A DNA stretch of 64,000 bases. Origin: Vogesella indigofera. GTDB lineage: Bacteria; Pseudomonadota; Gammaproteobacteria; Burkholderiales; Chromobacteriaceae. How positions within the stretch are numbered: position 1 is the first letter of the stretch; the number at the start of each line of letters is the position of its first letter. Below, one piece after another: positions 1-64,000 of this stretch. Location: the NCBI RefSeq assembly GCF_003633895.1, contig NZ_RBID01000011.1, positions 1 to 64,000 on the forward strand, given 5' to 3'. Below the pieces are notes generated by a model. That model searched no databases, was not told the origin of the DNA, and saw nothing but the letters and a program-made list of their open reading frames with translations. The position numbers and the translations under genes are program-made.

Positions 1-94
1 CCCACGCCTTCCCATTCCGAACAGGACCGTGAAACGCCTTAGCGCCGATGATAGTGCAGATACCTGTGTGAAAGTAGGACACCGCCAGACGCCC
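1..94 (+). rRNA. rrf: 5S ribosomal RNA, 3' part
   Basis: The window opens inside a 5S rRNA. The conserved stretch CATTCCGAACAGGACCGTG (loop B/C region) is followed by GCGCCGATGATAGTGCA and the 3' strand GTGAAAGTAGGACACCGCCA, ending near position 94 just before a terminator. The 5' part lies outside the window, so an rRNA operon presumably precedes it. The exact 3' end is approximate. Confidence 0.93.
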
Positions 95-100
95 CCTTAA

Positions 101-140
101 ACAAAGCCCAGCTTGAGACATCAAGCTGGGCTTTGTGCTT
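101..140 (+). terminator. rRNA operon terminator
   Basis: A perfect 16-bp stem (101-116 pairing with 121-136) closes a GACA loop and is followed by GCTTT. It lies directly after the 5S rRNA and is the natural intrinsic terminator of the rRNA operon. Confidence 0.9.
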
Positions 141-370
141 TGCGCGCGAGCTTACCCTGCCCCTCGCTACACTGCGGCCAGCCTTGGCTACTTGGCAAAG
201 ACATGGCATGCGCGCGCCAAGCGATGGCTTGTGTCCTATAGTACGAGTCGATGACGGTAGTCGTAGCAACAAGATCGGCTCTGCATTAAGATAGGCGTCT
301 TTTTTCGGATCGTGCCAGAGTGGGTCGTTCACTACTTGTCGCCTCTCCGTGTTGCCCCATGAGATTAACC
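141..370. other. intergenic region before proQ
   Basis: This 230-base stretch contains no convincing gene. A TATAGT hexamer near 236 could be a -10 element for the downstream ProQ-family gene, but no good -35 partner is visible. Confidence 0.4.
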
Positions 371-811
371 ATGAAGAATCCTCAGATGAAGTCCAACAAT
401 GAAACCGCGCTCGGTGCGGCGCTCAAGTCTGCTGTCCAGAGTCTTAGCAAGAAAAGCCAGACAGAAATGATTGCGGCACATGTTTACGCCAAGTACGACG
501 TGTTCAAACTATTCCGTCCCTTGGCGCTGGGGATTCATGAGGCCCTGATTGCGGAACTGCCGCAGTTTGATCCGCAACTGGTTTCGCGCATGCTGGCCAA
601 CCATTGCCGCAAGCAGCGCTACGTGAAGTCGCTGGCCCGTGGTGGCAAACGCTTCGATCTCGCGTTGAAGCCGGTGGGTGTGGTTTCAGCCGAGGAAAAA
701 GCGGCCGCCGAGAAAATGTGTCTGCCGAAAGCGGAGAAACCCGTTGCAGTTGCCGCCGAGGTGCCGCAGCCTGTCGCTGACCCAGTGGCTTCCGATGCTT
801 CTGAAGCGTAA
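371..811 (+). CDS. ProQ/FinO-family RNA-binding protein
   Basis: This 146-residue protein carries a ProQ/FinO domain at roughly residues 10-110. The diagnostic core reads FRPLALGIHEALIAELP, followed by ANHCRKQRYVKSLARGGKRF, a basic surface typical of the family. The C-terminal 35 residues are Ala/Pro/Glu-rich and probably disordered. Family members are RNA chaperones that bind structured RNA and small RNAs, affecting mRNA stability and translation in the cytoplasm; the targets here are unknown. The start at 371 (MKNPQMKSNN) is chosen because upstream codons in the frame look non-coding; ATG at 386 is an alternative, and no strong Shine-Dalgarno is visible for either. The gene stands alone between the rRNA terminator and its own terminator. 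Confidence 0.85.
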   Translation: MKNPQMKSNNETALGAALKSAVQSLSKKSQTEMIAAHVYAKYDVFKLFRPLALGIHEALIAELPQFDPQLVSRMLANHCRKQRYVKSLARGGKRFDLALKPVGVVSAEEKAAAEKMCLPKAEKPVAVAAEVPQPVADPVASDASEA

Positions 812-828
812 CATCCAGATGTTGCCAG

Positions 829-850
829 CCCCTCTTGCGAGGGGTTTTTC
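829..850 (+). terminator. intrinsic terminator after proQ-like gene
   Basis: The stem CCCCTC/GAGGGG (829-834 with 839-844) is followed by TTTTTC, 17 bases past the stop codon. It separates the ProQ-like gene from the macro-domain gene. Confidence 0.85.
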
Positions 851-878
851 TTGTGTGGTGCATGTTTGAGGTGTGGCG

Positions 879-1412
879 ATGCTGACCGTTCGTAACGGCG
901 TGCGGGTTGAGGTCTGGCGCGGCGATATCACGCAGCTGGATGTCTCGGCAATCGTGAATGCGGCCAACGTTTCGCTGCGTGGCAGCGGTGGTGTGGACGC
1001 GGCGGTGCACCGAGCAGCCGGCGGTGAGCTGCTGTCGGCCTGCTTGCAGCTGAAGGGTTGTGCCGCAGGTGAAGTCTGTGTCACGCCGGGCTTTGCCTTG
1101 CCTGCGCGCTGGATTTTCCACGCGGTCGGGCCGCGGTGGAAAGGTGGCGAAGACAACGAAGCGCAATTGCTGGTCTCGTGCTATCACAAGAGCCTGCAAC
1201 TGGCGGCAGAGAAGCAGGTGGCCTCGATTGCCTTCGCCGCCATCAGCTGTGGCGCCAATCATTTTCCGCCGCTGGCTGCGGCCAACATTGCTTGGCATGT
1301 GGTGGAAACCTATCTGGCGGCGCCGCCGCCGACGCTGCGCAAGATTGTCTTTGTCGCCTTTGATGAGGAAGTCCATCGTGCTTGGCAGAAGGTGCTGGTC
1401 GGCATCAGCTGA
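879..1412 (+). CDS. macro-domain protein (O-acetyl-ADP-ribose deacetylase type)
   Basis: This 177-residue protein is a single macro domain. The motif GDITQLDVSAIVNAANVSL near the N-terminus and the following GSGGVDAAVHRAAG form the ADP-ribose binding loops of the MacroD/YmdB group, and AISCGANHFPP matches the later substrate loop. Family members hydrolyse O-acetyl-ADP-ribose or remove ADP-ribose from proteins in the cytoplasm. The start ATG at 879 is preferred because GAGG at 868-871 sits 7 bases upstream; a GTG at 873 in the same frame would be too close to that site. The codons for VNAAN contain one copy of the genome-wide GCGGCCAAC motif. The gene appears monocistronic. Confidence 0.88.
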   Translation: MLTVRNGVRVEVWRGDITQLDVSAIVNAANVSLRGSGGVDAAVHRAAGGELLSACLQLKGCAAGEVCVTPGFALPARWIFHAVGPRWKGGEDNEAQLLVSCYHKSLQLAAEKQVASIAFAAISCGANHFPPLAAANIAWHVVETYLAAPPPTLRKIVFVAFDEEVHRAWQKVLVGIS

Positions 1413-1574
1413 TACCGATTGGCTGAGGGGGCGGGTAACCTGTAGTGCATGCCAGCCGGGAATCCATGCGATCGGATCAATGCTTAGCAAGAATTGGTAT
1501 TAGCCATCAGCAGTGGCGCTGATTAGAATAAATGGCAATATCTATCGCCATAGAATATGGACTGGAGGAATAAA

Positions 1575-2507
1575 ATGCACATCGCAAATTCTGTAACGGA
1601 GCTGATCGGCAATACTCCGCTGGTGCGCCTCAATCGGGTCACCGAGGGTGTGGGGGCGACGGTGGTTGCCAAGCTGGAGTTCTTCAATCCGGGGCACAGC
1701 GTCAAGGACCGTATCGCCGTGTCGATGATCGATGCGGCGGAGCAGGCCGGCAAGATCGGGCCGGAGACGGTTATTGTCGAGCCAACATCGGGTAATACCG
1801 GTATCGGGCTGGCCATGGTGTGTGCGGCGCGTGGTTACAAGCTGGTGATCACCATGCCGGAAACGATGAGCCGCGAGCGTCGTCAATTGCTGCGCGCCTA
1901 TGGTGCGGAACTGATCCTGACTCCCGGCCCGGAAGGCATGGGCGGTGCCATCGCCAAGGCCAAGGAACTGGTTGCGGCCAACCCTGAAACCTACTTCCTG
2001 CCGCAGCAGTTCGAGAATCCGGCCAACCCTGAGATCCACCGTCAGACCACCGCCGAGGAGGTCTGGCGCGATACCGATGGCCAGATCGATATCTTCGTGG
2101 CCGGTGTCGGTACCGGCGGTACCATTACCGGGGTGGGCGAGGTGCTCAAGGCGCGCAAGCCCGGGGTGCAGATTGTGGCGGTCGAGCCGGACGCGTCGCC
2201 GGTATTGTCCGGTGGTGCCAAGGGGCCGCATCCGATCCAGGGCATTGGCGCCGGTTTTGTGCCGGCAATCCTGAATACCGCGATCTACGATGAAGTGATC
2301 CGGGTCAAGAATGATGATGCCTTCGAGACGGCGCGCGCCGTGGCGACCAAGGAAGGTGTGCTGGTGGGGATTTCTTCCGGTGCCGCCGTGTGGGCCGCCT
2401 TGCAGTTGGCCAAGCGTCCGGAAAATGCCGGTAAGCTGATCGTGGTGGTGATCCCGTCCTTTGGCGAGCGTTACCTGTCGACGCCATTATTTGAGCACCT
2501 TGCTTGA
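1575..2507 (+). CDS. cysK: cysteine synthase A (O-acetylserine sulfhydrylase)
   Basis: This 310-residue PLP enzyme has the cysteine synthase landmarks: PLP-binding lysine at about residue 44 in NPGHSVKDR, substrate loop TSGNTG at 71-76, and phosphate-binding loop GVGTGGT at 177-183. It makes L-cysteine from O-acetylserine and sulfide in the cytoplasm. The length and the [13 protein letters not shown]-terminal segment fit CysK rather than cystathionine beta-synthase. The start is fixed by GGAGG at 1564-1568 just upstream of ATG 1575; an in-frame ATG at 1557 precedes that site. The 160 bases upstream hold no ORF but include a short inverted repeat ATGGC...GCCAT (1532-1550) that might be an operator. 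Confidence 0.95.
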
Positions 2508-2538
2508 AGTGAGTGAGCGCAGCGTTACAATAACGACC

Positions 2539-2985
2539 ATGAAACAGATATTCATGGTCGTTTTTATTTTGGGCGCGCTGTCGGCGTGCACGGTGCTGCC
2601 GCCTTTGCCGGGCACCAGCGGCGGTGTCGCGGTGCGGCCGGCCGTCGTGTCGCCATCGCAGCGGCTGTATGAGGAAGCGCAGGCGCTGTCGGCGCGGGTC
2701 GCCAAGGGTGAACTGAGCCGGGTGGCGGTCGCCGATCAGCTGGGGGCGCTGCGCGTGCAGCTGGTTGGTCGCAATGCGGTCGATGATGACGTGTTTGCGC
2801 TCTATCGCCAGATTGCGGTGCGTCGCGATGCCGGGCAGATTGACGGTGCCAGGGCGCAGCAGCTGATGCAACAGCGCTTGCAGATGTGGCTGGAACGTTG
2901 GCCGCGCCTTGCCAGCAAGCCGGCACAGCCGGCCTTCACCAGCTTCATGCTCAAGCTGTACAGCATGCCGGCACTGGGGCAGTGA
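2539..2985 (+). CDS. small predicted lipoprotein of unknown function
   Basis: This 148-residue protein starts with a type II signal peptide: MKQIFMVVFILGALSAC, lipobox LSAC, with the lipidated cysteine at about residue 17. The mature part is Ala/Arg/Gln-rich and probably helical (SQRLYEEAQALSARVAKGEL), without a family I recognise. It is likely anchored to an envelope membrane. It begins 31 bases after cysK and ends 4 bases before the YchJ-like gene, so it is probably co-transcribed with the latter. No clear Shine-Dalgarno precedes ATG 2539, but the signal peptide begins exactly there. Confidence 0.75.
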   Translation: MKQIFMVVFILGALSACTVLPPLPGTSGGVAVRPAVVSPSQRLYEEAQALSARVAKGELSRVAVADQLGALRVQLVGRNAVDDDVFALYRQIAVRRDAGQIDGARAQQLMQQRLQMWLERWPRLASKPAQPAFTSFMLKLYSMPALGQ

Positions 2986-2989
2986 CAAG

Positions 2990-3403
2990 ATGAAACGCAA
3001 AACAGCAGGCAGTGCCGCAGTGTGTCCGTGTGGGAGTGGCCAGGTCTATGCCGCCTGTTGCGGCCAGTATCATGGTGGGCAGCCGGTGCCGAGCGCCGAG
3101 GCCTTGATGCGTTCGCGCTATAGCGCCTTTGTGCTGGGTGACGAAGGTTATCTACGCCAGAGCTGGGCGGCAGAAAGCTTACCGGACGAGCCGTTGCTGG
3201 ATGCCGCGGTCAAGTGGCTGGGGTTGACCATCCTGTCGACGGAGGCCGGTGGCGAGCAGGACCAGACCGGCGTGGTCACCTTTGTTGCCCGCTACAAGAT
3301 CAACGGCCGTGCCGGGCGGATGCAGGAGCGTAGCCGCTTTGTACGTGAGCAAGGCTTGTGGCGTTATCTTGATGGCGATGTGGGTGATGTCGCCGCCAGC
3401 TAG
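2990..3403 (+). CDS. ychJ: YchJ-family protein with SEC-C motif
   Basis: This 137-residue protein begins with a SEC-C type zinc motif, CPCGSGQVYAACC (residues about 12-24), followed by the YchJ signature ALMRSRYSAFVLGDEGYLRQSW and a compact NTF2-like beta domain ending FVREQGLWRYLDGD. YchJ proteins are widespread but biochemically undefined; the SEC-C motif binds zinc and often contacts ribosomes or SecB. The start ATG 2990 lies 4 bases after the lipoprotein stop. A bidirectional terminator follows at about 3.5 kb. Confidence 0.85.
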   Translation: MKRKTAGSAAVCPCGSGQVYAACCGQYHGGQPVPSAEALMRSRYSAFVLGDEGYLRQSWAAESLPDEPLLDAAVKWLGLTILSTEAGGEQDQTGVVTFVARYKINGRAGRMQERSRFVREQGLWRYLDGDVGDVAAS

Positions 3404-3496
3404 GCGAAATACTCCAAGAGCTCACTTGTCAGGGCTTGTAACTGTGCTGCGCTTGCTGGCGTGGTGAGTGGCGAGAGGTTCGTGTTGCAAGCATGT

Positions 3497-3527
3497 AAAA
3501 AGGCAAGCCGGTCCGGCTTGCCTTTTT
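3497..3527. terminator. bidirectional intrinsic terminator
   Basis: A 15-bp perfect stem (AAAAAGGCAAGCCGG pairing with its complement, 3497-3526) has A-tracts and T-tracts on both sides. It lies between the convergent ychJ-like gene and azoR and can serve both strands. Confidence 0.88.
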
Positions 3528-3556
3528 GCTTTTACAACCAGAGATGGCTTGGGCGC

Positions 3557-4165
3557 TTAGCGCGTGGCTTGGGCGATGGCTTCTTGGGCTGCGTTCAGGG
3601 CATTGCTGCGGGCGTCGTCGCCCATGGAGACGGCTTCGGCGCGGATGAAGCGCACGTCGCTGATGCCGAGGAAGCCGAGTACGGTCTTCAGGTAGTCTTC
3701 CTGGAAGTCCATGGCTTGGCCTTGCTCGTTGCTGTAGACACCGCCGCGAGCGGAGACCACGTAGACGGTCTTGCCGCCGGCCAGGCCCACCGGGCCGGTT
3801 TCGGTGTACTTGAAGGTGCGGCCGGCGACCGCAACGCGGTCGATCCAGGCTTTCAGTTGCGACGGGATGGAGAAGTTGTACATCGGTGCACCGATGACCA
3901 GGATCTCGCTGCCGAGGAATTCGCCGATCAGCTGTTCGCTGCGGGCGCGCTCGGTACGCTGCAGATCGCTCCAGTCGCTTTCCGCGGTGAAGGCAGCGCC
4001 GAGGATCTCGCCCGACAGATGCGGAATTTCGTTGCTGGCCAGATCGTGGTAGATCACGCCGGTGCTGCCGTGTTGTGCTTGCAGGCTGTCGACCAGCGCG
4101 CGGGTCAGCTGGCGGGTAACCGAGTTGTCGTTGAGGACGCTGGAATCAAGGTGCAGGATTTTCAT
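3557..4165 (-). CDS. azoR: FMN-dependent NADH:quinone oxidoreductase / azoreductase
   Basis: This 202-residue flavodoxin-fold protein matches AzoR: the N-terminus MKILHLDSS with the following SVTRQLT phosphate loop, the FMN-contact segment GAPMYNFSIPSQLKAWIDRV at about residues 94-113, and SARGGVY near 140. AzoR reduces quinones and azo compounds with NADH and protects against thiol-reactive or quinone stress in the cytoplasm. The start is supported by GGAG eight bases upstream (complement of 4173-4176). It is divergent from a LysR-family gene, the usual arrangement for a regulator and its target. Confidence 0.93.
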   Translation of the reverse strand: MKILHLDSSVLNDNSVTRQLTRALVDSLQAQHGSTGVIYHDLASNEIPHLSGEILGAAFTAESDWSDLQRTERARSEQLIGEFLGSEILVIGAPMYNFSIPSQLKAWIDRVAVAGRTFKYTETGPVGLAGGKTVYVVSARGGVYSNEQGQAMDFQEDYLKTVLGFLGISDVRFIRAEAVSMGDDARSNALNAAQEAIAQATR

Positions 4166-4303
4166 GGTGAACTCCGTTTCGGGTGAGTGCCGGTTGGCTG
4201 TAGCAATGGAACGTATGATAGTTTTTGCGACAATATCGGACTAGACTGCAAAATCGGGAATGATTGTCCTGAAATTGATACCAATGCCAGCGGAGCGCGC
4301 ACG
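4166..4303. promoter_or_regulatory. azoR/LysR divergent control region
   Basis: These 138 bases separate the divergent azoR and LysR genes and must contain both promoters. The centre is AT-rich (ATGATAGTTTTTGCGACAATATCGG around 4214-4238, given here only as a landmark) and holds several T-N11-A candidates for LysR binding. I cannot fix the operator. Confidence 0.55.
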
Positions 4304-5218
4304 ATGCATGACCTGAACGATCTGTATTTCTTTGCCAAGGTGGTCGAGCACGGTGGTTTCATGGCTGCGGCACGGCAGATCGGGGTGCCCAAGTCGCGGT
4401 TGTCGCGCCGGGTTGCCGAGCTGGAGGCTCGGCTGGGGGTGCAGTTGCTGCAGCGGACGACGCGGCGGCTGGCACTGACCGAGGTGGGGCAGGCCTACTT
4501 CCGCCACTGCCAGGCGATGCTGGCCGAGGCGGAGGCGGCGCAGGAGGCGATCGCACGCGCCACCGATGTGCCGCGCGGCCTGGTGCGGGTGAGCTGCCCG
4601 GATCTGCTGGCACAGTCGCTGCTGGCCCCCTTGCTGCCGGAGTTCATGGCGCAGTATCCGGAGGTGCGCATCCTGCTGGAGGTGACCGGGCGCCGTGTCG
4701 ACCTGATCAATGACGGCATCGATGTCGCGCTGCGGGTGCGCTTGCGGCTGGACGACAGTGCCAGCATCGTGGCGCGTCCGCTGGGGCAGTCGTCATCGTT
4801 TCTGGTGGCCAGCCCGGCGCTGCTGGCCGAGCGTGGCCTGCCGCAGCGCCCGTCCGATCTGGCGTCATGGCCGGCACTGGTGATGTCGCGGCCTGACGGT
4901 CGCGGCGAGTGGACGATGCATGACGAGGTCGGCCAGCTGTACACCGTGCAACTGGCCTCACCGCGGCTGATGACCGATAACCTGGTGGTGCTGGCGCAGG
5001 CGGCGATCGATGGCTGCGGCGTGGCGGCGTTGCCGGTGCTGGTCTGCCAGCAGGCGCTGGCCGATGGCCGGCTGCGACGGCTGTTGCCGAATTTCTCCAT
5101 GCCGGGCGGCATCCTGCATCTGGCTTTTACCGGCCGCCGCCATCTGGTGCCGGCGGTGCGGGTGTTTGTCGACTTCCTGGTGGCGCGTACGCCGCAATGG
5201 CATGCGCGCTTCGAATGA
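4304..5218 (+). CDS. LysR-family transcriptional regulator
   Basis: This 304-residue protein has the LysR plan. An N-terminal winged helix-turn-helix (MHDLNDLYFFAKVVEHGGF then AARQIGVPKSRLSRRVAELE, residues 1-60) precedes a periplasmic-binding-protein-like effector domain (about 90-295). The CrgA/PecT-like features (FAKVVEHGGF, RTTRRLALTE) place it in the group that often controls divergent oxidoreductase genes. The start ATG 4304 has GGAG at 4292-4295. Its position back to back with azoR suggests it regulates azoR and itself, with a quinone or electrophile as possible inducer; that is inference. Confidence 0.9.
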   Translation: MHDLNDLYFFAKVVEHGGFMAAARQIGVPKSRLSRRVAELEARLGVQLLQRTTRRLALTEVGQAYFRHCQAMLAEAEAAQEAIARATDVPRGLVRVSCPDLLAQSLLAPLLPEFMAQYPEVRILLEVTGRRVDLINDGIDVALRVRLRLDDSASIVARPLGQSSSFLVASPALLAERGLPQRPSDLASWPALVMSRPDGRGEWTMHDEVGQLYTVQLASPRLMTDNLVVLAQAAIDGCGVAALPVLVCQQALADGRLRRLLPNFSMPGGILHLAFTGRRHLVPAVRVFVDFLVARTPQWHARFE

Positions 5219-5409
5219 CGGCTGTTGCGGCCTGCTGCTCGCCGTATGACGCGGTTCGCCACCGCTTGCTGCCGGCAGCGGGGTAAAAGGCGTAAAGGTT
5301 GGCCGCAACGACACATTCGGCGCGCGCCGCGGCATCGTATTTGTCTCGGGCGCGGGCGACGCTTCTGCTACAATCCTGCCCCCTCCTTATTGAATGAACG
5401 GGTTGCACG

Positions 5410-6663
5410 ATGGTTATTCCGGCATGCGGTGTCGATTTTGGCACCTCCAACTCCACGGTCGCCTGTTTCCGCGCCGGGCAGAGCCAGTTGCTGATGCTGG
5501 AAGACGACAAGGCGACCCTGCCATCGGTGGTGTTCTTCAATGCCGAGGAAGAAAGCACCGCCTTTGGCCGGGCCGCGATCGGCGAATACCTGGACGGCTA
5601 CGAGGGGCGGCTGATGCGCTCGCTGAAGAGCCTGCTCGGCACCAGCCTGATGAACGGCCAGACCGAGGTCAATGGCCGCGCGCTGCGTTTCATCGACTTG
5701 CTGTCCTCGTTCATCGGCACCCTCAAGCAGCGCGCCGAACAGCAGGCGGGGCAGGCATTCAGCCGCGCCGTGTTCGGCCGGCCGGTGTTTTTCATCGATG
5801 ACGATCCGGTCGCCGACCAGCTGGCGCAGGACACGCTGGCCGATGTCGCGCGCCGTGCCGGCTTTCAGGAGGTCGCCTTCCAGTTCGAGCCGATTGCGGC
5901 GGCCTTCGACTACGAAAGCCGCATCGAGCGCGAAGAGCTGGTGCTGATCGTCGATATCGGCGGCGGTACTTCCGACTTTTCCTTGGTGCGGCTGTCGCCG
6001 CAGCGCCGCCACCTGCTCGATCGCCGCGACGACATCCTCGCCAATGGCGGCGTGCATATCGGTGGTACCGACTTTGACAAGCAGCTGAGTCTGCACAGCG
6101 TGATGCCGCTGCTGGGCTACCGCACGCGGCTGAAGAACAATGCCGAGGTGCCGTCCGGCTACTACTTCAACCTCGCCACTTGGCACACCATCAACTTTGC
6201 CTACACCCGCAAGACGCTGGCCGACCTGCAGGGGGTGTACGTCGACGCGCTGGAGCGCGACAAGCTGGACCGGCTGTTTTCGGTGATCAACAAGCGCGCC
6301 GGTCACTGGCTGGCGATCCAGGTGGAGGCGGCGAAGATCGCGCTGTCCGACAGCGAGACGCACCAGCTGGCGCTGGACGAAATTGCCGACGGCCTCACGC
6401 ACCAGCTGACACGCAGCCAGTTTGACGAGGCGATCGAGCGCCAGATCGACAGCGTGACGCAGACCATCAGCCGCCTGTTGCAGGATGCCGGCATCACCGC
6501 CGCGCAGATCGATACCGTGTTCTTTACCGGCGGTGCCAGCGCGGTGCCCTTGCTGCGCGAGCGGGTGGCGGCGCTGCTGCCGCAGGCGGCCAAGGTCGAG
6601 GGCGACCGTTATGGCAGCATCGGCAGCGGCCTGGCGCTGGACGCGATGCGCCGCTTCGGCTGA
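5410..6663 (+). CDS. yegD: Hsp70-family protein, YegD-like
   Basis: This 417-residue protein is an Hsp70-type ATPase domain without a substrate-binding domain. It shows phosphate-1 motif GVDFGTSNSTVA (residues 7-18), phosphate-2 motif VDIGGGTSDFSL near 180, and the adenosine motif FFTGGASAVPLL near 375. The length matches YegD, a DnaK relative of unknown client range. A TACAAT hexamer at 5369-5374 is a plausible -10 element; no strong Shine-Dalgarno is seen before ATG 5410. The upstream 190 bases also hold one copy of GTTGGCCGC (5298). The gene ends 46 bases before an inverted motif pair that probably terminates it. Confidence 0.88.
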   Translation: MVIPACGVDFGTSNSTVACFRAGQSQLLMLEDDKATLPSVVFFNAEEESTAFGRAAIGEYLDGYEGRLMRSLKSLLGTSLMNGQTEVNGRALRFIDLLSSFIGTLKQRAEQQAGQAFSRAVFGRPVFFIDDDPVADQLAQDTLADVARRAGFQEVAFQFEPIAAAFDYESRIEREELVLIVDIGGGTSDFSLVRLSPQRRHLLDRRDDILANGGVHIGGTDFDKQLSLHSVMPLLGYRTRLKNNAEVPSGYYFNLATWHTINFAYTRKTLADLQGVYVDALERDKLDRLFSVINKRAGHWLAIQVEAAKIALSDSETHQLALDEIADGLTHQLTRSQFDEAIERQIDSVTQTISRLLQDAGITAAQIDTVFFTGGASAVPLLRERVAALLPQAAKVEGDRYGSIGSGLALDAMRRFG

Positions 6664-6709
6664 ACGGGGTTTTGCTCGCGCCGGTGTGGCGGGCGCTGGC
6701 GAAGGGAAT

Positions 6710-6740
6710 TGCGGCCAACCTTGGGGCAAGGTTGGCCGCA
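6710..6740. terminator. inverted pair of the GCGGCCAAC motif acting as terminator-like hairpin
   Basis: Two copies of TGCGGCCAACCTTG in opposite orientation (6710-6723 and 6727-6740) form a 14-bp perfect stem with a 3-base loop, followed by TTGTCT. It lies between convergent yegD and the small ORF at 6776-6925. The arms are the same motif that recurs throughout the core part of the window. Confidence 0.75.
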
Positions 6741-6775
6741 TTGTCTGGTAGGCCGGACGCGCCGGCAGAGGGGTG

Positions 6776-6925
6776 TCAGCCGACGAATTCCACCGGCACG
6801 AAATAGCTGTGGCCGATGCGGGTCAGCAGCACCTGCGGCTGGCCGGCGACCACGGCACGGAAGGCGCGCGGCAGGCGTTTCCAGTCACGGAACATCATCT
6901 TGATCGGGTCGTTGTAGCTGTTCAT
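6776..6925 (-). CDS. 49-residue protein downstream of the UmuD-like gene
   Basis: A short ORF starts MNSYNDPIKMMFRDWKRLP and ends SYFVPVEFVG, with a good AAGGAG ribosome site 6 bases before the ATG (complement strand). It starts 17 bases after the stop of the UmuD-like gene, so the two are probably one transcript. The sequence is basic and amphipathic, has no signal peptide, and matches no family I recognise. Codon use is like that of its neighbours. Its coupling to an S24 peptidase suggests an accessory or regulatory role, which is inference. Confidence 0.6.
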   Translation of the reverse strand: MNSYNDPIKMMFRDWKRLPRAFRAVVAGQPQVLLTRIGHSYFVPVEFVG

Positions 6926-6941
6926 GGCTTGCTCCTTGCGG

Positions 6942-7523
6942 TCAGTCCACGGCGTGAATGACGTTGGTCACGACGCCCCAGATAAAGAAACTGGCATCCT
7001 CGGGTACTTCGATCGGCTTGAAGGCCGGGTTTTCCGGTAGCAGGCGCACCCGTCCGGCGGAGCGCTCCAGCCGTTTTACCGTCAGTTCGTCATTGATCAC
7101 CGCCACCACCACCTTGCCGTTGCGCGGCTCCAGCGAGCGATCGACCACCAGCATGTCACCATCGTGGATGCCGGCATTGATCATCGAGTCGCCCTTGACG
7201 GTGACGAGAAAGGTCGACGCCGGTTTGCGCACCAGATGCTGGTTGAGGTCGATGTCGGCCTCTTTCAGGTCGTCGGCAGCGACCGGCGAGCCGGCCGGTA
7301 CGCGGCTGGCAAACAGCGGCAGCGACAGGTTTTTCAGCGCCTCGCCGAGCAGGGCGATGTCGCCGATGCTGCTGTGGTTGATGCTGCGCAGGCTGCGGTA
7401 TTCGTCCAGCCAGTTTTCCAGTACCGGTTTCAGCGGCTCCGGTACGCGCATGGCGACGGTCTTGTCACCGCCGAAGCGGGATTTGCGACCGGCGCCTTCG
7501 CGCTTTCCTCCTTGCGATGACAT
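6942..7523 (-). CDS. UmuD-like S24-family self-cleaving protein
   Basis: This 193-residue protein has a C-terminal LexA/UmuD peptidase fold with an Ala77-Gly78 cleavage site (VPAGSP), nucleophile Ser113 in KGDSMINAGIHDGD, and catalytic Lys150 in NDELTVKRL. The first 70 residues differ from E. coli UmuD, whose N-terminal arm is only about 24 residues. They are basic at the start (KREGAGRKSRFGG) and then helical, possibly a DNA- or partner-binding segment. UmuD-type proteins are cleaved on RecA filaments and join UmuC to form polymerase V. No umuC lies next to it; only a 49-residue ORF follows. AGGAGG six bases upstream fixes the start. I cannot identify a LexA box with confidence. Confidence 0.85.
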   Translation of the reverse strand: MSSQGGKREGAGRKSRFGGDKTVAMRVPEPLKPVLENWLDEYRSLRSINHSSIGDIALLGEALKNLSLPLFASRVPAGSPVAADDLKEADIDLNQHLVRKPASTFLVTVKGDSMINAGIHDGDMLVVDRSLEPRNGKVVVAVINDELTVKRLERSAGRVRLLPENPAFKPIEVPEDASFFIWGVVTNVIHAVD

Positions 7524-7568
7524 CTTGATTCCTCCTTGTTTTTGATTGTGTACGAATTCAAAAAACAA

Positions 7569-7791
7569 GGCAAGTTTAATTGTGGCGCGGGCTGCGGGAT
7601 TGTGGTTTTTTGGCGTGACCGTTTGCGGATCAAGGGCTTGGCGGGATTGTCGGCCAGCTGGCCGCGGGGGCGAGGCCGGGGATGTCGTGGCGCTTGCCGC
7701 GGCAGACCGGCCCGGCGGCGGCTTGCGGCCAACGTTGGTCGCAAGCCGTATGGGTGAAACGGGCCGGTGTCGCGCCGGCCCATGACGGCTT
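7569..7791. other. intergenic stretch upstream of the UmuD-like gene
   Basis: There is no convincing gene here. The region must hold the promoter for the UmuD-like gene (reading leftward, AT-rich around 7543-7575), and it contains one inverted copy of the GCGGCCAAC motif at 7721-7746. Confidence 0.5.
7721..7746. repeat. inverted GCGGCCAAC motif pair
   Basis: The palindrome GCTTGCGGCCAACG followed by TTGGTCGCAAGC has 13-base arms with a single mismatch. It lies in intergenic DNA between the UmuD-like gene and the repeat element at 7792. Confidence 0.7.
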
Positions 7792-7932
7792 AGAACCTGT
7801 TCAATGTCTGCTGCGCTTCGGCGATACCGCGTTGAAAATGCCTTCGGATGCTCATTGACCCCATGTCAACTCCGCTTTCTCAGGCATTTTCGCCTTGTCT
7901 CGATCTAGCTCGCGAGACTTTGAACAGGTTCT
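7792..7932. repeat. structured dispersed repeat, copy 1
   Basis: A 141-bp element with terminal inverted repeats: AGAACCTGTTCAATGTCT at the left pairs with AGACTTTGAACAGGTTCT at the right, one mismatch. An inner inverted pair is GAAAATGCC (7823-7831) with GGCATTTTC (7883-7891). A second copy lies at 36507-36659 with matching blocks (TCTGCTGCG, GTTGAAAA, CTTCGG, GCCTTGTCT) and compensatory changes in the inner stem. The right end overlaps the pyruvate kinase stop codon by one base. It may act as a 3' end or terminator structure, or be a small non-autonomous mobile element. Confidence 0.75.
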
Positions 7933-9356
7933 TAGCGGCCTTCGCCGGCCTTGATGATTTTCAGGGTGTTGGTGCTGCCCATCAGGCCGACGCTGTCGCC
8001 GACGGTGACCACCAGGATGTCGCCCTGCTCGACGCGGCCCTGCTCGATCAGCTTGCGCTCGGCGGCGGCGAGCAGCTTTTTCGAGTCGGCGGCGGTGGGC
8101 AGCAGCATCGGGAATACGTCGCGGTACAGCGCCAGGCGGCGATAGGTGCCCAGCTCCGGCGTCAGCGCGTAGATCGGCACGCCGCAATTGACGCGGCTCA
8201 TCCACAGTGCGGTGGAGCCGGTCTGGGTCAGTGCCACCAGCGCGCGCACCGGCAGGTGGTTGGCGGTGAACAGCGCGGCCATGGCGATGGACTGGTCGAC
8301 GCGGCTGAATTCGCGGTTGAGGAAGGCGCGCTCTAGCTGGTAGTCGGACGAGGTCTCCGCTTCCAGACAGACGCGCGACATCGACTCCACCGTCTCCACC
8401 GGATACTGGCCGGCGGCGGTTTCCGCCGACAGCATCACCGCGTCGGTGCCGTCCAGCACCGCGTTGGCGACGTCGGAGACCTCGGCGCGGGTCGGCACCG
8501 GGCTGCTGATCATCGATTCCATCATCTGGGTGGCGGTGATGGTCAGCTTGTTGCGCTCGCGCGCGAGGCGGATCATGCGTTTCTGCAGCGCCGGCACCGC
8601 GGCGTCGCCGACTTCCACCGCCAGGTCGCCGCGCGCCACCATGATGCCGTCGGCGGAGTCGATCAGGTCGTCGAGGTTGGCGATCGCCTCGCAGCGCTCG
8701 ATCTTGGCGATGATGCGTGCCTGGCTGCCGGCGGCGTGCACCAGCGTGCGCGCCATGTACAGGTCGGCGCTGCTTTTCGGGAACGACACCGCCACGTAGT
8801 CGGCTTCCAGCTGTGCCGCGGTCTTGATGTCGTCGATGTCCTTGCCGGTCAGCGCCGGCGCGGTCAGGCCGCCACCCTGGCGGTTGATGCCCTTGTTGTT
8901 GGACAGCACGCCGCCGACCTTGACGCGGGTGTGGATCTGGTTGCCGAGCACCTTTTCCACGGTCAGCACGATGCGGCCATCGTCGAGCAGCAACACCACG
9001 CCGCTGGCGACGTCGTTGGGCAGCTCCTTGTAGTCGAGGCCGACGCGCTGGTCGTCGCCCAGCTCGCAGTCGGCGTCGAGGATGAAGGGCTGGCCGTTGG
9101 TGAGCGTGGTCTTGCCGTTGGCGAACTTGCCGACGCGGATTTTCGGGCCCTGCAGGTCGACCATGATTGCCACCGGCACGCCCAGTCGTTCCGCGGTTGC
9201 GCGCACCAGCGCGGCACGGTCGATGTGGTCTTGCGCGCTGCCGTGCGAGAAGTTGAGGCGGACGACGTTGACGCCGGCCTGCAGCAGGCGTTCCAGTGTT
9301 GCCGGATCGCTGGAGGCGGGGCCGAGGGTGGCGACAATCTTGGTGCGGCGGGTCAT
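7932..9356 (-). CDS. pyk: pyruvate kinase
   Basis: This 474-residue protein has the pyruvate kinase barrel. It starts MTRRTKIVATLGPAS, carries RLNFSHGS (PEP/ADP site), DLQGPKIRVG, the catalytic lysine region IIAKIERCEAIANLDD, MVARGDLAVEVG, and TATQMMESMI with the Mg2+/K+ ligands. The C-terminal regulatory domain (about 350-474) is complete. It converts PEP and ADP to pyruvate and ATP, the last step of glycolysis. The length and sequence fit the PykA type. A GGAG ribosome site lies upstream of the ATG on the minus strand, followed by an AT-rich promoter region near 9370-9420. Confidence 0.95.
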   Translation of the reverse strand: MTRRTKIVATLGPASSDPATLERLLQAGVNVVRLNFSHGSAQDHIDRAALVRATAERLGVPVAIMVDLQGPKIRVGKFANGKTTLTNGQPFILDADCELGDDQRVGLDYKELPNDVASGVVLLLDDGRIVLTVEKVLGNQIHTRVKVGGVLSNNKGINRQGGGLTAPALTGKDIDDIKTAAQLEADYVAVSFPKSSADLYMARTLVHAAGSQARIIAKIERCEAIANLDDLIDSADGIMVARGDLAVEVGDAAVPALQKRMIRLARERNKLTITATQMMESMISSPVPTRAEVSDVANAVLDGTDAVMLSAETAAGQYPVETVESMSRVCLEAETSSDYQLERAFLNREFSRVDQSIAMAALFTANHLPVRALVALTQTGSTALWMSRVNCGVPIYALTPELGTYRRLALYRDVFPMLLPTAADSKKLLAAAERKLIEQGRVEQGDILVVTVGDSVGLMGSTNTLKIIKAGEGR

Positions 9357-9772
9357 GGTGTTGCTCTCCGTTATTGAGTGTCTGTAATTATGGTACGGAA
9401 TGGCGTTGTAATTAAGTGGCTACAGCGGTAATAAAATTACGCTGAGACAAGGTTGGCCGCAAACCGTCATCCTGTCGGCGCGAATGGCGGGGCACTGCAT
9501 GGCAACGTTCTGGCATAAGTTGTGACGATACCGGTATTGGGCGTTGTTTTTGTGCCAAGCAGATTCGTGATTGTAATCAATCACTCGCGTTTTGACGGCG
9601 GATTGGCCGTTGCCGCCAATAACGCGAAACGCTTGCATTCAAGACGCCCTGCCGGGGGGCGTGGTAAAGTTGATTGTCTACAAAAAGGGTGATCACGAGT
9701 CACCCTGTGATTATTTTGGCGGAATTATTGGCATGAAATGTCTCCGCCGGCGGAATAAAGGAGCGCCTTGTT
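9357..9772. promoter_or_regulatory. divergent region between pyk and pepD
   Basis: There is no gene in these 416 bases. The left part carries the pyk promoter (minus strand). The middle has one GTTGGCCGC motif (9452-9460). Near 9687-9705 a short hairpin GGGTGA...TCACCC lies upstream of the pepD ribosome site AAGGAG at 9758-9763. Confidence 0.5.
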
Positions 9773-11230
9773 GTGGTGAATATTGCAGCCCTCGAACCTA
9801 CCATCGTGTGGGAACACTTTCAGACCCTGTGTGACATTCCTCGTCCTTCCAAACATGAAGCGGCGCTGCGCGACTATCTGAAAGGCTGGGCGGAACTGCG
9901 CGGTCTGGAGACGGTGGTCGATGCGGCCGGCAACCTGATCGTGCGCAAGGCGGCGACGCCGGGTATGGAAGACCGTGTCGGCGTGGTGCTGCAGGGCCAC
10001 CTCGACATGGTGTGCCAGGCCAATACCGGCACCGTGCACGACTTCTTCAATGACCCGATCCGTCCGCTGCTGAAGGACGGCTGGCTGATCGCGGAAAACA
10101 CCACGCTGGGGGCCGACAACGGTATCGGCGTGGCGCTGGGGCTGGCGGTGCTGGCCAGCGACGACATCGCGCACGGCCCGGTGGAAGTGCTGATGACGCT
10201 GGACGAAGAGGCCGGCATGGGCGGCGCGCAGGGGCTGGAGCCGGGGCTGTTGCAGGGCCGGATGCTGATCAATATCGATACCGAGGAGTGGGGCGAGTTC
10301 TACATGGGCTGTGCCGGCGGCATCGATGTCAACGCGCGGCGCAGCTACCAGCCGCAGCCGTTGCCGGCGGGCTTCGAGGTGCGCCAGCTGACGGTGGCCG
10401 GGCTGGTCGGCGGCCATTCCGGCGCCGATATCCACCTTGGTCGCGGCAATGCCAACAAGGTGTTGATCCGCCTGCTGCGCGAGCTGGAAACGGTTACCGA
10501 TCTGCGCGTGGCGTCGTTCAATGGCGGTACCGCGCGCAATGCGCTGGCACGCGAGGCCTTTGCCGTGGTGGCCTATCCGGCCGTCGACGGCGACAAGCTG
10601 GCGGCGCGGCTGGATGCGTTCCAAGCGCTGATGCGCTTCGAGCTGGCCGGTGTCGATGAAGGGGTGAGCATTGCGGCCAACCTTGCCAGCGCCAGCGAGG
10701 TGCTGGCGCCGACCGACCAGCAGGCGATCTTCCGCGCGCTGCACGCGGCACCGCACGGGGTGAAGCGCATGAGCCAGCGCGTCGGCGGCGTGGTGGAAAC
10801 GTCCAATAATCTGGGGGTGATCAGCATTGCCGACGGCAAGGTGTTCACCAACCTGATGGTGCGCTCGCTGCTGGACAGCGGTTTCCAGAATCTGGCCAGC
10901 GAGATCGTCGGCCTGTTCCAACTGGCCGGTTTCGAGGTGGAAACCGAGGGCGGCTACCCGGGCTGGGCACCGAATCCGGCCTCGCCGCTGCTGGCGCTGT
11001 TCCAGCAGGTGTATCGCCAGCAGTTCGGCGCCGATTCCGGGGTGCAGGTGATCCATGCCGGGCTGGAGTGCGGCATCATCGGCGCCAAGTACCCGCAGAT
11101 GGACATGGTGTCGTTCGGCCCCAATATCCGTGGCGCGCATGCGCCGGGCGAGCGGGTGGAGGTGGCCTCGGTCGGCAAGGCCTGGCAGTTGCTGCAGGCG
11201 GTGCTGGCCGCGGTGCCGGCCCGCGCCTGA
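9773..11230 (+). CDS. pepD: aminoacyl-histidine dipeptidase (Xaa-His dipeptidase)
   Basis: This 485-residue M20-family peptidase matches PepD/PepV-like cytosol nonspecific dipeptidases. Zinc ligands are visible in VLQGHLDMVCQ (His, Asp) near residue 80, in the bridging Asp of TTLGADNGIGVA near 118, and in the general-base pair LDEEAGMGGA near 145. The dimerisation domain begins around GLVGGHSGADIHLGRGNAN. It hydrolyses dipeptides including carnosine in the cytoplasm. The start is taken as GTG 9773 with AAGGAG nine bases upstream; a second GTG follows directly. A strong bidirectional terminator follows the stop. Confidence 0.92.
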   Translation: MVNIAALEPTIVWEHFQTLCDIPRPSKHEAALRDYLKGWAELRGLETVVDAAGNLIVRKAATPGMEDRVGVVLQGHLDMVCQANTGTVHDFFNDPIRPLLKDGWLIAENTTLGADNGIGVALGLAVLASDDIAHGPVEVLMTLDEEAGMGGAQGLEPGLLQGRMLINIDTEEWGEFYMGCAGGIDVNARRSYQPQPLPAGFEVRQLTVAGLVGGHSGADIHLGRGNANKVLIRLLRELETVTDLRVASFNGGTARNALAREAFAVVAYPAVDGDKLAARLDAFQALMRFELAGVDEGVSIAANLASASEVLAPTDQQAIFRALHAAPHGVKRMSQRVGGVVETSNNLGVISIADGKVFTNLMVRSLLDSGFQNLASEIVGLFQLAGFEVETEGGYPGWAPNPASPLLALFQQVYRQQFGADSGVQVIHAGLECGIIGAKYPQMDMVSFGPNIRGAHAPGERVEVASVGKAWQLLQAVLAAVPARA

Positions 11231-11246
11231 GCCTGGATCGTGCATC

Positions 11247-11280
11247 ATGAAAAAACCCGCCAACCGGCGGGTTTTTTCAT
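11247..11280. terminator. bidirectional intrinsic terminator
   Basis: A 15-bp perfect stem (11247-11261 with 11266-11280) surrounds an AACC loop and carries A6 and T6 runs in the arms. It lies between convergent pepD and the GGDEF/EAL gene and serves both. Confidence 0.92.
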
Positions 11281-11295
11281 GACCGAGACCGCACG

Positions 11296-13212
11296 TCAGG
11301 CAAGGTCGGTCCTGGTCCGGGTTTCGCGCACGTTGCTGGCGAGGTAGTGCCGGGCGTAGTCGAGGAAGGCGTCGGCGCTGAGCGGCCGCGAGTAATAGTA
11401 GCCCTGGATCTCGTTGGCGCCGATTTCGAGGATCTTGCGCAGCTCGCTTTCGGTCTCCACGCCTTCGGCGACCACGGAAATGCCCAGCTGGTGCGACAGG
11501 TCGGTAATCGCCTGCACGAAAAGCGGCAGCCGCTTGTCCCGGTCCAGATGCTTGATGAAGGACTTGTCGATCTTGAGCTTGTCGAAACTCAGGTCCTTCA
11601 GGTAGGAAAACGACGACCAGCCGGTGCCGAAATCGTCCAGCGCGATGCGGATCTGCTTTTCCTTCAGCTGGGTAAAGATCTTGCGGCTGAGCTGCACGTC
11701 TTCCAGCGCGATGTTTTCCGTCAGTTCCAGGATCAGCTGGCTGGCGGGCAGCGGGCCGCCCTGCAGCCAGTCGCTCACGCGGTTGACCAGGTTCTGGTTG
11801 AAGATCGAGCTGCTGAGGTTGATCGAGAAGTGGATGTGGCGCAGGGTGTCGGCCGGGAAGCGGGCAATATCATGGCGCATGCGGCGGAACAGCCACTCGC
11901 CCAGCTTTTCACCGAGCCCGTTTTCCTCGGCGATCTGGATGATGTCCGGCGGGTTGATGAAATTCAGCTTGGGGTGGTTCCAGCGGATCAGCAGCTCCAC
12001 CCCCAGCTGTTGCGGCTGGCTGATGTTGATGATCGGCTGGTAGCACAGGTACAGCTCGGTATTCTGTGGCTCGGCCAGCAGCTCCTGCAGGTGGCCGGCC
12101 AGCAGCCGCTTGCGCTGGTACTGGTCGAGCATGAAGCGGTTGAATACCTGGTAGTGCAGCTGCTTGTCCTGCTTGGCGCTCAGCAGTGCCAGGTCGGCAA
12201 ACAGCACCATCTCTTCCACCGAGCTGGCGTGCTGCGGGTACTGGCTGATGCCCATGTTCAGTTTCACGCGGTGGGCCGGGTCTTCGCTGTGCAGCAGCCG
12301 TTCGAGCTGGTTGTAGATCTTGCGGGAGTAGGCGAACCAGCTGTAGCCGGACATGTTGCCGAACATCACCAGCGCAAATTCGTCGCTGCCGATGCGCGCC
12401 AGGTAGACCTCCTCGTTCCGGTGCTGCTGCAGCAGCTCGGCGATCTGCGCCAGCAGTCGGTCGCCGGCGGCATGGCCGAAGCTGTCGTTGACCTCCTTGA
12501 AGCGGCTGAGGTCGACCAGGCACAGCACCACCTGCGCCTCCGGCGCCGCGGTCAGCTGCGCCAGCTGGTGCATGAACGCGGCGCGGTTGGGCAGCTGCGT
12601 CAGCACGTCGTTCCAGGCCAGGAAGTGCTGTTTTTTCGACTCGCGGAACAGCAGCGCCAGCATGATGAGACTGAACAGCAGCAGGATGCCGATGGCGGCA
12701 AAGTTGCGGATCTTGGCTTCGTCCAGCAGGTGGGTTTCCTGCAGCGCATTGGGGCCGGTGAAATTCTGCACCATGATGTCGCGCAGCCGCGGAGTCAGCG
12801 CGTCCAGCTCCCGGCTCATCTGCGCCAGCGTCGGGTCGCTCGGGGAGGGCACGGCAATGGCGCGCTCGTGGCGTTGCAGCACGTCGAGAATGCGGCGTAC
12901 CAGCTCCTCGGCGGCAAAGCGCTGGCGGATCGCCCTGGTGGCCTCGCCGGTCAGGAACACGTCCATGCGGTTCCAGGCGATGTCGTAGCTGAGGCTGAGC
13001 TGCTTGCTGTCGGCGTGGCCGGTCTGGTACAGCTTCAGCGTTTCCTGCAGCCGGTAGACGTCGATTTCCAGCTGTGCCAGTGCCCAGGCCGAGGTCTGGG
13101 TATTGGTGGTGACGGTGCGGAAGGTGCGCTCATAGTTCCACGTCGACCAAGCGGTCACCGCGAGGAAGGTGCACATGACGGCGGCGAAGAAGAGGAACCT
13201 GACTTTGCCCAT
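11296..13212 (-). CDS. membrane GGDEF-EAL cyclic-di-GMP protein
   Basis: This 638-residue protein has one transmembrane helix at residues 6-24 and a second at 171-190 flanking a roughly 145-residue helical periplasmic sensor. A GGDEF domain follows with GSDEF at 275-279, one residue off the canonical motif, and then an EAL domain from about 380. The EAL domain is well conserved: E406 in GVELLIRW, NLSSSIF, ELTENIA, ALDDFGTGWSS, DKLKIDKSFI, VVAEGVET and QGYYYSRPL. It should hydrolyse cyclic-di-GMP; cyclase activity is uncertain because of the GSDEF variant. The gene before it (13216-13689) encodes a periplasmic Moco-fold protein 3 bases upstream, a likely input partner. Confidence 0.9.
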   Translation of the reverse strand: MGKVRFLFFAAVMCTFLAVTAWSTWNYERTFRTVTTNTQTSAWALAQLEIDVYRLQETLKLYQTGHADSKQLSLSYDIAWNRMDVFLTGEATRAIRQRFAAEELVRRILDVLQRHERAIAVPSPSDPTLAQMSRELDALTPRLRDIMVQNFTGPNALQETHLLDEAKIRNFAAIGILLLFSLIMLALLFRESKKQHFLAWNDVLTQLPNRAAFMHQLAQLTAAPEAQVVLCLVDLSRFKEVNDSFGHAAGDRLLAQIAELLQQHRNEEVYLARIGSDEFALVMFGNMSGYSWFAYSRKIYNQLERLLHSEDPAHRVKLNMGISQYPQHASSVEEMVLFADLALLSAKQDKQLHYQVFNRFMLDQYQRKRLLAGHLQELLAEPQNTELYLCYQPIINISQPQQLGVELLIRWNHPKLNFINPPDIIQIAEENGLGEKLGEWLFRRMRHDIARFPADTLRHIHFSINLSSSIFNQNLVNRVSDWLQGGPLPASQLILELTENIALEDVQLSRKIFTQLKEKQIRIALDDFGTGWSSFSYLKDLSFDKLKIDKSFIKHLDRDKRLPLFVQAITDLSHQLGISVVAEGVETESELRKILEIGANEIQGYYYSRPLSADAFLDYARHYLASNVRETRTRTDLA

Positions 13213-13215
13213 GAT

Positions 13216-13689
13216 TCATTCGGCTTCTATGGTTCTGGCTTGCCACACCATGTAGTTGTGGTATTTCTCCTGGTTGAGCTCGGGGTGCTCGCTCAACGGC
13301 AGGATGATCCACAGCGGGCCCTTGTTGCGGCGGCTCATCGGCTGGCCATCGACGTGGGTGGCCAGGATTGCCTGGTATTGCAGCGCCACGGCGGTGGGTA
13401 TCCTGGCCCAGAAGTCATTCAGCGCGTGAACCTTGAGCGCTTGCGGTGTGATCTGCAACTGCTGGAGCAGGGTGCTGATCGCGACGCCGCGATAGTGGTG
13501 CTTGCCGGTGGTCCACGGCGTGGCGGTGATGATGCTGGCTTGTGGCAGTGCGGCAAGCTGTTGCAGGGTGAAGTGGTGTGCTTGCCCGGCGCTGCGGGTC
13601 ACGGTCAGGATCACGTCGTCGGCCGCCATGGCATGCGCGGCGCTGCCCAGCAGGGCCAGGGTCACAAGACTGTTGCGCCATGTGTTCAT
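13216..13689 (-). CDS. periplasmic molybdopterin-oxidoreductase-like (SUOX fold) protein
   Basis: This 157-residue protein starts with a Sec signal peptide (MNTWRNSLVTLALLGSAAHA, cleaved near AMA-AD). The mature part resembles the oxidoreductase molybdopterin-binding fold: ITATPWTTGKHHYRGVAISTLL, VHALNDFWARIP, PLSEHPEL. It has no cysteine at all, so the Moco ligand of true sulfite-oxidase enzymes is missing and catalysis is unlikely. It ends 3 bases before the GGDEF/EAL gene and is probably co-transcribed. A role as a periplasmic ligand or sensor subunit for that protein is inference from the pairing. Confidence 0.75.
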   Translation of the reverse strand: MNTWRNSLVTLALLGSAAHAMAADDVILTVTRSAGQAHHFTLQQLAALPQASIITATPWTTGKHHYRGVAISTLLQQLQITPQALKVHALNDFWARIPTAVALQYQAILATHVDGQPMSRRNKGPLWIILPLSEHPELNQEKYHNYMVWQARTIEAE

Positions 13690-13861
13690 TGCTGTGTCCT
13701 TTCCGCTGTGTGCTCTGAACGGGGTGTCGCGCGGTGGCGGCCGCTTGCCATCTTGCTGTCGTGGGTCTTGTTCTTCGCCGCTTGGCCGGTCTCCGCGGCG
13801 GGCTGTTGCCTGTTCTCCAATGCTTGCCGGCGCAGCTGCCGTGCTGGTCGCTACCGTAGAC

Positions 13862-13889
13862 AGGAAAGCCGCTTGGCAGCGGCTTTCCT
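13862..13889 (-). terminator. hairpin downstream of chemoreceptor gene
   Basis: A 12-bp perfect stem AGGAAAGCCGCT/AGCGGCTTTCCT with a 4-base loop lies 30 bases past the stop of the minus-strand chemoreceptor gene. There is no long T-run on either side, so termination efficiency is uncertain. Around it, bases 13690-13918 hold no gene. Confidence 0.6.
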
Positions 13890-13918
13890 TGGGGTCGGAG
13901 CTTGCCTTGCGGCCAACC

Positions 13919-15547
13919 TCAGGCGGTGTGGAAGCGGCTGAAGCTCTGACGGATCTCCTCGGTCAGTTCGCTCATGCGCGCGGCGGCGGAGACAGCCTCG
14001 TCGGCGGCCTCGCGGTTGCGCTGGGCGATGGCGGTGATGCGCTGCACTTCTCGCGACACCTGCTCGCCGGAGCGGGCCTGGTCGGATAGCGAGCTGGCGA
14101 TCGACAGCACGCTCTGGCCGACGGTCTCGGTGCCGCTCTGGATCGCGACAATCGATTCGCCGGCGCGCTGGCCCTGTGCCGCGCTGGTGTGGGCGCGTTC
14201 CACCGACTGGTTCATCGCTTCCACCGCCTGTTGCGAGCTGACGCGGATGGCGCCGATCATCTCGGCGATTTCACCGGTGGCCTTGGTGGTGCGCTCGGCC
14301 AGCTTGCGCACCTCGTCGGCGACCACGGCAAAGCCGCGGCCCTGTTCGCCGGCGCGGGCGGCCTCGATGGCGGCGTTCAGCGCCAGCAGGTTGGTCTGGT
14401 CGGCGACGTCGCGGATGACCGACACGATGTTGTCGATGGTCTGCGACTGGCGGCCCAGCTCGTGGATGCTGCCGGCGGTGGACTTGATCAGGGTGCTGAT
14501 GGCGTCCATTTCGCGTACCGCGCCCTGGATCACTTCCACGCCCTGGCGGGCATCGCCGCTGGCGGTGCGGGCCGCGCTTTCGGCGCTGCCGGCGCTGTGG
14601 TGCAGTTCCTGCACGCCGACGGCCATCTGCTGGATCACGCTGGCCATCTCGTCGGCGGCACGGTTCTGCTCTTCGGAGCGGCTGACCAGGCGCTGCATGG
14701 TGTTGCGCAGTTCATCCGAGGCGGCGCTGCTTTCCTGCACGCTACGCTCGACGGTGCGCAGGGCGCCGTTCAGTTCGCTGGTCATGCGCGACAGGTTGTA
14801 CAGCAGCGAACTGTTGTCGCCCTTGTCGATCTTGACGCTGATGCCGAGGTTGCCGTGCGCGATTTCCTTCATCACTTCCGCGGCGTAATCCGGTTCGCCG
14901 CCAATCTGGCGCGTCAGCGAGCGGGCAATCAGCAGTGCCACCATGATGCTGGCGCCGACGCTGGCAATGATGGCGATGATTGCCGCCAGCATGGTTTCCT
15001 TCAGCGTGCTGGTGGTGGACGCTTTCTGCTCTTCCATCACCTGGGTGTGGTAGGCGATCAGTTTGTCCAGCTGCATGCTGAGCAGGCGTTCCTGCGGTTC
15101 CAGCTTTTCCGAGACGATGATCGAGGCGTCCCATTTCTGGCGCACGATCATCGGCAGCAGCTTGTCGACCAAGACGTTGAATTCCTTCATCGACTTGTCG
15201 ATCTTGCCGACCAGTTCCACCTCTTTCGGGTCCTTGGCCAGCGTCTGCATTTCCTTGAATTCCAGCTGCGCCTTGGCTGCCGATTTCTTCAGGATGTCGA
15301 GCTTTTCCTCGACCAGCTTGTCGTCGCTTTCCAGCAGGATGGTGCGTGCCGCGTTGGTCACCGACAGCAGGGCCGCGCTCAGCGAGCGGGAGTTCTGGAT
15401 CACCGGGATGCGGTATTCCACCAGTTCCGATACCCGTTCCTGAATGCCGCCGAGGCGGAACAGGGTAAAGGCCGAGCCGAGCACCAGCAGGGTGATGACG
15501 GCACCGAAGCCCAGCGCCAGGCGCTGTGCCAGTTTTAGTTTCCCCAT
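13919..15547 (-). CDS. methyl-accepting chemotaxis protein
   Basis: This 542-residue chemoreceptor has a signal-anchor helix (residues 8-30), a four-helix-bundle periplasmic domain (about 32-185), a second membrane helix ([20 protein letters not shown]), a HAMP segment after [14 protein letters not shown], and a long coiled-coil signalling domain. The hairpin tip reads [20 protein letters not shown] followed by [17 protein letters not shown], the CheA/CheW contact region. The C-terminus ends RFHTA, with no CheR/CheB pentapeptide. It senses an unknown small molecule in the periplasm. No chemotaxis operon lies nearby; it is an orphan receptor gene. Confidence 0.93.
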
Positions 15548-15735
15548 GATTTTGTCCTTGCAGAGTATTTTTTGTAGGTGATGTCGGGTGTGCGGCGCAT
15601 ACGGTGTGTGCCGCGTTTTGGTGTGGTCGATATTAAATGCAATTGTGATTCTTTAGAATCTTTATCGTAATTGCCGCCACTTTGTGCAAGGACTTTACGG
15701 GCTGGCCGGCATTTTTGTCACGTTCCGTCTTGTTG

Positions 15736-15757
15736 TTGCGGCCAAGGTTGGCCGCAA
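15736..15757. repeat. inverted GCGGCCAA motif pair
   Basis: Ten-base arms TTGCGGCCAA and TTGGCCGCAA are separated by GG, forming a 22-bp near-palindrome between the nudC stop and the chemoreceptor start. It is one of the intergenic inverted pairs of the recurring motif; it could also help end nudC transcription. Confidence 0.7.
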
Positions 15758-15784
15758 GATGTGGTGGTCTTGCCGCAGCCCGGC

Positions 15785-16573
15785 TCAGTGTTCGCGGCGG
15801 CGCAGCTGCTCGACGGTGTGCTTGATCAGCCAGTGTGCGATGGAGTGTCCGGCCGGGGTTGGCGGCAGGTTATCGATATCAAACCAGTCGGCGGCTTCGA
15901 TCTCGCCCGGCTGCGGCGTGATCTCGCCAGCGGCGTATTCGGCGGTGAAAGCCAGCATCAGCGAGTGCGGGAACGGCCAGGATTGCGAACCGACATACTG
16001 CAGCTGCCGGATCCGGATGCCGACCTCTTCCGCCGTTTCGCGCTCGACGCAGGCTTCCAGTGTTTCGCCCGGCTCGACGAAACCGGCGAGGGCGCTGTAC
16101 AGGCCGGGACTGAAGTGCGGGCCGCGGGCGAGCAGGATTTCGCGGCCACGGGTGACCGCCACCATCATCGCCGGTGACAGGCGCGGGTAGTACAGCTCGC
16201 CACAGGACGGGCAGCCGCGGCCGTGATCGTGCCGGTGTGCTTGCAGCGGTTGGGCGCAGGCACCGCAAAAGCGGTGGCTGTGCTCGAAGCGCCGCAACTG
16301 TGCGGCACGGGCCAGTAGCGGTACCGTATCGGCCGGGAGGCCTTGCAGCGCCTGGCGCAGGGTGTGGGCCTGCCACTGTGGCGGGGCCGCACCGATCAGC
16401 TCGGCGCTGAACAGGTTGAACTGGCCGTTGTGGCCGATGAAGTGCAGATTGCTGCTGTGCGCCGGGCGTTGTGCGGGAAAGGTGCCGGCATCGAGCCAGA
16501 CTTGCTGGCCATCAAACAGGCACCAGCGGGTGGGCAGGCTAGGGTCGGCAACGGCGGGTAAATGGAGTGTCAT
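15785..16573 (-). CDS. nudC: NAD+ diphosphatase / NAD-capped RNA hydrolase
   Basis: This 262-residue protein combines a zinc ribbon (RFCGACAQPL and GCPSCGELYYPR, two CxxC pairs near residues 100-125) with a Nudix box GFVEPGETLEACVERETAEE followed by VGI. The NudC-specific motif normally SQPWPFPxS reads SQSWPFPHS here, a Pro-to-Ser change. NudC hydrolyses NAD(H) to NMN and AMP and removes NAD caps from RNA in the cytoplasm. The start at 16573 (MTLHLPAVAD) is chosen because upstream in-frame residues are low-complexity Arg/Ala; the Shine-Dalgarno is weak. It lies downstream of the ABC-like gene on the same strand, with a 71-base gap. Confidence 0.9.
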   Translation of the reverse strand: MTLHLPAVADPSLPTRWCLFDGQQVWLDAGTFPAQRPAHSSNLHFIGHNGQFNLFSAELIGAAPPQWQAHTLRQALQGLPADTVPLLARAAQLRRFEHSHRFCGACAQPLQAHRHDHGRGCPSCGELYYPRLSPAMMVAVTRGREILLARGPHFSPGLYSALAGFVEPGETLEACVERETAEEVGIRIRQLQYVGSQSWPFPHSLMLAFTAEYAAGEITPQPGEIEAADWFDIDNLPPTPAGHSIAHWLIKHTVEQLRRREH

Positions 16574-16644
16574 GGCGGCTGGGCTGGAGACGGATGTGGC
16601 GATTCTATGCCCTCGGTGCGTTTGGTGAAACCGGGGCGCGCATT

Positions 16645-17418
16645 TCAGGCGGCGAGGCGGGATGGCCAGGTCGCGGCGGGATGCTGGCTGCCAGGCGTGC
16701 TGGCGAATGGCGTGGCATGGTGCGGCGGGTATCCGCTTGCGGCGGGCTGCAGCTGTGCCGGGCTGCCTTGCGCCAGCAGGCGGCCGCCGGCCAGCAATAC
16801 CAGCCACTGCGCGTGACTGGCGGCGGGACTGTGCTCGGGCAGGGTGCACACGATGGTGCGTCCGGTCGGCGCCAGCCGCGCCAGTCGCTGCATCAGTAGC
16901 AGTTGTTGCTGTGCAGAGAGGTGCGCGGTCCATTGATCGAGCAACAATAGCGGCGCGGGCTGGGCCAGACTGCGGGCGATGCGCGCCAGTTGCAGTTCGC
17001 TGGGAGTCAGGTTGGCCAATCGTTGTCCGGCTTGTGCCTCCAGTGCGACCAGTCGCAAGGCCAGGGTGGCGGCGTCACGATCCAGTGGCGACGGTCGCAG
17101 CAGCCAGCGCGAGGCCGGCAGGCGACCTTGTAGTACGTAATCGCACAGCCGTTGTCGCGGATTGGTGGCGGCTGGCGCCAGTCCGGCAATGCGGGCATCG
17201 TGGTGGCCCGCTTGCGGCAGCGGCTGGCCAAACAGGCGGCCCTGCTGCCGGCCGTGTGCGCCGGCCAGTGCCTGCAGCAGCAGGCTGTGTTCCGGGGCAT
17301 GGGTGGCAATGACGGCGGTGACGCGGTGGGCCGGGATTTGCAGTTGCTGGCAATCGAGCAGGCTGTCGTTGCCGCGGCGAACCTGTAGTCGCTCAATCTG
17401 GTAGGCGAGATCTGGCAT
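16645..17418 (-). CDS. degenerate siderophore-type ABC ATPase-like protein
   Basis: This 257-residue protein keeps the fold order of an iron-siderophore ABC ATPase (FepC/FecE/HmuV type) but has lost its catalytic signature. The expected Walker A GxxGxGKS position reads ATHAPEHSLLLQALAG, with no glycine-rich loop or lysine. The family segment DYVLQGRLPASRW is present, the LSGGQ-like motif reads LTPSELQLARIARSLAQ, and Walker B reads LLLLDQW with Gln in place of the catalytic Glu. ATP hydrolysis is therefore unlikely. No permease or binding-protein gene is adjacent. A Fur-box-like sequence lies about 210 bases upstream. It may be a decaying transporter remnant or a repurposed regulator; the open frame is intact. 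Confidence 0.7.
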   Translation of the reverse strand: MPDLAYQIERLQVRRGNDSLLDCQQLQIPAHRVTAVIATHAPEHSLLLQALAGAHGRQQGRLFGQPLPQAGHHDARIAGLAPAATNPRQRLCDYVLQGRLPASRWLLRPSPLDRDAATLALRLVALEAQAGQRLANLTPSELQLARIARSLAQPAPLLLLDQWTAHLSAQQQLLLMQRLARLAPTGRTIVCTLPEHSPAASHAQWLVLLAGGRLLAQGSPAQLQPAASGYPPHHATPFASTPGSQHPAATWPSRLAA

Positions 17419-17628
17419 TGGCTGCTCCTAAGTTGATTGCCGGGTTGTGGTGATCCGGACTTGCGCTGGCCGCATGGCAGGCTGTGTGCCTGCCGGTGCC
17501 GGGACGGGGTCGCCGGGCTTGCCTTGTCGTTGTGTGGGCGGATGCTTGCGACTTGCGGCCAACGTGCGTGCGCTGCTGTGCTAGGGCGTCTGCCGGCACG
17601 TGGTCCACATCCAATTTTTACTAAACAA

Positions 17629-17651
17629 GAATCATTATCAAATGATAACGA
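17629..17651. promoter_or_regulatory. candidate Fur box
   Basis: The segment GAATCATTATCAAATGATAA and the bases after it include the inverted repeat TTATCA-AA-TGATAA (17635-17648), close to the Fur consensus built from GATAAT hexamers. Reading leftward, it lies upstream of the degenerate ABC ATPase gene. Iron repression of that gene is inferred, not shown. Confidence 0.5.
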
Positions 17652-17672
17652 CTCTGCGCCTTGTCGGCAAGT

Positions 17673-17701
17673 GGGGGGGGGGTCTGGCGGGGGGGGGGGG
17701 G
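17673..17701. repeat. two poly-G tracts
   Basis: Runs of 10 G (17673-17682) and 13 G (17689-17701) are separated by TCTGGC. They lie between the Fur-box-like site and the end of the nitronate monooxygenase gene. Long homopolymers are slippage-prone and could vary in length between cells; assembly error is also possible. Confidence 0.85.
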
Positions 17702-17702
17702 C

Positions 17703-17724
17703 GGGCGCAGCGGCGGCTGCGCCC
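17703..17724 (-). terminator. hairpin after nitronate monooxygenase gene
   Basis: The 9-bp stem GGGCGCAGC/GCTGCGCCC with a GGCG loop starts 9 bases after the stop codon of the minus-strand gene. It is followed by C-runs rather than T-runs, so it may be a pause or a partial terminator. Confidence 0.45.
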
Positions 17725-17733
17725 GGGTGGTAT

Positions 17734-18762
17734 TCAGCTGGGCAGCTTGTCGCGCGTGGCGCGTGCTTCGCTCACCAGACGCTGGAACAGCTCGCTGACG
17801 GTGGGGATGTCGTCGAGCAGGCCTTGCACCTGGCCGATCAGCTGTACCCCGCGCTTGTGGTCGCCATCCTCGATCGCCAGTCGGATCGATTCGGTGGCGG
17901 CGCCGAATTGTGCCAGCTGGCGCAGGTTCTGTGGCTGCGTCAGCATGCCGCCCAGTACCGTCTTGCCGAGTGGCAGTTTCATGCGGCGCGCCGTGCCCAG
18001 TGCGCGCCAGCCGGCCACCAGCAGGCTCAGCGGCTTGCGGGTCAGCTTGCGCGCGGTCGGGGTGTCCATCACCCGGCACCACAGGCCGTCGAAGTTGCGC
18101 GAGTAGATGGTGTCGCCGACGCTGCGCTGGCGAATCATGTCCTTGGTGGTGTGGTGTACCGGGCTTTCCTGGGTCATGGCGAGGCGGCTACCCATGGCAA
18201 TGGCGTCGGCGCCCAGTGCCAGTGCCGCGATCAGCCCCTGGCCGGTGCCAAAGCCGCCGGCGGCGATGATGGGCAGCGAGCTGACCTTGCGGATGGCCGG
18301 AATCAGTACCAGCGAGGTGACTTCACCGCCGTGGGCGGCTGCCTCATGGCCGGTGACCAGCAGGGCGTCGACGCCGATCTTCTCTGCAGCAATGGCATGC
18401 TTCTCGGTGACCACGGTGGCGATGACCTTGCCGCCATAGCTGCTGGCGCGCTTGACGATCCAGTCGCCCTTGCCGAGCGAGAAATTGATCACCGGCACCT
18501 GCTCCTGCAGTGCCACTTCGGCGTTTTCCCTGGCACCGGGCATCATCAGGGTGCAGCCGATGCCGAACGGTTTGTCGGTCAGGCTGCGGATGTGGCGGAT
18601 GGCGCTGCGTGTCTGCTCCGCGGTGAGCGGGCCGGTGGCAAGGATGCCGAGGCCGCCGGCGTTGCTGGTGGCGGCGACCAGTTCCGGGGTGGCGATATAG
18701 CTCATGCCGGGGCAGAGCAGGGGTAGCTGGACGCCAAAGGTCTCGGTGAAACGGGTGTGCAT
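17734..18762 (-). CDS. nitronate monooxygenase-family FMN enzyme
   Basis: This 342-residue TIM-barrel protein resembles 2-nitropropane dioxygenase/nitronate monooxygenase: the N-terminal LLCPGMSYIATPELVAATSN then AGGLGILATG, the catalytic-His region LLVTGHEAAAHGGEV near residues 138-152, and the FMN phosphate loop PIIAAGGFGTGQG then LALGADAIAMGSR. Family members oxidise alkyl nitronates with FMN and oxygen; some homologues are trans-2-enoyl reductases, so the substrate is uncertain. It is divergent from a small membrane-protein gene, with a TetR-type palindrome between them. Confidence 0.87.
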   Translation of the reverse strand: MHTRFTETFGVQLPLLCPGMSYIATPELVAATSNAGGLGILATGPLTAEQTRSAIRHIRSLTDKPFGIGCTLMMPGARENAEVALQEQVPVINFSLGKGDWIVKRASSYGGKVIATVVTEKHAIAAEKIGVDALLVTGHEAAAHGGEVTSLVLIPAIRKVSSLPIIAAGGFGTGQGLIAALALGADAIAMGSRLAMTQESPVHHTTKDMIRQRSVGDTIYSRNFDGLWCRVMDTPTARKLTRKPLSLLVAGWRALGTARRMKLPLGKTVLGGMLTQPQNLRQLAQFGAATESIRLAIEDGDHKRGVQLIGQVQGLLDDIPTVSELFQRLVSEARATRDKLPS

Positions 18763-18820
18763 GATCGGGCGGCTCCTGAGGGCGGGAATGCGCTATTCTT
18801 GACACACTATTGGTTTTTTT

Positions 18821-18836
18821 TCAAACGGTCGTTTGA
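18821..18836. promoter_or_regulatory. TetR-type operator candidate
   Basis: TCAAACG-GT-CGTTTGA is an inverted repeat with 7-base arms and a 2-base centre. It ends one base before the ATG of the small membrane-protein gene and lies 59 bases from the divergent nitronate monooxygenase start. The AAACG/CGTTT half-sites are typical of TetR/AcrR regulators. No TetR gene lies in the window. Confidence 0.5.
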
Positions 18837-18837
18837 T

Positions 18838-19014
18838 ATGTATCTGATTGTGATTGCGTGGCTGTATGTGGTGCTGATGCTGGCGGTGGTGCAGGACAGC
18901 CTGATTCGCGCAGGCATTCTGCTGTTTTTCCTCGGTTTCCTGCCGACGCTGATCATGTTGCGTTTGCGCCGCCGCCGCATCCGGCGCCTGAAAAACCCGG
19001 ACGGCGAATTTTGA
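18838..19014 (+). CDS. 58-residue membrane protein of unknown function
   Basis: The protein starts MYLIVIAWLYVVLMLAVVQ and has two hydrophobic helices (about residues 2-20 and 25-43) followed by a very basic tail (RLRRRRIRRLKNPDGEF). This is an inner-membrane hairpin with cytoplasmic charge. It matches no named family I can recall, though similar short proteins precede rpsB in related bacteria. The start at ATG 18838 immediately follows a TetR-like palindrome, and TTGACA at 18799-18804 may be a -35 element. No Shine-Dalgarno is visible, so the transcript may be leaderless or weakly translated. Confidence 0.65.
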   Translation: MYLIVIAWLYVVLMLAVVQDSLIRAGILLFFLGFLPTLIMLRLRRRRIRRLKNPDGEF

Positions 19015-19026
19015 GCGGCTGACGGC

Positions 19027-19056
19027 TTGAACCCGCCGTCGCGGCAATGCTACAAT
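19027..19056 (+). promoter_or_regulatory. rpsB promoter
   Basis: TTGAAC (19027-19032) and TACAAT (19051-19056), 18 bases apart, form a good sigma-70 promoter. They lie about 110 bases before rpsB, at the head of the translation/envelope operon. Confidence 0.7.
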
Positions 19057-19090
19057 TGCGAGTTCCCTCAATGTCTGGGGGATATCACGC

Positions 19091-19164
19091 ACATCCGTAC
19101 CAAAGGGTGCCTTGTACGCAAGGTTGTCTGTACGGATGGAGGCATAACCCTTTAGGAGATTTAA
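19091..19164 (+). promoter_or_regulatory. structured rpsB leader
   Basis: The leader can fold into an outer stem CATCCGTA/TACGGATG (19092-19099 with 19131-19138) enclosing CCTTG/CAAGG (19110-19114 with 19119-19123). A loop segment AAAGGGT (19102-19108) is complementary to ACCCTTT (19147-19153), directly against the AGGAG ribosome site, giving a possible pseudoknot. In other bacteria ribosomal protein S2 represses its own operon through the rpsB leader; this structure would fit that role. Confidence 0.6.
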
Positions 19165-19893
19165 ATGTCCAACAATGTGACCATGCGTCAAATGCTTGAG
19201 GCCGGCGTTCACTTCGGCCACCAAACCCGTTTCTGGAACCCGAAAATGGCTCAGTACATTTTCGGCAGCCGTAACAAGATTCACATCATCAACCTGGAAA
19301 AGACTCTGCCACTGTTCGTTGGCGCCCAGGACTATGTGCGTCGTTTGACTGCTAACAAAGGCAACGTGCTGTTTGTGGGTACCAAGCGTCAGGCGCGTGA
19401 GATCGTCCGTGAAGAAGCGTCCCGTGCAGGCGCGCCATTCGTGGATCACCGCTGGTTGGGCGGTATGCTGACCAACTACAAGACCGTTAAGCAGTCCATC
19501 AAGCGCCTGGAAGACAAGCGCGCTGCCCTGGAACTGGCTGGCGATTCCGGTTTCAACAAGAAAGAGCTGCTGGACATGCAGCGCGAAGTTGAAAAGCTGG
19601 AGCGTTCGCTGGGTGGTATCAAGGACATGAAGGGCCTGCCAGACGCGATCTTCGTAATCGACACCGGCTACCAGAAAGGTGCCGTTGTTGAAGCCAAGAA
19701 GCTGGGCATCCCGGTTATCGGTGTTGTTGATACCAACAACTCGCCAGAAGGCATCGACTACGTAATCCCAGGTAACGATGACTCCAGCCGTGCCATCCGT
19801 CTGTACGCTCGCGGCATCGCCGACGCCGTACTGGAAGGTCGCGCCCAGTCGCTGCAGGAAATCGTTGCTGCTGAACCAGCTGCTGCTGAATAA
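19165..19893 (+). CDS. rpsB: 30S ribosomal protein S2
   Basis: This 242-residue protein matches S2 throughout: [20 protein letters not shown] near the start, [35 protein letters not shown] near 108, and the C-terminal signature PDAIFVIDT then [20 protein letters not shown]. It binds late to the 30S subunit near the head-body junction and holds S1. The start has AGGAGATTTAA before ATG. It leads the operon with tsf, an order conserved across bacteria. A hairpin with a GNRA loop between rpsB and tsf probably tunes the ratio of the two products. Confidence 0.98.
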
Positions 19894-19909
19894 GCTAAAG
19901 GGCAACGCG

Positions 19910-19934
19910 AAAAAGGGGCGCAAGCCCCTTTTTT
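19910..19934 (+). terminator. rpsB-tsf intergenic hairpin (attenuating terminator)
   Basis: The 10-bp stem AAAAAGGGGC/GCCCCTTTTT closes a GCAA tetraloop and runs into T residues. It lies 17 bases after rpsB and 46 bases before tsf. Partial termination here would give more S2 than EF-Ts message. Confidence 0.75.
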
Positions 19935-19979
19935 CAAACCCTGATGAGACGTAACCGTATACTTTTGAAGGAGTAAGTC

Positions 19980-20846
19980 ATGGCGGAAATTACCGCAAAG
20001 ATGGTTGGCGACCTGCGCGCAGCGACTGGTCTGGGCATGATGGAATGCAAGAAGGCACTGGTTGAAGCCGAGGGTGATCTGGCCAAGGCCGAAGAAATCC
20101 TGCGCATCAAGTCCGGTAACAAGGCTTCCAAGATGGCCGGCCGTGTTGCTGCCGAAGGCATCATCGGTTCCTGCATCGAAGGTGGTGTTGGCGCGCTGGT
20201 GGAAGTGAACTGCGAAACCGACTTCGTTGCCAAGGATCCGACCTTCCTGGCACTGGCTGCTGCTGCTGCCAAGGCTGTGGTTGTGGCCAACCCTGCCGAT
20301 GTCGAAGCGCTGTCCGCCGTTGAAATTGACGGTGTATCGGTAGAAGAAATCCGCAAGGCCGCCATCGCCAAGCTGGGCGAGAACATGACCATCCGTCGTT
20401 TTGTTCGCTACAGCACCGAAGGCACCATCGCGACTTACCTGCACGGCGCCAAGATCGGTGTCATCGTTGACCTGAACGGCGACGAAGCCCTGGGTCGTGA
20501 TGTTGCCATGCACATCGCCGCTTCCAAGCCGATCTGCGTGTCGAAAGACCAGGTTCCGGCCGAAACGCTGGAACAAGAGCGCAAGATCTACACCGCACAG
20601 GCTGCCGAATCCGGCAAGCCAGCCGACATCGTTGCCAAGATGGTTGAAGGCCGCGTGAACAAGTTCCTGGCCGAAGTGACCCTGGTGGGTCAGCCTTTCG
20701 TTAAGAACCCGGACGTGACTGTAGAAAAACTGCTGGCCGAGAAATCGGCTAAAGTGAATGCATTCGCGATGCTGGTTGTTGGCGAAGGCATCGAAAAAGC
20801 CGTAGTTGACTACGCTGCTGAAGTGGCCGCTGCTGCCAAGCTGTAA
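19980..20846 (+). CDS. tsf: elongation factor Ts
   Basis: This 288-residue protein has the EF-Ts signature [20 protein letters not shown] in the N-terminal UBA-like domain and [12 protein letters not shown] in the core domain, with the coiled-coil and dimerisation subdomains following and full length (E. coli 283). It exchanges GDP for GTP on EF-Tu. The start has GAAGGAG eight bases upstream of ATG 19980. It is followed by a strong intrinsic terminator before pyrH. Confidence 0.98.
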
Positions 20847-20868
20847 TCCCCGTTAACTGAACGGTCCA

Positions 20869-20898
20869 ACGGCACCCTGCTTGCAGGGTGCCGTTTTG
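20869..20898 (+). terminator. intrinsic terminator after tsf
   Basis: A 12-bp perfect stem ACGGCACCCTGC/GCAGGGTGCCGT with a 2-base loop is followed by TTTG. It lies 22 bases after tsf and separates it from pyrH, 34 bases downstream, so pyrH may depend on read-through or its own promoter. Confidence 0.82.
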
Positions 20899-20932
20899 CA
20901 AATTGAATTCTAACCCCACGCCCGAGGTGATC

Positions 20933-21652
20933 ATGAGCCAAGCTCCTGCCTATAAACGAATCTTGCTGAAATTGTCCGGTGAGGCCCTGATGGGTGATGA
21001 CAGTTACGGGATCAACCGTGCCACCATCGAACAAATTGTCGGCCAGATCAAAGAAGTGGTGGCGATGGGGATCGAGGTGGGTATCGTCATTGGTGGTGGC
21101 AACATCTTCCGTGGCGTGGCGCCTGCCGCTGCCGGCATGGATCGCGCCACCGCCGACTACATGGGCATGATGGCAACGGTGATGAACGCACTGGCGCTGA
21201 AGGATGCGATGACCAAGGTTGGCCTCATCGCCCGCGTGCAGTCGGCACTGACCATGCAGCAGATCGCCGAGCCTTACGTGCGCGGCAAGGCGATGCAGTA
21301 CCTGGAAGAGGGCAAGGTCGTCATCTTCGCCGCCGGCACCGGCAACCCGTTCTTCACCACCGATACCGCGGCTGCACTGCGCGGCATGGAAATGAACGTG
21401 GACATCATGCTGAAGGCGACCAAGGTGGACGGCGTGTACACCGATGACCCGAAGAAAAACCCGGATGCGGTGCGTTACCAGACGCTGACCTTCGACGAGG
21501 CCATCTCGCGCAACCTCAAGGTGATGGACGCGACCGCGTTTGCATTGTGCCGCGACCAGCAGCTGAATATCAAGGTGTTCAGCATCTTCAAGGACGGCGC
21601 GCTCAAGCGCGTGGTGCTTGGCGAAGACGAAGGCACGCTGGTACACTGCTGA
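20933..21652 (+). CDS. pyrH: UMP kinase
   Basis: This 239-residue amino-acid-kinase-fold protein matches bacterial UMP kinase: [15 protein letters not shown] at the start, [12 protein letters not shown] near 60, [16 protein letters not shown], the UMP-contact stretch [19 protein letters not shown] near 140, and [13 protein letters not shown]. It phosphorylates UMP to UDP and is usually controlled by GTP and UTP. ATG 20933 has GAGG five bases upstream; the longer in-frame ORF has no such site. Confidence 0.97.
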
Positions 21653-21672
21653 GCCTAATGAATATGGATAGG

Positions 21673-21708
21673 GCGGAAGCGGCGTCAGCCGTTTTCCGCT
21701 TTGTTTTT
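21673..21708 (+). terminator. pyrH-frr intergenic hairpin
   Basis: An interrupted stem (GCGGAA...GCGGC with GCCG...TTCCGC, 21673-21699) is followed by TTTGTTTTTTAG. It resembles a weak intrinsic terminator or processing hairpin inside the operon. Confidence 0.5.
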
Positions 21709-21730
21709 TAGAGATACAACGGGAGTAATC

Positions 21731-22288
21731 ATGATTAATGACGTGAAAAAATCGGCCGAGCACAAGATGCAAAAGACCCTCGAAACCTTCAAGGCAGACC
21801 TTGCCAAGGTGCGTACCGGTCGTGCCCATACCGGTCTGCTCGATCACGTCATGGTGGAATACTATGGCAGTGACGTGCCGGTCAACCAGGTGGCCAATGT
21901 GACGCTGATCGACGCCCGTACCATCGGCGTGCAGCCGTGGGAAAAGAACATGGCGAGCAAGATCGAAAAGGCCATTCGCGACTGTGATCTGGGCCTGAAC
22001 CCGGCCAGCATGGGTGACCTGATCCGCGTGCCGATGCCGATGCTGACCGAAGAGCGTCGCCGCGACCTGATCAAGGTGGTGCGCAGCGAAGCCGAAGGCG
22101 CGCGCGTGTCGGTACGCAATGTGCGTCGCGACTCCAATAACGACTTCAAGAACCTGCTCAAGGACAAGGCGATCACCGAGGACGAAGAGCGCCGCGGCCA
22201 GGACGAAATCCAGAAGCTGACCGACAAGTATACTGCCGAGATCGACAAGGCACTGGCGACCAAAGAAGCCGAACTGCTGGCCGTATAA
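21731..22288 (+). CDS. frr: ribosome recycling factor
   Basis: This 185-residue protein is a full-length [55 protein letters not shown], and [20 protein letters not shown]. It splits the post-termination ribosome with EF-G. GGGAG lies just upstream of ATG 21731. It sits 11 bases before the TTG start of uppS. Confidence 0.98.
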
Positions 22289-22298
22289 GGGGTATCGC

Positions 22299-23048
22299 TT
22301 GTTCGCGAGTTCCACGCAGGATGTGCCCGAGGTACGGCCCGTACCCCGGCATATCGCCATCATCATGGATGGCAACGGCCGCTGGGCCAAGAAGCGCTTT
22401 CTGCCGCGCGTTGCCGGCCACAAGCGCGGGCTGGAGGCGGTACGCGACACCATCAAGGCCTGTGCCGAGCTGGGCGTCGAATACCTGACCCTGTTCGCGT
22501 TTTCCACCGAAAACTGGCGCCGCCCGCCGGATGAGGTCAGCTTCCTGATGGGGTTGTTCATGACCGCGCTGGAGCGCGAGGTGGACAAGCTGCACCGCAA
22601 CAACATCCGCCTGCACGTGATCGGTTCGCGCGAACGCTTCTCCGCCGAAATCGTCGAGCGCATCGAGCGGGCCGAGGCGCGCACCGCCGGCAATGCCGGG
22701 CTGGTGCTGACCATCGCCGCCGATTACGGCGGTCGCTGGGATGTGATGCAGGCCGCCAACCGGCTGCTGGCACAAGGTGCAACCCGGCTGGACGAGGCCG
22801 CCCTTGCGGCCAACCTGTCGATGGCCTACGCCCCGGAGCCGGATCTGTTCATCCGTACTGGTGGCGAGCAGCGCATCAGCAATTTCCTGTTGTGGCAGCT
22901 GGCCTATACCGAGTTGTTCTTTACCGATTTGCTGTGGCCGGATTTCGATGCGCAGGCATTGACCTCGGCGGTGGCATCGTTCCGGTCTCGTGAGCGCCGT
23001 TTCGGCCGTACCAGCGAGCAACTGCCCGAAACCCAACGCCGAGGCTGA
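22299..23048 (+). CDS. uppS: undecaprenyl diphosphate synthase
   Basis: This 249-residue cis-prenyltransferase shows [16 protein letters not shown] (catalytic Asp in MDGNGRW), [34 protein letters not shown], and the Arg-rich product site [19 protein letters not shown] with [15 protein letters not shown]. It makes the C55 carrier lipid for peptidoglycan and O-antigen. The start is TTG 22299: AAGGGG overlapping the frr stop lies 6 bases upstream, and no ATG precedes the conserved domain. A copy of GCGGCCAAC occurs at 22806. Confidence 0.96.
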
Positions 23049-23051
23049 GTC

Positions 23052-23855
23052 ATGCTCAAGACGCGTATTCTGACGGCGCTGGTGCTGCTTCCGCTGATGC
23101 TGGCGGCGCTGTTCCTGTTCAATGGCGTGGCCTGGGCCGGTTTTTCCTGGCTGATCATCGTGCTGGCGCTGTGGGAGTTCGCCCGCATGGCCCGCCTTGA
23201 TGGTGCCGTACGCTACGCCTATCTGGCGGTATCGACCATGGTGGCCGCTGGTCTGTGGCTGCAGGGCTTTGTCGCGCCGGCGGCGCTGATGGCGCTGTCG
23301 CTGCTGGTGTGGCTGCTGCTGGCGCCGTGCTGGCTGGCCAAACGTTGGCCGCTGCCCCGCGGCTGGTCGGCGATGCTGCTGGGCTGGCTGCTACTGTTTC
23401 CGGCGTGGTTTGCCTTCCTGGCATGGCGGCCGCAACCTACTGTCGCCGATGGCCTGCAGCTACTGGCGGTGATGGGACTGGTGTGGGTGGCCGACATCGC
23501 CGCCTATTTTGCCGGCAAGGCCTTTGGCAAGCACAAACTGGCACCGACGATCAGTCCCGGCAAGAGCTGGGAAGGAGTCGCCGGCGCGGTGGTCGGCGTC
23601 TCGCTGTACAGCTGGCTGGTGACACAATGGGGCTGGCTCAACGTGCCGCTGTCGCCGTTATGGCTGCTGCCGCTGGCGATCGGCCTGACCGCGGTCAGCG
23701 TGGTCGGCGACCTGCTGGAGTCCTGGTTCAAGCGCAGCGCCGGCATCAAGGATAGCAGCCAGCTGCTGCCAGGTCATGGCGGGGTGTACGACCGTATCGA
23801 TAGCCTGATTGCCGTGCTGGCGGTGTCCCATGCGCTCCGTCTTTTGCTGGTCTGA
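23052..23855 (+). CDS. cdsA: phosphatidate cytidylyltransferase
   Basis: This 267-residue integral membrane protein has about eight hydrophobic segments and the CdsA signature near its C-terminus: SWFKRSAGIKDSSQLLPGHG then GVYDRIDSL. It makes CDP-diacylglycerol from phosphatidate and CTP, feeding all phospholipid synthesis in the inner membrane. It starts 3 bases after uppS and ends 3 bases before dxr, so it is tightly co-transcribed. Confidence 0.96.
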   Translation: MLKTRILTALVLLPLMLAALFLFNGVAWAGFSWLIIVLALWEFARMARLDGAVRYAYLAVSTMVAAGLWLQGFVAPAALMALSLLVWLLLAPCWLAKRWPLPRGWSAMLLGWLLLFPAWFAFLAWRPQPTVADGLQLLAVMGLVWVADIAAYFAGKAFGKHKLAPTISPGKSWEGVAGAVVGVSLYSWLVTQWGWLNVPLSPLWLLPLAIGLTAVSVVGDLLESWFKRSAGIKDSSQLLPGHGGVYDRIDSLIAVLAVSHALRLLLV

Positions 23856-23858
23856 ATC

Positions 23859-25039
<1,181 letters not shown>

Positions 25040-25040
<1 letters not shown>

Positions 25041-26377
25041 TGGCCTTGCTGGCCTTTCTGCTGGTGATCGGGGTGCTGGTCACCTTTCACGAGTTTGGCC
25101 ACTATGTCGCCGCTCGCTATTGCGGGGTCAAGGTGCTGGAGTTTTCCATCGGCTTCGGCAAGCCGCTGCTGACCTGGCAGCGCGGCGAAACCAGCTGGAA
25201 GATCGGCTGGATTCCGCTGGGCGGCTTCGTGCGCATGCTCGACAGTCGCGAGGCAGCGGTGTCGGCAGCAGACTTGCCGCGCGCCTTCAACCAGCGTCCG
25301 CCGTGGCAGAAAATCCTGATTTCGATCGCCGGGCCGCTGGCCAACCTGCTGCTGGCGGTGTTGCTGTTCTTTGTGGTGATGCAGGGCGAGCAGACCCGTC
25401 TGCTGCCCTACGTCGGCAGCGTCGCGCCGCAGTCGGCGGCGGCGGCGGCCGGCGTGCTGCCCGGTGATCACATCCGGGCGGTCAACGATACCGAGATCGC
25501 CGACTGGCATGCGCTGCGTGGCGGACTCAGTGACGCCATTGCCCTCGATGGCCGCATGGTGCTGTATATCGCCCGTGACGGCGTGGACATGACGCTGGCG
25601 GTGGACTTGCCGGCATTCGGCCTGCAGCAGCTCAACGAGCAGAGCCTCGCCCGGCTCGGCTTGTCGCCGTTGCGTTACCATCTGGCGCTGGGCGAGCTGG
25701 CACCGGATGGCGCGGCGGCACGGGCCGGTCTGCGCCAGGGTGACCGTTTGCTGGGCGCGGATGGTCAGCCGCTGGCATCGTGGCCGGCGTGGGTCAGCTA
25801 TGTGCAGGCCCGTCCCGGGCAGGCCATCCGCTTGCGCATCCAGCGCGACGGCCAGTTGCGCGAGGTGGTGCTGACGCCGGACAGCAGCGAGTACAACGGG
25901 CAAAAGGTTGGCCGCATCGGTGCCGGCGCGCTGCCCGATGTGGCGTGGCAGCAGAAAATCGAACAGCAGGTGACGGTGGGGGTGGGCGAGGCGTTGCAGC
26001 AGGCGCTGGCACGCACGGCTAGCCTCATGGCATCCAGTTTGCGTATGATTGGTGCGATGTTTACCGGTACGGTGGCGCTGGAAGCGCTGAGCGGGCCGCT
26101 GACCATCGCCGACTATGCCGGCAAGAGCGCCGACCTGGGGCTGGTGCCGCTGCTGGAATTCATGGCACTGATCAGTGTCAGTTTGGGGGTATTCAACCTG
26201 TTGCCGGTGCCGGTGCTGGATGGCGGGCACTTGCTGTATCATGTCGCGGAGTGGATACGCGGGCGACCGTTGCCCGATCGAGTATATGAAATCGGTCAGC
26301 GTTTGGGGATGGCTTTCATCATGACAGTCATGTTGCTGGCCCTGTTCAATGACTTCGGCCGGCTTTTTGCCGGCTAG
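25040..26377 (+). CDS. rseP: RseP-type site-2 intramembrane zinc protease
   Basis: This 445-residue membrane protein has the zinc motif HEFGH at residues 17-21 in the first helix, IGWIPLGGFVRM, tandem PDZ domains (about 110-310), and the third zinc ligand in VPVLDGGHLLYH near 395. It cuts the anti-sigma factor RseA and signal-peptide remnants in the inner membrane. The start ATG overlaps the dxr stop by one base (ATAATGG). bamA follows 13 bases after the stop. Confidence 0.96.
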
Positions 26378-26390
26378 GATTATAAAAACC

Positions 26391-28676
26391 ATGAACAAAC
26401 GCTTTCTTGTGGCGGCGCTTGCCGCCACTTTCCTGTCGCCGGTCTGGGCTGCCGACAGTTTTGTGATCAAGGATATTCGCGTTGAAGGTCTGCAGCGTAC
26501 CGAGCCCGGTACCGTATTCAGCTACCTTCCGCTCAAGGTGGGGGATACCTTCACCCAGCAGCAAGCCGCCGATGCCATCAAGGCCCTGTTCGCCACTGGC
26601 TTCTTCAACGACGTGCGCATCGAGACCGAGGGCGACGTGCTGATCCTGGCGGTCAGCGAGCGTCCGGTGATCGCGCAGTTGCAGATCAATGGCGCCAAGG
26701 AATTCAGCAAGGACCAGCTGGTCAAGGCGCTGAAAGACAACGGTCTCGCCGAGTCGCGCATCTTTGATCAGGGCCTGCTGGACCAGGCGGTACAGGAACT
26801 GAAACGCCAGTATTTCAGCAAGGGCAAGTACTCGGTGGAAATCCAGCCGCAGCTGACGCGATTGGAGCGTAACCGTGTGGCGGTGACACTGGATATCGTG
26901 GAAGGCATTACCGCCAAGATCCGCGATATCCGCATCGTCGGTGCCAAGGCGTTCGAACAGGACGAGCTGCTGGAGGAAATGGCGCTAACCCCGTCGGGCT
27001 GGCTGTCGTGGCTGTCGCGTTCCGACCAGTATTCGCGTCAGCAGCTGTCTGCCGACCTAGAGAAGCTGCGTGCCTTCTACCAGAACCAGGGTTACGTCGA
27101 GTTCAATATCGAATCGACACAGGTGGCGATCAGCGCAGACAAGAAGGACATGTTCGTCACCGTCAATATCCGCGAGGGCGAGCAGTTCCGTATTGCCGAT
27201 GTCCGTCTCGGCGGCGACCTGAAACTGCCGGAAGCCGAGCTGCGCAAGCTGCTGCTGGTGAAGCAGGGCGATCTGTTCAACCGTGAGCAGGTCAACGAAA
27301 CCGTGACCGCGCTGTCCGACCGGCTGGGTGCGGAAGGCTATGCCTTCGCCAACGTCAACGTCGCCCCGGAAGTGGACGCTAAGACCAAACAGGTGACGCT
27401 GACCTTCTTCGTCGACCCGGGTCGTCTCACCTCGGTACGCCGCGTCAGCATCGCCGGCAACACCCGTACCCGTGACGAGGTGATCCGCCGCGAGTTACGC
27501 CAGCTGGAAAGCGCGCAGTACAACGGCGAGGGCGTCAAGCGCAGCAAGGAACGTCTGGAGCTGCTCGGCTACTTCGAAAGCGTCAATATCGAAACCCCGC
27601 CGGTGGTCGATACCCCGGACCAGGTGGATATGAACGTGACGGTGAAGGAACGCCCGACCGGCTCCATCCAGGCCGGTGTCGGTTTTGCCCAGGGTGACGG
27701 CCTGCAGTTGAGCGCCTCGGTGTCGCAGGCAAACGTGCTGGGTTCCGGCAAGTCGCTGTCGGTCAGCTTTGCCAACGGCAAGACCAACAAGAACGCGTCG
27801 ATCTCGTTTACCGATCCGTACTACACCGTCGATGGCGTCAGCCTTGGCTACGACCTGTACAGCCGCAGCTACAATCCGCAAAAAGCGGACCGCGCACAGT
27901 ACAGTACCAAGACCACCGGTCTGGCCGCCCGCTTCGGCGTGCCGATCACCGAGTACGATCGTATCAGCTTCAGCTTCGGCGCTGAAAACACCACGATCAA
28001 GCTGTACGAAGACAGTCCGCAGCGCTACGAGGACTTTGTCGCGCAGTATGGTGCCAGCAACATGACCCTATTGGCCTCTGCCGGCTGGTCGCGTGATACC
28101 CGTGATAGCGCCTTGTGGCCGACGCGCGGTGCCAGCATGAGCGTGTACGCCGATGCCGGTCTGCCGGGCGGCGACATCCAGTATTACCGCCTGTCGCACA
28201 ACCAGACCTGGTTCTGGCCATTGTCGAAGAACTACACGCTGGCGTTGGGTGGCGAAATCGGCATGGCCAACGGCTATGGCCGGACCAGCCGCTTGCCGTT
28301 CTTCCAGAACTACTACATCGGCGGTATCGGCTCGGTGCGCGGCTACGACAACGGCAGCCTCGGCCCGCTGGACAGCAATGGCGACGCCCTGGGCGGTACC
28401 CGCAAGCTGTCCTTCTCGGCGGAACTGCTGTTCCCGTTCCCCGGCATGAAGGATAATCGCAGCCTGCGCAGCAGTGTGTTCTTCGATGGCGGCACGCTGT
28501 GGGATGACAAGGACACGTCGGTGACGGCATCCAGCGGCGCGCGCTACTCGACCGGTCTGGCACTGTCGTGGTTGTCGCCGGTGGGGCCGATGAAGTTCAG
28601 CTACGCGTTCCCGATTGGCAGCAAAGAAACCGACAAGTTGCAGCGCTTCCAGTTTACATTGGGGCAGGTTTTCTAA
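26391..28676 (+). CDS. bamA: outer membrane assembly factor BamA
   Basis: This 761-residue protein has a signal peptide (MNKRFLVAALAATFLSPVWA), five POTRA domains (about 22-420; the first begins FVIKDIRVEGLQRTEPGTVF) and a 16-strand barrel. The lid-loop motif IGGIGSVRGYDNGSLGP (the VRGF/Y motif) lies near residue 645, and the C-terminus ends LGQVF with the terminal aromatic. It inserts beta-barrel proteins, including the autotransporter encoded later in this window. The start is ATG 26391 because the signal peptide begins there; AGGA lies about 11 bases upstream. Confidence 0.97.
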   Translation: MNKRFLVAALAATFLSPVWAADSFVIKDIRVEGLQRTEPGTVFSYLPLKVGDTFTQQQAADAIKALFATGFFNDVRIETEGDVLILAVSERPVIAQLQINGAKEFSKDQLVKALKDNGLAESRIFDQGLLDQAVQELKRQYFSKGKYSVEIQPQLTRLERNRVAVTLDIVEGITAKIRDIRIVGAKAFEQDELLEEMALTPSGWLSWLSRSDQYSRQQLSADLEKLRAFYQNQGYVEFNIESTQVAISADKKDMFVTVNIREGEQFRIADVRLGGDLKLPEAELRKLLLVKQGDLFNREQVNETVTALSDRLGAEGYAFANVNVAPEVDAKTKQVTLTFFVDPGRLTSVRRVSIAGNTRTRDEVIRRELRQLESAQYNGEGVKRSKERLELLGYFESVNIETPPVVDTPDQVDMNVTVKERPTGSIQAGVGFAQGDGLQLSASVSQANVLGSGKSLSVSFANGKTNKNASISFTDPYYTVDGVSLGYDLYSRSYNPQKADRAQYSTKTTGLAARFGVPITEYDRISFSFGAENTTIKLYEDSPQRYEDFVAQYGASNMTLLASAGWSRDTRDSALWPTRGASMSVYADAGLPGGDIQYYRLSHNQTWFWPLSKNYTLALGGEIGMANGYGRTSRLPFFQNYYIGGIGSVRGYDNGSLGPLDSNGDALGGTRKLSFSAELLFPFPGMKDNRSLRSSVFFDGGTLWDDKDTSVTASSGARYSTGLALSWLSPVGPMKFSYAFPIGSKETDKLQRFQFTLGQVF

Positions 28677-28694
28677 GGATTCAGGGTGGCAAGA

Positions 28695-29180
28695 ATGATG
28701 CTGAAGGCAGTGCTTTGCAGTGTTGGGCTGATGCTGGCGATGCCGGCGTCGGCGGCCGACTTCAAGATGGGCTACGTCAACACCGAGCGCGTTTATCGCG
28801 AGGCGGCACCGGCGGTCAATGCCCAGAAAAAGCTGGAAAAGGAGTTCGCGGTACGCGAGGCGGATCTGAAGCGCCTGGCGGCCAAGGGCAAGGAGCTGGA
28901 AGCAGGCATCGCCCGCAACAAGGTGCCGGAAGCCGAGCGCAAGGCGATGGAGCGTGATCTGGCCGCGACCGAGCGCGAGTATGCCGCCAAGATGCGCGAC
29001 TTCCGCGACGACCTGAACCAGCGCCGCAACGAGGAGTTCGCGTCGGTGCAGGAACGGGCCAATCGCATCATCAAGACCATCGCCGATCGCGAGCAGTACG
29101 ACGTGATCCTGCAGGATGTGGTGTACGTCAGCCCCAGGCACGACATTACCGGCAAGGTCCTGAAAGAACTGGAAAAGTAA
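28695..29180 (+). CDS. skp: periplasmic chaperone Skp (OmpH family)
   Basis: This roughly 161-residue protein has a signal peptide (MMLKAVLCSVGLMLAMPASA) and the Skp body: KMGYVNTERVYREAAPA, then long charged helices (coiled coil, residues about 45-120), then YDVILQDVVYVSPRHDITG. The trimer carries unfolded outer membrane proteins to BamA. ATG 28695 is used; GTG 28686 in frame has AAGGA six bases upstream and is a credible alternative, adding three residues. It starts shortly after bamA, and a strong terminator-like hairpin follows. Confidence 0.93.
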   Translation: MMLKAVLCSVGLMLAMPASAADFKMGYVNTERVYREAAPAVNAQKKLEKEFAVREADLKRLAAKGKELEAGIARNKVPEAERKAMERDLAATEREYAAKMRDFRDDLNQRRNEEFASVQERANRIIKTIADREQYDVILQDVVYVSPRHDITGKVLKELEK

Positions 29181-29204
29181 ACCGGCACCGTCCGCCTTGT
29201 TACC

Positions 29205-29233
29205 TGAAGCCGACTCGCGTCGGCTTCATTTTT
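29205..29233 (+). terminator. intrinsic terminator between skp and lpxD
   Basis: A 10-bp perfect stem TGAAGCCGAC/GTCGGCTTCA with a TCGC loop (29205-29228) runs directly into TTTTT (29229-29233). The T-run abuts the first possible lpxD start codon, so it lies within a gene cluster that is usually one operon. Confidence 0.8.
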
Positions 29234-29243
29234 GATGCATACC

Positions 29244-30278
29244 ATGAAACTATCTGCAATTGTGGCCGCCCTGGGCGGCGAGCTGCGTGGCGACGATCGC
29301 GAGATCCAGCGCCTGGCGCCGATGGATGAGGCCGGGGCGAGTGACATCACCTTCCTGGCCAATCCCAAGTATCGCAGCCAGCTGGCGTCCAGCGCAGCTG
29401 CGGCGGTGATCGTGAAGCCGGCGCTGGCGGAAGAGGCGGCCAAGGTTGGCCGCAGCCTGATCCTGGCGGCGGATCCGTACCTGTATTTTGCCAAGGTGGC
29501 GCGGCTGTTCAGCCCGCTGCCGCTGGCGCGTGGCGGCGTGCACCCGCGTGCGGTGGTGGCCGACGGCTGCCGCATCGCCGCCAGCAGCGAAGTGCGCGAG
29601 CTGGTCAGCATCGGCCGCAACGTGACTATCGGCGAGCGCTGCATCCTGCATCCCGGCGTGGTGCTCGGTGACGATGTCTGCCTCGGCGACGACGTGGTGC
29701 TCTATCCCAATGTGGTCATCTATCATGGCTGCCGTCTTGGCTCGCGGGTGATGGTGCACGCCGGCGCGGTGATCGGCGCCGACGGCTTTGGCCTCGCCTG
29801 GAACAGCGACCGCTGGTTCAAAATCCCGCAAACCGGCGTGGTGGTGATTGCCGACGACGTCGAAATCGGCGCCAATACCACTATCGACCGTGGCGCGCTG
29901 TCCGATACCGTGATCGGCGAGGGCGCCAAGCTCGACAACCAGATCCAGATTGCCCACAACGTGACGGTCGGCGCCCACACCGCGATGGCCGGTTGCGCCG
30001 CGGTGGCAGGCAGCACCCGCATCGGTGCGCGCTGCACCATCGGTGGTGCGGCACGTATCATCGGCCATCTGGAGATTGCCGACGGCACTCATGTCGGCGC
30101 TGGTACCCTGATTTCCAAATCCATCCGCAAGGCGGATGCCTACACCGCGGTCTACCCGATGGCGACGCACAAGGAGTGGCTGGCCAATGCCGCCCATGTC
30201 CGTCATCTGGACGACCTGGTGACCCGTGTCAAACAACTTGAAAAAGCGCTGAGCACAGCGCAACAGAACAAGGACTGA
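29244..30278 (+). CDS. lpxD: UDP-3-O-acylglucosamine N-acyltransferase
   Basis: This protein of about 344 residues has an N-terminal uridine-binding domain ([32 protein letters not shown]), a left-handed beta-helix of hexapeptide repeats (about 105-300), the catalytic His in [17 protein letters not shown], and a C-terminal helix. It adds the N-linked hydroxyacyl chain in lipid A synthesis. ATG 29244 is used; ATG 29235 is an alternative. Neither has a Shine-Dalgarno because the upstream bases form a terminator hairpin, which is unusual. GTTGGCCGC occurs at 29445. Confidence 0.95.
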
Positions 30279-30283
30279 ACAGA

Positions 30284-30754
30284 ATGACTGAAGCCGTATC
30301 TGCCGAAAACTGCGCCGTATCGATCGATGTACGCGAGATCATGCGTTACCTGCCGCACCGTTACCCGTTCCTGCTGGTAGACCGCGTCACCGAGTTCGAG
30401 GCCAACAAGCGCATCAAGGCGCTGAAGAACGTCACCATCAACGAGCCATTCTTCATGGGCCACTTCGAGCAGTATCCGGTGATGCCGGGCGTGCTGATCA
30501 TCGAGGCGCTGGCGCAGGCCGCCGGCATCCTGTCGATCCGCAGCGTTGGTGAGCGTCCGGAAAACGAGCTGTACTTCTTCGTCGGCATCGACAGCGCACG
30601 CTTCAAGCGCCAGGTGGTGCCGGGCGACCAGCTGGTGCTGGAAGTGGAACAGCTGTCGATGAAGCGCGGCATTGCCAAATACAACGCCCGTGCCCTGGTC
30701 GACGGCCAGGTGGCGTGCGAGGCGCAGATCATGTGCGCAAAACGCGAGGTCTAA
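30284..30754 (+). CDS. fabZ: 3-hydroxyacyl-ACP dehydratase FabZ
   Basis: This 156-residue hotdog-fold protein shows the catalytic His in [14 protein letters not shown] and the catalytic Glu in [15 protein letters not shown], with [13 protein letters not shown] between. It dehydrates beta-hydroxyacyl-ACP in fatty acid elongation and competes with LpxA/LpxD for hydroxyacyl-ACP, so its placement between lpxD and lpxA is functional. It starts 5 bases after lpxD and ends 2 bases before lpxA. Confidence 0.97.
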
Positions 30755-30756
30755 GC

Positions 30757-31533
30757 ATGGCCATTCATCCGACTGCCATCATCGCTGACGGGGCGCAGAT
30801 TGCCCCCAATGTCGAAATCGGCGCATACAGCATCATCGGCGCCAATGTCAGCATCGACAGCGGCACCTGGGTCGGCCCGCACGTGGTGATCGAAGGCCAT
30901 ACCCGCATCGGCAAGAACAACCGCATTTTCCAGTTCTGCTCGCTGGGAGCGATGCCGCAGGACAAGAAGTACGCGGGCGAGCCGACACGGCTGGAAATCG
31001 GCGACAACAACACCATCCGCGAATTCTGCACCTTCAACATCGGCACCGCGCAGGATGGCGGCGTGACCCGCATCGGCAACGACAACTGGATCATGGCCTA
31101 TGTCCATCTGGCGCACGACTGCCAGGTCGGTAACCACACCATCTTCGCCAACAACGCGACGCTGGCCGGCCACGTGCACATCGGTGACTGGGTGATTCTG
31201 GGCGGCTTCACCAGCGTGCACCAGTTCTGCCATATCGGCGCCCATGCCATGACCGCGTTCTCCAGCGCGGTGGCGCAGGACGTGCCGCCGTATGTGATGG
31301 CACACGGCAACCGTGCGGTACCGTCCGGCATCAATGCCGAGGGCCTCAAGCGCCGCGGCTTTACCGCCGAGCAGATCCGCAACATCCGCAACGCCTACAA
31401 GTCGCTGTATCGCAAGGGCTTGTCGTTTGACGAGGCCAAGGCCGAGATCACGGCGCAGGCGGCGGAAGGCCGGGACGAGCTGGCGCTGTTCGTGCAATTC
31501 TTCGACACCGCAGGCCGGGGCATCATCCGTTAA
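30757..31533 (+). CDS. lpxA: UDP-N-acetylglucosamine O-acyltransferase
   Basis: This 258-residue protein is a hexapeptide left-handed beta-helix ([20 protein letters not shown] onward) with the catalytic His region [20 protein letters not shown] and a C-terminal helical cap ([20 protein letters not shown]). It performs the first step of lipid A synthesis. ATG 30757 starts 2 bases after fabZ; lpxB follows after 2 bases. Confidence 0.97.
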
Positions 31534-31535
31534 CC

Positions 31536-32705
31536 ATGACTGAAAAGCTGTTTGCCCGTCCGGCCAAGCTCAAGGTCGCCATGGTGGCTGGCGAAGCCTC
31601 CGGCGACCTGCTCGGCGCCCACCTGATGGATGCGTTGAAAGCGGCGCATCCCGACATCGCCTTCGCCGGCATCGGCGGCCCGCGCATGCTGGCGCGCGGC
31701 TTTGTCAGCCAAGTGTCGCAGGAGCGGCTGGCGGTGCGCGGTTATGTCGAGGTGTTGTCGCGCCTGCCCGAGCTGCTGCGCATCCGTCGTCGCCTGCGCG
31801 ACACCCTGCTGGCGGAAAAACCGGACGTGTTCATCGGCATCGACGCGCCGGACTTCAACCTGCAGCTGGAAAAATGGCTGAAGCAGGCCGGCATCCCCAC
31901 CGCGCACTATGTCAGTCCGTCGGTGTGGGCGTGGCGGCCGGAGCGGGTGGTGAAGATCGGCGAGTCGGCGGATCAGGTGCTGTGCCTGTTCCCGATGGAA
32001 AAGCCGCTGTACGACGCCGCTGGCGTCAACGCCACCTTTGTCGGCCATCCGCTGGCCGGCGAGATCGCGATGCAGCCGGACCGCGAGGCGATGCGCGACC
32101 AGCTCGGCCTGCCGCGCGACGTGCCGGTGTTTGCCTTGCTGCCGGGCAGCCGCAAGAGCGAGCTGGACTACATGGGCGGGCTGTACATCGAGACCGCGCG
32201 CCTGCTGTTGCAGCAGTTTCCCGATGCGCAATTCCTGGTACCGCTGGCGACGCGGCCAACCCTGGACCAGTTCGACCGCCTGCTGTCCGAGCACAAGGCG
32301 TGGGACCTGCCGATCCGCAAGCTGATCGGCCACGCGCAGATGGCGATGATCGCCGCCGACGTGGTGCTGGTCACCAGCGGTACCGCGACGCTGGAAGTGG
32401 CGCTGACCAAACGGCCGATGGTGATCAGCTACAAGCTGTCGTGGCTGACCTACCAGCTGGTCAAGCGCAAGCTGAAGCTGCCCTACGTCGGGCTGCCCAA
32501 TATCCTCGCCAAGCGCTTCGTGGTGCCGGAGCTGCTGCAGCACGAGGCGACGCCGGCCAAGCTGGCCGCGGCGGTGGCCAACCTGTACCAGAACACCGAG
32601 GCACGCGACGAGGTGATCAGCACCTTCACCGAGCTGCATCGCTCGCTGCAGCAGGATTCGGCGCGCCTGGCGGCGCAGGCCATCCTCAAGTTGGCCGCAT
32701 GCTGA
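31536..32705 (+). CDS. lpxB: lipid A disaccharide synthase
   Basis: This 389-residue glycosyltransferase (GT19) has [19 protein letters not shown] at the start, [54 protein letters not shown], and the nucleotide-binding segment [19 protein letters not shown] near residue 285. It joins UDP-diacylglucosamine and lipid X on the inner face of the inner membrane. Its stop overlaps the rnhB start by 7 bases, indicating translational coupling. Confidence 0.97.
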
Positions 32706-33283
32706 TCTGTGGCGTGGACGAGGCCGGGCGCGGGCCGCTGATCGGCTCGGTGTTCACCGCCGCGGTGATCCTCGATCCGGCGCGGCCGATCGCCGGCCTC
32801 GCCGACTCCAAGAAGCTGAGCGAAGCCCGGCGCGAGGCGCTGGCGCTGGAAATCAAGGACAAGGCGCTGGCCTGGCACATCGCCTTCGCCTCCGCCGCCG
32901 AGATCGACCAGCTGAACATCTTCCAGGCCACCATGCTGGCGATGGTGCGCGCCGTCGACGGCCTGGCGATCACGCCGGGCAAGGTGCTGATCGATGGCAA
33001 CAAGATCCCGAAGACGCTGACGCTGCCGGCGGAAGCCATCGTCAAGGGCGACGCCAAGGTGCAGGAAATCTCCGCCGCCTCAATCCTGGCCAAGACCGCG
33101 CGCGATGCGGAAATGATCGCGCTCGACCGCCTGCATCCGCAGTATGGCTTCGCCCGCCACAAGGGCTATCCCACCGCCGAGCACCTGAAAGCCTTGCAGG
33201 AGACTGGGGTGCTGGCCGAGCACCGCCGCAGCTTTGCCCCGGTGCGCGAGGCGCTGGGGCTGGCACAGGGCAGCCTGTTCTAA
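32699..33283 (+). CDS. rnhB: ribonuclease HII
   Basis: This 194-residue protein starts [18 protein letters not shown], with the first catalytic Asp-Glu pair in the DEAGRG motif. It has [13 protein letters not shown], the later Asp in VLIDGNKIP, and [12 protein letters not shown]. It removes ribonucleotides and RNA primers from DNA. The ATG at 32699 overlaps the end of lpxB and is fused to a GTTGGCCGC motif (32690-32698). The stop TAA is itself part of another motif copy at 33285. Confidence 0.96.
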
Positions 33284-33293
33284 GGTTGGCCGC

Positions 33294-33779
33294 ATGCGCA
33301 AGACCAGTTTTCCGCCCGTCGTTGACGCCGATACCCGCCTGTTGATCCTCGGCTCGCTGCCGGGTGATGCCTCGCTGGCGGCGGCGCAGTACTACGCCCA
33401 CCCGCGCAACCAGTTCTGGCGGCTGCTGTCGGCGCTCGGCGCGGTGGAGCTGACCGAGCTGGCCTACCCGCAGCGGCTGGCGGCACTGCAGGCGCTGGGC
33501 ATCGGCTTGTGGGACGTGGTGGCCTCGGCGCAGCGCCGCGGCAGCCTCGACAGCGACATCCGCGAGGTGGCACTCAATCCGCTGACCGAGCTGCTGGCAA
33601 CGCTGCCGGCGCTGCAGGCGGTGGCCTTCAACGGCAAGACCGCTGCCAAGGCGGCGCCAACCCTGGTCGCCAGCGACCTCGACATCCTGCTGCTGCCGTC
33701 GTCCAGCCCGGCGCTGACCACGCCGTTCGAGAAAAAACTTGCCGAGTGGCAAGTGCTTGGCCGATATATCCTTCAATAA
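33294..33779 (+). CDS. hypoxanthine-DNA glycosylase (UDG family 6 type)
   Basis: This 161-residue protein has a uracil-DNA-glycosylase fold. The active-site segment LILGSLPGDASLAAAQYYAH then PRNQFWRLL near residues 15-40 and the later LLPSSSPA loop match the DNA-deoxyinosine glycosylase (family 6) group. It would excise hypoxanthine from deaminated DNA. The ATG at 33294 follows rnhB by 10 bases, and the gap consists almost entirely of one AAGGTTGGCCGCA motif, so no conventional Shine-Dalgarno is present. A DNA-repair gene next to rnhB is a sensible pairing. Confidence 0.83.
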   Translation: MRKTSFPPVVDADTRLLILGSLPGDASLAAAQYYAHPRNQFWRLLSALGAVELTELAYPQRLAALQALGIGLWDVVASAQRRGSLDSDIREVALNPLTELLATLPALQAVAFNGKTAAKAAPTLVASDLDILLLPSSSPALTTPFEKKLAEWQVLGRYILQ

Positions 33780-33820
33780 TCAACCCGTTGCCGTACGCGC
33801 GGCGGGCCGGGAGGAAGGTC

Positions 33821-34033
33821 ATGAACCACTACTGCATCTGGTTTGTCAGTCCCGATGATGCCGCCACCCGTCGTGCCGAGGTGACGCTGGACGGCACCAT
33901 CCACAGCCATCGCGTGCTGGAGGAGATTGAGGCGCGCATCGCGCGCGATTGCGGCCTCAGCACCATCCTGATTACCCACTGGCAGCGCTTCGAGGAACCG
34001 CCGGCGACGCTGCCGCTGGAGCGCGCCGCCTGA
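33821..34033 (+). CDS. 70-residue conserved-looking small protein
   Basis: A short ORF with a very strong ribosome site (GGAGGAAGG, 33810-33818) before ATG 33821 encodes MNHYCIWFVSPDDAATRRAE through THWQRFEEPPATLPLERAA. It has no signal peptide or membrane helix and is predicted alpha/beta. I do not recognise its family. It lies between the glycosylase gene and moeA; a 6-bp hairpin TCCGCC/GGCGGA follows its stop. Confidence 0.65.
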   Translation: MNHYCIWFVSPDDAATRRAEVTLDGTIHSHRVLEEIEARIARDCGLSTILITHWQRFEEPPATLPLERAA

Positions 34034-34107
34034 TCCGCCAAGCGGCGGATGTCCGCCTCGCCGTGTCTGTGAGAAGATGCGGCTTTCTCTTGTTCCGGTT
34101 TCCCATC

Positions 34108-35295
34108 ATGCAAACAGTTGACCAAACCCGTGACTGGCTGCTTTCGCGTGCCCGTGTCGTCGATGCCATCGAGCAGGTGCCGCTGCTGGACGCTGCCGGT
34201 CGCGTGCTGGCGCGCGAGCTGGTCTCGCCACTGGACGTACCACCCCATGACAACAGCGCGATGGACGGCTACGCCGTGCGCGCCGCCGATGCGGCCAACG
34301 TTTTGCCGGTCAGCCAGCGCATCCCGGCCGGCGCCGTGCCGCAGGCACTGGCCGCCGCCAGCGCGGCGCGCATCTTTACCGGCGCGGTGATCCCGCCGCA
34401 GGCCGACGCGGTGGTGATGCAGGAGCAGGCCGAGGTGCAGGCGGACGGTAGCGTGCTGTTCACCGCGCCGGTACGCATCGGGCAGAACATCCGCCGCCGC
34501 GGCGAGGACATCGCCGTCGGCCAGCTGGTGCTGGCCTGCGGCCAACGTTTGCGCGATGCCGACCTCGGCGTCGCTGCCGCCATCGGCCAGCCGCAGCTGG
34601 CGGTGTTCCGCCGCCTGAAGGTGGCGGTGTTCTTCACCGGTGACGAGCTGGTGGAGCCGGGCGAAGCAGCGCCGGCCGGCAAGATCTACAACTCCAACCG
34701 CTACTGGCTTGTGCCGGCGCTGCGCCAGCTCGGCTGCGAGGTGATTGATCTGGGTATCATCGCCGACCGGCTGGACGCCACCCGCGCCGCGCTGCGCGAT
34801 GCCGCCGCGCGGGCCGACGTGGTGATGACCTGCGGCGGGGTGTCGGTGGGGGAGGAGGATCACGTCAAGGCGGCGGTAGAGGCCGAGGGCGAGCTGCAGC
34901 TGTGGAAGATCGCGATCAAGCCGGGCAAGCCGCTGGCCAGTGGCCGCATCGGCGACGCCGACTTCATCGGGCTGCCCGGCAATCCGGTGTCCGGTTACGT
35001 CACCTTTGCGGTGCTGGTGCGCGATTTCCTGCGCGCGCGCATGGGCGAGACGGTGCAAGGTTGGCCACAGCCGCGCCTGCTGCCGGCCGCCTTCGACTGG
35101 CTCAAGCCGGACCAGAAGCGCGAGGAATTCCTGCGCGTGCGCATCGTGACGCAGGACGGCCAGCAGCAGCTGCAGCGTTTCGGCAACCAGGGGTCCGGGG
35201 TGCTGACTTCCTGCGCCTGGGCCGATGGCCTGGTGCGCCTGCAGCCGGGGCAGAGCGTGCAGCCGGGTGACCTGTTGCCGGTGTATCCGCTGTGA
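34108..35295 (+). CDS. moeA: molybdopterin molybdenumtransferase MoeA
   Basis: This 395-residue protein shows the MoeA landmarks: PPHDNSAMDGYAVRAAD near residue 50, ARIFTGAVIPPQADAVVMQE, IRRRGEDI, VAVFFTGDELVEPG near 180, the molybdate/MPT loop MTCGGVSVGEEDHVK, and GLPGNPVSGYVTF near 295. It inserts molybdate into adenylated molybdopterin. The start is ATG 34108 (MQTVDQTRDW); in-frame upstream sequence overlaps the previous ORF. Two GCGGCCAAC motifs lie inside (34291, 34538). Its TGA overlaps the GTG start of the ferredoxin gene. Confidence 0.95.
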   Translation: MQTVDQTRDWLLSRARVVDAIEQVPLLDAAGRVLARELVSPLDVPPHDNSAMDGYAVRAADAANVLPVSQRIPAGAVPQALAAASAARIFTGAVIPPQADAVVMQEQAEVQADGSVLFTAPVRIGQNIRRRGEDIAVGQLVLACGQRLRDADLGVAAAIGQPQLAVFRRLKVAVFFTGDELVEPGEAAPAGKIYNSNRYWLVPALRQLGCEVIDLGIIADRLDATRAALRDAAARADVVMTCGGVSVGEEDHVKAAVEAEGELQLWKIAIKPGKPLASGRIGDADFIGLPGNPVSGYVTFAVLVRDFLRARMGETVQGWPQPRLLPAAFDWLKPDQKREEFLRVRIVTQDGQQQLQRFGNQGSGVLTSCAWADGLVRLQPGQSVQPGDLLPVYPL

Positions 35296-35636
35296 CCACG
35301 CTGCAATTCCTGCGCGACGGGCAGCCGCTGGCCGAGGTCGACGCCAGCGCCGGCGACCTGCTGATCGACGTGGCGCGTTTTCACGAGGTGCCGCTGCACT
35401 GGCGCTGCGGGCAGGGCACCTGTGGCACCTGCGCGGTGCACATCGCGCACGCCGGCCAGCCGGCCACGGTCAAGGTTGGCCGCAAGGAGCGCAACGTGCT
35501 GCTGCGCGCCGGCTTGATCGACGCCGCGCAGGCGGCGGCCGACACCTGGCCGGACACGCCGCAGACGGTGCGGCTGGCCTGTCATCTGCTGGTCACTGAT
35601 GCGCCGTGGCAGGTCACGCTGCCGCAAGATAGTTAA
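35292..35636 (+). CDS. [2Fe-2S] ferredoxin-like protein
   Basis: This 114-residue plant-type ferredoxin domain has cluster ligands in WRCGQGTCGTCAVHI (Cys-x4-Cys-x2-Cys) and a distal Cys in RLACHLL, the standard spacing. It starts at GTG 35292, overlapping the moeA stop (GTGA), so it is translationally coupled. It probably transfers electrons in the cytoplasm; the partner is unknown, and coupling with moeA hints at molybdoenzyme metabolism, which is inference. One GTTGGCCGC motif lies within (35475). Confidence 0.87.
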   Translation: MTTLQFLRDGQPLAEVDASAGDLLIDVARFHEVPLHWRCGQGTCGTCAVHIAHAGQPATVKVGRKERNVLLRAGLIDAAQAAADTWPDTPQTVRLACHLLVTDAPWQVTLPQDS

Positions 35637-35650
35637 GCCGCTGCCACCAA

Positions 35651-35677
35651 AGCCGCGTACAATGCGCGGCTGTTTTT
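35651..35677 (+). terminator. intrinsic terminator after ferredoxin gene
   Basis: The stem AGCCGCG/CGCGGCT (35651-35657 with 35665-35671) is followed by GTTTTTA. The loop includes TACAAT, a -10-like hexamer, so the same site may also hold the promoter of the next small gene. Confidence 0.75.
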
Positions 35678-35704
35678 ATGTTGACGATTCAAGAGGATAC
35701 GGCG

Positions 35705-35908
35705 ATGGCCAAGAAAAAAGACCACGATCTGGACGACGAAACCCTAGCACTGCTGGCCTGGTGCGAAGAAGTCGAAGGCTTCCTGGTAGCCGGTGGTGCC
35801 ACCCTGGCGCAGGCGCAGGAACACATCGAAGAGCAGGCCGAGTGGTTTACCGACCAGTTCTACGACGGCCTGAGCCCGGAAGAAGCCGCCAAGGCGGCGC
35901 TGGCATGA
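35705..35908 (+). CDS. 67-residue acidic protein of unknown function
   Basis: The ORF starts MAKKKDHDLDDETLALLAW, has a ribosome site AGAGGA upstream, and ends DGLSPEEAAKAALA. It is helical and strongly acidic after the first residues and has no membrane segment. Its stop overlaps the exonuclease start (ATGA), so the two are translationally coupled; a role with that exonuclease is possible. I know no named family for it. Confidence 0.7.
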   Translation: MAKKKDHDLDDETLALLAWCEEVEGFLVAGGATLAQAQEHIEEQAEWFTDQFYDGLSPEEAAKAALA

Positions 35909-36507
35909 TCGAACGTGTGGCCGTGATCGACTTCGAGACCACCGGCATCACGCCGGGGCGGGAAGGGCGGGCCACGGAAATCGGCATCGTGATGCTGGAG
36001 GGCGGCGTCATCGTCGACCGTTTCCAGAGCCTGATGAACGCCGGCGTGCGCGTGCCGCCGATGATCGAGCAACTGACCGGCATCAGCAACGCCATGCTGC
36101 GCGCGGCGCCGCCCGCGGCGGGCGTGATGCGCGATGCGGCCAACTTCGTCGGCACCACCCCGCTGGTGGCGCACAATGCCAGCTTCGACCGCAAGTTCTG
36201 GGATTTCGAGCTGGCGCAGTGTGGGCTGGCGCGGACGCAGGACTTTGCCTGCACCCTGTTGCTGTCGCGCCGGCTGCTGCCGCAGGCGCCGGATCACAAG
36301 CTGGGCACGCTGACGCGCTGGGCCGGGCTACCTGCCACCGGCCGCGCCCACCGCGCGCTGGCCGATGCCGAAATGGCGGCCAACCTGCTGCTGCACCTCG
36401 GCCAGACCGTGGCCCGCAGCTGTCGCCAGCCGGTGAATCACGCGCTGCTGTGCAAACTGCAGGCCGTCACCGCGGCCAAGGTGCCGCAGTTCCTGCAGCA
36501 GCACTGA
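35905..36507 (+). CDS. DnaQ-like 3'-5' exonuclease
   Basis: This 200-residue DEDDh exonuclease carries ExoI motif VIDFETTGITPG, ExoII LVAHNASFDRKFWDFE near residue 95, and ExoIII HRALADAEMAANLL near 150, with all four acidic residues and the motif III His. It resembles the epsilon-subunit family but lacks the beta-clamp and alpha-binding tail of DnaQ, so it may be a free repair or RNase T-like enzyme. It starts at ATG 35905 overlapping the preceding small ORF. Its TGA stop is the first base pair of the dispersed repeat copy 2. Two GCGGCCAAC motifs lie inside (36136, 36376). Confidence 0.88.
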   Translation: MIERVAVIDFETTGITPGREGRATEIGIVMLEGGVIVDRFQSLMNAGVRVPPMIEQLTGISNAMLRAAPPAAGVMRDAANFVGTTPLVAHNASFDRKFWDFELAQCGLARTQDFACTLLLSRRLLPQAPDHKLGTLTRWAGLPATGRAHRALADAEMAANLLLHLGQTVARSCRQPVNHALLCKLQAVTAAKVPQFLQQH

Positions 36508-36659
36508 GAACCTGTTCACGATCTGCTGCGACTTGATCTCAATGGGGCGATACGGTGTTGAAAACGGCTTCGGCATGCTTGTTTATCTCTGGATAAAGCC
36601 GCTTCCTCAGCCGTTTTTGCCTTGTCTTGCGTGAGCGTGCGAGATCGTGAACACGCTCT
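36507..36659. repeat. structured dispersed repeat, copy 2
   Basis: A 153-bp element related to 7792-7932. The ends AGAACCTGTTCACGATCT and AGATCGTGAACACGCTCT pair at 16 of 18 positions. The inner arm GAAAACGGC pairs with GCCGTTTTT; relative to copy 1 two base pairs changed on both sides. Its left end uses the A of the exonuclease TGA stop, and its right end lies 6 bases from the stop of the convergent antiporter gene. A 3'-end structure serving both genes, or a small mobile repeat, would fit. Confidence 0.75.
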
Positions 36660-36665
36660 GAGTCC

Positions 36666-38363
36666 TCAATGCAGCACCGGCCGGAAGCGCCCGGCAATGT
36701 GCTGCGCCATGCCGTCGGCCAGCACCTGTTTTTCCAGGAATACATGGCCGCGGTGCTCGCTCTCCAGCAGCATGCCTTCCTCCTCGTTGTCAGTGCGCAG
36801 GATGACCTCGATCGCCGGATTCAGGGTGCGGGCAATCTGGATCATCTGCCGGGTCTTGAAGATGTCCGGCGCGGTCACTACCAGCATGCTGGCGCGAGCG
36901 ACATGCGCCTGGATCAGCACCGCCGCCTCGGCGGCATCGCCGCATACCGCCGGAATGTGGCTGGCGCGCAGCGCTTCGATCAGCTCACGGTTCTCGTCGG
37001 CCACTACGTACGGGATCGCCAGCCGGTCGAGCTGGCTGGCGATGCGCTGCCCCACCTGACCGTAGCCCACCAGCACCACCTGGCCGCTGAGCAGCGCTTG
37101 GTCGACCGACATCGGCAGCTCGGCCAGCGGGTCGTCGCGCCGTTCCAGCTTCTGTGCCAGCGGCGAGTGCCGGCGCAGCCAGCTCTGCAGCGGGGCGATG
37201 CTGCCAAACAGCGCGGCGTTCAGCGCGATCGAGATCAGTGCGCCGGCCAGGATCAGGCTTTGCCCGGCCGCCGACAGCAGACCCAGGCTCATGCCGAGGC
37301 CGGCAAGGATGAAGGAAAACTCGCCGATCTGCGCCAAGCTGACGCCGACCGTCAGCGCGGTATTCAGCGGATAGCGGAACAGCAGTACCAGCGCGATGGC
37401 GGCAATGGTTTTGCCCAGCATGATGATGGCGACCACAGTCAGCACCTTCAGCGGCTCCTGCAGCAGGATCGCCGGGTCGAACAGCATGCCTACCGACACG
37501 AAGAACAGCACCGAAAAGGCATCGCGCAGCGGCAGCGATTCGTCGGCAGCGCGGTGGCTGAACTCCGACTCGCGCATCATCATGCCGGCAAAGAAAGCGC
37601 CCAGTGCGAACGACACGTCGAACAGCTTGGCCGAGCCCAGCGCCACACACAGCGCCGCGGCGATCACGCACAGCGTGAACAGCTCGCGCGAGCCGGTGCG
37701 CGCCACCAGCCACAGCAGCCGCGGAAACAGGCGGCGGCCGACGATCAGCATCAGCGCGATGAAGGCCGCGACCTTGGCCAGGGTGATCAGCAGTGTCATG
37801 CCCATGCCGTTGCTGGCGCCGCTTGCGGCCTCGCCGCCGAGCAGGCTGCTCAGTGGTGGCAGCAGCACCAGCACCAGCACCATGGCGAGGTCTTCGACGA
37901 TCAGCCAGCCGACGGCGATGCGACCGTTGATGCTGTCCAGCACCCCCCGGTCCTCCAGTGCCCGCAGCAGCACCACGGTGCTGGCCACCGACAGGCACAA
38001 GCCGAACACCAGAGCCTCACCCGCCGGCCAGCCCCAGTACAAGGCTGTCGCCGCCCCCAGCGCGGTGGCCACCGCGATCTGCACGATGGCCCCTGGCACT
38101 GAAATGCGTTTCACCGCCATCAGGTCCGACAGCGAGAAGTGCAGGCCGACGCCGAACATCAGCAACATCACGCCTATCTCGGACAATTGACCGGCCAGCG
38201 CCACATCGGCAACAAAACCGGGCGTGGAAGGGCCGATCAGCACCCCGGCCAGCAAATAGCCGACCAGCGGCGGCATGGCCAGGCGAGTGGCGGCATAACC
38301 GAACAGCATGGCCAGGCCCAGCCCGGCGGCGATAGTGGAGATCAGGGAGATATCGTGCGGCAT
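36666..38363 (-). CDS. ybaL: YbaL/KefB-type cation:proton antiporter with RCK domain
   Basis: This 565-residue CPA2 transporter has about 12 transmembrane helices (residues 5-385), including GYLLAGVLIGPSTPGF and the transport-site region SVASTVVLLRALEDRG, then a cytoplasmic RCK/TrkA-N domain with the Rossmann motif VVLVGYGQVGQRIASQLDRL near residue 415 and RTDNEEEGMLL. It resembles YbaL more than KefB/C because the glutathione-site features are absent as far as I can judge. It exchanges K+ or Na+ for H+ across the inner membrane. It is the last gene before the island border. Confidence 0.9.
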   Translation of the reverse strand: MPHDISLISTIAAGLGLAMLFGYAATRLAMPPLVGYLLAGVLIGPSTPGFVADVALAGQLSEIGVMLLMFGVGLHFSLSDLMAVKRISVPGAIVQIAVATALGAATALYWGWPAGEALVFGLCLSVASTVVLLRALEDRGVLDSINGRIAVGWLIVEDLAMVLVLVLLPPLSSLLGGEAASGASNGMGMTLLITLAKVAAFIALMLIVGRRLFPRLLWLVARTGSRELFTLCVIAAALCVALGSAKLFDVSFALGAFFAGMMMRESEFSHRAADESLPLRDAFSVLFFVSVGMLFDPAILLQEPLKVLTVVAIIMLGKTIAAIALVLLFRYPLNTALTVGVSLAQIGEFSFILAGLGMSLGLLSAAGQSLILAGALISIALNAALFGSIAPLQSWLRRHSPLAQKLERRDDPLAELPMSVDQALLSGQVVLVGYGQVGQRIASQLDRLAIPYVVADENRELIEALRASHIPAVCGDAAEAAVLIQAHVARASMLVVTAPDIFKTRQMIQIARTLNPAIEVILRTDNEEEGMLLESEHRGHVFLEKQVLADGMAQHIAGRFRPVLH

Positions 38364-38876
38364 CGCTTTCCTTTTATGAATCGAACAGTCAATGACAAGG
38401 ATCGTTAAATCCGGTGTAGTCCGGAAACGGGATGTTGACCAGCGAGGATGCGGCCATATAGGCTGGCCCGGTTTACCTAGGTTGGCTATTGATTGACTGT
38501 CTCAGTCTGACAAGTTCCTGAAATATCGTGAAATTACCGTGTTAATCATAAAAAATCGGATTTTTAGACGATTAATATCGTGATATGGCTGGTTTTAACG
38601 GTTTATGAAGATGGAGCACAAACGGGGCGGAGTGGTGGGAGCCGTGGCGACGGCTCTGGCGGTCGACGGTAAGACTTGGTGGTAGCTGGCTTGTGCCAAA
38701 GCAAGCGCAAATTATGTGGTGGAGCAGGATGGTTGCCTGTGACAAAAATCGCGCAAAACTGTGCCAAAAATAACGCGAAGTTACACGGTCATTGTGTAGC
38801 ACCCACAGGTAACAGGCAAAGAAAAAAGCCATTAAAAACCAGTAATTTACTGATCTTCAATGGCTTTTGTATCCGG
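38364..38876. other. intergenic region left of the island border
   Basis: There is no convincing gene in these 513 bases. Composition shifts from GC-rich to AT-rich after about 38,510. Near 38,824-38,868 a composite hairpin (AAAAGCCATT with AATGGCTTTT, inner CAGTAA/TTACTG) is followed, on the minus strand, by a T-run, so it is a leftward intrinsic terminator with no gene of its own in front of it. Confidence 0.55.
38824..38868 (-). terminator. orphan leftward terminator at island border
   Basis: Read on the minus strand, arms AAAAGCCATT and AATGGCTTTT close a second stem CAGTAA/TTACTG and run into TTTTTTC. It directly follows, in that direction, a fragment ending CGCCGCCTCCACCA. It is best explained as the terminator of a tmRNA or tRNA gene whose body was displaced by the island. 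Confidence 0.65.
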
Positions 38877-38897
38877 TGGTGGAGGCGGCGTCCACCA
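38877..38897. other. putative attachment-site remnant (tmRNA/tRNA 3' end)
   Basis: On the minus strand this reads CGCCGCCTCCACCA at 38890-38877, the acceptor-end sequence expected of a tmRNA or tRNA ending in CCA. The bases also form an inverted repeat TGGTGGA-N7-TCCACCA (38877-38897). It lies 144 bases before the integrase start, where the attL of a P4-type element is expected. No second copy is visible to the right within the window. Confidence 0.5.
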
Positions 38898-39040
38898 TTG
38901 GCATGTCTATTGTTGTCTACAAAATTCCATCTTTTCTTTTATTTTACATGATGTTACGAATTTTGTTGTCCACGAAAGTCTACCGATGTACGCTTGAAGC
39001 CATCTAAAAATGGCTACCATGATGGCTACTAGGTTTCTCC

Positions 39041-40243
39041 ATGGCACTTCTTACTGACCGCAAAGCAAAGTCCCTCAAACCGACTGATGCAGCTCTCCCA
39101 CACGGTGGGATAGTCGGCCTAGCCCTTCATCCACTAAAGACTGTAGGGCATGGTCAATGGAAGTTACGCTACATCAGTCCGATTACTGGTAAGCGTCGTG
39201 CCATAGGGCTTGGCAGCTACCCCGGCATCTCTATTGCAGAGGTAACGCAAAAGGGACTCGAAGTTCGCGAGTTGCTTGCCCAAGGTAAAGATCCACTTGA
39301 ACAGGCAAAGCTTGCGGCTCGCATCAAGGTACAGGTGCCTACATTTGCCGAAGCTGCCCGCTTGCTCCATGCAGAGCTCTTGCCTGGCTGGCGCAACAAA
39401 AAACACGGTTTCGACTGGATAAATAGCTTGGAAATGTATGTGTTTCCCATTATCGGCGACGTCCTTGTTAACGACTTGAAGCCCAGTCATTTTGCTGACG
39501 TACTGCGCCCAATCTGGCTGGAAAAAAAGGAAACCGCTTCACGCGTTAAACAGCGCTGCCACGCTGTGATGGGATGGACGTGGGCACATGACTTTGTTTC
39601 CGGCAACCCATTGGACGTCGTGACCAAATTACTTCCAACTCAAAAGCAAGCTGTACAACACCATCCTGCTATGCCTTGGAGAATCGCGCCATGTTTCTGG
39701 AGGGGGAGCCTTGCGAATTACCCGCGTGGAGAAACCACAAGACCCCTCTTGGGGTTCTTGATTCTGACGGCAACGCGATCAGGTGAGGCCCGTGCAACCA
39801 CATGGCAAGAGATAGATCTTGCTCGTAAGATTTGGACCATCCCGGCAGAGAGGATGAAAGCTGGCGTTCAGCACCGGGTTCCTTTGAGCGCACAAGCAAT
39901 TTCTATTTTGGAAGGCCAGGTTGGGTTACATGATGAAATCGTGTTTCCAAGCCCGACGGGCAAGATCCCATCGGACATGATCCTGACTGCTTTCTTGCGT
40001 CGCGAACGTGCGCCAAGCGACGCCGAGGGTCGTCCAGCCACTGCTCATGGTTTTCGCTCTAGCTTTCGAGACTGGGCAAGCGAGAACGGCTATCGCAAGG
40101 ATCTGGCGGAAAGGGCTCTTGCGCACACGATAGCGAATCAGGTCGAAGCGGCTTATCACCGCACCGACTTACTGGAAGAGCGTCGATCTATGATGCAGGC
40201 TTGGGCTGACTTCTTGTCTTCCTCAACTGACGGATGTGAGTAG
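39041..40243 (+). CDS. int: P4-type tyrosine recombinase (integrase)
   Basis: This 400-residue integrase has the N-terminal DUF4102 arm-binding domain (MALLTDRKAKSLKPTD, GLGSYPGISIAEVTQKGLE), a core-binding domain (about 95-200), and the catalytic domain with Arg in ATRSGEARATTW, the HxxR box HGFRSSFRDWAS, the second His in LAHTIANQVEAAYHR, and nucleophile Tyr in that last motif. Such enzymes insert islands into the 3' ends of tRNA or tmRNA genes. It sits 144 bases inside the putative attachment remnant and reads into the island. The region lacks the core-genome motif, which is consistent with import. Confidence 0.93.
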   Translation: MALLTDRKAKSLKPTDAALPHGGIVGLALHPLKTVGHGQWKLRYISPITGKRRAIGLGSYPGISIAEVTQKGLEVRELLAQGKDPLEQAKLAARIKVQVPTFAEAARLLHAELLPGWRNKKHGFDWINSLEMYVFPIIGDVLVNDLKPSHFADVLRPIWLEKKETASRVKQRCHAVMGWTWAHDFVSGNPLDVVTKLLPTQKQAVQHHPAMPWRIAPCFWRGSLANYPRGETTRPLLGFLILTATRSGEARATTWQEIDLARKIWTIPAERMKAGVQHRVPLSAQAISILEGQVGLHDEIVFPSPTGKIPSDMILTAFLRRERAPSDAEGRPATAHGFRSSFRDWASENGYRKDLAERALAHTIANQVEAAYHRTDLLEERRSMMQAWADFLSSSTDGCE

Positions 40244-40418
40244 CAATTTCCGCTACCGAATCGATTGAACCTCATCACAATAAGCCGGCTTGGTGGCCAT
40301 GCTGCTGCCACATAACCCAGCCTAGGCGACACTATGGCCGTTCAATCACAGAGTGCAGCAACGCTTAGTGCACGATATAGGGCGGCTAGTGGCTCGGTGC
40401 AAAGCCTTCACACTGGTC
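40244..40418. other. non-coding stretch between integrase and IS remnant
   Basis: I see no gene, clear terminator or repeat in these 175 bases; they may be residue from earlier insertions. Confidence 0.4.
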
Positions 40419-41108
40419 TGTCCCGCTCTCCATGGACTACGGGTTAAGCACTAAGCACTGAACGACTTTGTTCGAATTCAACCGGGGTCAGATACCCCAG
40501 TGTCGAATGGCGTCGTTGGTGATTGTAAAAGCGGATGTAATCAAACACATCAGTACGCGCTTTCTCGTAGCCCCAATAACTGGTTAGATAAACCCGTTCC
40601 GACTTCAGCGAGCGGAAGAAGCTTTCCATCGCAGCATTATCCCAGTAGTTCCCGGCGCGGGAGTGACTCGGTACCATCCCAGGCTGTTTCAGCAATGCCT
40701 GGTAGTCAAAGGCACAGTACTGACTCCCCCGGTCCGAATGCAGAATCACCGCTCCTGAAGGCTTGCGACGTGCCACGGCCATCGTCAGGGCGGCATGAAC
40801 CAGCTCTTGCTGCATTCAATGATGCATGGTACATGCCCACTATCGCCAGGGAATGCAAGTCGAGTACCACTACGAGATACAGCCACCCTTCACCGGTCCG
40901 GATATAGGTCATCTCAGATATCCAGCGCTGATTGATGTCGCCAGCGGTGAATTGTCGCTGCAGCAGATTGGGCGCTACGGGCAGAAGATGCTTCCCGCCA
41001 CTGACTGGTCGCCAACGTTTACTGGTTCTGACCCTGATGCCGTTTCGCCGTAGCAAGTCCTCAATGCGTTCCCATTGGTCACCTCTCAGCGCGTACTATT
41101 TGTCATGG
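40419..41108 (-). mobile_element. scrambled IS remnant: IS5-type start fused to IS3-type transposase
   Basis: On the minus strand an IS3-family OrfB fragment is recognisable: LPVAPNLLQRQFTAGDINQRW, HSDRGSQYCAFDYQALL, ESFFRSLKSERVYLTSYWGY and FYNHQRRHSTLGYLTPVEFE. A frameshift near 40,815-40,840 splits it, and the first catalytic Asp position reads Glu (WISEMTYI). Upstream, in the same frame, is YALRGDQWERIEDLL (about 41,051-41,095), the N-terminus of an IS5-family transposase. Two unrelated IS elements have thus been joined by deletion. The left limit, TGTCCCGC at 40,419, is a tentative IS end. Confidence 0.7.
40444..41056 (-). pseudogene. IS3-family transposase, truncated and frameshifted
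   Basis: Two overlapping frames (41,056 down to about 40,830, and 40,815 down to 40,444) together rebuild the C-terminal two thirds of an OrfB integrase domain. The N-terminal helix-turn-helix-like part is missing and replaced by IS5 sequence. It cannot make an active enzyme. Confidence 0.8.
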
Positions 41109-41192
41109 GCAATTATTAGTAGGGGCAGGATTTTTTCTTCAATACCCGGCAGAGAATTGATGACATGGCCTATCACCTGTTGGCTGTGCGCA

Positions 41193-43802
41193 CTAAAGTG
41201 CGCAATCCGCCAATCGTGTCAACGTTGCCATATCCAGCTGTTGGGCGGCGCGGATGATCTGTGTCGCCAGTGGGCGCTGTGTCGGCTCTGTATCACCCAA
41301 GGTCTGTGCCCAGACCTCGAGATCACTAATCCGTCCGTCCTGTAGCAGGGTAGTCAGCTCGGTAAGCTGGGTGTCGCTCAGCGCGGCTGCTAGCGTGGAA
41401 CGTGACTGCGGCAGCAGCGGGTGCAGTAATTGCTGTAATTGCGCCGGGCTGGCCGGTTTTTGCAAATAGCCATCAAAATCCAGTGTCGGCGGCAGATGTG
41501 CTGGACGACAGGCAACCATGCTGGAGAACAGCAGCACTGGCGGTGATGTCTGTTGCTGGCGCAGGGTTGCCAGCAAATCCCAGCCATCACAGGCCGGCAT
41601 CTGCTGGTCCGACACGATGGCATCGACGGTGTGATAGGCCAGCAATGAGAGCGCGGCATAGCCATCGGCTGCTTCCAGTACATCGTGTCCGGCACTTTGC
41701 AGCCAATCGACGGTCAGAGCGCGGCTCTGCGCGTGATCATCCACCAGCAGGATGCGGTAGCCAGAGGCTGATGGTGCCGTCTGGGGCTGTAATGTGGTCG
41801 CTGCGGGCGCAGCTATGTGCGCCAACGCCACCGGAATGCAAAAGGAGAATGTGCTGCCCACGCCCAGTGTGCTGTCGGCCTGCAGCTTGCTGCCCATTTT
41901 TGCCAGCAGGCCGGCGCTGATCACGAGGCCCAAACCGGTGCCCTGAGTATGCTGCACATTGTCGCCGCGCCTGAACGGTTGAAACAGGCGGCCAAGTGTG
42001 TCATCCGACATGCCGATACCGCTATCGCTGACGCAGATTGTCAGCAGCCATTGTCCATTTTGTTGTCGTGCCTGCACTGCCAGCCGGATCACACCATCAC
42101 GGGTGAACTTGGCGGCATTAGACAGGAGGTTGGCCAGCACCTGGCGCAAGCGCTTGAAGTCCAGATGCAGCAGCGGCGGTATCTCGTCATCGGTCACCAG
42201 CTCGAAGCGGTTGCCGTGCGGTGCGGTCAGCTGTTGTGCGTCATTGACTATGCTGCGCAGGAAATCGGCCCAGGCGCCGTCTTGCGGTCGCAGGGTAATC
42301 TCTCCAAGATGATTAGAGGAAAAATCAATCAGCTCGTCAATCAGCGCCAATTGATGGCGGGCGTTGTCCTCGATGGCGCGCAGGCATACCGCGCTGTCGG
42401 TACGCGGCTGATACAACAGTCGGGTGTAGCCGATGATGATGGATAAGGGCGCGCGCAGATCGTGGCTAATATGCGCCAGCAGGCGGTTTTTGGCCTGATT
42501 GGCCTCGTGTGCCTCGCGCAAGGCGACATCCAGTGCGACGGTGCGCGCAATCACTTGCTGTTCCAGCTTGTCACGCTGCTGTTCCTTCAGTACCAGCAAG
42601 GAGGTAATCGCCTGCTCCTTCTGGATGCGCACTCTGCGCATCTGCAGGGTAAACGCGGTCAGTAACATGCCGGTACTGGCGATGCTGCCTAGCGGCGCAC
42701 CATACTCCGACATCACATCGGATACCCTCCAGCCGAGGATTTCCATCACCCGTGCCAGATTACCCAGCATGCAGGCAAAGCTTGCCAAGCCATAGGCCCA
42801 GCCACCCACCGGGCCCCGGTATAACAGCACCAAACACAGCACTGGCATGGTTACCGTCACCACCAGACTCAATACCGTGCCCAGCTGAGCACCGAGACGG
42901 TAATCAAGCAGTAAGATGCCAATTATGGAACACAGGCAGAACAGCAGGCCCAATAAAAAACGATCCCAGCGCAGTGCATGCTGGCGGGTGTCCAGAAATT
43001 CGCGGAACATCAGCAAGAAAAAGGCAATCGACAGTGTCGCGCTGAGCGAAATGATGCGGGTCGCCCAAAACGTCGCTTCTGGCCACAGATAGTGGAAACC
43101 AAAGCCGGTAATGCTGATCTCGTAGATCACATAGGTCAGCACTGATAGCGCGTAGTAGGCAAAACCGTAGCGGCGCAGGGAAAAAAACAGCATCAGGCTG
43201 TACAGCGCCATGATGGTCAGCGCGCCAAACTCCACACCGTGCAACAGGCGGTGCGCCCCCTCGTTGGCGCGAAAGTGTTCCGGAAGCCACAGCCGGGGTA
43301 GCAAGGAAATACTGGTCTCGCTGGCGATGCGCCATACCAGCTCGCGGCTTTCTCCTGCGGCCAACCTTACCGGAAAAACCGGTGTGGTCGTATCCAGTGG
43401 CCGGACGGCGAACGGACGCTTTGTGCCGGCTTCTTCCGCCTGCCAGCGCCCGCCTGCGAGCTGGTACAGGGTTACTTCCTGCAGGCGTGCGGTACCGGTT
43501 TCCAGCCATACCGTTACCGGATGGGAGGACGGATTCCGCAAGCGGGTTCGCAGCCAGAACGCGGAGTGCGAATAACCCGGCGTTAGTTGCCTGCTGCTGG
43601 CTGGTTGAAAGCGCGGCTGTGCCAGGATGTCTGTCAGTGAGGCATTCGCGTTGACGTCCTCGGTCAGCAACACATAAGGCTGAAGCAGGACGCCATCTTC
43701 CGTGCCGTTTACGACATAAGACTTGTCCGTGCTTACCGCCAGCGCTGCACCACCTAGCCACCAACACAGTCCGCAGAGCAGCAGTAAGAGCTTTATGCGC
43801 AT
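41193..43802 (-). CDS. hybrid histidine kinase with 7TM-DISM sensor
   Basis: This 869-residue membrane kinase has a signal sequence (1-22), a periplasmic 7TMR-DISMED2 beta domain (about 28-175), seven helices (about 187-390), a coiled coil, HisKA with phospho-His447 in LLAHISHDLRAPLS, an ATPase domain (N box LANLLSNAAKFT, G boxes SDSGIGMS and GTGLGLVIS), and a receiver domain with Asp732 in IVSDQQMP. The roughly 90-residue tail after the receiver is helical. DISM sensors usually bind carbohydrates or other small ligands. The ATG at 43802 lies inside the response-regulator gene (10-base overlap), so the two are translationally coupled. An 8-bp hairpin spans the stop (41,187-41,204). Confidence 0.92.
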   Translation of the reverse strand: MRIKLLLLLCGLCWWLGGAALAVSTDKSYVVNGTEDGVLLQPYVLLTEDVNANASLTDILAQPRFQPASSRQLTPGYSHSAFWLRTRLRNPSSHPVTVWLETGTARLQEVTLYQLAGGRWQAEEAGTKRPFAVRPLDTTTPVFPVRLAAGESRELVWRIASETSISLLPRLWLPEHFRANEGAHRLLHGVEFGALTIMALYSLMLFFSLRRYGFAYYALSVLTYVIYEISITGFGFHYLWPEATFWATRIISLSATLSIAFFLLMFREFLDTRQHALRWDRFLLGLLFCLCSIIGILLLDYRLGAQLGTVLSLVVTVTMPVLCLVLLYRGPVGGWAYGLASFACMLGNLARVMEILGWRVSDVMSEYGAPLGSIASTGMLLTAFTLQMRRVRIQKEQAITSLLVLKEQQRDKLEQQVIARTVALDVALREAHEANQAKNRLLAHISHDLRAPLSIIIGYTRLLYQPRTDSAVCLRAIEDNARHQLALIDELIDFSSNHLGEITLRPQDGAWADFLRSIVNDAQQLTAPHGNRFELVTDDEIPPLLHLDFKRLRQVLANLLSNAAKFTRDGVIRLAVQARQQNGQWLLTICVSDSGIGMSDDTLGRLFQPFRRGDNVQHTQGTGLGLVISAGLLAKMGSKLQADSTLGVGSTFSFCIPVALAHIAAPAATTLQPQTAPSASGYRILLVDDHAQSRALTVDWLQSAGHDVLEAADGYAALSLLAYHTVDAIVSDQQMPACDGWDLLATLRQQQTSPPVLLFSSMVACRPAHLPPTLDFDGYLQKPASPAQLQQLLHPLLPQSRSTLAAALSDTQLTELTTLLQDGRISDLEVWAQTLGDTEPTQRPLATQIIRAAQQLDMATLTRLADCAL

Positions 43803-44590
43803 TGTTCGCCAGGGGCAACATCCCCTTGTCGCAGCAATTTGCGATAGGCCGTCGGCGGTAGACCAAAGCGCTCGCGGAATGCGGTGGAGAAATTGCCGGC
43901 ATTCTGAAAGCCCAGCTGTTCGGCAATCATCTGTACGCTGGTGTCGCCTTGCTCCAGCCATTGCTTGGCCACCCGCAGCCGTTCCTCGCGCAGATAGGCA
44001 AACACGGTCAGGCCGGTGCGTTCCTTGAACACGGCGGACAGTTTTTTCTCATGGCTACCTACGCTGCTGGCGATGTCGTCCACGGTAATTGGCTCGCCTA
44101 GGTGCTGGCAGATCACGGCAATGCCTGCCTGTAGCAAAACCTCATCCGGTGCAATGGCCGATGGTGACAGCTGCATAGCCAACCCGGATGCCGGCGCCAT
44201 CCTTGCCGACAAGCTCAGATGAATGCGCACGCGGGCCAAGACCTCCTCGGGCAGAAACGGCTTGTTCACATAATCGACCCCGCCGATGGAAAGTCCGGTC
44301 AGCCGCTCTTCTGCGGCATTGGCCGCTGACAGGAAAATCACTGGGATGTCGCGGGTCAGCGGGTCTGCCTTTAGCAGGCGGCAAGCGCTAAAACCGTCCA
44401 TTTTGGGCATGCGCACATCAAGCAGGATCAAGTCCGGGTGTAAGGTCTTGGCACGCTGATAGCCTTGGTGTCCATCAAATGCAATCGACATTCTGAAGCG
44501 GTGAACATCAAGCACATCTTTCAACAGTCGCAACTCATCCAGCGAGTCATCAACCAGCAGGATATGCGCTGAAAGCAAGTCTGTTGGCAT
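43793..44590 (-). CDS. response regulator with AraC-type DNA-binding domain
   Basis: This 265-residue protein has an N-terminal receiver (ILLVDDSLDELRLLKD, phospho-Asp58 in LILLDVRMPKMDGF, Lys in YVNKPF) and a C-terminal AraC HTH pair (about 160-260: ITVDDIASSVGSHEKKLSAV, MIAEQLGFQNAGNFSTAFRE). ATG 44590 is used because the receiver begins there; an in-frame ATG at 44620 adds ten residues. It forms a coupled pair with the hybrid kinase downstream and is divergent from the giant autotransporter gene, 581 bases away. Direct control of the autotransporter is a reasonable inference. Confidence 0.92.
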   Translation of the reverse strand: MPTDLLSAHILLVDDSLDELRLLKDVLDVHRFRMSIAFDGHQGYQRAKTLHPDLILLDVRMPKMDGFSACRLLKADPLTRDIPVIFLSAANAAEERLTGLSIGGVDYVNKPFLPEEVLARVRIHLSLSARMAPASGLAMQLSPSAIAPDEVLLQAGIAVICQHLGEPITVDDIASSVGSHEKKLSAVFKERTGLTVFAYLREERLRVAKQWLEQGDTSVQMIAEQLGFQNAGNFSTAFRERFGLPPTAYRKLLRQGDVAPGEQCA

Positions 44591-45171
44591 GGTTGTTCGT
44601 ATTTTTGAAATATGAATCAAGAATAAGATTCTAGCTGTTAAACCGGGGGCTGTAATGAATTTTCAGCCGAATAAAAATGCCGTTTCTTTAGATGACATTT
44701 GAAATCAATTAACATTGAATGGCAGTATTATTGCTTATGTTTTAGTTTAATATTATTTGCTGGCGTGATGGTTTTAATGTCTTGTCATTGCTATTTTTGC
44801 ATTTATGTAACAAGAAACTGCCAAGGCAATGAATTTACTATTTTTAATGTGGATTTGTTTTCATGTTGTTGATTTTTAATGAATTTATGCTTTTTTCTCA
44901 AGGTTTCTTCCTCTGCGTGTCTAGCGGTTATTTCCCGGGCGTCCCGTTTTCCAAACATTCTATACGCCAATTCAAATATTGCCATTTACATATCGACATA
45001 GCATCGCAAGCAACTGAATTCATTCAGATTGCTCGGCATCGCATCATTTGTCGCTAGCGCCGCCATGGAGTCATCGTTTGGGGCGGACGAGGCAGTACGA
45101 GCCAATTTGAAATTCCGGTGCCGCCCCGCTTGCGGTGTGCGCTTTCAACTTCACTACTGGCCTGACATAAC
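44591..45171. promoter_or_regulatory. AT-rich divergent control region of the autotransporter
   Basis: No gene is visible in 581 bases. The left two thirds are strongly AT-rich (44,600-45,000), with many TTTAAT/TATTAT hexamers; the last 120 bases are GC-rich. It separates the AraC-type response regulator from the autotransporter and presumably holds both promoters, with room for several AraC-type sites. I cannot pick out the operators. Confidence 0.5.
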
Positions 45172-48100
45172 GTGAACACATCCCGACACAATGCTCCCCA
45201 ATTTCAGCGCAGTGCTACTTCGCACGCGGTATTGATCGCCCTGTCCGGTCTGGTGCTGGCTACTTCCGGCGCACATGCCGCAGGCGGTATCGTGACCGGC
45301 TCACAAACCGTGAGCGACCAGAAGATCGATGGACAACAAGGCAATGGCTATTTTGTCCAGAGTGGCAGCCTGAACATCAGCAATAGCACGCTGGCCAACT
45401 TCACCACCACCGGTGGTGCCGGTAGCGGCGGCGGCGCCGGTATGGGGGGCGCCATCTTCATTAATGACGGTGCCAGTGTGGTGCTGGACAACGTGAAGTT
45501 CTCCGGTAATACCGCGGTCGGCGGCAAAGGGGGCGTGGGCAGTGTTGGCGGTTCCTTGAATAACCTGTTTGGCACAGGCGTTCCGGGCGCAACCGGTTCT
45601 GCAGGTGACGACGCCGATGGCGGTGCGGCCTATGTTAATGGCGGTAACGGTTTTGGCGGCTATAACGGCGAAGATGGCGGAGATGGCATCATAGGTGTTG
45701 GCGGTACCGGAGGCGCAGGGGGAAGTGGTTCGAATGGTGCAGCAGTTACCGCCGACACCGTATTGGCAATAGCCCAGTCCGTCTACGATATTGCGACCTC
45801 TGTCGGCGACACTAGCGAAGCTGCGTTTTACACCGGATTGGCAACGGAAATGACTGCTCAGGCAGCAGCGGCTACAGCGGGGGTGACCACAGCCGGTCTG
45901 GCGCCTATTTATACGGCACTAGCGGCCACTTACACCGCCCAGGCTGCGGCGGTGACCACTACCAAGGTAACTGCCGATACGGTTATAGCAGTAGCAAATG
46001 CGGCTTATCTGACCGCCATTACTGTAACCAGTAGCGAATTGGGGCTCAGTGGTGCCGGTGGCAATGGCGGTGCTGGCGGCGATGGCGGTACCGGTGCGAG
46101 CTTCTTTGGCGGCGGAACCGGTGGTGCCGGTGGTAGTGGTGGTGATGCCGTTTCCACCACGGGTGCTATCGGTGGCGAGGGTGGTAGTGGCGGCACCGGT
46201 GGTACCGGCGGCTTTGGCGCTGGCGGTGGCCAAGGTGGCGCAGGTGCCAATTCTGGCGACGACGGTAATGGTGTTACCCATAACGGCGGCAAGGGCGATG
46301 GTGGCGACGGTGGTCTTGGCGGCTTTGGCGGCGGCGACGGCGGCTCCGGTGTGGGCGGCAGCACCCTGGGCGGCGGCAACGGCGGCTCTGGTCTCGGCGG
46401 TTCGATCTTCGTTCGTGACGGCGGCTCGCTGACCATCAAGGGCGATACTACCTTTGGTCGCGGCAAGGTGCGCGGCGGTGCCGGCGATGTGGCCAACCAC
46501 GGTAGCAGTGGCGATGCCGCCGGTACCGATCTGTTCATGATGAAGGGCTCCAATGTGGTGCTGGATGCCGGTGCCGGTAAAACCATTACCTTTAACGGCA
46601 CTATCGCAGACGACAGTTCGGCGTCCATTGATGGTTACGGTAATGCCGAGGGCGATGGTGCCAGTCTGACCATCAGGAGCGGCCTGGTGGTGTTTAACGG
46701 CGAGAACACTTACACCGGCCAGACCATTCTGGAAGGCGGCGTCCTCAAGGCAGTCGATGGCGAAACCCTGCACGCCAGCAGTAATATCAATTTTGCTTCA
46801 AACCGCGAAGGCGGCATCCTGCTGGTCAATACCGGCGTATTCGACCGCTTCACGGGTACTGCCGGCGATCGCGTGCAGTGGACCGGCTCCGGCGGTTTTG
46901 CCGCCGAAGAGCAAGACCTGAGCGTTGAGCTCAGCGGCGGGCTGGAACGTACCTGGGGTGTCGAGGGCTTTGTCGGTGGCAACAATGCCCTGATTCTGGG
47001 TGCCGCAGATTCCACCCATAAAGTCACGCTGGAAAACGACATCAACCTGAATGGCCAGAACGGCACGGTGCTGGTCAAGGCCAATGCCAATAATGACAAC
47101 TACGGCATCCTGAATGGCGTACTACGTAATGGCTCGCTCACTGTAGGCGATGCCAACCATACCGGCACCCTGCTGCTGACCAAGGCCAATACCTATGCTG
47201 ACGGCACCGTCGTGAACGGCGGCGAGCTGCGTCTGGTCGAAGAGGGTGCATTGAATGCCAACGGCAAGGTCGAGGTCAATAATGGCGCGACGCTGGACAC
47301 CTCCAGCACCGGCGATCAGGCAATCGGCACCTTGGCGGGCAATGGCGCAGTCAAGCTGGGTAGCAACACCCTGACACTGAACCAGAATGGCGATACTACC
47401 TTCGCGGGCAATATCCAGGATGGCGGCGTGGCAGGTGGCACAGGTTCCGGCATCGTGAAAAACGGTAGCGGTACGCTGACCATCACAGCTCAGAACGCTT
47501 ACACCGGCAAAACCCAAATCAACGCGGGTCAAATCGTACTCGATGGCAGCCTGAGCACGGATGCCGTCCACGTTGCCACCGGTGCCACGCTGACTAATAA
47601 CAGTGGCGGTCTGGAAGCCGACGTGGCGCTGAGCAACGATGGCCTGATCAATCAGAACCATGACGACACCGTCGCCAGTCTGGTCAACACCGGCACCATC
47701 AACGGTAGCCAGACCCTGACTGCCCAGACCTATGCGCTGAACGACGGCTCCGTCATCAACGCCCATCTGGGCAGTGGCGTACTGACGGCGAATGGCACAG
47801 TGCAGGTCAACGGCACCAGCAAGGCGGAAGCCGTCACCATTGCCTCCGGCACCACCACGCTGGGCAGCGCCGAACGTCTGCTGGATAGCAGCGACGTCAC
47901 CGTTGACGGCAAGCTGGTCATGGGCGGTGATGAAACCATCGGCACGCTGGCAGGCAATCAGAACGGTGTGCTGGAGTTGTCCGGCGCCAAGCTGACACTG
48001 AACCATGCTGGCAAGGAGACCACCTACGCCGGCGTGATTCAGGACAACCAGAACGGTGCCGGCAGTGTGCAAAAAGACGGCAACGGCAAGCAGATTCTGA

Positions 48101-51100
48101 CCGGTGCCAACACCTACCGTGGTCATACCCAGATCAACGGCGGCATCATCGCGCTGAACGATACCGGCAGCCTGCAAAGCCAGACGGTGACCATCGCCAA
48201 GGACGGCACACTGATCAATCACAATCAGGATAATAACGGCCTGTCCGATACCAGCGTGGTAACCAGTGCTGGCGTGATTGAACAAAACAGCGATGACACG
48301 ATCAAGACCCTGATCAACACCGGCACCATCAACGGCGACAAGACCCTTTCCGCCGATACCTATGCGTTGAATGACGGCTCTGTCATCAATGCCCATCTGG
48401 GTAGTGGCGTACTGGCGGCGAATGGCACGGTACAGGTCAACGGTACCAGCAAGGCGGAAACCGTCAACATAGAAACCGGCACGACAACACTGGGTTCGGC
48501 GGAGCGTCTGCTGGACAGCAGCGACGTTACCGTCAACGCCAATCTGGTGCTGGGTGGCGACGAAACCATCGGCACATTGACCGGTGCGGCTAGTGGCAAT
48601 GTCGATCTGAACGGCGGCAAACTCACGCTGAAGCAAAACACGGATACCACCTTTGCCGGCGTGATCCAGGATAGCGAAAGCGGCCAGGGCAGCCTCCAAA
48701 AAGACGGTAGCGGCAGCATCACCCTGAGCGGTGCCAGCACCTACGCTGGTCACACCCAGATCAATAGCGGTAAAGTGGTGCTGGATGGCAGCCTAGCAAG
48801 CCAGAGCATGACCGTCGCCCAGGGCGCCACGCTGGATGACAACAACGGTGGCCTGTCCACGTTGGCCGCAGTGAGTAACGACGGAATTGTCAATCTCAAC
48901 GCCGATGACACCATCGCCAGCTTCAGCAGTACCGGCACCCTCAATAACGCCAGCCATACGCTGACTGCCAACACCTACGACCTGAACGACGGCTCGATCA
49001 TCAACGCCAATCTGGGCACCGGTACCCTGACCAGCAATGGCAATGTGCTGCTCAATGGCAGCAGCAGCGCGGCAACTGTCACCATCGCCTCCGGTATCAC
49101 TACGCTGGGTGCGCCCGAGCGTCTGCTGGACAGTAGTGATGTCAGCGTCAACGGCAAGTTGATCATGGGTGGTGCCGAGACCATCGGCACACTGGCAGGT
49201 AATGGCGACGGCGTGCTGGAATTGTCCGGCGCCAAGCTGACCCTCAAGCAGAACAAGGACACCACCTTTGCCGGTGTGATTCAGGACAGCAGCTTGCCGA
49301 ACAGCGGCAGCCTGCAAAAAGACGGTAGCGGCAAGCTGACCCTGTCGGGTGCCAACACCTACACTGGCAACACGCAAATCAACAGTGGCAAGCTGGTGCT
49401 GGATGGCAGCCTGGAGAGCCAGAGCATTACCGTTGCGAGCGGCGCGACGCTGGACAACCAGCAAGGTGGCCTGTCGGCTACCGCCGCGCTGAACAACAGT
49501 GGCACCCTGAACCAGAACGCTAATGACAGTATCAAGACCCTAGTCAACAGCGGCACCATCAGTGGCAGCGGCACGCTGACTGCCGACAGCTACACGCTGA
49601 ATGGTGGCGCCGTGATCAATGCCAATCTGGGTAGCGGTACGCTGGAAACCCATGGCAAAGTCACTCTCAACGGCACCAGCCAGGCCGCATCGGTACGCGT
49701 GTATGACGACAGTGAGCTGACCCTCAACGGTGAAAACCGGTTGTACACCGCCGCCGATGCCCGCGTGGACGGCAAGCTGATTCTGGGCGGTGGCAACCAG
49801 ACCCTGCGTAGCCTGATCGGCACTGGCCTTGTGGACGTGACTGCTTACAAACTGACGGTCACCCAGGGTGGTGCCTTCAGCGGCAACATCAACGCTGGTA
49901 GCACCGATTTGGATGTCAGCAGTGGCCAACTGGATCTGACCCAGGGCACCACCACCACCCAGAGCACCACGGTAGCCGCCGGCACTACCCTGAGTGTGAC
50001 CGATGGTGCCACGCTGAATAGCGCCACCACTACCGTCGGCGGTACTTTGACACTGGGAAGCAGTAGCAACCTCGTCTACACAACCCTGAGCGGTCGCGGT
50101 ACGGTGCAGGCCGCCAGCTTTGACAACAAGGTCGGTAGCACCGTTAAGGGCTTCTTGACCTTTACCGGTGATTATGTGAACAACGGCAAGCTGGCACCGG
50201 GCAACTCGCCGGGCCAGACCGTCATCATCGGCAATTTCATCAACAACGGTTTGTTTGAAGCCGAACTGCAGAACACTACGCCAATTACCGGCTACGACCA
50301 GACCAGCGTCGGCGGCACGGTTACCCTGGGCGCTGCCAGTGAACTGGTGGTGCAGACCTATGGGGGCACCGCACCGGTACGCGGCAACAGCTACCAGATC
50401 ATTGCCGATCTGGCCGGCAACGCCAAAGCCGTTAACGGTACTTTTGGCAGCGTGAAATATGATGCCGATGGTCTGGCCGGAGCGGGCATCGCCGTCAGCA
50501 ATGCTGCCATCGTGTTTGACGTTGCCACCGGCAAGGTGCTAGCCACCGGTCAGAACGGCGCAGCAAGCACTTTTGCCGATATGGGCAGCACCACCAGCCA
50601 GCGTGCTGCGGCTGCCGCCTTGCTGAATATTGCCACCACTGATGTCGGCCAGAACCAGATCGACTCTGCCAGCACGGTGGGCCAGCTGGCGGCCCAGTTC
50701 ATTACCGCCAACGGCAGCAGTGCCGCAGCCAACGCCGAGCGGTTTACGCCCGAGTACTACGGTGCCATGGCCGACAATGCCCTGCGCACGGGCGAGCTGG
50801 TATCCGGTCTGCTGCTGCAGCGCACAACTACCGCACTGGACAGCGCTACGCCGGTAGGCCAGGGCAGTGCCTTTGTCGGTTATCTGTACGACGAGATGGA
50901 GACCGCCAACAAGACCGGGCTGGAGCGTCGTGACTTCTACGTTGGGGGCGAATACCGTATCGGCGAAGCGTTCACTCTCGGTACGGTGCTGTTGGATGGC
51001 AGTGGCGATCTGAGCGCCCGCTTTGGTAGCGGCAACAGCAAGGTGCATGGTGCCAGCCTGTTTGCCCGTCTGAGTGTCAACCCGTCGCTGGATGTGTTGG

Positions 51101-51657
51101 CCAGTGTTAGCCACAGCAGCTACGACTACCAGCTGAGCCGCAGCACCGTCGTGGGGCAGACCAGCGCCAACACCGAAGCCAAGGCACTGACTGCCAGCCT
51201 GGCCGCGGTCTACCGCGCGCAAATCACCCCGCAGCTAGCGATCCTGCCACGCGTCGGTCTCAGCCACGGCAAGGCTTCGGTCAATGGCCTGCTGGAACAG
51301 GGTAGCGCCACCGACCGTCTTGATCTGGCTGGCTTCGACGCACAGCAGAGCAAGGCGCAGATTGGTGCCACCTGGTTGTGGACATCGTTGGATCAGGGCC
51401 AGCGCTGGAATGTGGCGCTGGATCTGGGGCTGGAACATGCCTTCTCTGACCGCAAGGACGCGATGCAGGCCACACTGGCGAGCGATCACCGTGTGAGCTT
51501 CCCGGTGACTTTCGCCAGCGAGCGCAAGACACTGCTGAACTTCGGCATCAGCGCCAACTATGGCTTCAGTAAAAACCTGTCGCTATCCGCTTCGCTGGAA
51601 GGTCGCAGCAATGTTGACGGTCAAAGTGGCAAGCTGGGTATGAACTACATCTTCTAA
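45172..51657 (+). CDS. giant autotransporter adhesin (type Va)
   Basis: This 2161-residue protein has a signal peptide (to about residue 36, ending SGAHA). A glycine-rich region (about 80-450) is interrupted by an Ala/Thr-rich insert. A long beta-helix passenger of autotransporter-associated strand repeats follows (for example LTLSGANTYTGNTQINSGKL), with about four units of roughly 206 residues. A final barrel domain of about 270 residues starts near GSAFVGYLYDEMET and ends LGMNYIF, with the terminal Phe recognised by BamA. No protease motif is visible, so adhesion or biofilm formation is the best guess. GTG 45172 is the only start after an in-frame stop; no Shine-Dalgarno is seen. It contains a single GCGGCCAAC-type motif (48861). 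Confidence 0.93.
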   Translation: MNTSRHNAPQFQRSATSHAVLIALSGLVLATSGAHAAGGIVTGSQTVSDQKIDGQQGNGYFVQSGSLNISNSTLANFTTTGGAGSGGGAGMGGAIFINDGASVVLDNVKFSGNTAVGGKGGVGSVGGSLNNLFGTGVPGATGSAGDDADGGAAYVNGGNGFGGYNGEDGGDGIIGVGGTGGAGGSGSNGAAVTADTVLAIAQSVYDIATSVGDTSEAAFYTGLATEMTAQAAAATAGVTTAGLAPIYTALAATYTAQAAAVTTTKVTADTVIAVANAAYLTAITVTSSELGLSGAGGNGGAGGDGGTGASFFGGGTGGAGGSGGDAVSTTGAIGGEGGSGGTGGTGGFGAGGGQGGAGANSGDDGNGVTHNGGKGDGGDGGLGGFGGGDGGSGVGGSTLGGGNGGSGLGGSIFVRDGGSLTIKGDTTFGRGKVRGGAGDVANHGSSGDAAGTDLFMMKGSNVVLDAGAGKTITFNGTIADDSSASIDGYGNAEGDGASLTIRSGLVVFNGENTYTGQTILEGGVLKAVDGETLHASSNINFASNREGGILLVNTGVFDRFTGTAGDRVQWTGSGGFAAEEQDLSVELSGGLERTWGVEGFVGGNNALILGAADSTHKVTLENDINLNGQNGTVLVKANANNDNYGILNGVLRNGSLTVGDANHTGTLLLTKANTYADGTVVNGGELRLVEEGALNANGKVEVNNGATLDTSSTGDQAIGTLAGNGAVKLGSNTLTLNQNGDTTFAGNIQDGGVAGGTGSGIVKNGSGTLTITAQNAYTGKTQINAGQIVLDGSLSTDAVHVATGATLTNNSGGLEADVALSNDGLINQNHDDTVASLVNTGTINGSQTLTAQTYALNDGSVINAHLGSGVLTANGTVQVNGTSKAEAVTIASGTTTLGSAERLLDSSDVTVDGKLVMGGDETIGTLAGNQNGVLELSGAKLTLNHAGKETTYAGVIQDNQNGAGSVQKDGNGKQILTGANTYRGHTQINGGIIALNDTGSLQSQTVTIAKDGTLINHNQDNNGLSDTSVVTSAGVIEQNSDDTIKTLINTGTINGDKTLSADTYALNDGSVINAHLGSGVLAANGTVQVNGTSKAETVNIETGTTTLGSAERLLDSSDVTVNANLVLGGDETIGTLTGAASGNVDLNGGKLTLKQNTDTTFAGVIQDSESGQGSLQKDGSGSITLSGASTYAGHTQINSGKVVLDGSLASQSMTVAQGATLDDNNGGLSTLAAVSNDGIVNLNADDTIASFSSTGTLNNASHTLTANTYDLNDGSIINANLGTGTLTSNGNVLLNGSSSAATVTIASGITTLGAPERLLDSSDVSVNGKLIMGGAETIGTLAGNGDGVLELSGAKLTLKQNKDTTFAGVIQDSSLPNSGSLQKDGSGKLTLSGANTYTGNTQINSGKLVLDGSLESQSITVASGATLDNQQGGLSATAALNNSGTLNQNANDSIKTLVNSGTISGSGTLTADSYTLNGGAVINANLGSGTLETHGKVTLNGTSQAASVRVYDDSELTLNGENRLYTAADARVDGKLILGGGNQTLRSLIGTGLVDVTAYKLTVTQGGAFSGNINAGSTDLDVSSGQLDLTQGTTTTQSTTVAAGTTLSVTDGATLNSATTTVGGTLTLGSSSNLVYTTLSGRGTVQAASFDNKVGSTVKGFLTFTGDYVNNGKLAPGNSPGQTVIIGNFINNGLFEAELQNTTPITGYDQTSVGGTVTLGAASELVVQTYGGTAPVRGNSYQIIADLAGNAKAVNGTFGSVKYDADGLAGAGIAVSNAAIVFDVATGKVLATGQNGAASTFADMGSTTSQRAAAAALLNIATTDVGQNQIDSASTVGQLAAQFITANGSSAAANAERFTPEYYGAMADNALRTGELVSGLLLQRTTTALDSATPVGQGSAFVGYLYDEMETANKTGLERRDFYVGGEYRIGEAFTLGTVLLDGSGDLSARFGSGNSKVHGASLFARLSVNPSLDVLASVSHSSYDYQLSRSTVVGQTSANTEAKALTASLAAVYRAQITPQLAILPRVGLSHGKASVNGLLEQGSATDRLDLAGFDAQQSKAQIGATWLWTSLDQGQRWNVALDLGLEHAFSDRKDAMQATLASDHRVSFPVTFASERKTLLNFGISANYGFSKNLSLSASLEGRSNVDGQSGKLGMNYIF
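45741..46045 (+). repeat. Ala/Thr-rich insert with internal duplication in the autotransporter
   Basis: Within the Gly-rich segment about 100 residues change character to helical Ala/Thr sequence. The phrase TADTVLAIAQSVYDIAT recurs 75 residues later as TADTVIAVANAAYLTAI, so the insert is a diverged internal duplication. It looks like a helical hairpin placed inside a beta/Gly-rich domain. Confidence 0.6.
47290..49770 (+). repeat. about four tandem 0.62-kb coding repeats in the autotransporter
   Basis: The motif coding for (L/I)T-x-NTYxG-x-TQIN-x-G begins at about 47,470, 48,088, 48,712 and 49,330, a period of 618-624 bases. Each unit also has LNDGSVINAHLGSGVL-like and GSAERLLDSSDVTV-like blocks. 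Unit-to-unit DNA identity is high enough that recombination could change repeat number. Confidence 0.8.
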
Positions 51658-51666
51658 ACCTGCAGC

Positions 51667-51688
51667 TTGCGGCCAACGTTGGCCACAA
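51667..51688. repeat. inverted GCGGCCAAC motif pair after autotransporter
   Basis: TTGCGGCCAACGTTGGCCAC and the following AA form an 11-base inverted pair with one mismatch. It is one of the few motif copies in the island and lies between the autotransporter stop and its terminator. Confidence 0.7.
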
Positions 51689-51698
51689 TCCGCACCGC

Positions 51699-51726
51699 AA
51701 GGGCAAGCCATTTGGCTTGCCCTTTT
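51699..51726 (+). terminator. intrinsic terminator after autotransporter
   Basis: The 11-bp stem AAGGGCAAGCC/GGCTTGCCCTT with a 4-base loop is followed by TTTT. It ends the autotransporter transcript. Confidence 0.88.
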
Positions 51727-51801
51727 ACCATCGAAGTGACTGCCCATAAGCGGCCTAACAGACCAGGAATAGTTCACCTAAAATGGTGGACCGCATAAAG
51801 T

Positions 51802-52275
51802 TCAGTTACGTTTTCCTCTGAAAGCCCAAGTACCGGCGAGCCCGGTGAAGCCGGCGACAAAAGCAACCAGTACCCAGAAGCCATGTGGGTGCTCCGCTAG
51901 CGGAATTCCTCCCACATTCATCTCGAAGAAGCCGGCCACAATGTTGATCGGTAGTGCAAGCACCGTCACCATCATCAGGGTGAACAGTGTCTTGTCGGTC
52001 TGTTCGTTCAGTTGGGCGGCCAGTTCTTCCTGCAGTAGCTTGATGCGCTCGACCAAGGAGGTGAAGTCATTCAAGACCAGCGAAAACTCTTCTGTTGATT
52101 CTCGTAGGTCCTGAACATCTTGTTCTTGCAGCCAGTCCGGTGGGTGGTTCAGCCGAAACAGGGCGCTAGACTCTGGGGCCAGCAGGCGTTGTAAACGCAC
52201 CGGGGCGCGGCGCATGGAGGCCAGCTCGACACTGTTTTCATTCAAGCCGTCTGATTGTGCAACCCTCGGTATGCC
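51802..52275 (-). pseudogene. zntB: ZntB/CorA-family divalent cation transporter, 5'-truncated
   Basis: The frame encodes only the C-terminal part of a CorA/ZntB channel: the long stalk helix (RLQRLLAPESSALFRL, LNDFTSLVERIKLLQEELA), two transmembrane helices, and the signature region, here FFEMNVGGIPLAEHPHGFW instead of the usual GMNVGG. A TTG at 52,245 could start a 147-residue product, but recognisable coding sequence continues in frame a little upstream (AQSDGLNENSVELAS) and then meets a stop. About the first half of the protein is absent. It is a remnant truncated by an insertion or deletion. Confidence 0.75.
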
Positions 52276-52622
52276 ATTAGGAACATCAATGACACGAAGA
52301 TGTTTTCACACAGCCTCGCCGACCTGTTGCCGGCCAGATAGGAGTAGTTGCTGATCATCGGCCAATCCGGGAGGCTTCATGGATGAATAGTAGAAATAGT
52401 CGCTTCAGTAGGGGGGCTTGGTAAAGACCCCGGTTATGGCGCCGCGTAGTGCCTTGCCGTAGCTAAGCAAGTCACCAAACAGCGCCTTCAGCTCTGCAAT
52501 TAGCTCCGTATCCTCGGATTGCCTATGCTGACGACTACTGCGCCAGACTGATGCCCTGATCAAAGCACACCTCAAAAAAATATTTCAAAACAGCCATCCT
52601 GCTACTTCCAAATTAATACTTA
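52276..52622. other. degenerate stretch with possible gene fragment
   Basis: No complete gene is present. On the minus strand (about 52,555-52,418) a short frame reads TELIAELKALFGDLLSYGKA and ends soon after; it looks like real protein sequence but I cannot name it. The stretch probably records a deletion that removed the front of zntB. Confidence 0.4.
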
Positions 52623-53603
52623 TCAGTTTTTGGTTTGGCTTTTATTTTGATTTTCATTTTTATTATGCCATAAAGGGTGTGTTGCATTTGTTTGGAAGTT
52701 TCCTGAAATGTCATTGTGTATTTGCATTTCTTTCTTTATTAAAGTCTCCATCATGGCGGCTAATGATATACCTAGTTTTCCTGCAATGGCCTTGGCATTT
52801 TCGTGTAAATATGATTCTATTTTTATATTTAACTGTTTCTTGGCATGGATGGGGGATTTTTTGTTTTCGTTTTGCTCTTTTTCTTTTTGATTATTGTTAT
52901 AGTGAAATTTCACTATTTTTTTGAAATTTTCATCGAATTTTTTGTCTATCAGTAGTAATTTGTCAAATAAAATGTATGCGTCTTCAATTTCTTTTGGCTC
53001 GTCGCACTGGGTGGCGATGTTGTAATGGTTGTTAATAAACCAAAGCCAAATTGATTTTAATTTCTTTTTCTGTCTGTTTTTGTTCGTGTTTATCCAATCA
53101 AATATTTCTTTGTCAGATGCTGTTGACTTTTCCCATTGTGAGTACAGGTCATTGTACATTGCACCTTTTCTTTGGTGGGGGAGAGTGATGTCAAATTGTA
53201 CTAGCGCACTTTCAATCCTGCTGATCCCTTGGTATTTGTTCGGAGTGATTTTTGGGTTGGTTATTCTAAAGTTAATTTTATTTTTTTCTAAAATAATTTC
53301 TAAGCAAGTTTCGATAAAGGAAGTTTGGCGCTTGCTTTGAAATTGGTACGGATTGAAAAATGAATTCCTGGTTCTTTCTTGAATTATATAAATTAGTGGC
53401 TGCCAGTTATTGAATTGAATGGTTTGAATATCTTCCTTGATGGAATCAATTATTTTTTCTGACGAAATTTGAATTTTGCTGCATTTACTTCCTGGTATGT
53501 TTGACAAAAAGAAAAATGCTAGATGTGTTGGGTGGTGATCAAGTGAAGCTATAGAATTTGCTATTTCTTCAATTATGTATTTGACATAATTTTGATGTTC
53601 CAT
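52623..53603 (-). CDS. AT-rich unknown protein with C-terminal ribbon-helix-helix motif
   Basis: This 326-residue protein has a very AT-rich gene, sharply different from its surroundings, and is rich in Lys, Asn, Ile and Gln. Residues about 255-295 (QLNIKIESYLHENAKAIAGK then LGISLAAMMETLIKKEM) fit a ribbon-helix-helix DNA-binding fold. The N-terminal 230 residues match nothing I recognise. Upstream lie overlapping inverted and direct repeats that could be its own operator. A plasmid- or phage-derived DNA-binding or replication-control role is inference. The last 30 residues are Asn/Lys-rich and disordered. Confidence 0.6.
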   Translation of the reverse strand: MEHQNYVKYIIEEIANSIASLDHHPTHLAFFFLSNIPGSKCSKIQISSEKIIDSIKEDIQTIQFNNWQPLIYIIQERTRNSFFNPYQFQSKRQTSFIETCLEIILEKNKINFRITNPKITPNKYQGISRIESALVQFDITLPHQRKGAMYNDLYSQWEKSTASDKEIFDWINTNKNRQKKKLKSIWLWFINNHYNIATQCDEPKEIEDAYILFDKLLLIDKKFDENFKKIVKFHYNNNQKEKEQNENKKSPIHAKKQLNIKIESYLHENAKAIAGKLGISLAAMMETLIKKEMQIHNDISGNFQTNATHPLWHNKNENQNKSQTKN

Positions 53604-53900
53604 ATTTTTCTCACTTTAGTAGTATTGCTTTATTAAGTAATACTTGATTAAGTAATATTTCTACTGTTAGAAATTAATATTTTTACTATAGTTAGAAAAA
53701 TAGTAGTAATCAAGAAGATTCTTTCTAGATGAATAAAATAATCTAGCTTAGTACATGTACAGTCAGTACAGGGGGATTTACGGAATCATGGCGCATCCAT
53801 CTCTCGTGATTGCATCGGGTAGGAGACTAAAAATTTGCTGTTGAAATAAAAAATTACGCGGGTGCGGAATGTGATGAGCACATCACCCGAGGTAAACAAA
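53604..53900. promoter_or_regulatory. divergent control region of the RHH protein and alpA
   Basis: This AT-rich region carries an inverted repeat AGTATTGCTT/AAGTAATACT (53,621-53,644, one mismatch), a direct repeat ATTAAGTAATA (53,632-53,642 and 53,647-53,657), and a separate palindrome TGTAC-AGTCA-GTACA (53,756-53,770). These suit binding by the RHH protein and by a second repressor. Confidence 0.55.
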
Positions 53901-54080
53901 ATGAAAATTTTGCGCTTAAAACAAGTAATGGCCATAACTGGTCTAGCCCGCTCGACACTCTACAAATACATGGTGACAGAAGATTTTCCGGATCAGGTTA
54001 AGCTGGGGCCAAGGGCCGTTGGCTGGCTGGAGGTGGAAGTGTTGGCGTGGCTGCAAAGCCGGATTGAGAAGCGGGCATAA
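53901..54080 (+). CDS. alpA: AlpA-family excision/transcription regulator
   Basis: This 59-residue protein is a complete AlpA-type MerR-like helix-turn-helix: LRLKQVMAITGLARSTLYKY then PDQVKLGPRAVGWLEVEVLA. AlpA proteins activate integrase or excise P4/CP4-57-like islands. ATG 53901 is preferred because GAGG at 53,889-53,892 lies 8 bases upstream; in-frame ATG 53874 and GTG 53862 lack a good site. An intrinsic terminator spans its end. Confidence 0.88.
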   Translation: MKILRLKQVMAITGLARSTLYKYMVTEDFPDQVKLGPRAVGWLEVEVLAWLQSRIEKRA

Positions 54081-54093
54081 TGCCCGCTTTTTT
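54069..54093 (+). terminator. intrinsic terminator at the end of alpA
   Basis: Stem AAGCGGGCA/TGCCCGCTT (54,069-54,077 with 54,081-54,089) runs into T6. It overlaps the last codons of alpA. Confidence 0.85.
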
Positions 54094-54879
54094 CATGTTT
54101 TAGTGTATTGATTTACGAGAGTGACTAAACAAAGGACAAAGCAGGCTTTGTTTGGGATTGTTTGCTGGCTACGCTGAGATCAGTCTGGTGATGGTGATTT
54201 TGATGTTTGCTGTAATAGATATATTTGTATCTTTACTAATTGCATTGTTATTCGTTACTAGCTTCAGTATCTATCCTTGTTGCTTTGCCATGTCTTGCAT
54301 AGCGTTCATCCTTGTTATTTCCTTTGCTTGTTTCTAACAGGTAACAGTCTTAGTCATGGTCGCTGCTTTATCAGTAGCGTTACTCACAGACTTGTTCAGC
54401 AGGTCAGCTAGCGCATCGTCTAGCACAGGCTGGCAAGCCTGTTAACGATCAAATCAACAGTCAAGTCAACCATGATTTCGTGACTGAATTCATTTCGTCT
54501 AGAAATCTCAGTACAAGAAATCGGATGCACTTGCACCACTATCAATAGCTCGGGCAGAAATCAGTTCTGCCTTATGCCAGCATTGTCTTCCCATCTGAGT
54601 TCACCTTATCACCATTCTGTATTGCTCAGCCATTGATCGTGATTGCACCAGCTGTGTGATGCAGATTTTCTATTCTTTCTGATTCATCAGGCAACAGTAA
54701 CTGTGGCCATTACAGCTGCTTTGCTAATACGGATATCGCACTGATCAGGCTGAGTACTGGCATGCAGTGGCATGGCGCTGCAGGTGGTCAATGAAGGTAC
54801 TGATAGAGCAGGGGCGTAGGTCTCGACAAAAATCACAGCACAGTACAGACGCTATGTGCCAATCAAAGGAAACCATCAC
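54094..54879. other. long non-coding stretch between alpA and the Gp2-like gene
   Basis: There is no convincing gene in 786 bases; the 61-codon hydrophobic frame at 54,152-54,337 lacks a ribosome site and looks fortuitous. Two imperfectly similar blocks occur: CAGGTAACAGTCTTAGTCAT near 54,340 and CAGGCAACAGTAACTGTGGC near 54,688, each followed by GCTGCTTT. A replication origin, regulatory RNA or decayed gene is possible. Confidence 0.4.
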
Positions 54880-55545
54880 ATGCAACGCAATCCACTCAAC
54901 CGTAACCAGATCCTCTACACCCAGCCTTACTACCAGGGACTGCCGGTGCTGCCTCAGCCTGGCGGGATGATCGAAAGCTATCTGGGAAGCTTACAACAGG
55001 TCATCGACACGACATTGGATGACTACCCCAGGGTGTTTGCCTTTCGTCTGGATTTGCGTTTCCCTGCCTACTGCCAGGGGGTGTCATCGCTGTTGCAGGA
55101 GACCGGTAACGTTGCCATCACCAAGTTTCTCGCTTCCTTCAAGGCAAAGATAAAGCATTGCCGGGCGGTAGCCAGGCAGAGCAATCCCTATGCGCATGAT
55201 TCGGTGGTGCGCTACGTGTGGACGCGAGAAGTCGGGGCGGAGGGCATGCTGCATTACCACCTCGCCATTCTGCTGAATCGGGATGCTTTCGCCGCGCTGG
55301 GGGCGTTTGAGTTAGGGAGAAGCAACATCTACAACCGCCTGACAGAGGCGTGGGCCAGTGCGCTGGGGATCACGGTCGAGGCAGCGGCAGGGTTGGTGAA
55401 TATTCCTGACAACGCGGTCTACCACTTGAACCGTGATGATCATAGAGGGCAGGCGGAGTTCTTTCGTCGGGCGAGCTACTTGTGCAAGGCCAGTAGCAAG
55501 AGCACAGGCAAGAGCCATCATGGCTTTGGGGCCAGCCGGAATTGA
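54880..55545 (+). CDS. inovirus Gp2 / YagK-YfjJ family protein
   Basis: This 221-residue protein resembles the inovirus-type Gp2 family (YagK/YfjJ C-terminal domain). It has RVFAFRLDLRFPAYCQ near residue 58, VRYVWTREVGAEGMLHYHLA (a HxH motif like that of HUH-type replication proteins) near 110, and GLVNIPDNAVYHLNRDD followed by AEFFRRASYLCKASSKS. Family members occur in filamentous-phage satellites and CP4-type islands and are thought to act in replication, though activity is not established. ATG 54880 has AAAGGA nine bases upstream. A terminator follows at 55,618. Confidence 0.8.
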   Translation: MQRNPLNRNQILYTQPYYQGLPVLPQPGGMIESYLGSLQQVIDTTLDDYPRVFAFRLDLRFPAYCQGVSSLLQETGNVAITKFLASFKAKIKHCRAVARQSNPYAHDSVVRYVWTREVGAEGMLHYHLAILLNRDAFAALGAFELGRSNIYNRLTEAWASALGITVEAAAGLVNIPDNAVYHLNRDDHRGQAEFFRRASYLCKASSKSTGKSHHGFGASRN

Positions 55546-55617
55546 ATCGTAGGGGGAGGGACGCTCATTGGGAGGCCTCCCACTACGGTAGGAGCAGGAG
55601 AGAGCGACAGGCGTCAG

Positions 55618-55648
55618 GACCACGGTGTGAATCGTGGTCTTTTTTTAC
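55618..55648 (+). terminator. intrinsic terminator after the Gp2-like gene
   Basis: Stem GACCACG/CGTGGTC (55,618-55,624 with 55,633-55,639) runs into T8. It lies 72 bases after the stop codon. Confidence 0.85.
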
Positions 55649-55695
55649 AGGGGTGCGCTATCCGATGAGGCAGACCATTTCATCAGGAGGACACC

Positions 55696-56259
55696 ATGGA
55701 CGTAGGAGTCTGCCATCAGACTGGTAAGACTGGCACCTCATCATCGGTACAGAGTGCTGGCGAGTTTATCCAGGGCTTAGCGCAGCAGGGCTATCAGCGC
55801 TTGACCATTATCAGGCTGGCGTTGGCGGTACCGACGACGGTATCACCTGACCAGCTACATCAACAGGTGACCGCCTTGCGGATGGCGGTGCGGGCCAGAA
55901 GGGGCGTATTCGAGCATGTACTGGGGCTGATCTGGACGTCCTCATCGGTGGGCCAGGATGGAAAGGTCATTCACAGCCTACTGATCTACGATGGTGCGCA
56001 AGTCGAGGACGATATCCAACGTGGACATGAGGTGGGCCGCTACTGTGTCAACAGCGTGATGGACGGGCAGGGGCGCTATCGCAATTTCAATCAGCACCGG
56101 CAGCTGCACGGTGTTGTCAGCGGACTGGGGTGCATCCGGACCGACGTAGTGTCTGAAATGGGCTGGCTGGGTTTTCAGCTCTGCTATGGGATGGGACTAG
56201 TAGGCCGGCCGCTGACGATTGTGGGCGTGCCGCATGGTGAGTCGCCAGCGCGTTGGTGA
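55696..56259 (+). CDS. island protein of unknown function
   Basis: This 187-residue protein has a strong AGGAGG ribosome site 7-8 bases before ATG 55696. It has no signal peptide or membrane helix. Features include YQRLTIIRLALAVPTTVSPD, a basic segment ALRMAVRARRGVFEHVLG, IWTSSSVGQDGKVIHSLLIY and a Gly-rich C-terminal end. The central alternation of strand and helix recalls the same general fold class as the preceding Gp2-like protein, but I cannot show homology. GC content is nearer the core genome than that of the RHH gene. Confidence 0.6.
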   Translation: MDVGVCHQTGKTGTSSSVQSAGEFIQGLAQQGYQRLTIIRLALAVPTTVSPDQLHQQVTALRMAVRARRGVFEHVLGLIWTSSSVGQDGKVIHSLLIYDGAQVEDDIQRGHEVGRYCVNSVMDGQGRYRNFNQHRQLHGVVSGLGCIRTDVVSEMGWLGFQLCYGMGLVGRPLTIVGVPHGESPARW

Positions 56260-56512
56260 CGAGGAGCATTCGGTGAGCAGATTCGGTTGCTGATTTCTGG
56301 GTGGGCCGTGGCTAAAAGGAGGCGCGAGGGTGTTGTTGAGCGGTGTGTCGGAAGCGTCACCGGTAGCGGCTCATGATTAGGAAGGCGGATCGCTGCGGAA
56401 TCTGGTTGAGGCACCCGTGCCGGGAGCACAGGCTTTGGGGCACCGTAAGAACAGTCTTATTCATGAAGCGAATGTATCGCACAATCGCCTCAATATTTGG
56501 AGCAAATAAGTG
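56260..56512. other. non-coding stretch before the fic fragment
   Basis: I see no gene or clear terminator in these 253 bases. GGAG at about 56,499 may be the ribosome site of the truncated fic gene. Confidence 0.4.
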
Positions 56513-56689
56513 ATGCAATCATCTCACCGCTGGATCTGGCAGCATCCACATTGGCCACCGTTTACTTGGGATCAGGCTGCGCTCACGGAGCCCTTGGCTC
56601 GTGCCCGGCTGGCCCAGGGCAAGGTATTGGGGGCGGCGCGGTTGCTGGAGTGTTCGAGCATTGTTCAACCGATCAGCAAAGTGCTCTGA
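56513..56689 (+). pseudogene. Fic-family protein, N-terminal fragment
   Basis: The 58-codon frame reads HRWIWQHPHWPPFTWDQAAL then LARARLAQGKVLGAARLLE, the start of the DUF4172 domain that precedes the Fic domain in AMPylator-like proteins. After ECSS the sequence diverges and stops. The Fic domain with its HPFxxGNGR motif is absent, so this is a 5' remnant left at the junction with the copper-resistance cargo. Confidence 0.75.
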
Positions 56690-56852
56690 AATCACTGGAA
56701 CACACCCTTCATACGGCCACTTTTTGATATGTGTGCCCGCGCAAATTCTTAGCTTGGGTGGATTGGGCATCGGCTGCGCCCGCATCAGAAAGCAGCTATT
56801 CTGGTGTTGGGTGCTTTCCTTTTTCAGTTCTTTTCACCTACACTTCGCCCCC

Positions 56853-57221
56853 ATGAAATTGCTGCGGCTTATGTTTTCTCTCGTGCTGATGCTGGCGATC
56901 CCGTTCCTGGGCACGTCGGCACTTGCCATGCCGCAAATTTCGCCGTGCCCGATGCAGTCTGATATGGCGCACGGTATGGGTATGTCGGCCGATCATGATT
57001 GCTGCCAGATGGACAAGGTGACTAGCCAGAAATCATCGAAGGCCAAGTCGTCTACAACATGCAAACCTGGGCAGGAATGCAAGCTCGGGCAAGTCTTTTC
57101 TCCTGTGCTGGCTTCGCTGGCGTTTCAAGCGTTGCCAGCCGACTCTGTTGTTACCATCTATCCCGACATCGTAATTCATTCCCATGACCCGTCCGGGTTG
57201 TGGCGCCCCCCGCAGTCCTGA
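56853..57221 (+). CDS. secreted Cys/Met/His-rich metal-responsive protein (DUF2946/CopL-like)
   Basis: This 122-residue protein has a signal peptide (MKLLRLMFSLVLMLAIPFLG then TSALA) and a metal-binding-looking segment MQSDMAHGMGMSADHDCCQM near residues 36-55, followed by a Lys/Ser linker with two more Cys. Similar small proteins precede copper and silver efflux operons and probably bind Cu+/Ag+ in the periplasm. It is 90 bases upstream of cusC on the same strand. Two small GC-rich hairpins lie in that gap. Confidence 0.72.
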   Translation: MKLLRLMFSLVLMLAIPFLGTSALAMPQISPCPMQSDMAHGMGMSADHDCCQMDKVTSQKSSKAKSSTTCKPGQECKLGQVFSPVLASLAFQALPADSVVTIYPDIVIHSHDPSGLWRPPQS

Positions 57222-57240
57222 CTCCGTTTGACGTTCCGAT

Positions 57241-57290
57241 CCGGTGCGATTTTCGTCGCACGGATTGCTGTCGTGCGCTTTCGCGCACCT
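57241..57290 (+). other. tandem short hairpins upstream of cusC
   Basis: GTGCGA/TCGCAC (57,244-57,249 with 57,256-57,261) and GTGCGC/GCGCAC (57,273-57,278 with 57,283-57,288) form two adjacent 6-bp hairpins between the DUF2946-like gene and cusC. They lack T-runs; RNA processing or repressor binding is possible. Confidence 0.4.
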
Positions 57291-57311
57291 GTCACGCCAT
57301 GGAGTTAGAAC

Positions 57312-58556
57312 ATGTCCCATTGCTGGATACGATTCCCCCTGCAGCTGTCGCTGGCAGGGCTGGTCGGCCTTGCCCAGGCCGCACCACTCACATTTAACGC
57401 GGCACTTGATCAAGCCGAAAACCACGCGCCGGTACTTGCCGCCCAACGTGCACAAATCGGTGCCGCCCAATTCGCCGCCATGCCGGCTGGCGCCCTGCCG
57501 GACCCGAAGCTGTTCGTCGGGATCGACAACTACCCGGTCTCCGGGCCGATGCGCGGCTCGCTGACTCAGGATTTCATGACCATGCAGAAGGTTGGCGTGA
57601 TGCAGGAGATCCCCAACGCCGACAAGCGCCGGGCGCGGGTCGAGGCCGCAGCGGCTGAGGTCGAGGTGGCCGAAGCGCAAAACCGGGTGGCTCGCCTCAA
57701 GGTGCGCAGTGAGGTCGCACTCGCCTGGCTCAACCGATACACCCTGGAACGCAAGCTGACGCTGTTTGATGCGCTCGGGCGGGAGAGCCGGCTGCTTGCC
57801 ACGGCGGTTCAGGCACAGATTGCGTCAGGCCGTGCCCAGCCCGCCGATGCGGTGATGCCGAAGCAGGAGGCCGCTCAACTGGCCGAGCGGCACGATGACC
57901 TGGTGCGCGATCTGGCCAAGGCGAATGCCGAGCTGCGCCGCCTGATCGGCTCCGCGGCCGATGAACCGCTGGCGGGCGAACCACCAACATTCAACCTCGC
58001 TACCGCCAGCTTGCGGCAGCACTTGCCCCGGCACCCGGAAATCGCGGCATTCGGCGCGGCAGTGCATAAGGCTGAGGCCGAAGTAAGCGAAGCCGTCGCA
58101 ATGAAAAAGCCGGACTGGGGCGTGGAGTTTGCCTACCAGAAACGTGGCGCCCAGTTCGGCGACATGATGTCGCTGCAGTTCACCTTTGACCTGCCGCTGT
58201 TCACCAGGACACGACAGGATCCGAACATCGCGGCCAAGCAGCAGGAATTGACCAGGATCGATGCCGAGCGCGAAGCGATGCTGCGCGATCATGCCAGCGA
58301 ATTGGACAGCAACATGGCGGATTACGTCGCTCTCGGGCGCCAGTTGGATCGGACCCGTCAAGAGTGGCTGCCGCTGGCGCAGCAGAAGGTCGATCTGGTT
58401 ACCGCCAGTTACCAGGCGGGCAAGGCTGACTTGACGGCGGTGCTCGCGGCACGGCGCGAGCTGATCGAGCAGCGCTTCAAGCTCATCGAGCTGGACTACC
58501 AGCGCGCCAGCAGTGCCGCCCGGCTCCACTTTGCCTATGGGGAGAACGCACCATGA
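57312..58556 (+). CDS. cusC: outer membrane efflux protein (CusC/CzcC family)
   Basis: This 414-residue TolC-family protein has a signal peptide (to about residue 24, GLAQA), two long coiled-coil repeats (about 60-210 and 240-400) and the short barrel segments, for example FDLPLFTRTRQDPN. It forms the outer membrane channel of the tripartite Cu+/Ag+ pump. ATG 57312 has GGAGTTAGAAC upstream. Its TGA overlaps the cusB ATG (ATGA). It lacks an obvious lipobox, unlike E. coli CusC. Confidence 0.9.
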   Translation: MSHCWIRFPLQLSLAGLVGLAQAAPLTFNAALDQAENHAPVLAAQRAQIGAAQFAAMPAGALPDPKLFVGIDNYPVSGPMRGSLTQDFMTMQKVGVMQEIPNADKRRARVEAAAAEVEVAEAQNRVARLKVRSEVALAWLNRYTLERKLTLFDALGRESRLLATAVQAQIASGRAQPADAVMPKQEAAQLAERHDDLVRDLAKANAELRRLIGSAADEPLAGEPPTFNLATASLRQHLPRHPEIAAFGAAVHKAEAEVSEAVAMKKPDWGVEFAYQKRGAQFGDMMSLQFTFDLPLFTRTRQDPNIAAKQQELTRIDAEREAMLRDHASELDSNMADYVALGRQLDRTRQEWLPLAQQKVDLVTASYQAGKADLTAVLAARRELIEQRFKLIELDYQRASSAARLHFAYGENAP

Positions 58557-60058
58557 ACAAGCAGCAATGCAAACTCGTTGCCCTGGTGGTAGCGGTGGCA
58601 CTGGCCAGCGGTGGCGGCAGCTACTGGCTGGCCCGCCAGGGCCAGGCCGAGCACACGGCAAGCCCTGCTGCCACGGCGGTGGGTACCACAGGCGGCAAGG
58701 TACTGTACTGGTACGACCCGATGGTACCGAACCAGCACTTCGACAAGCCGGGCAAGTCACCATTCATGGACATGCAACTGGTAGCCAAGTACGCCGACGA
58801 AGGGGGCGAAGCGGCTGGGGTCAAGATCGATCCCGGCGTGGTACAGAACCTGGGTATCCGGTTCGCCATGGTCGAATCCAAAACCCTGACAGAAGCGGTC
58901 GCCGCGGTGGCGACCGTCGGGTTCAACGAGCGGGAAGTCGCCGTCATCCAGGCTCGGAGTGCCGGCTTCGTGCAAAGAGTATATGCCCGTGCGCCGGGCG
59001 ATGTGGTTCCGGCCGGCGCTCCCATTGCCGACCTGCTGGTGCCGGAGTGGGCGGGCGCCCAGCAGGAATACCTGGCCATGCGCAACACCGGCGACAAGGC
59101 GCTTGCCAGTGCCGCCCGGGAGCGCCTGCGCCTCACCGGGATGCCGGAGTCGCTGATCAGCCGCGTCGAGCAAACCGGCGTAACTCACCCCATTGTCACC
59201 ATTTCTACCCCGATCGGTGGCGTCATCCAGGAACTGGACGTACGCAGCGGCATGACCGTCGGCATGGGTATGACGCTGGCCAGGGTCAACGGGCTGGGCA
59301 GCGTATGGCTGGAGGCGGCCGTTCCCGAAGCGCAGGCCGGTCGTGTCCGTACCGGCCTGCCGTTGGTGGCACAGTTGACGGCCTACCCCGGTGAGACGTT
59401 CAAGGGCAAGGTCATCGCGGTGCTGCCACAAACCGATACCGATAGCCGGACCCTGCGCGTCCGCATCGAATTGCCCAACCGCGATGGCCGACTCAAGCCG
59501 GGTATGTTCGCGCAAGTGCGTCTCGAGGCGGGGACGGGTAAACCAGCGATCATGGTGCCGAGCGAAGCCATTATTCGCACTGGTACCCGTAGCATCGTGC
59601 TACTCGCCGGCGACGGCGGACATTTCCAGCCGGTAGAAGTGCAGCTAGGCCAGGAAGCCGGTGGCAAAACCGTCGTCCTCAAGGGCTTGGAGGCGGGACA
59701 AAAGGTGGTGGCTTCCGGCCAGTTCCTGATCGACTCGGAAGCCAGCCTCAAGGGCGTGCTGGCGCGTATGGCGGAGGGCAGCGCTGTTCCGTCACCATCC
59801 TCGATGCCGTCCAATGATAAGACCGCCATCCTGAATCAGGCCAGCGGCAAGATCGAGGCCATCAAGCCGGGCGAGATCACCCTTTCACACGGCCCGGTCG
59901 CCTCGCTCGGCTGGGGAGCGATGACCATGACCTTCAAGCTCGCCAAACCCGAACTCGCCGCAGGCCTGAAACCCGGTGACAAGGTCTCGTTCGGTTTCAG
60001 CCAGCAAGGCAGCGACTTTGTGGTGCAGCAACTCGGCAAGAGCGGAGTCACACCATGA
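58553..60058 (+). CDS. cusB: CusB membrane-fusion protein with fused C-terminal CusF domain
   Basis: This 501-residue periplasmic adaptor has an N-terminal membrane anchor ([20 protein letters not shown]), a heavy-metal-binding domain [20 protein letters not shown] then MDMQLV, the barrel-sandwich and helical hairpin (about 120-260), a beta barrel, and a membrane-proximal domain. Residues about 425-500 form a CusF domain ([27 protein letters not shown]) with the His, Trp and two Met copper ligands. E. coli CusB lacks this fusion. It links CusA to CusC and receives metal. It overlaps cusC by 4 bases and cusA by 4 bases. Confidence 0.92.
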
Positions 60059-63000
60059 TCGAAAAACTCATTCGCTGGTCGGTGGCCAACCGCTTCCTGG
60101 TGCTGCTGGCGACGCTATTTATTGCGGTCTGGGGCGTGTGGGCGGTCAAGACCACACCGCTCGATGCGCTGCCGGACCTGTCCGACGTGCAGGTGATCAT
60201 CCGCACCAGTTACCCGGGACAGGCGCCGCAGATCGTCGAGAACCAGGTCACCTATCCGCTGGCGACCACCATGCTGTCGGTACCGGGCGCCAAGACGGTA
60301 CGGGCTTACTCCTTCTTTGGCGATTCCTTCGTCTACGTGCTGTTCGAGGACGGTACCGATCTGTATTGGGCACGTTCGCGCGTGCTGGAGTACCTGAACC
60401 AGGTGCAGGGGCGGCTGCCCGCTGCCGCCAAGGCCTCGCTGGGCCCGGATGCCACCGGCGTCGGCTGGGTCTACGAATATGCGCTGGTGGACAAGAGCGG
60501 GCAGCACGACCTGGCCCAGCTGCGCGGCCTGCAGGACTGGTTCCTCAAGTTCGAACTGAAGAGCCTGCCGGGCGTGTCCGAGGTGGCCACCGTCGGCGGC
60601 ATGGTCAAGCAGTATCAGGTGGTGCTCGATCCGCTGAAGCTGGCGGCTTACCGCATCCCGCAGAGCAAGGTGGTCGCGGCGATCCAGCAGGCCAATCAGG
60701 AAACCGGTGGCTCGGTGCTGGAGCTGGCCGAAACCGAGTACATGGTGCGCGCCTCCGGCTATCTCAAATCGCTGGATGATTTCCGCGCCATCCCGCTTTC
60801 CACCACGCAAGCCGGGGTGCCGGTGCGGCTCGGTGACGTCGCTACGCTCCAGCTCGGCCCGGAGATGCGGCGCGGCATCGGCGAGCTCAACGGCCAGGGC
60901 GAAACCGTTGGCGGCGTGGTGATCCTGCGTTCCGGCAAGAACGCGCACGAGACCATCGCGGCGGTCAAGGCCAAGCTGGCCGAACTCAAGTCCAGCCTGC
61001 CCCCTGGTGTGGAGATCGAGCCGACCTACGACCGCAGCCAGCTGATCGACCGTGCCGTGGACAATCTCAAGGACAAGCTGATCGAGGAGTTCCTGGTGGT
61101 GGCGGTAGTGTGCGCGGTGTTCCTGTGGCACCTGCGCTCGGCGCTGGTGGCGATCGTGTCGCTGCCGCTCGGCATCCTGATCGCCTTCATCGTGATGCGG
61201 GAGCAAGGCGTCAACGCCAACATCATGTCGCTGGGCGGCATCGCCATTGCCATCGGCGCCATGGTTGACGCCGCGGTGGTGATGATTGAGAACGCCCACA
61301 AGCACCTCGAAACCTGGCGCCACCAGCATCCGGGTGAAACGCTGCACGGCGAGGCGCACTGGCGGGTGATGACCGAGGCGGCGGCCGAGGTCGGGCCGGC
61401 GCTGTTCTTCTCCTTGCTGATCATCACGCTGTCGTTCATCCCGGTGTTCACGCTGCAGGCGCAGGAGGGGCGGCTGTTCGGGCCGCTGGCGTTCACCAAG
61501 ACCTACGCCATGGCCGCTGCCGCCGGACTGTCGGTGACACTGATCCCGGTGCTGATGGGCTACTGGATCCGTGGCCGGATTCCGGACGAGCACCGCAACC
61601 CGCTCAACCGCTGGCTGATTCGAGGCTACCGCCCCTTGCTCGACGTGGTGCTGCGCCGGCCAAAGACGACATTGCTCGTCGCCGGCCTGCTGTTGCTGAC
61701 CACGCTGTGGCCGGTGACCCGGCTGGGTGGCGAGTTCATGCCACCGCTGGACGAAGGCGACCTGCTGTACATGCCGTCCGCGCTACCCGGCCTGTCGGCA
61801 GCCAAGGCCGCCGAACTGCTGCAACAAACCGACCGCCTGATCAAAACCGTGCCCGAAGTAGCGAGCGTGTTCGGCAAGGTTGGCCGCGCCGAAACGGCAA
61901 CCGACCCGGCGCCGATGGAGATGTTCGAGACCACCATCCAGTTCAAGCCACGTGCACAGTGGCGGCCGGGCATGACCCCGGACCAGCTGGTCGACGAGCT
62001 CGATCGCGTGGTCAAGGTGCCGGGGCTGTCCAACATCTGGGTACCGCCGATCCGTAACCGCATCGACATGTTGGCGACCGGTATCAAGAGTCCGATCGGG
62101 GTCAAGGTGGCGGGCACCGATCTGGCCGCCATCGACCAGGTAGCGCAGCAGGTGGAACGGGTGGCCAAAGGGGTGCCGGGAGTCAGCTCCGCGCTGGCGG
62201 AACGGTTGACCGGCGGGCGCTACATCGACGTCGATATCGACCGTGCTGCTGCCGCGCGCTATGGGCTCAACATCGCCGAGGTGCAGGCCGTGGTGTCGTC
62301 GTCAGTCGGCGGCGAAAACATCGGAGAGGTCATCGAGGGACGCGCCCGTTACCCGATCAATGTGCGCTATCCGCGCGAGATCCGTGACTCGCTGGAGGGG
62401 CTGCGCAACCTGCCGCTGCTGACCGACATGGGCCAGCAGATCACGCTGGGCACCGTCGCCACGGTCCGTATCAGCGACGGCCCGCCGATGCTGAAGAGCG
62501 AGAACGCGCGGCCGTCCGGCTGGGTGTACGTCGACGTGCGCGGCCGTGACCTGGCCTCGGTGGTGGCCGATTTGCGTGCCAGCATTGCGCAGCAAGTGAA
62601 GCTAAAGCCCGGCATCAGCCTCGCCTATTCAGGGCAGTTCGAGTACATGGAGCGCGCCAATGCCCGGCTGAAACTGGTGGTGCCGGCGACGCTGGTGATC
62701 ATCTTCGTGCTGCTGTACCTGACCTTCCGCCGGCTGGACGAGGCGGCGCTGATCATGGCGACGCTGCCGTTCGCGCTGGTAGGCGGGGTGTGGTTCCTGT
62801 ATCTGGCCGACTACCACCTGTCGGTAGCCACCGGTGTCGGCTTCATCGCCTTGGCCGGGGTGTCGGCCGAATTCGGCGTGGTGATGCTGCTGTACCTGAA
62901 GCAGGCAGCGGCGGAACGGCAAGAACACGGGCTCAAGCTGGACGCGCACATGCTCGATCAGGCGATCCGCCAGGGCGCCGTGCTGCGCGTACGTCCCAAG

Positions 63001-63234
63001 GCGATGACGGTGGCGGTGATTCTGGCCGGCCTGTTGCCGATCCTGCTCGGCAGTGGCACCGGCTCCGAGGTGATGAGCCGCATCGCGGCGCCGATGGTCG
63101 GCGGCATGATCACCGCGCCGCTGTTGTCGATGTTCGTGATCCCGGCGGCGTATCGGCTGATGCGCACCAAGAAGCAGCCATCCCGGGCATTGCCTGAAGC
63201 AACCCTCGTCAACCAATCCATCCAGGAGAAATGA
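60055..63234 (+). CDS. cusA: CusA/SilA Cu+/Ag+ RND efflux pump
   Basis: This 1059-residue HME-RND transporter has 12 transmembrane helices (helix 1 at about 12-32; clusters near 340-540 and 870-1030), two large periplasmic loops, and the proton-relay region [20 protein letters not shown] near 400. HME motifs [17 protein letters not shown] and [17 protein letters not shown] are typical. Methionines in [13 protein letters not shown] correspond to the Cu+/Ag+ site. It exports monovalent copper and silver from periplasm or cytoplasm through CusB and CusC. It overlaps cusB by 4 bases; cusF follows after 1 base. GTTGGCCGC occurs once (61879). Confidence 0.96.
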
Positions 63235-63235
63235 T

Positions 63236-63571
63236 ATGACCAAGTTACGCTCGATTCTGTTTGTCACCGCCTTCGGCCTCACGGCGATGCTTCCGGCCCA
63301 AGCCACCGATATGGGGATGGCGAGTACGGCGAAACCGTCCGCCCAGATGGCCCATGCCGAGGGCGTCATCAAGGCCCTCGACGCCAAGGCCGGTACCGTG
63401 ACGCTAGCGCATGGACCGGTGCAAGAACTGAAATGGCCCGCGATGACCATGGCGTTCAGGCTGGCGAAGCCGGAGCTGGCTAAAGGACTTACCGTCGGAA
63501 AGAAAGTGACGTTCGAGTTTCAATCACAAGGCATGGCGGCGGTGATTACCGCCATCAAGGTAAGCGGCTGA
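63236..63571 (+). CDS. cusF: periplasmic copper/silver chaperone CusF
   Basis: This 111-residue protein has a signal peptide (to TALP-like AQA near residue 23) and a single OB-fold CusF domain: EGVIKALDAKAGTVTLAHGP, LKWPAMTMAFRL. The His, Trp and two Met of the CusF metal site are all present. It hands Cu+/Ag+ to CusB. It begins 1 base after cusA with CAGGAGAA upstream, so it ends the operon. It duplicates the domain already fused to CusB. Confidence 0.93.
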   Translation: MTKLRSILFVTAFGLTAMLPAQATDMGMASTAKPSAQMAHAEGVIKALDAKAGTVTLAHGPVQELKWPAMTMAFRLAKPELAKGLTVGKKVTFEFQSQGMAAVITAIKVSG

Positions 63572-63579
63572 GTGTGATG

Positions 63580-63605
63580 CAGAGGGGGCGTGAATGCCCC
63601 CTCTG
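63580..63605 (+). terminator. hairpin after cusF
   Basis: Stem CAGAGGGGGC/GCCCCCTCTG (10 bp) with a 6-base loop lies 8 bases after cusF. It lacks a T-run but probably ends or protects the cus transcript. Confidence 0.65.
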
Positions 63606-63799
63606 CGTCTCACCATCTCAAGGCGTTTCCTTTATTGCTGTTGCAGCAACTTGTGCGAAGTAGGTGAGGTCAGGAAATTTCCTCACGTGGTTGAGAGAGG
63701 GACAAAAGGTTACAGACATCCGATTCCATAAAATTTCAGCCACATATCACTCTCCTGAAGCAAGCCGCGATCTGAACTGATGGCGGCCGTTAACTCTCG
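63606..63799. other. intergenic region before the DUF932 gene
   Basis: I see no gene in these 194 bases. They mark the switch from copper cargo back to mobile-element backbone. Confidence 0.4.
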
Positions 63800-63822
63800 C
63801 CCCGGCACTGTCCGGGGTTTTT
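63800..63822 (+). terminator. intrinsic terminator just before the DUF932 gene
   Basis: Stem CCCCGG/CCGGGG (63,800-63,805 with 63,812-63,817) runs into TTTTT. It lies only 15 bases before the ATG of the next gene, so it may act as an attenuator. Confidence 0.7.
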
Positions 63823-63837
63823 CATGGAGAAGGTGAT

Positions 63838-64000
63838 ATGTCACATCTGGTGGAATCGATGGCCTTTATGGGGGCTACGCCCTGGCACGGGCTGGGCAAT
63901 CAATTGACGGAACAGCAGCCGGTCGATGTGTGGCTGCATGAGGCGGGAATGAACTGGACGCTGGAGTCCTCCGAGGTGCTGTTCAATGTATCGAAGGATG
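63838..64000 (+). CDS. DUF932 (YfjQ/YafZ-type) island protein, N-terminal part
   Basis: The first 54 codons are in the window: MSHLVESMAFMGATPWHGLG then EQQPVDVWLHEAGMNWTLES. The PWHGLG motif near residue 16 is diagnostic of DUF932 proteins, which are found in plasmids, phages and CP4-type islands. GGAGAAGG lies upstream. The function is unknown; DUF932 genes often lie among anti-restriction and partition genes. The rest of the gene is beyond the window. Confidence 0.85.
   Translation, partial: MSHLVESMAFMGATPWHGLGNQLTEQQPVDVWLHEAGMNWTLESSEVLFNVSKD

Follow-up and report, generated by a model that had tools for sequence, protein, structure and literature searches.

A repeated word of Vogesella and its Chromobacteriaceae relatives as a candidate family of DNA uptake sequence dialects

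The analyzed window is a stretch of 64,000 nucleotides from Vogesella indigofera, the genus of which is assigned to the Chromobacteriaceae within the Neisseriales (NCBI taxonomy). At positions 6710 to 6740 it contains an inverted pair of a short word, which forms a 14-bp hairpin. RNA folding of the 61-nt stretch 6700-6760 resulted in -34.9 kcal/mol (z -5.5). The hairpin occupies the gap between a (+) gene whose call ends at 6663 and a short (-) gene called at 6776-6925. On its flanks, an Hsp70-like chaperone (5410-6663, +), for which the best NCBIfam score was under the curated cut-off, and a UmuD/LexA-like protein (6942-7523, -) were identified. The window copies were located by exact scan, and their genic or intergenic status was taken from a home-made codon-usage gene caller, whose gene starts are approximate. 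The following features were found:

6710-6740, no strand: inverted pair TGCGGCCAACCTTG, 3-nt loop, CAAGGTTGGCCGCA, a hairpin (exact scan, RNA fold)
24187-24206, no strand: perfect 20-bp palindrome TGCGGCCAACGTTGGCCGCA, formed by two overlapping head-to-head copies, within dxr (23859-25040)
960-968 (+): motif copy TGCGGCCAACGTT, called gene
1278-1286 (+): motif copy TGCGGCCAACATT, called gene
1974-1982 (+): motif copy TTGCGGCCAACCCT, called gene
2897-2905 (-): core copy CGCGGCCAACGTT, called gene, absent from the earlier list
5298-5306 (-): full motif TTGCGGCCAACCTT, intergenic
6711-6719 (+): full motif TTGCGGCCAACCTT, intergenic, hairpin arm 1
6731-6739 (-): motif TGCGGCCAACCTT, intergenic, hairpin arm 2
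7725-7733 (+): full motif TTGCGGCCAACGTT, intergenic
9452-9460 (-): full motif TTGCGGCCAACCTT, intergenic
10673-10681 (+): full motif TTGCGGCCAACCTT, called gene
13909-13917 (+): motif TTGCGGCCAACCTC, intergenic
15747-15755 (-): full motif TTGCGGCCAACCTT, intergenic
17555-17563 (+): motif TTGCGGCCAACGTG, intergenic
22806-22814 (+): motif TTGCGGCCAACCTG, called gene
23344-23352 (-): core copy AGCGGCCAACGTT, called gene, absent from the earlier list
24188-24196 (+): motif TGCGGCCAACGTT, palindrome arm 1
24197-24205 (-): motif TGCGGCCAACGTT, palindrome arm 2
25907-25915 (-): motif TGCGGCCAACCTT, called gene
29445-29453 (-): motif TGCGGCCAACCTT, called gene
32252-32260 (+): core copy ACGCGGCCAACCCT, called gene, absent from the earlier list
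32690-32698 (-): motif TGCGGCCAACTTG, called gene
33285-33293 (-): motif TGCGGCCAACCTT, between two called genes
34291-34299 (+): motif TGCGGCCAACGTT, called gene (moeA-like)
34538-34546 (+): motif TGCGGCCAACGTT, called gene (moeA-like)
35475-35483 (-): full motif TTGCGGCCAACCTT, called gene
36136-36144 (+): motif TGCGGCCAACTTC, called gene
36376-36384 (+): core copy GGCGGCCAACCTG, called gene
43357-43365 (+): motif TGCGGCCAACCTT, histidine kinase gene, sparse region
48861-48869 (-): motif TGCGGCCAACGTG, PATR-repeat gene, sparse region
51669-51677 (+): full motif TTGCGGCCAACGTT, intergenic
61879-61887 (-): core copy CGCGGCCAACCTT, RND efflux gene

Over the two strands of the window, 31 exact matches of the 9-mer GCGGCCAAC were thus found. 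The first-pass annotation had counted 28 copies by hand; all 28 positions were correct, and those at 2897 (-), 23344 (-) and 32252 (+) had been missed. By chance, 1.2 copies are expected from base composition, 2.2 from a third-order Markov model and 5.8 from a fifth-order model, which absorbs part of the motif signal. A unit longer than the 9-mer was found to fit best. The 10-mer TGCGGCCAAC occurs 26 times in the window compared to 0.38 expected (third-order Markov), a T precedes 26 of the 31 copies, and 18 of the 31 extend as TGCGGCCAAC(C/G)TT.

Next to the window, its source genome (Vogesella G000; 3,618,773 bases in 20 contigs) was scanned. It contains TGCGGCCAAC(C/G)TT 1372 times (reversed control: 1) and TTGCGGCCAAC(C/G)TT 675 times (reversed control: 0). 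The placement statistics are based on a 464-kb sample consisting of the window and 20 author-chosen stretches, about 13% of the 3.62 Mb. In this sample the 10-mer was found 220 times compared to 5.4 expected (fourth-order Markov). The consensus was tTGCGGCCAAC(C/g)TTg, that is t-T-GCGGCCAAC-(C/G)-T-T-g with frequencies of.60 for C and.27 for G at the variable position. For the exact 15-mer TTGCGGCCAACCTTG, 47 copies were counted (0.009 expected), and its single substitutions across the ten TGCGGCCAAC positions amount to 6 in total. For the looser 13-mer TGCGGCCAAC(C/G)TT, 144 exact and 39 single-substitution versions were counted, with the first T as the changed position in 20 of the 39; near-misses are rare but present. 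The genome-wide excess is far beyond Markov expectation, and the word, repeated more than 1000 times in this genome, behaves by analogy like the 'self' label with which naturally transformable Neisseria identify their own DNA. The earlier statement that the motif saturates the core region was strongly worded at about 0.5 10-mers per kb in the 464 kb, but most of the window sites are indeed located in its first part (see below).

The core holds GGCC, which would suit a site moulded by methylation or restriction; a methylation motif had been one of the alternatives of the first-pass annotation. Outside the motif, the words GGCC, GCGGCC, TGGCCA and CGGCCG occur less often than expected, and a 13-bp consensus with inverted pairing is unlike the prediction for a modification site. 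This origin is hardly credible.

The contribution of codon usage was determined by 100 synonymous shuffles within 445 called genes, which keep the protein and the codon use. For the 10-mer, 57 sense and 67 antisense copies were found in genes, compared to 3.3 and 3.4 after shuffling. For the 13-mer TGCGGCCAAC(C/G)TT the numbers were 25 (sense) and 38 (antisense), with shuffled means of 0.20 and 0.65 and maxima of 2 and 3. The 63 coding 13-mers compare to about 0.9 after shuffling, an approximately 70-fold excess. As described before, the genic copies occupy several reading frames; all six are used, although unevenly (42, 8 and 7 sense; 37, 23 and 7 antisense). The frame GCG-GCC-AAC holds 42 of the 57 sense-strand TGCGGCCAAC copies, which would suit a by-product of codon and dipeptide preference (Ala-Ala-Asn). 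Such a by-product was rejected by the shuffled counts and by the higher density of the motif between genes than within them, and its probability is practically nil.

The density of the 13-mer in the sample was 1196 per Mb in intergenic and 163 per Mb in genic sequence, a difference of about 7-fold. The 220 10-mer sites are distributed over called genes (126), tandem gaps (47), convergent gaps (37), divergent gaps (6) and stretch edges (4), although the convergent gaps add up to just 8.9 kb of the sample and the divergent ones to 20 kb. Neighbouring 10-mers within 60 bp form 23 pairs compared to 6.2 expected. All 23 are inverted: 18 are arranged head to head and the other 5 tail to tail, with no pair in direct orientation. 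The perfect palindrome TGCGGCCAACGTTGGCCGCA accounts for 7 of the 23. The first-pass annotation had placed inverted pairs between genes, and this was confirmed: 20 of the 23 are intergenic at terminator-like positions, 2 are in genes and 1 is at an edge.

The median distance of the pairs past the stop codon was 32 bp (21 pairs measured), and 12 of the 23 are located in convergent gaps. TTTT was found within 14 nt of 5 of the 11 head-to-head, non-overlapping pairs, compared to 3.9% of random positions. Together with the folding energy of the hairpin described above, these features would suit a dispersed terminator or REP-type element. However, termination requires a stem and not a fixed sequence, 126 of the 220 TGCGGCCAAC copies are located within called genes, and the coding 13-mers exceed the codon-preserving null as given above. 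Taken as the whole explanation, a terminator or REP-type element is very unlikely.

A signal for chromosome organisation, replication or recombination (KOPS-, Chi- or matS-like) was likewise considered, since hundreds of copies of a well-defined oligomer are present throughout the genus. Motifs of this type show replichore polarity or regional restriction. Neither was found in the sampled stretches. The orientation relative to GC skew (G-rich/C-rich strand) was not significant, with 108/112 in G000 (p = 0.84), 53/63 in G001 (p = 0.40) and 120/150 in G004 (p = 0.08). The copies per 20 kb are evenly spread (variance/mean 1.10 and 0.48 in sampled stretches), and all close pairs of the G000 sample are inverted. 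In addition, sister genera differ in the spelling, and in others of the family the core does not rise above background (see below). With no polarity and no clustering, the chromosome-organising alternative of the first-pass annotation fares worse than an uptake word and is highly improbable. The lack of strand bias in the samples, the even spread and the inverted pairs after stop codons fit an uptake word. An apparent one-strand run after 293 kb was an artefact, as the stretches there hold 41 forward and 44 reverse 10-mers.

Within the window, 27 of the 31 sites are located in 1-38400 and 4 in 38401-64000 (two-sided binomial p = 0.0015, for an author-chosen boundary). The 18.6 kb from 38401 to 57000 have a GC content of 54.6% and look like an acquired island. 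Its products include an integrase, encoded at 39041-40243, and a sensor kinase. At 45232-51657 it encodes a PATR-repeat protein of autotransporter type (2141 aa), and at 54880-55545 a YagK/YfjJ protein. The low-GC stretch is followed by an operon for Cus-like metal efflux (57312-63234). In the sample, the motif density was 0.83 per 5 kb at 52-57% GC and 3.25 above 67%, with the exception of two bins below 52% GC, which average 2.0 per 5 kb. Since the motif density rises with GC, the sparseness of the island is partly a composition effect. An uptake dialect would also fit the lower number of copies in the integrase-bearing part.

In the related genera, the same core CGGCCAAC was found with dialects of their own. 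The TG spelling was identified in all 13 examined Vogesella genomes (473-1372 copies), and TT- or CT-CGGCCAAC in ten genomes of six other genera, including Pseudogulbenkiania, Gulbenkiania and Crenobacter. The TT form is present in Pseudogulbenkiania, Gulbenkiania, JH1-16/C. oryzisoli, one species of the genus labelled g6 and the sole g10 genome, and the CT form in Crenobacter luteus and its genus mate. Samples of 80-120 kb per genus from the family's other nine genera revealed TTCGGCCAAC in g2, g3, g5 and g10 and CTCGGCCAAC in g4; no such word was found in the samples of the same size from g6, g7, g8 and g9. The counts of the core CGGCCAAC(C/G)TT over all 61 family genomes are bimodal, with 60-1533 copies in 23 genomes and 1-12 in 38. 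Outside the family, 386 genomes from the same order had core counts of at most 14 (background).

The dialects are largely mutually exclusive in the 23 genomes searched for each. The TG/YT counts in Vogesella were 1291/1 (V. alkaliphila), 1356/1 (V. margarita), 1330/1 (V. fluminis), 568/1 (V. aquatica) and 717/1 (V. oryzae). In the other genera they were 11/269 (P. subflava), 6/338 (P. ferrooxidans), 2/362 (Crenobacter luteus), 0/298 (Gulbenkiania mobilis), 6/120 (C. oryzisoli) and 3/540 (JH1-16), and in three Neisseria genomes 0-1/0-2. The 338 TT/CT-dialect copies of P. ferrooxidans 2002 were found in what we take to be the same strain as L. nitroferrum 2002. The whole genome of G017 (g6) contains 251 YTCGGCCAAC(C/G)TT, the TTCGGCCAAC dialect, compared to 0-3 in nine genus mates. 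As the sole g6 carrier (262 core copies compared to 2-8 in the nine mates), it forms a natural gain/loss pair with them. Among the Vogesella genomes, G000 shows a strong TTG tail; the tail is weaker in G004, the pilin of which belongs to another clade. In Gulbenkiania mobilis (G016, C1:156999-157044), four TTCGGCCAACCTT are arranged in direct tandem with a spacing of exactly 11 bp, in contrast to the inverted pairs of Vogesella. A second repeated word, AGATTGGCACGC, was found in G022 (6 copies in 120 kb, about 0.01 expected).

The first-pass annotation had proposed a search for a ComP-like minor pilin, and such a pilin is encoded in all 23 motif carriers. With a 4-row profile (A1), three ComP structures were the top three of 30 PDB matches. 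By sequence and by predicted fold, the closest solved relatives of the family are Neisseria ComP, the DUS receptor, and the pilin has a predicted ComP-like type IV pilin fold. In a scan with the ComP-like alignment, which may omit records of the window itself, the best named match was Vogesella alkaliphila (94% of the pilin). The DNA around the pilin gene, located at C11:94160-94585 in G000, is 90.6-93.5% identical over about 6 kb, so that the window probably belongs to another species of Vogesella. In its soluble part, the pilin has two cysteines in 32 of the 35 rows, and the others (G001; G017, tabulated twice) have three. The second disulfide of Neisseria ComP ('DD region', four Cys) was absent from the 35 rows inspected. 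According to the available portions of a ComP study, the DD region is held by two disulfides formed by four Cys (PMC4906244).

Divergent relatives of the pilin were found in many non-carriers, namely in g6, most of g7 and two of six g8 genomes at E 1e-25, so that the presence of a ComP-like gene alone does not predict the motif. With profile A3, built from 22 of the 23 carriers, the left-out carrier G017 reached 134 bits, barely over the best non-carrier (132). A loop N-x-D-x-G is present in 21 of the 23 carriers (not in G006 and G021) and in none of the 11 non-carriers that were inspected among the 38. Directly before its N, 19 of the 23 carriers have R or K, as do none of these 11 non-carriers. 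This pattern was spotted post hoc among related sequences, with G017, which is in the table twice, counted once, and serves as a lead only. The g10 genome G021 encodes two tandem ComP-like pilins (L099:10642-11636), neither with N-x-D-x-G, and contains 464 core copies. Among other candidate marks, a Lys after the aromatic residue (G-x-[YF]-K) fails for G017 and net charge gave no clean separation. The family PF16732 (ComP_DUS) also matches other pilins (56 of 61 genomes at E 0.001), and the L049-type PF16732 pilin was rejected as ComP, being PilE/PilA-like.

Type IV minor pilin genes are present in the carriers. A ComEC domain was identified in 21 of the 23 carriers, G000 among them (none found in G002 and G008). 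It is not specific for the motif, because the non-carriers of the family that were searched contain ComEC as well. In G000, G001 and G004, a GspH/FimT-type pilin gene (by sequence reading) adjoins the ComP-like gene. FimT is a pilin with a function in DNA uptake. This neighbourhood, the published FimT-mediated DNA uptake (available portions of PMC8897410) and the divergent ComP-like pilins in genera without the motif would suit another reader of the uptake sequence, either a FimT/GspH-like partner or a PilE-like minor pilin. On the other hand, the best PDB matches of the ComP-like family are known DUS receptors by sequence and fold, and the other PF16732 pilin examined was closest to PilA/PilE. 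A reader other than the ComP-like pilin is rather unlikely, and the dialects of the Chromobacteriaceae are probably read by ComP-like pilins.

Taken together, the motif is very likely the DNA uptake sequence (DUS) of Vogesella, of about 13-15 bp (tTGCGGCCAAC(C/G)TTg), within a family of Chromobacteriaceae dialects sharing CGGCCAAC. This assessment covers the uptake-sequence reading whichever pilin is the reader, with the other pilins being a case within it. The first-pass annotation had suggested an uptake dialect of this lineage, in agreement with the excess over the null models, the inverted pairs, the even spread, the dialects and the ComP-like pilin. Neither of the outcomes it had named as refuting, Markov-like counts or a codon and dipeptide origin, was observed. 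The motif with its dialects, placement and distribution, the ComP-like gene and ComEC are direct observations from the genomes.

A ComP-related minor pilin exposed on type IV pili would prefer motif-bearing DNA, which pilus retraction and ComEC would then import. In molecular drive, uptake-biased recombination multiplies and repairs the uptake word. Recombination of the imported DNA would accordingly spread and repair the motif in the genome, and its copies would gather where they are tolerated, as inverted pairs between genes and singly within genes. The inverted pairs may double as terminators. In this scheme we infer from the genomic data that the pilin binds DNA, that uptake favours the motif, that ComP is its reader and that the drive operates.

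We consider it likely that sequence-specific uptake arose or diverged far beyond the Neisseriaceae. The Chromobacteriaceae would have a DUS language of their own, built on the unrelated core CGGCCAAC and spelled in at least three ways, with a patchy history of gain or loss and with readers of the ComP family without the second disulfide. If true, ComP would be an older receptor whose specificity was switched to a different word, and the loop tracking motif presence would contain a readable protein-DNA code.

A survey from 2013 described, in its available portions, no abundant repeat that would be an obvious DUS in five such genomes, namely Laribacter hongkongensis, Lutiella nitroferrum 2002, Pseudogulbenkiania sp. 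NH8B and two Chromobacterium genomes (PMC3630211). In the same portions, DUS-based transformation is held to postdate the split from C. violaceum, and ComP was not found there by BLAST (PMC3630211). A later ComP search was, as far as its available text states, confined to the Neisseriaceae (PMC12061091). Among the literature matches listed, no report of the motif or of a DUS in Vogesella or the Chromobacteriaceae was found; Table S1D of PMC3630211 (10-mers of five genomes including Pseudogulbenkiania) may print part of it unnamed, which is the main risk to novelty. The uptake-sequence systems described in the available parts of the literature found are those of the Neisseriaceae and the Pasteurellaceae. 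The most plausible reading of the motif is a DUS dialect family that is new for the Chromobacteriaceae, which would work like the Neisseria system with an unrelated core. A second language in a sister family would inform how uptake systems start, switch and die. Natural pairs for studying DNA reading by ComP are G017 and the rest of g6, as well as Vogesella (TG) and the TT/CT genera. The motif may further be of use in recognising DNA that carrier genomes acquired recently and in planning the transformation of Vogesella and Pseudogulbenkiania.

The system resembles the DUS of the Neisseriaceae, as described in the available portions of the respective studies, in its many genome-wide copies on both strands and its dialects between related genera (PMC3630211, PMC4906244, PMC12061091), and in inverted pairs at terminators and overlapping dyads, the latter reported for Simonsiella (PMC3630211). 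A ComP-family minor pilin is present in both. In contrast, the CGGCCAAC core lacks the CTG said to be common to all Neisseriaceae dialects (available portions of PMC3630211). The motif had been called unrelated to the Neisseria DUS, and neither TGCGGCCAAC(C/G)TTG nor its complement contains CTG. It is possible only via a C before the first T, which is not conserved (26% in G000, 39% in G004). The Chromobacteriaceae pilin furthermore has one potential disulfide and not two. The family is a different one, and the uptake role is putative here.

The USS of the Pasteurellaceae is not known to be related in sequence to the CGGCCAAC word. It is likewise a short genome-wide motif, which the available texts tie to natural competence. 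The lineage is different, and the USS receptor there is predicted to be the minor pilin ComN/PpdA (available portions of PMC12616744). With REP and terminator hairpins, the motif shares the inverted pairs after stop codons. It differs from them in that the 10-mers are mostly genic (126 of 220), with only 23 close pairs among the 220 sites.
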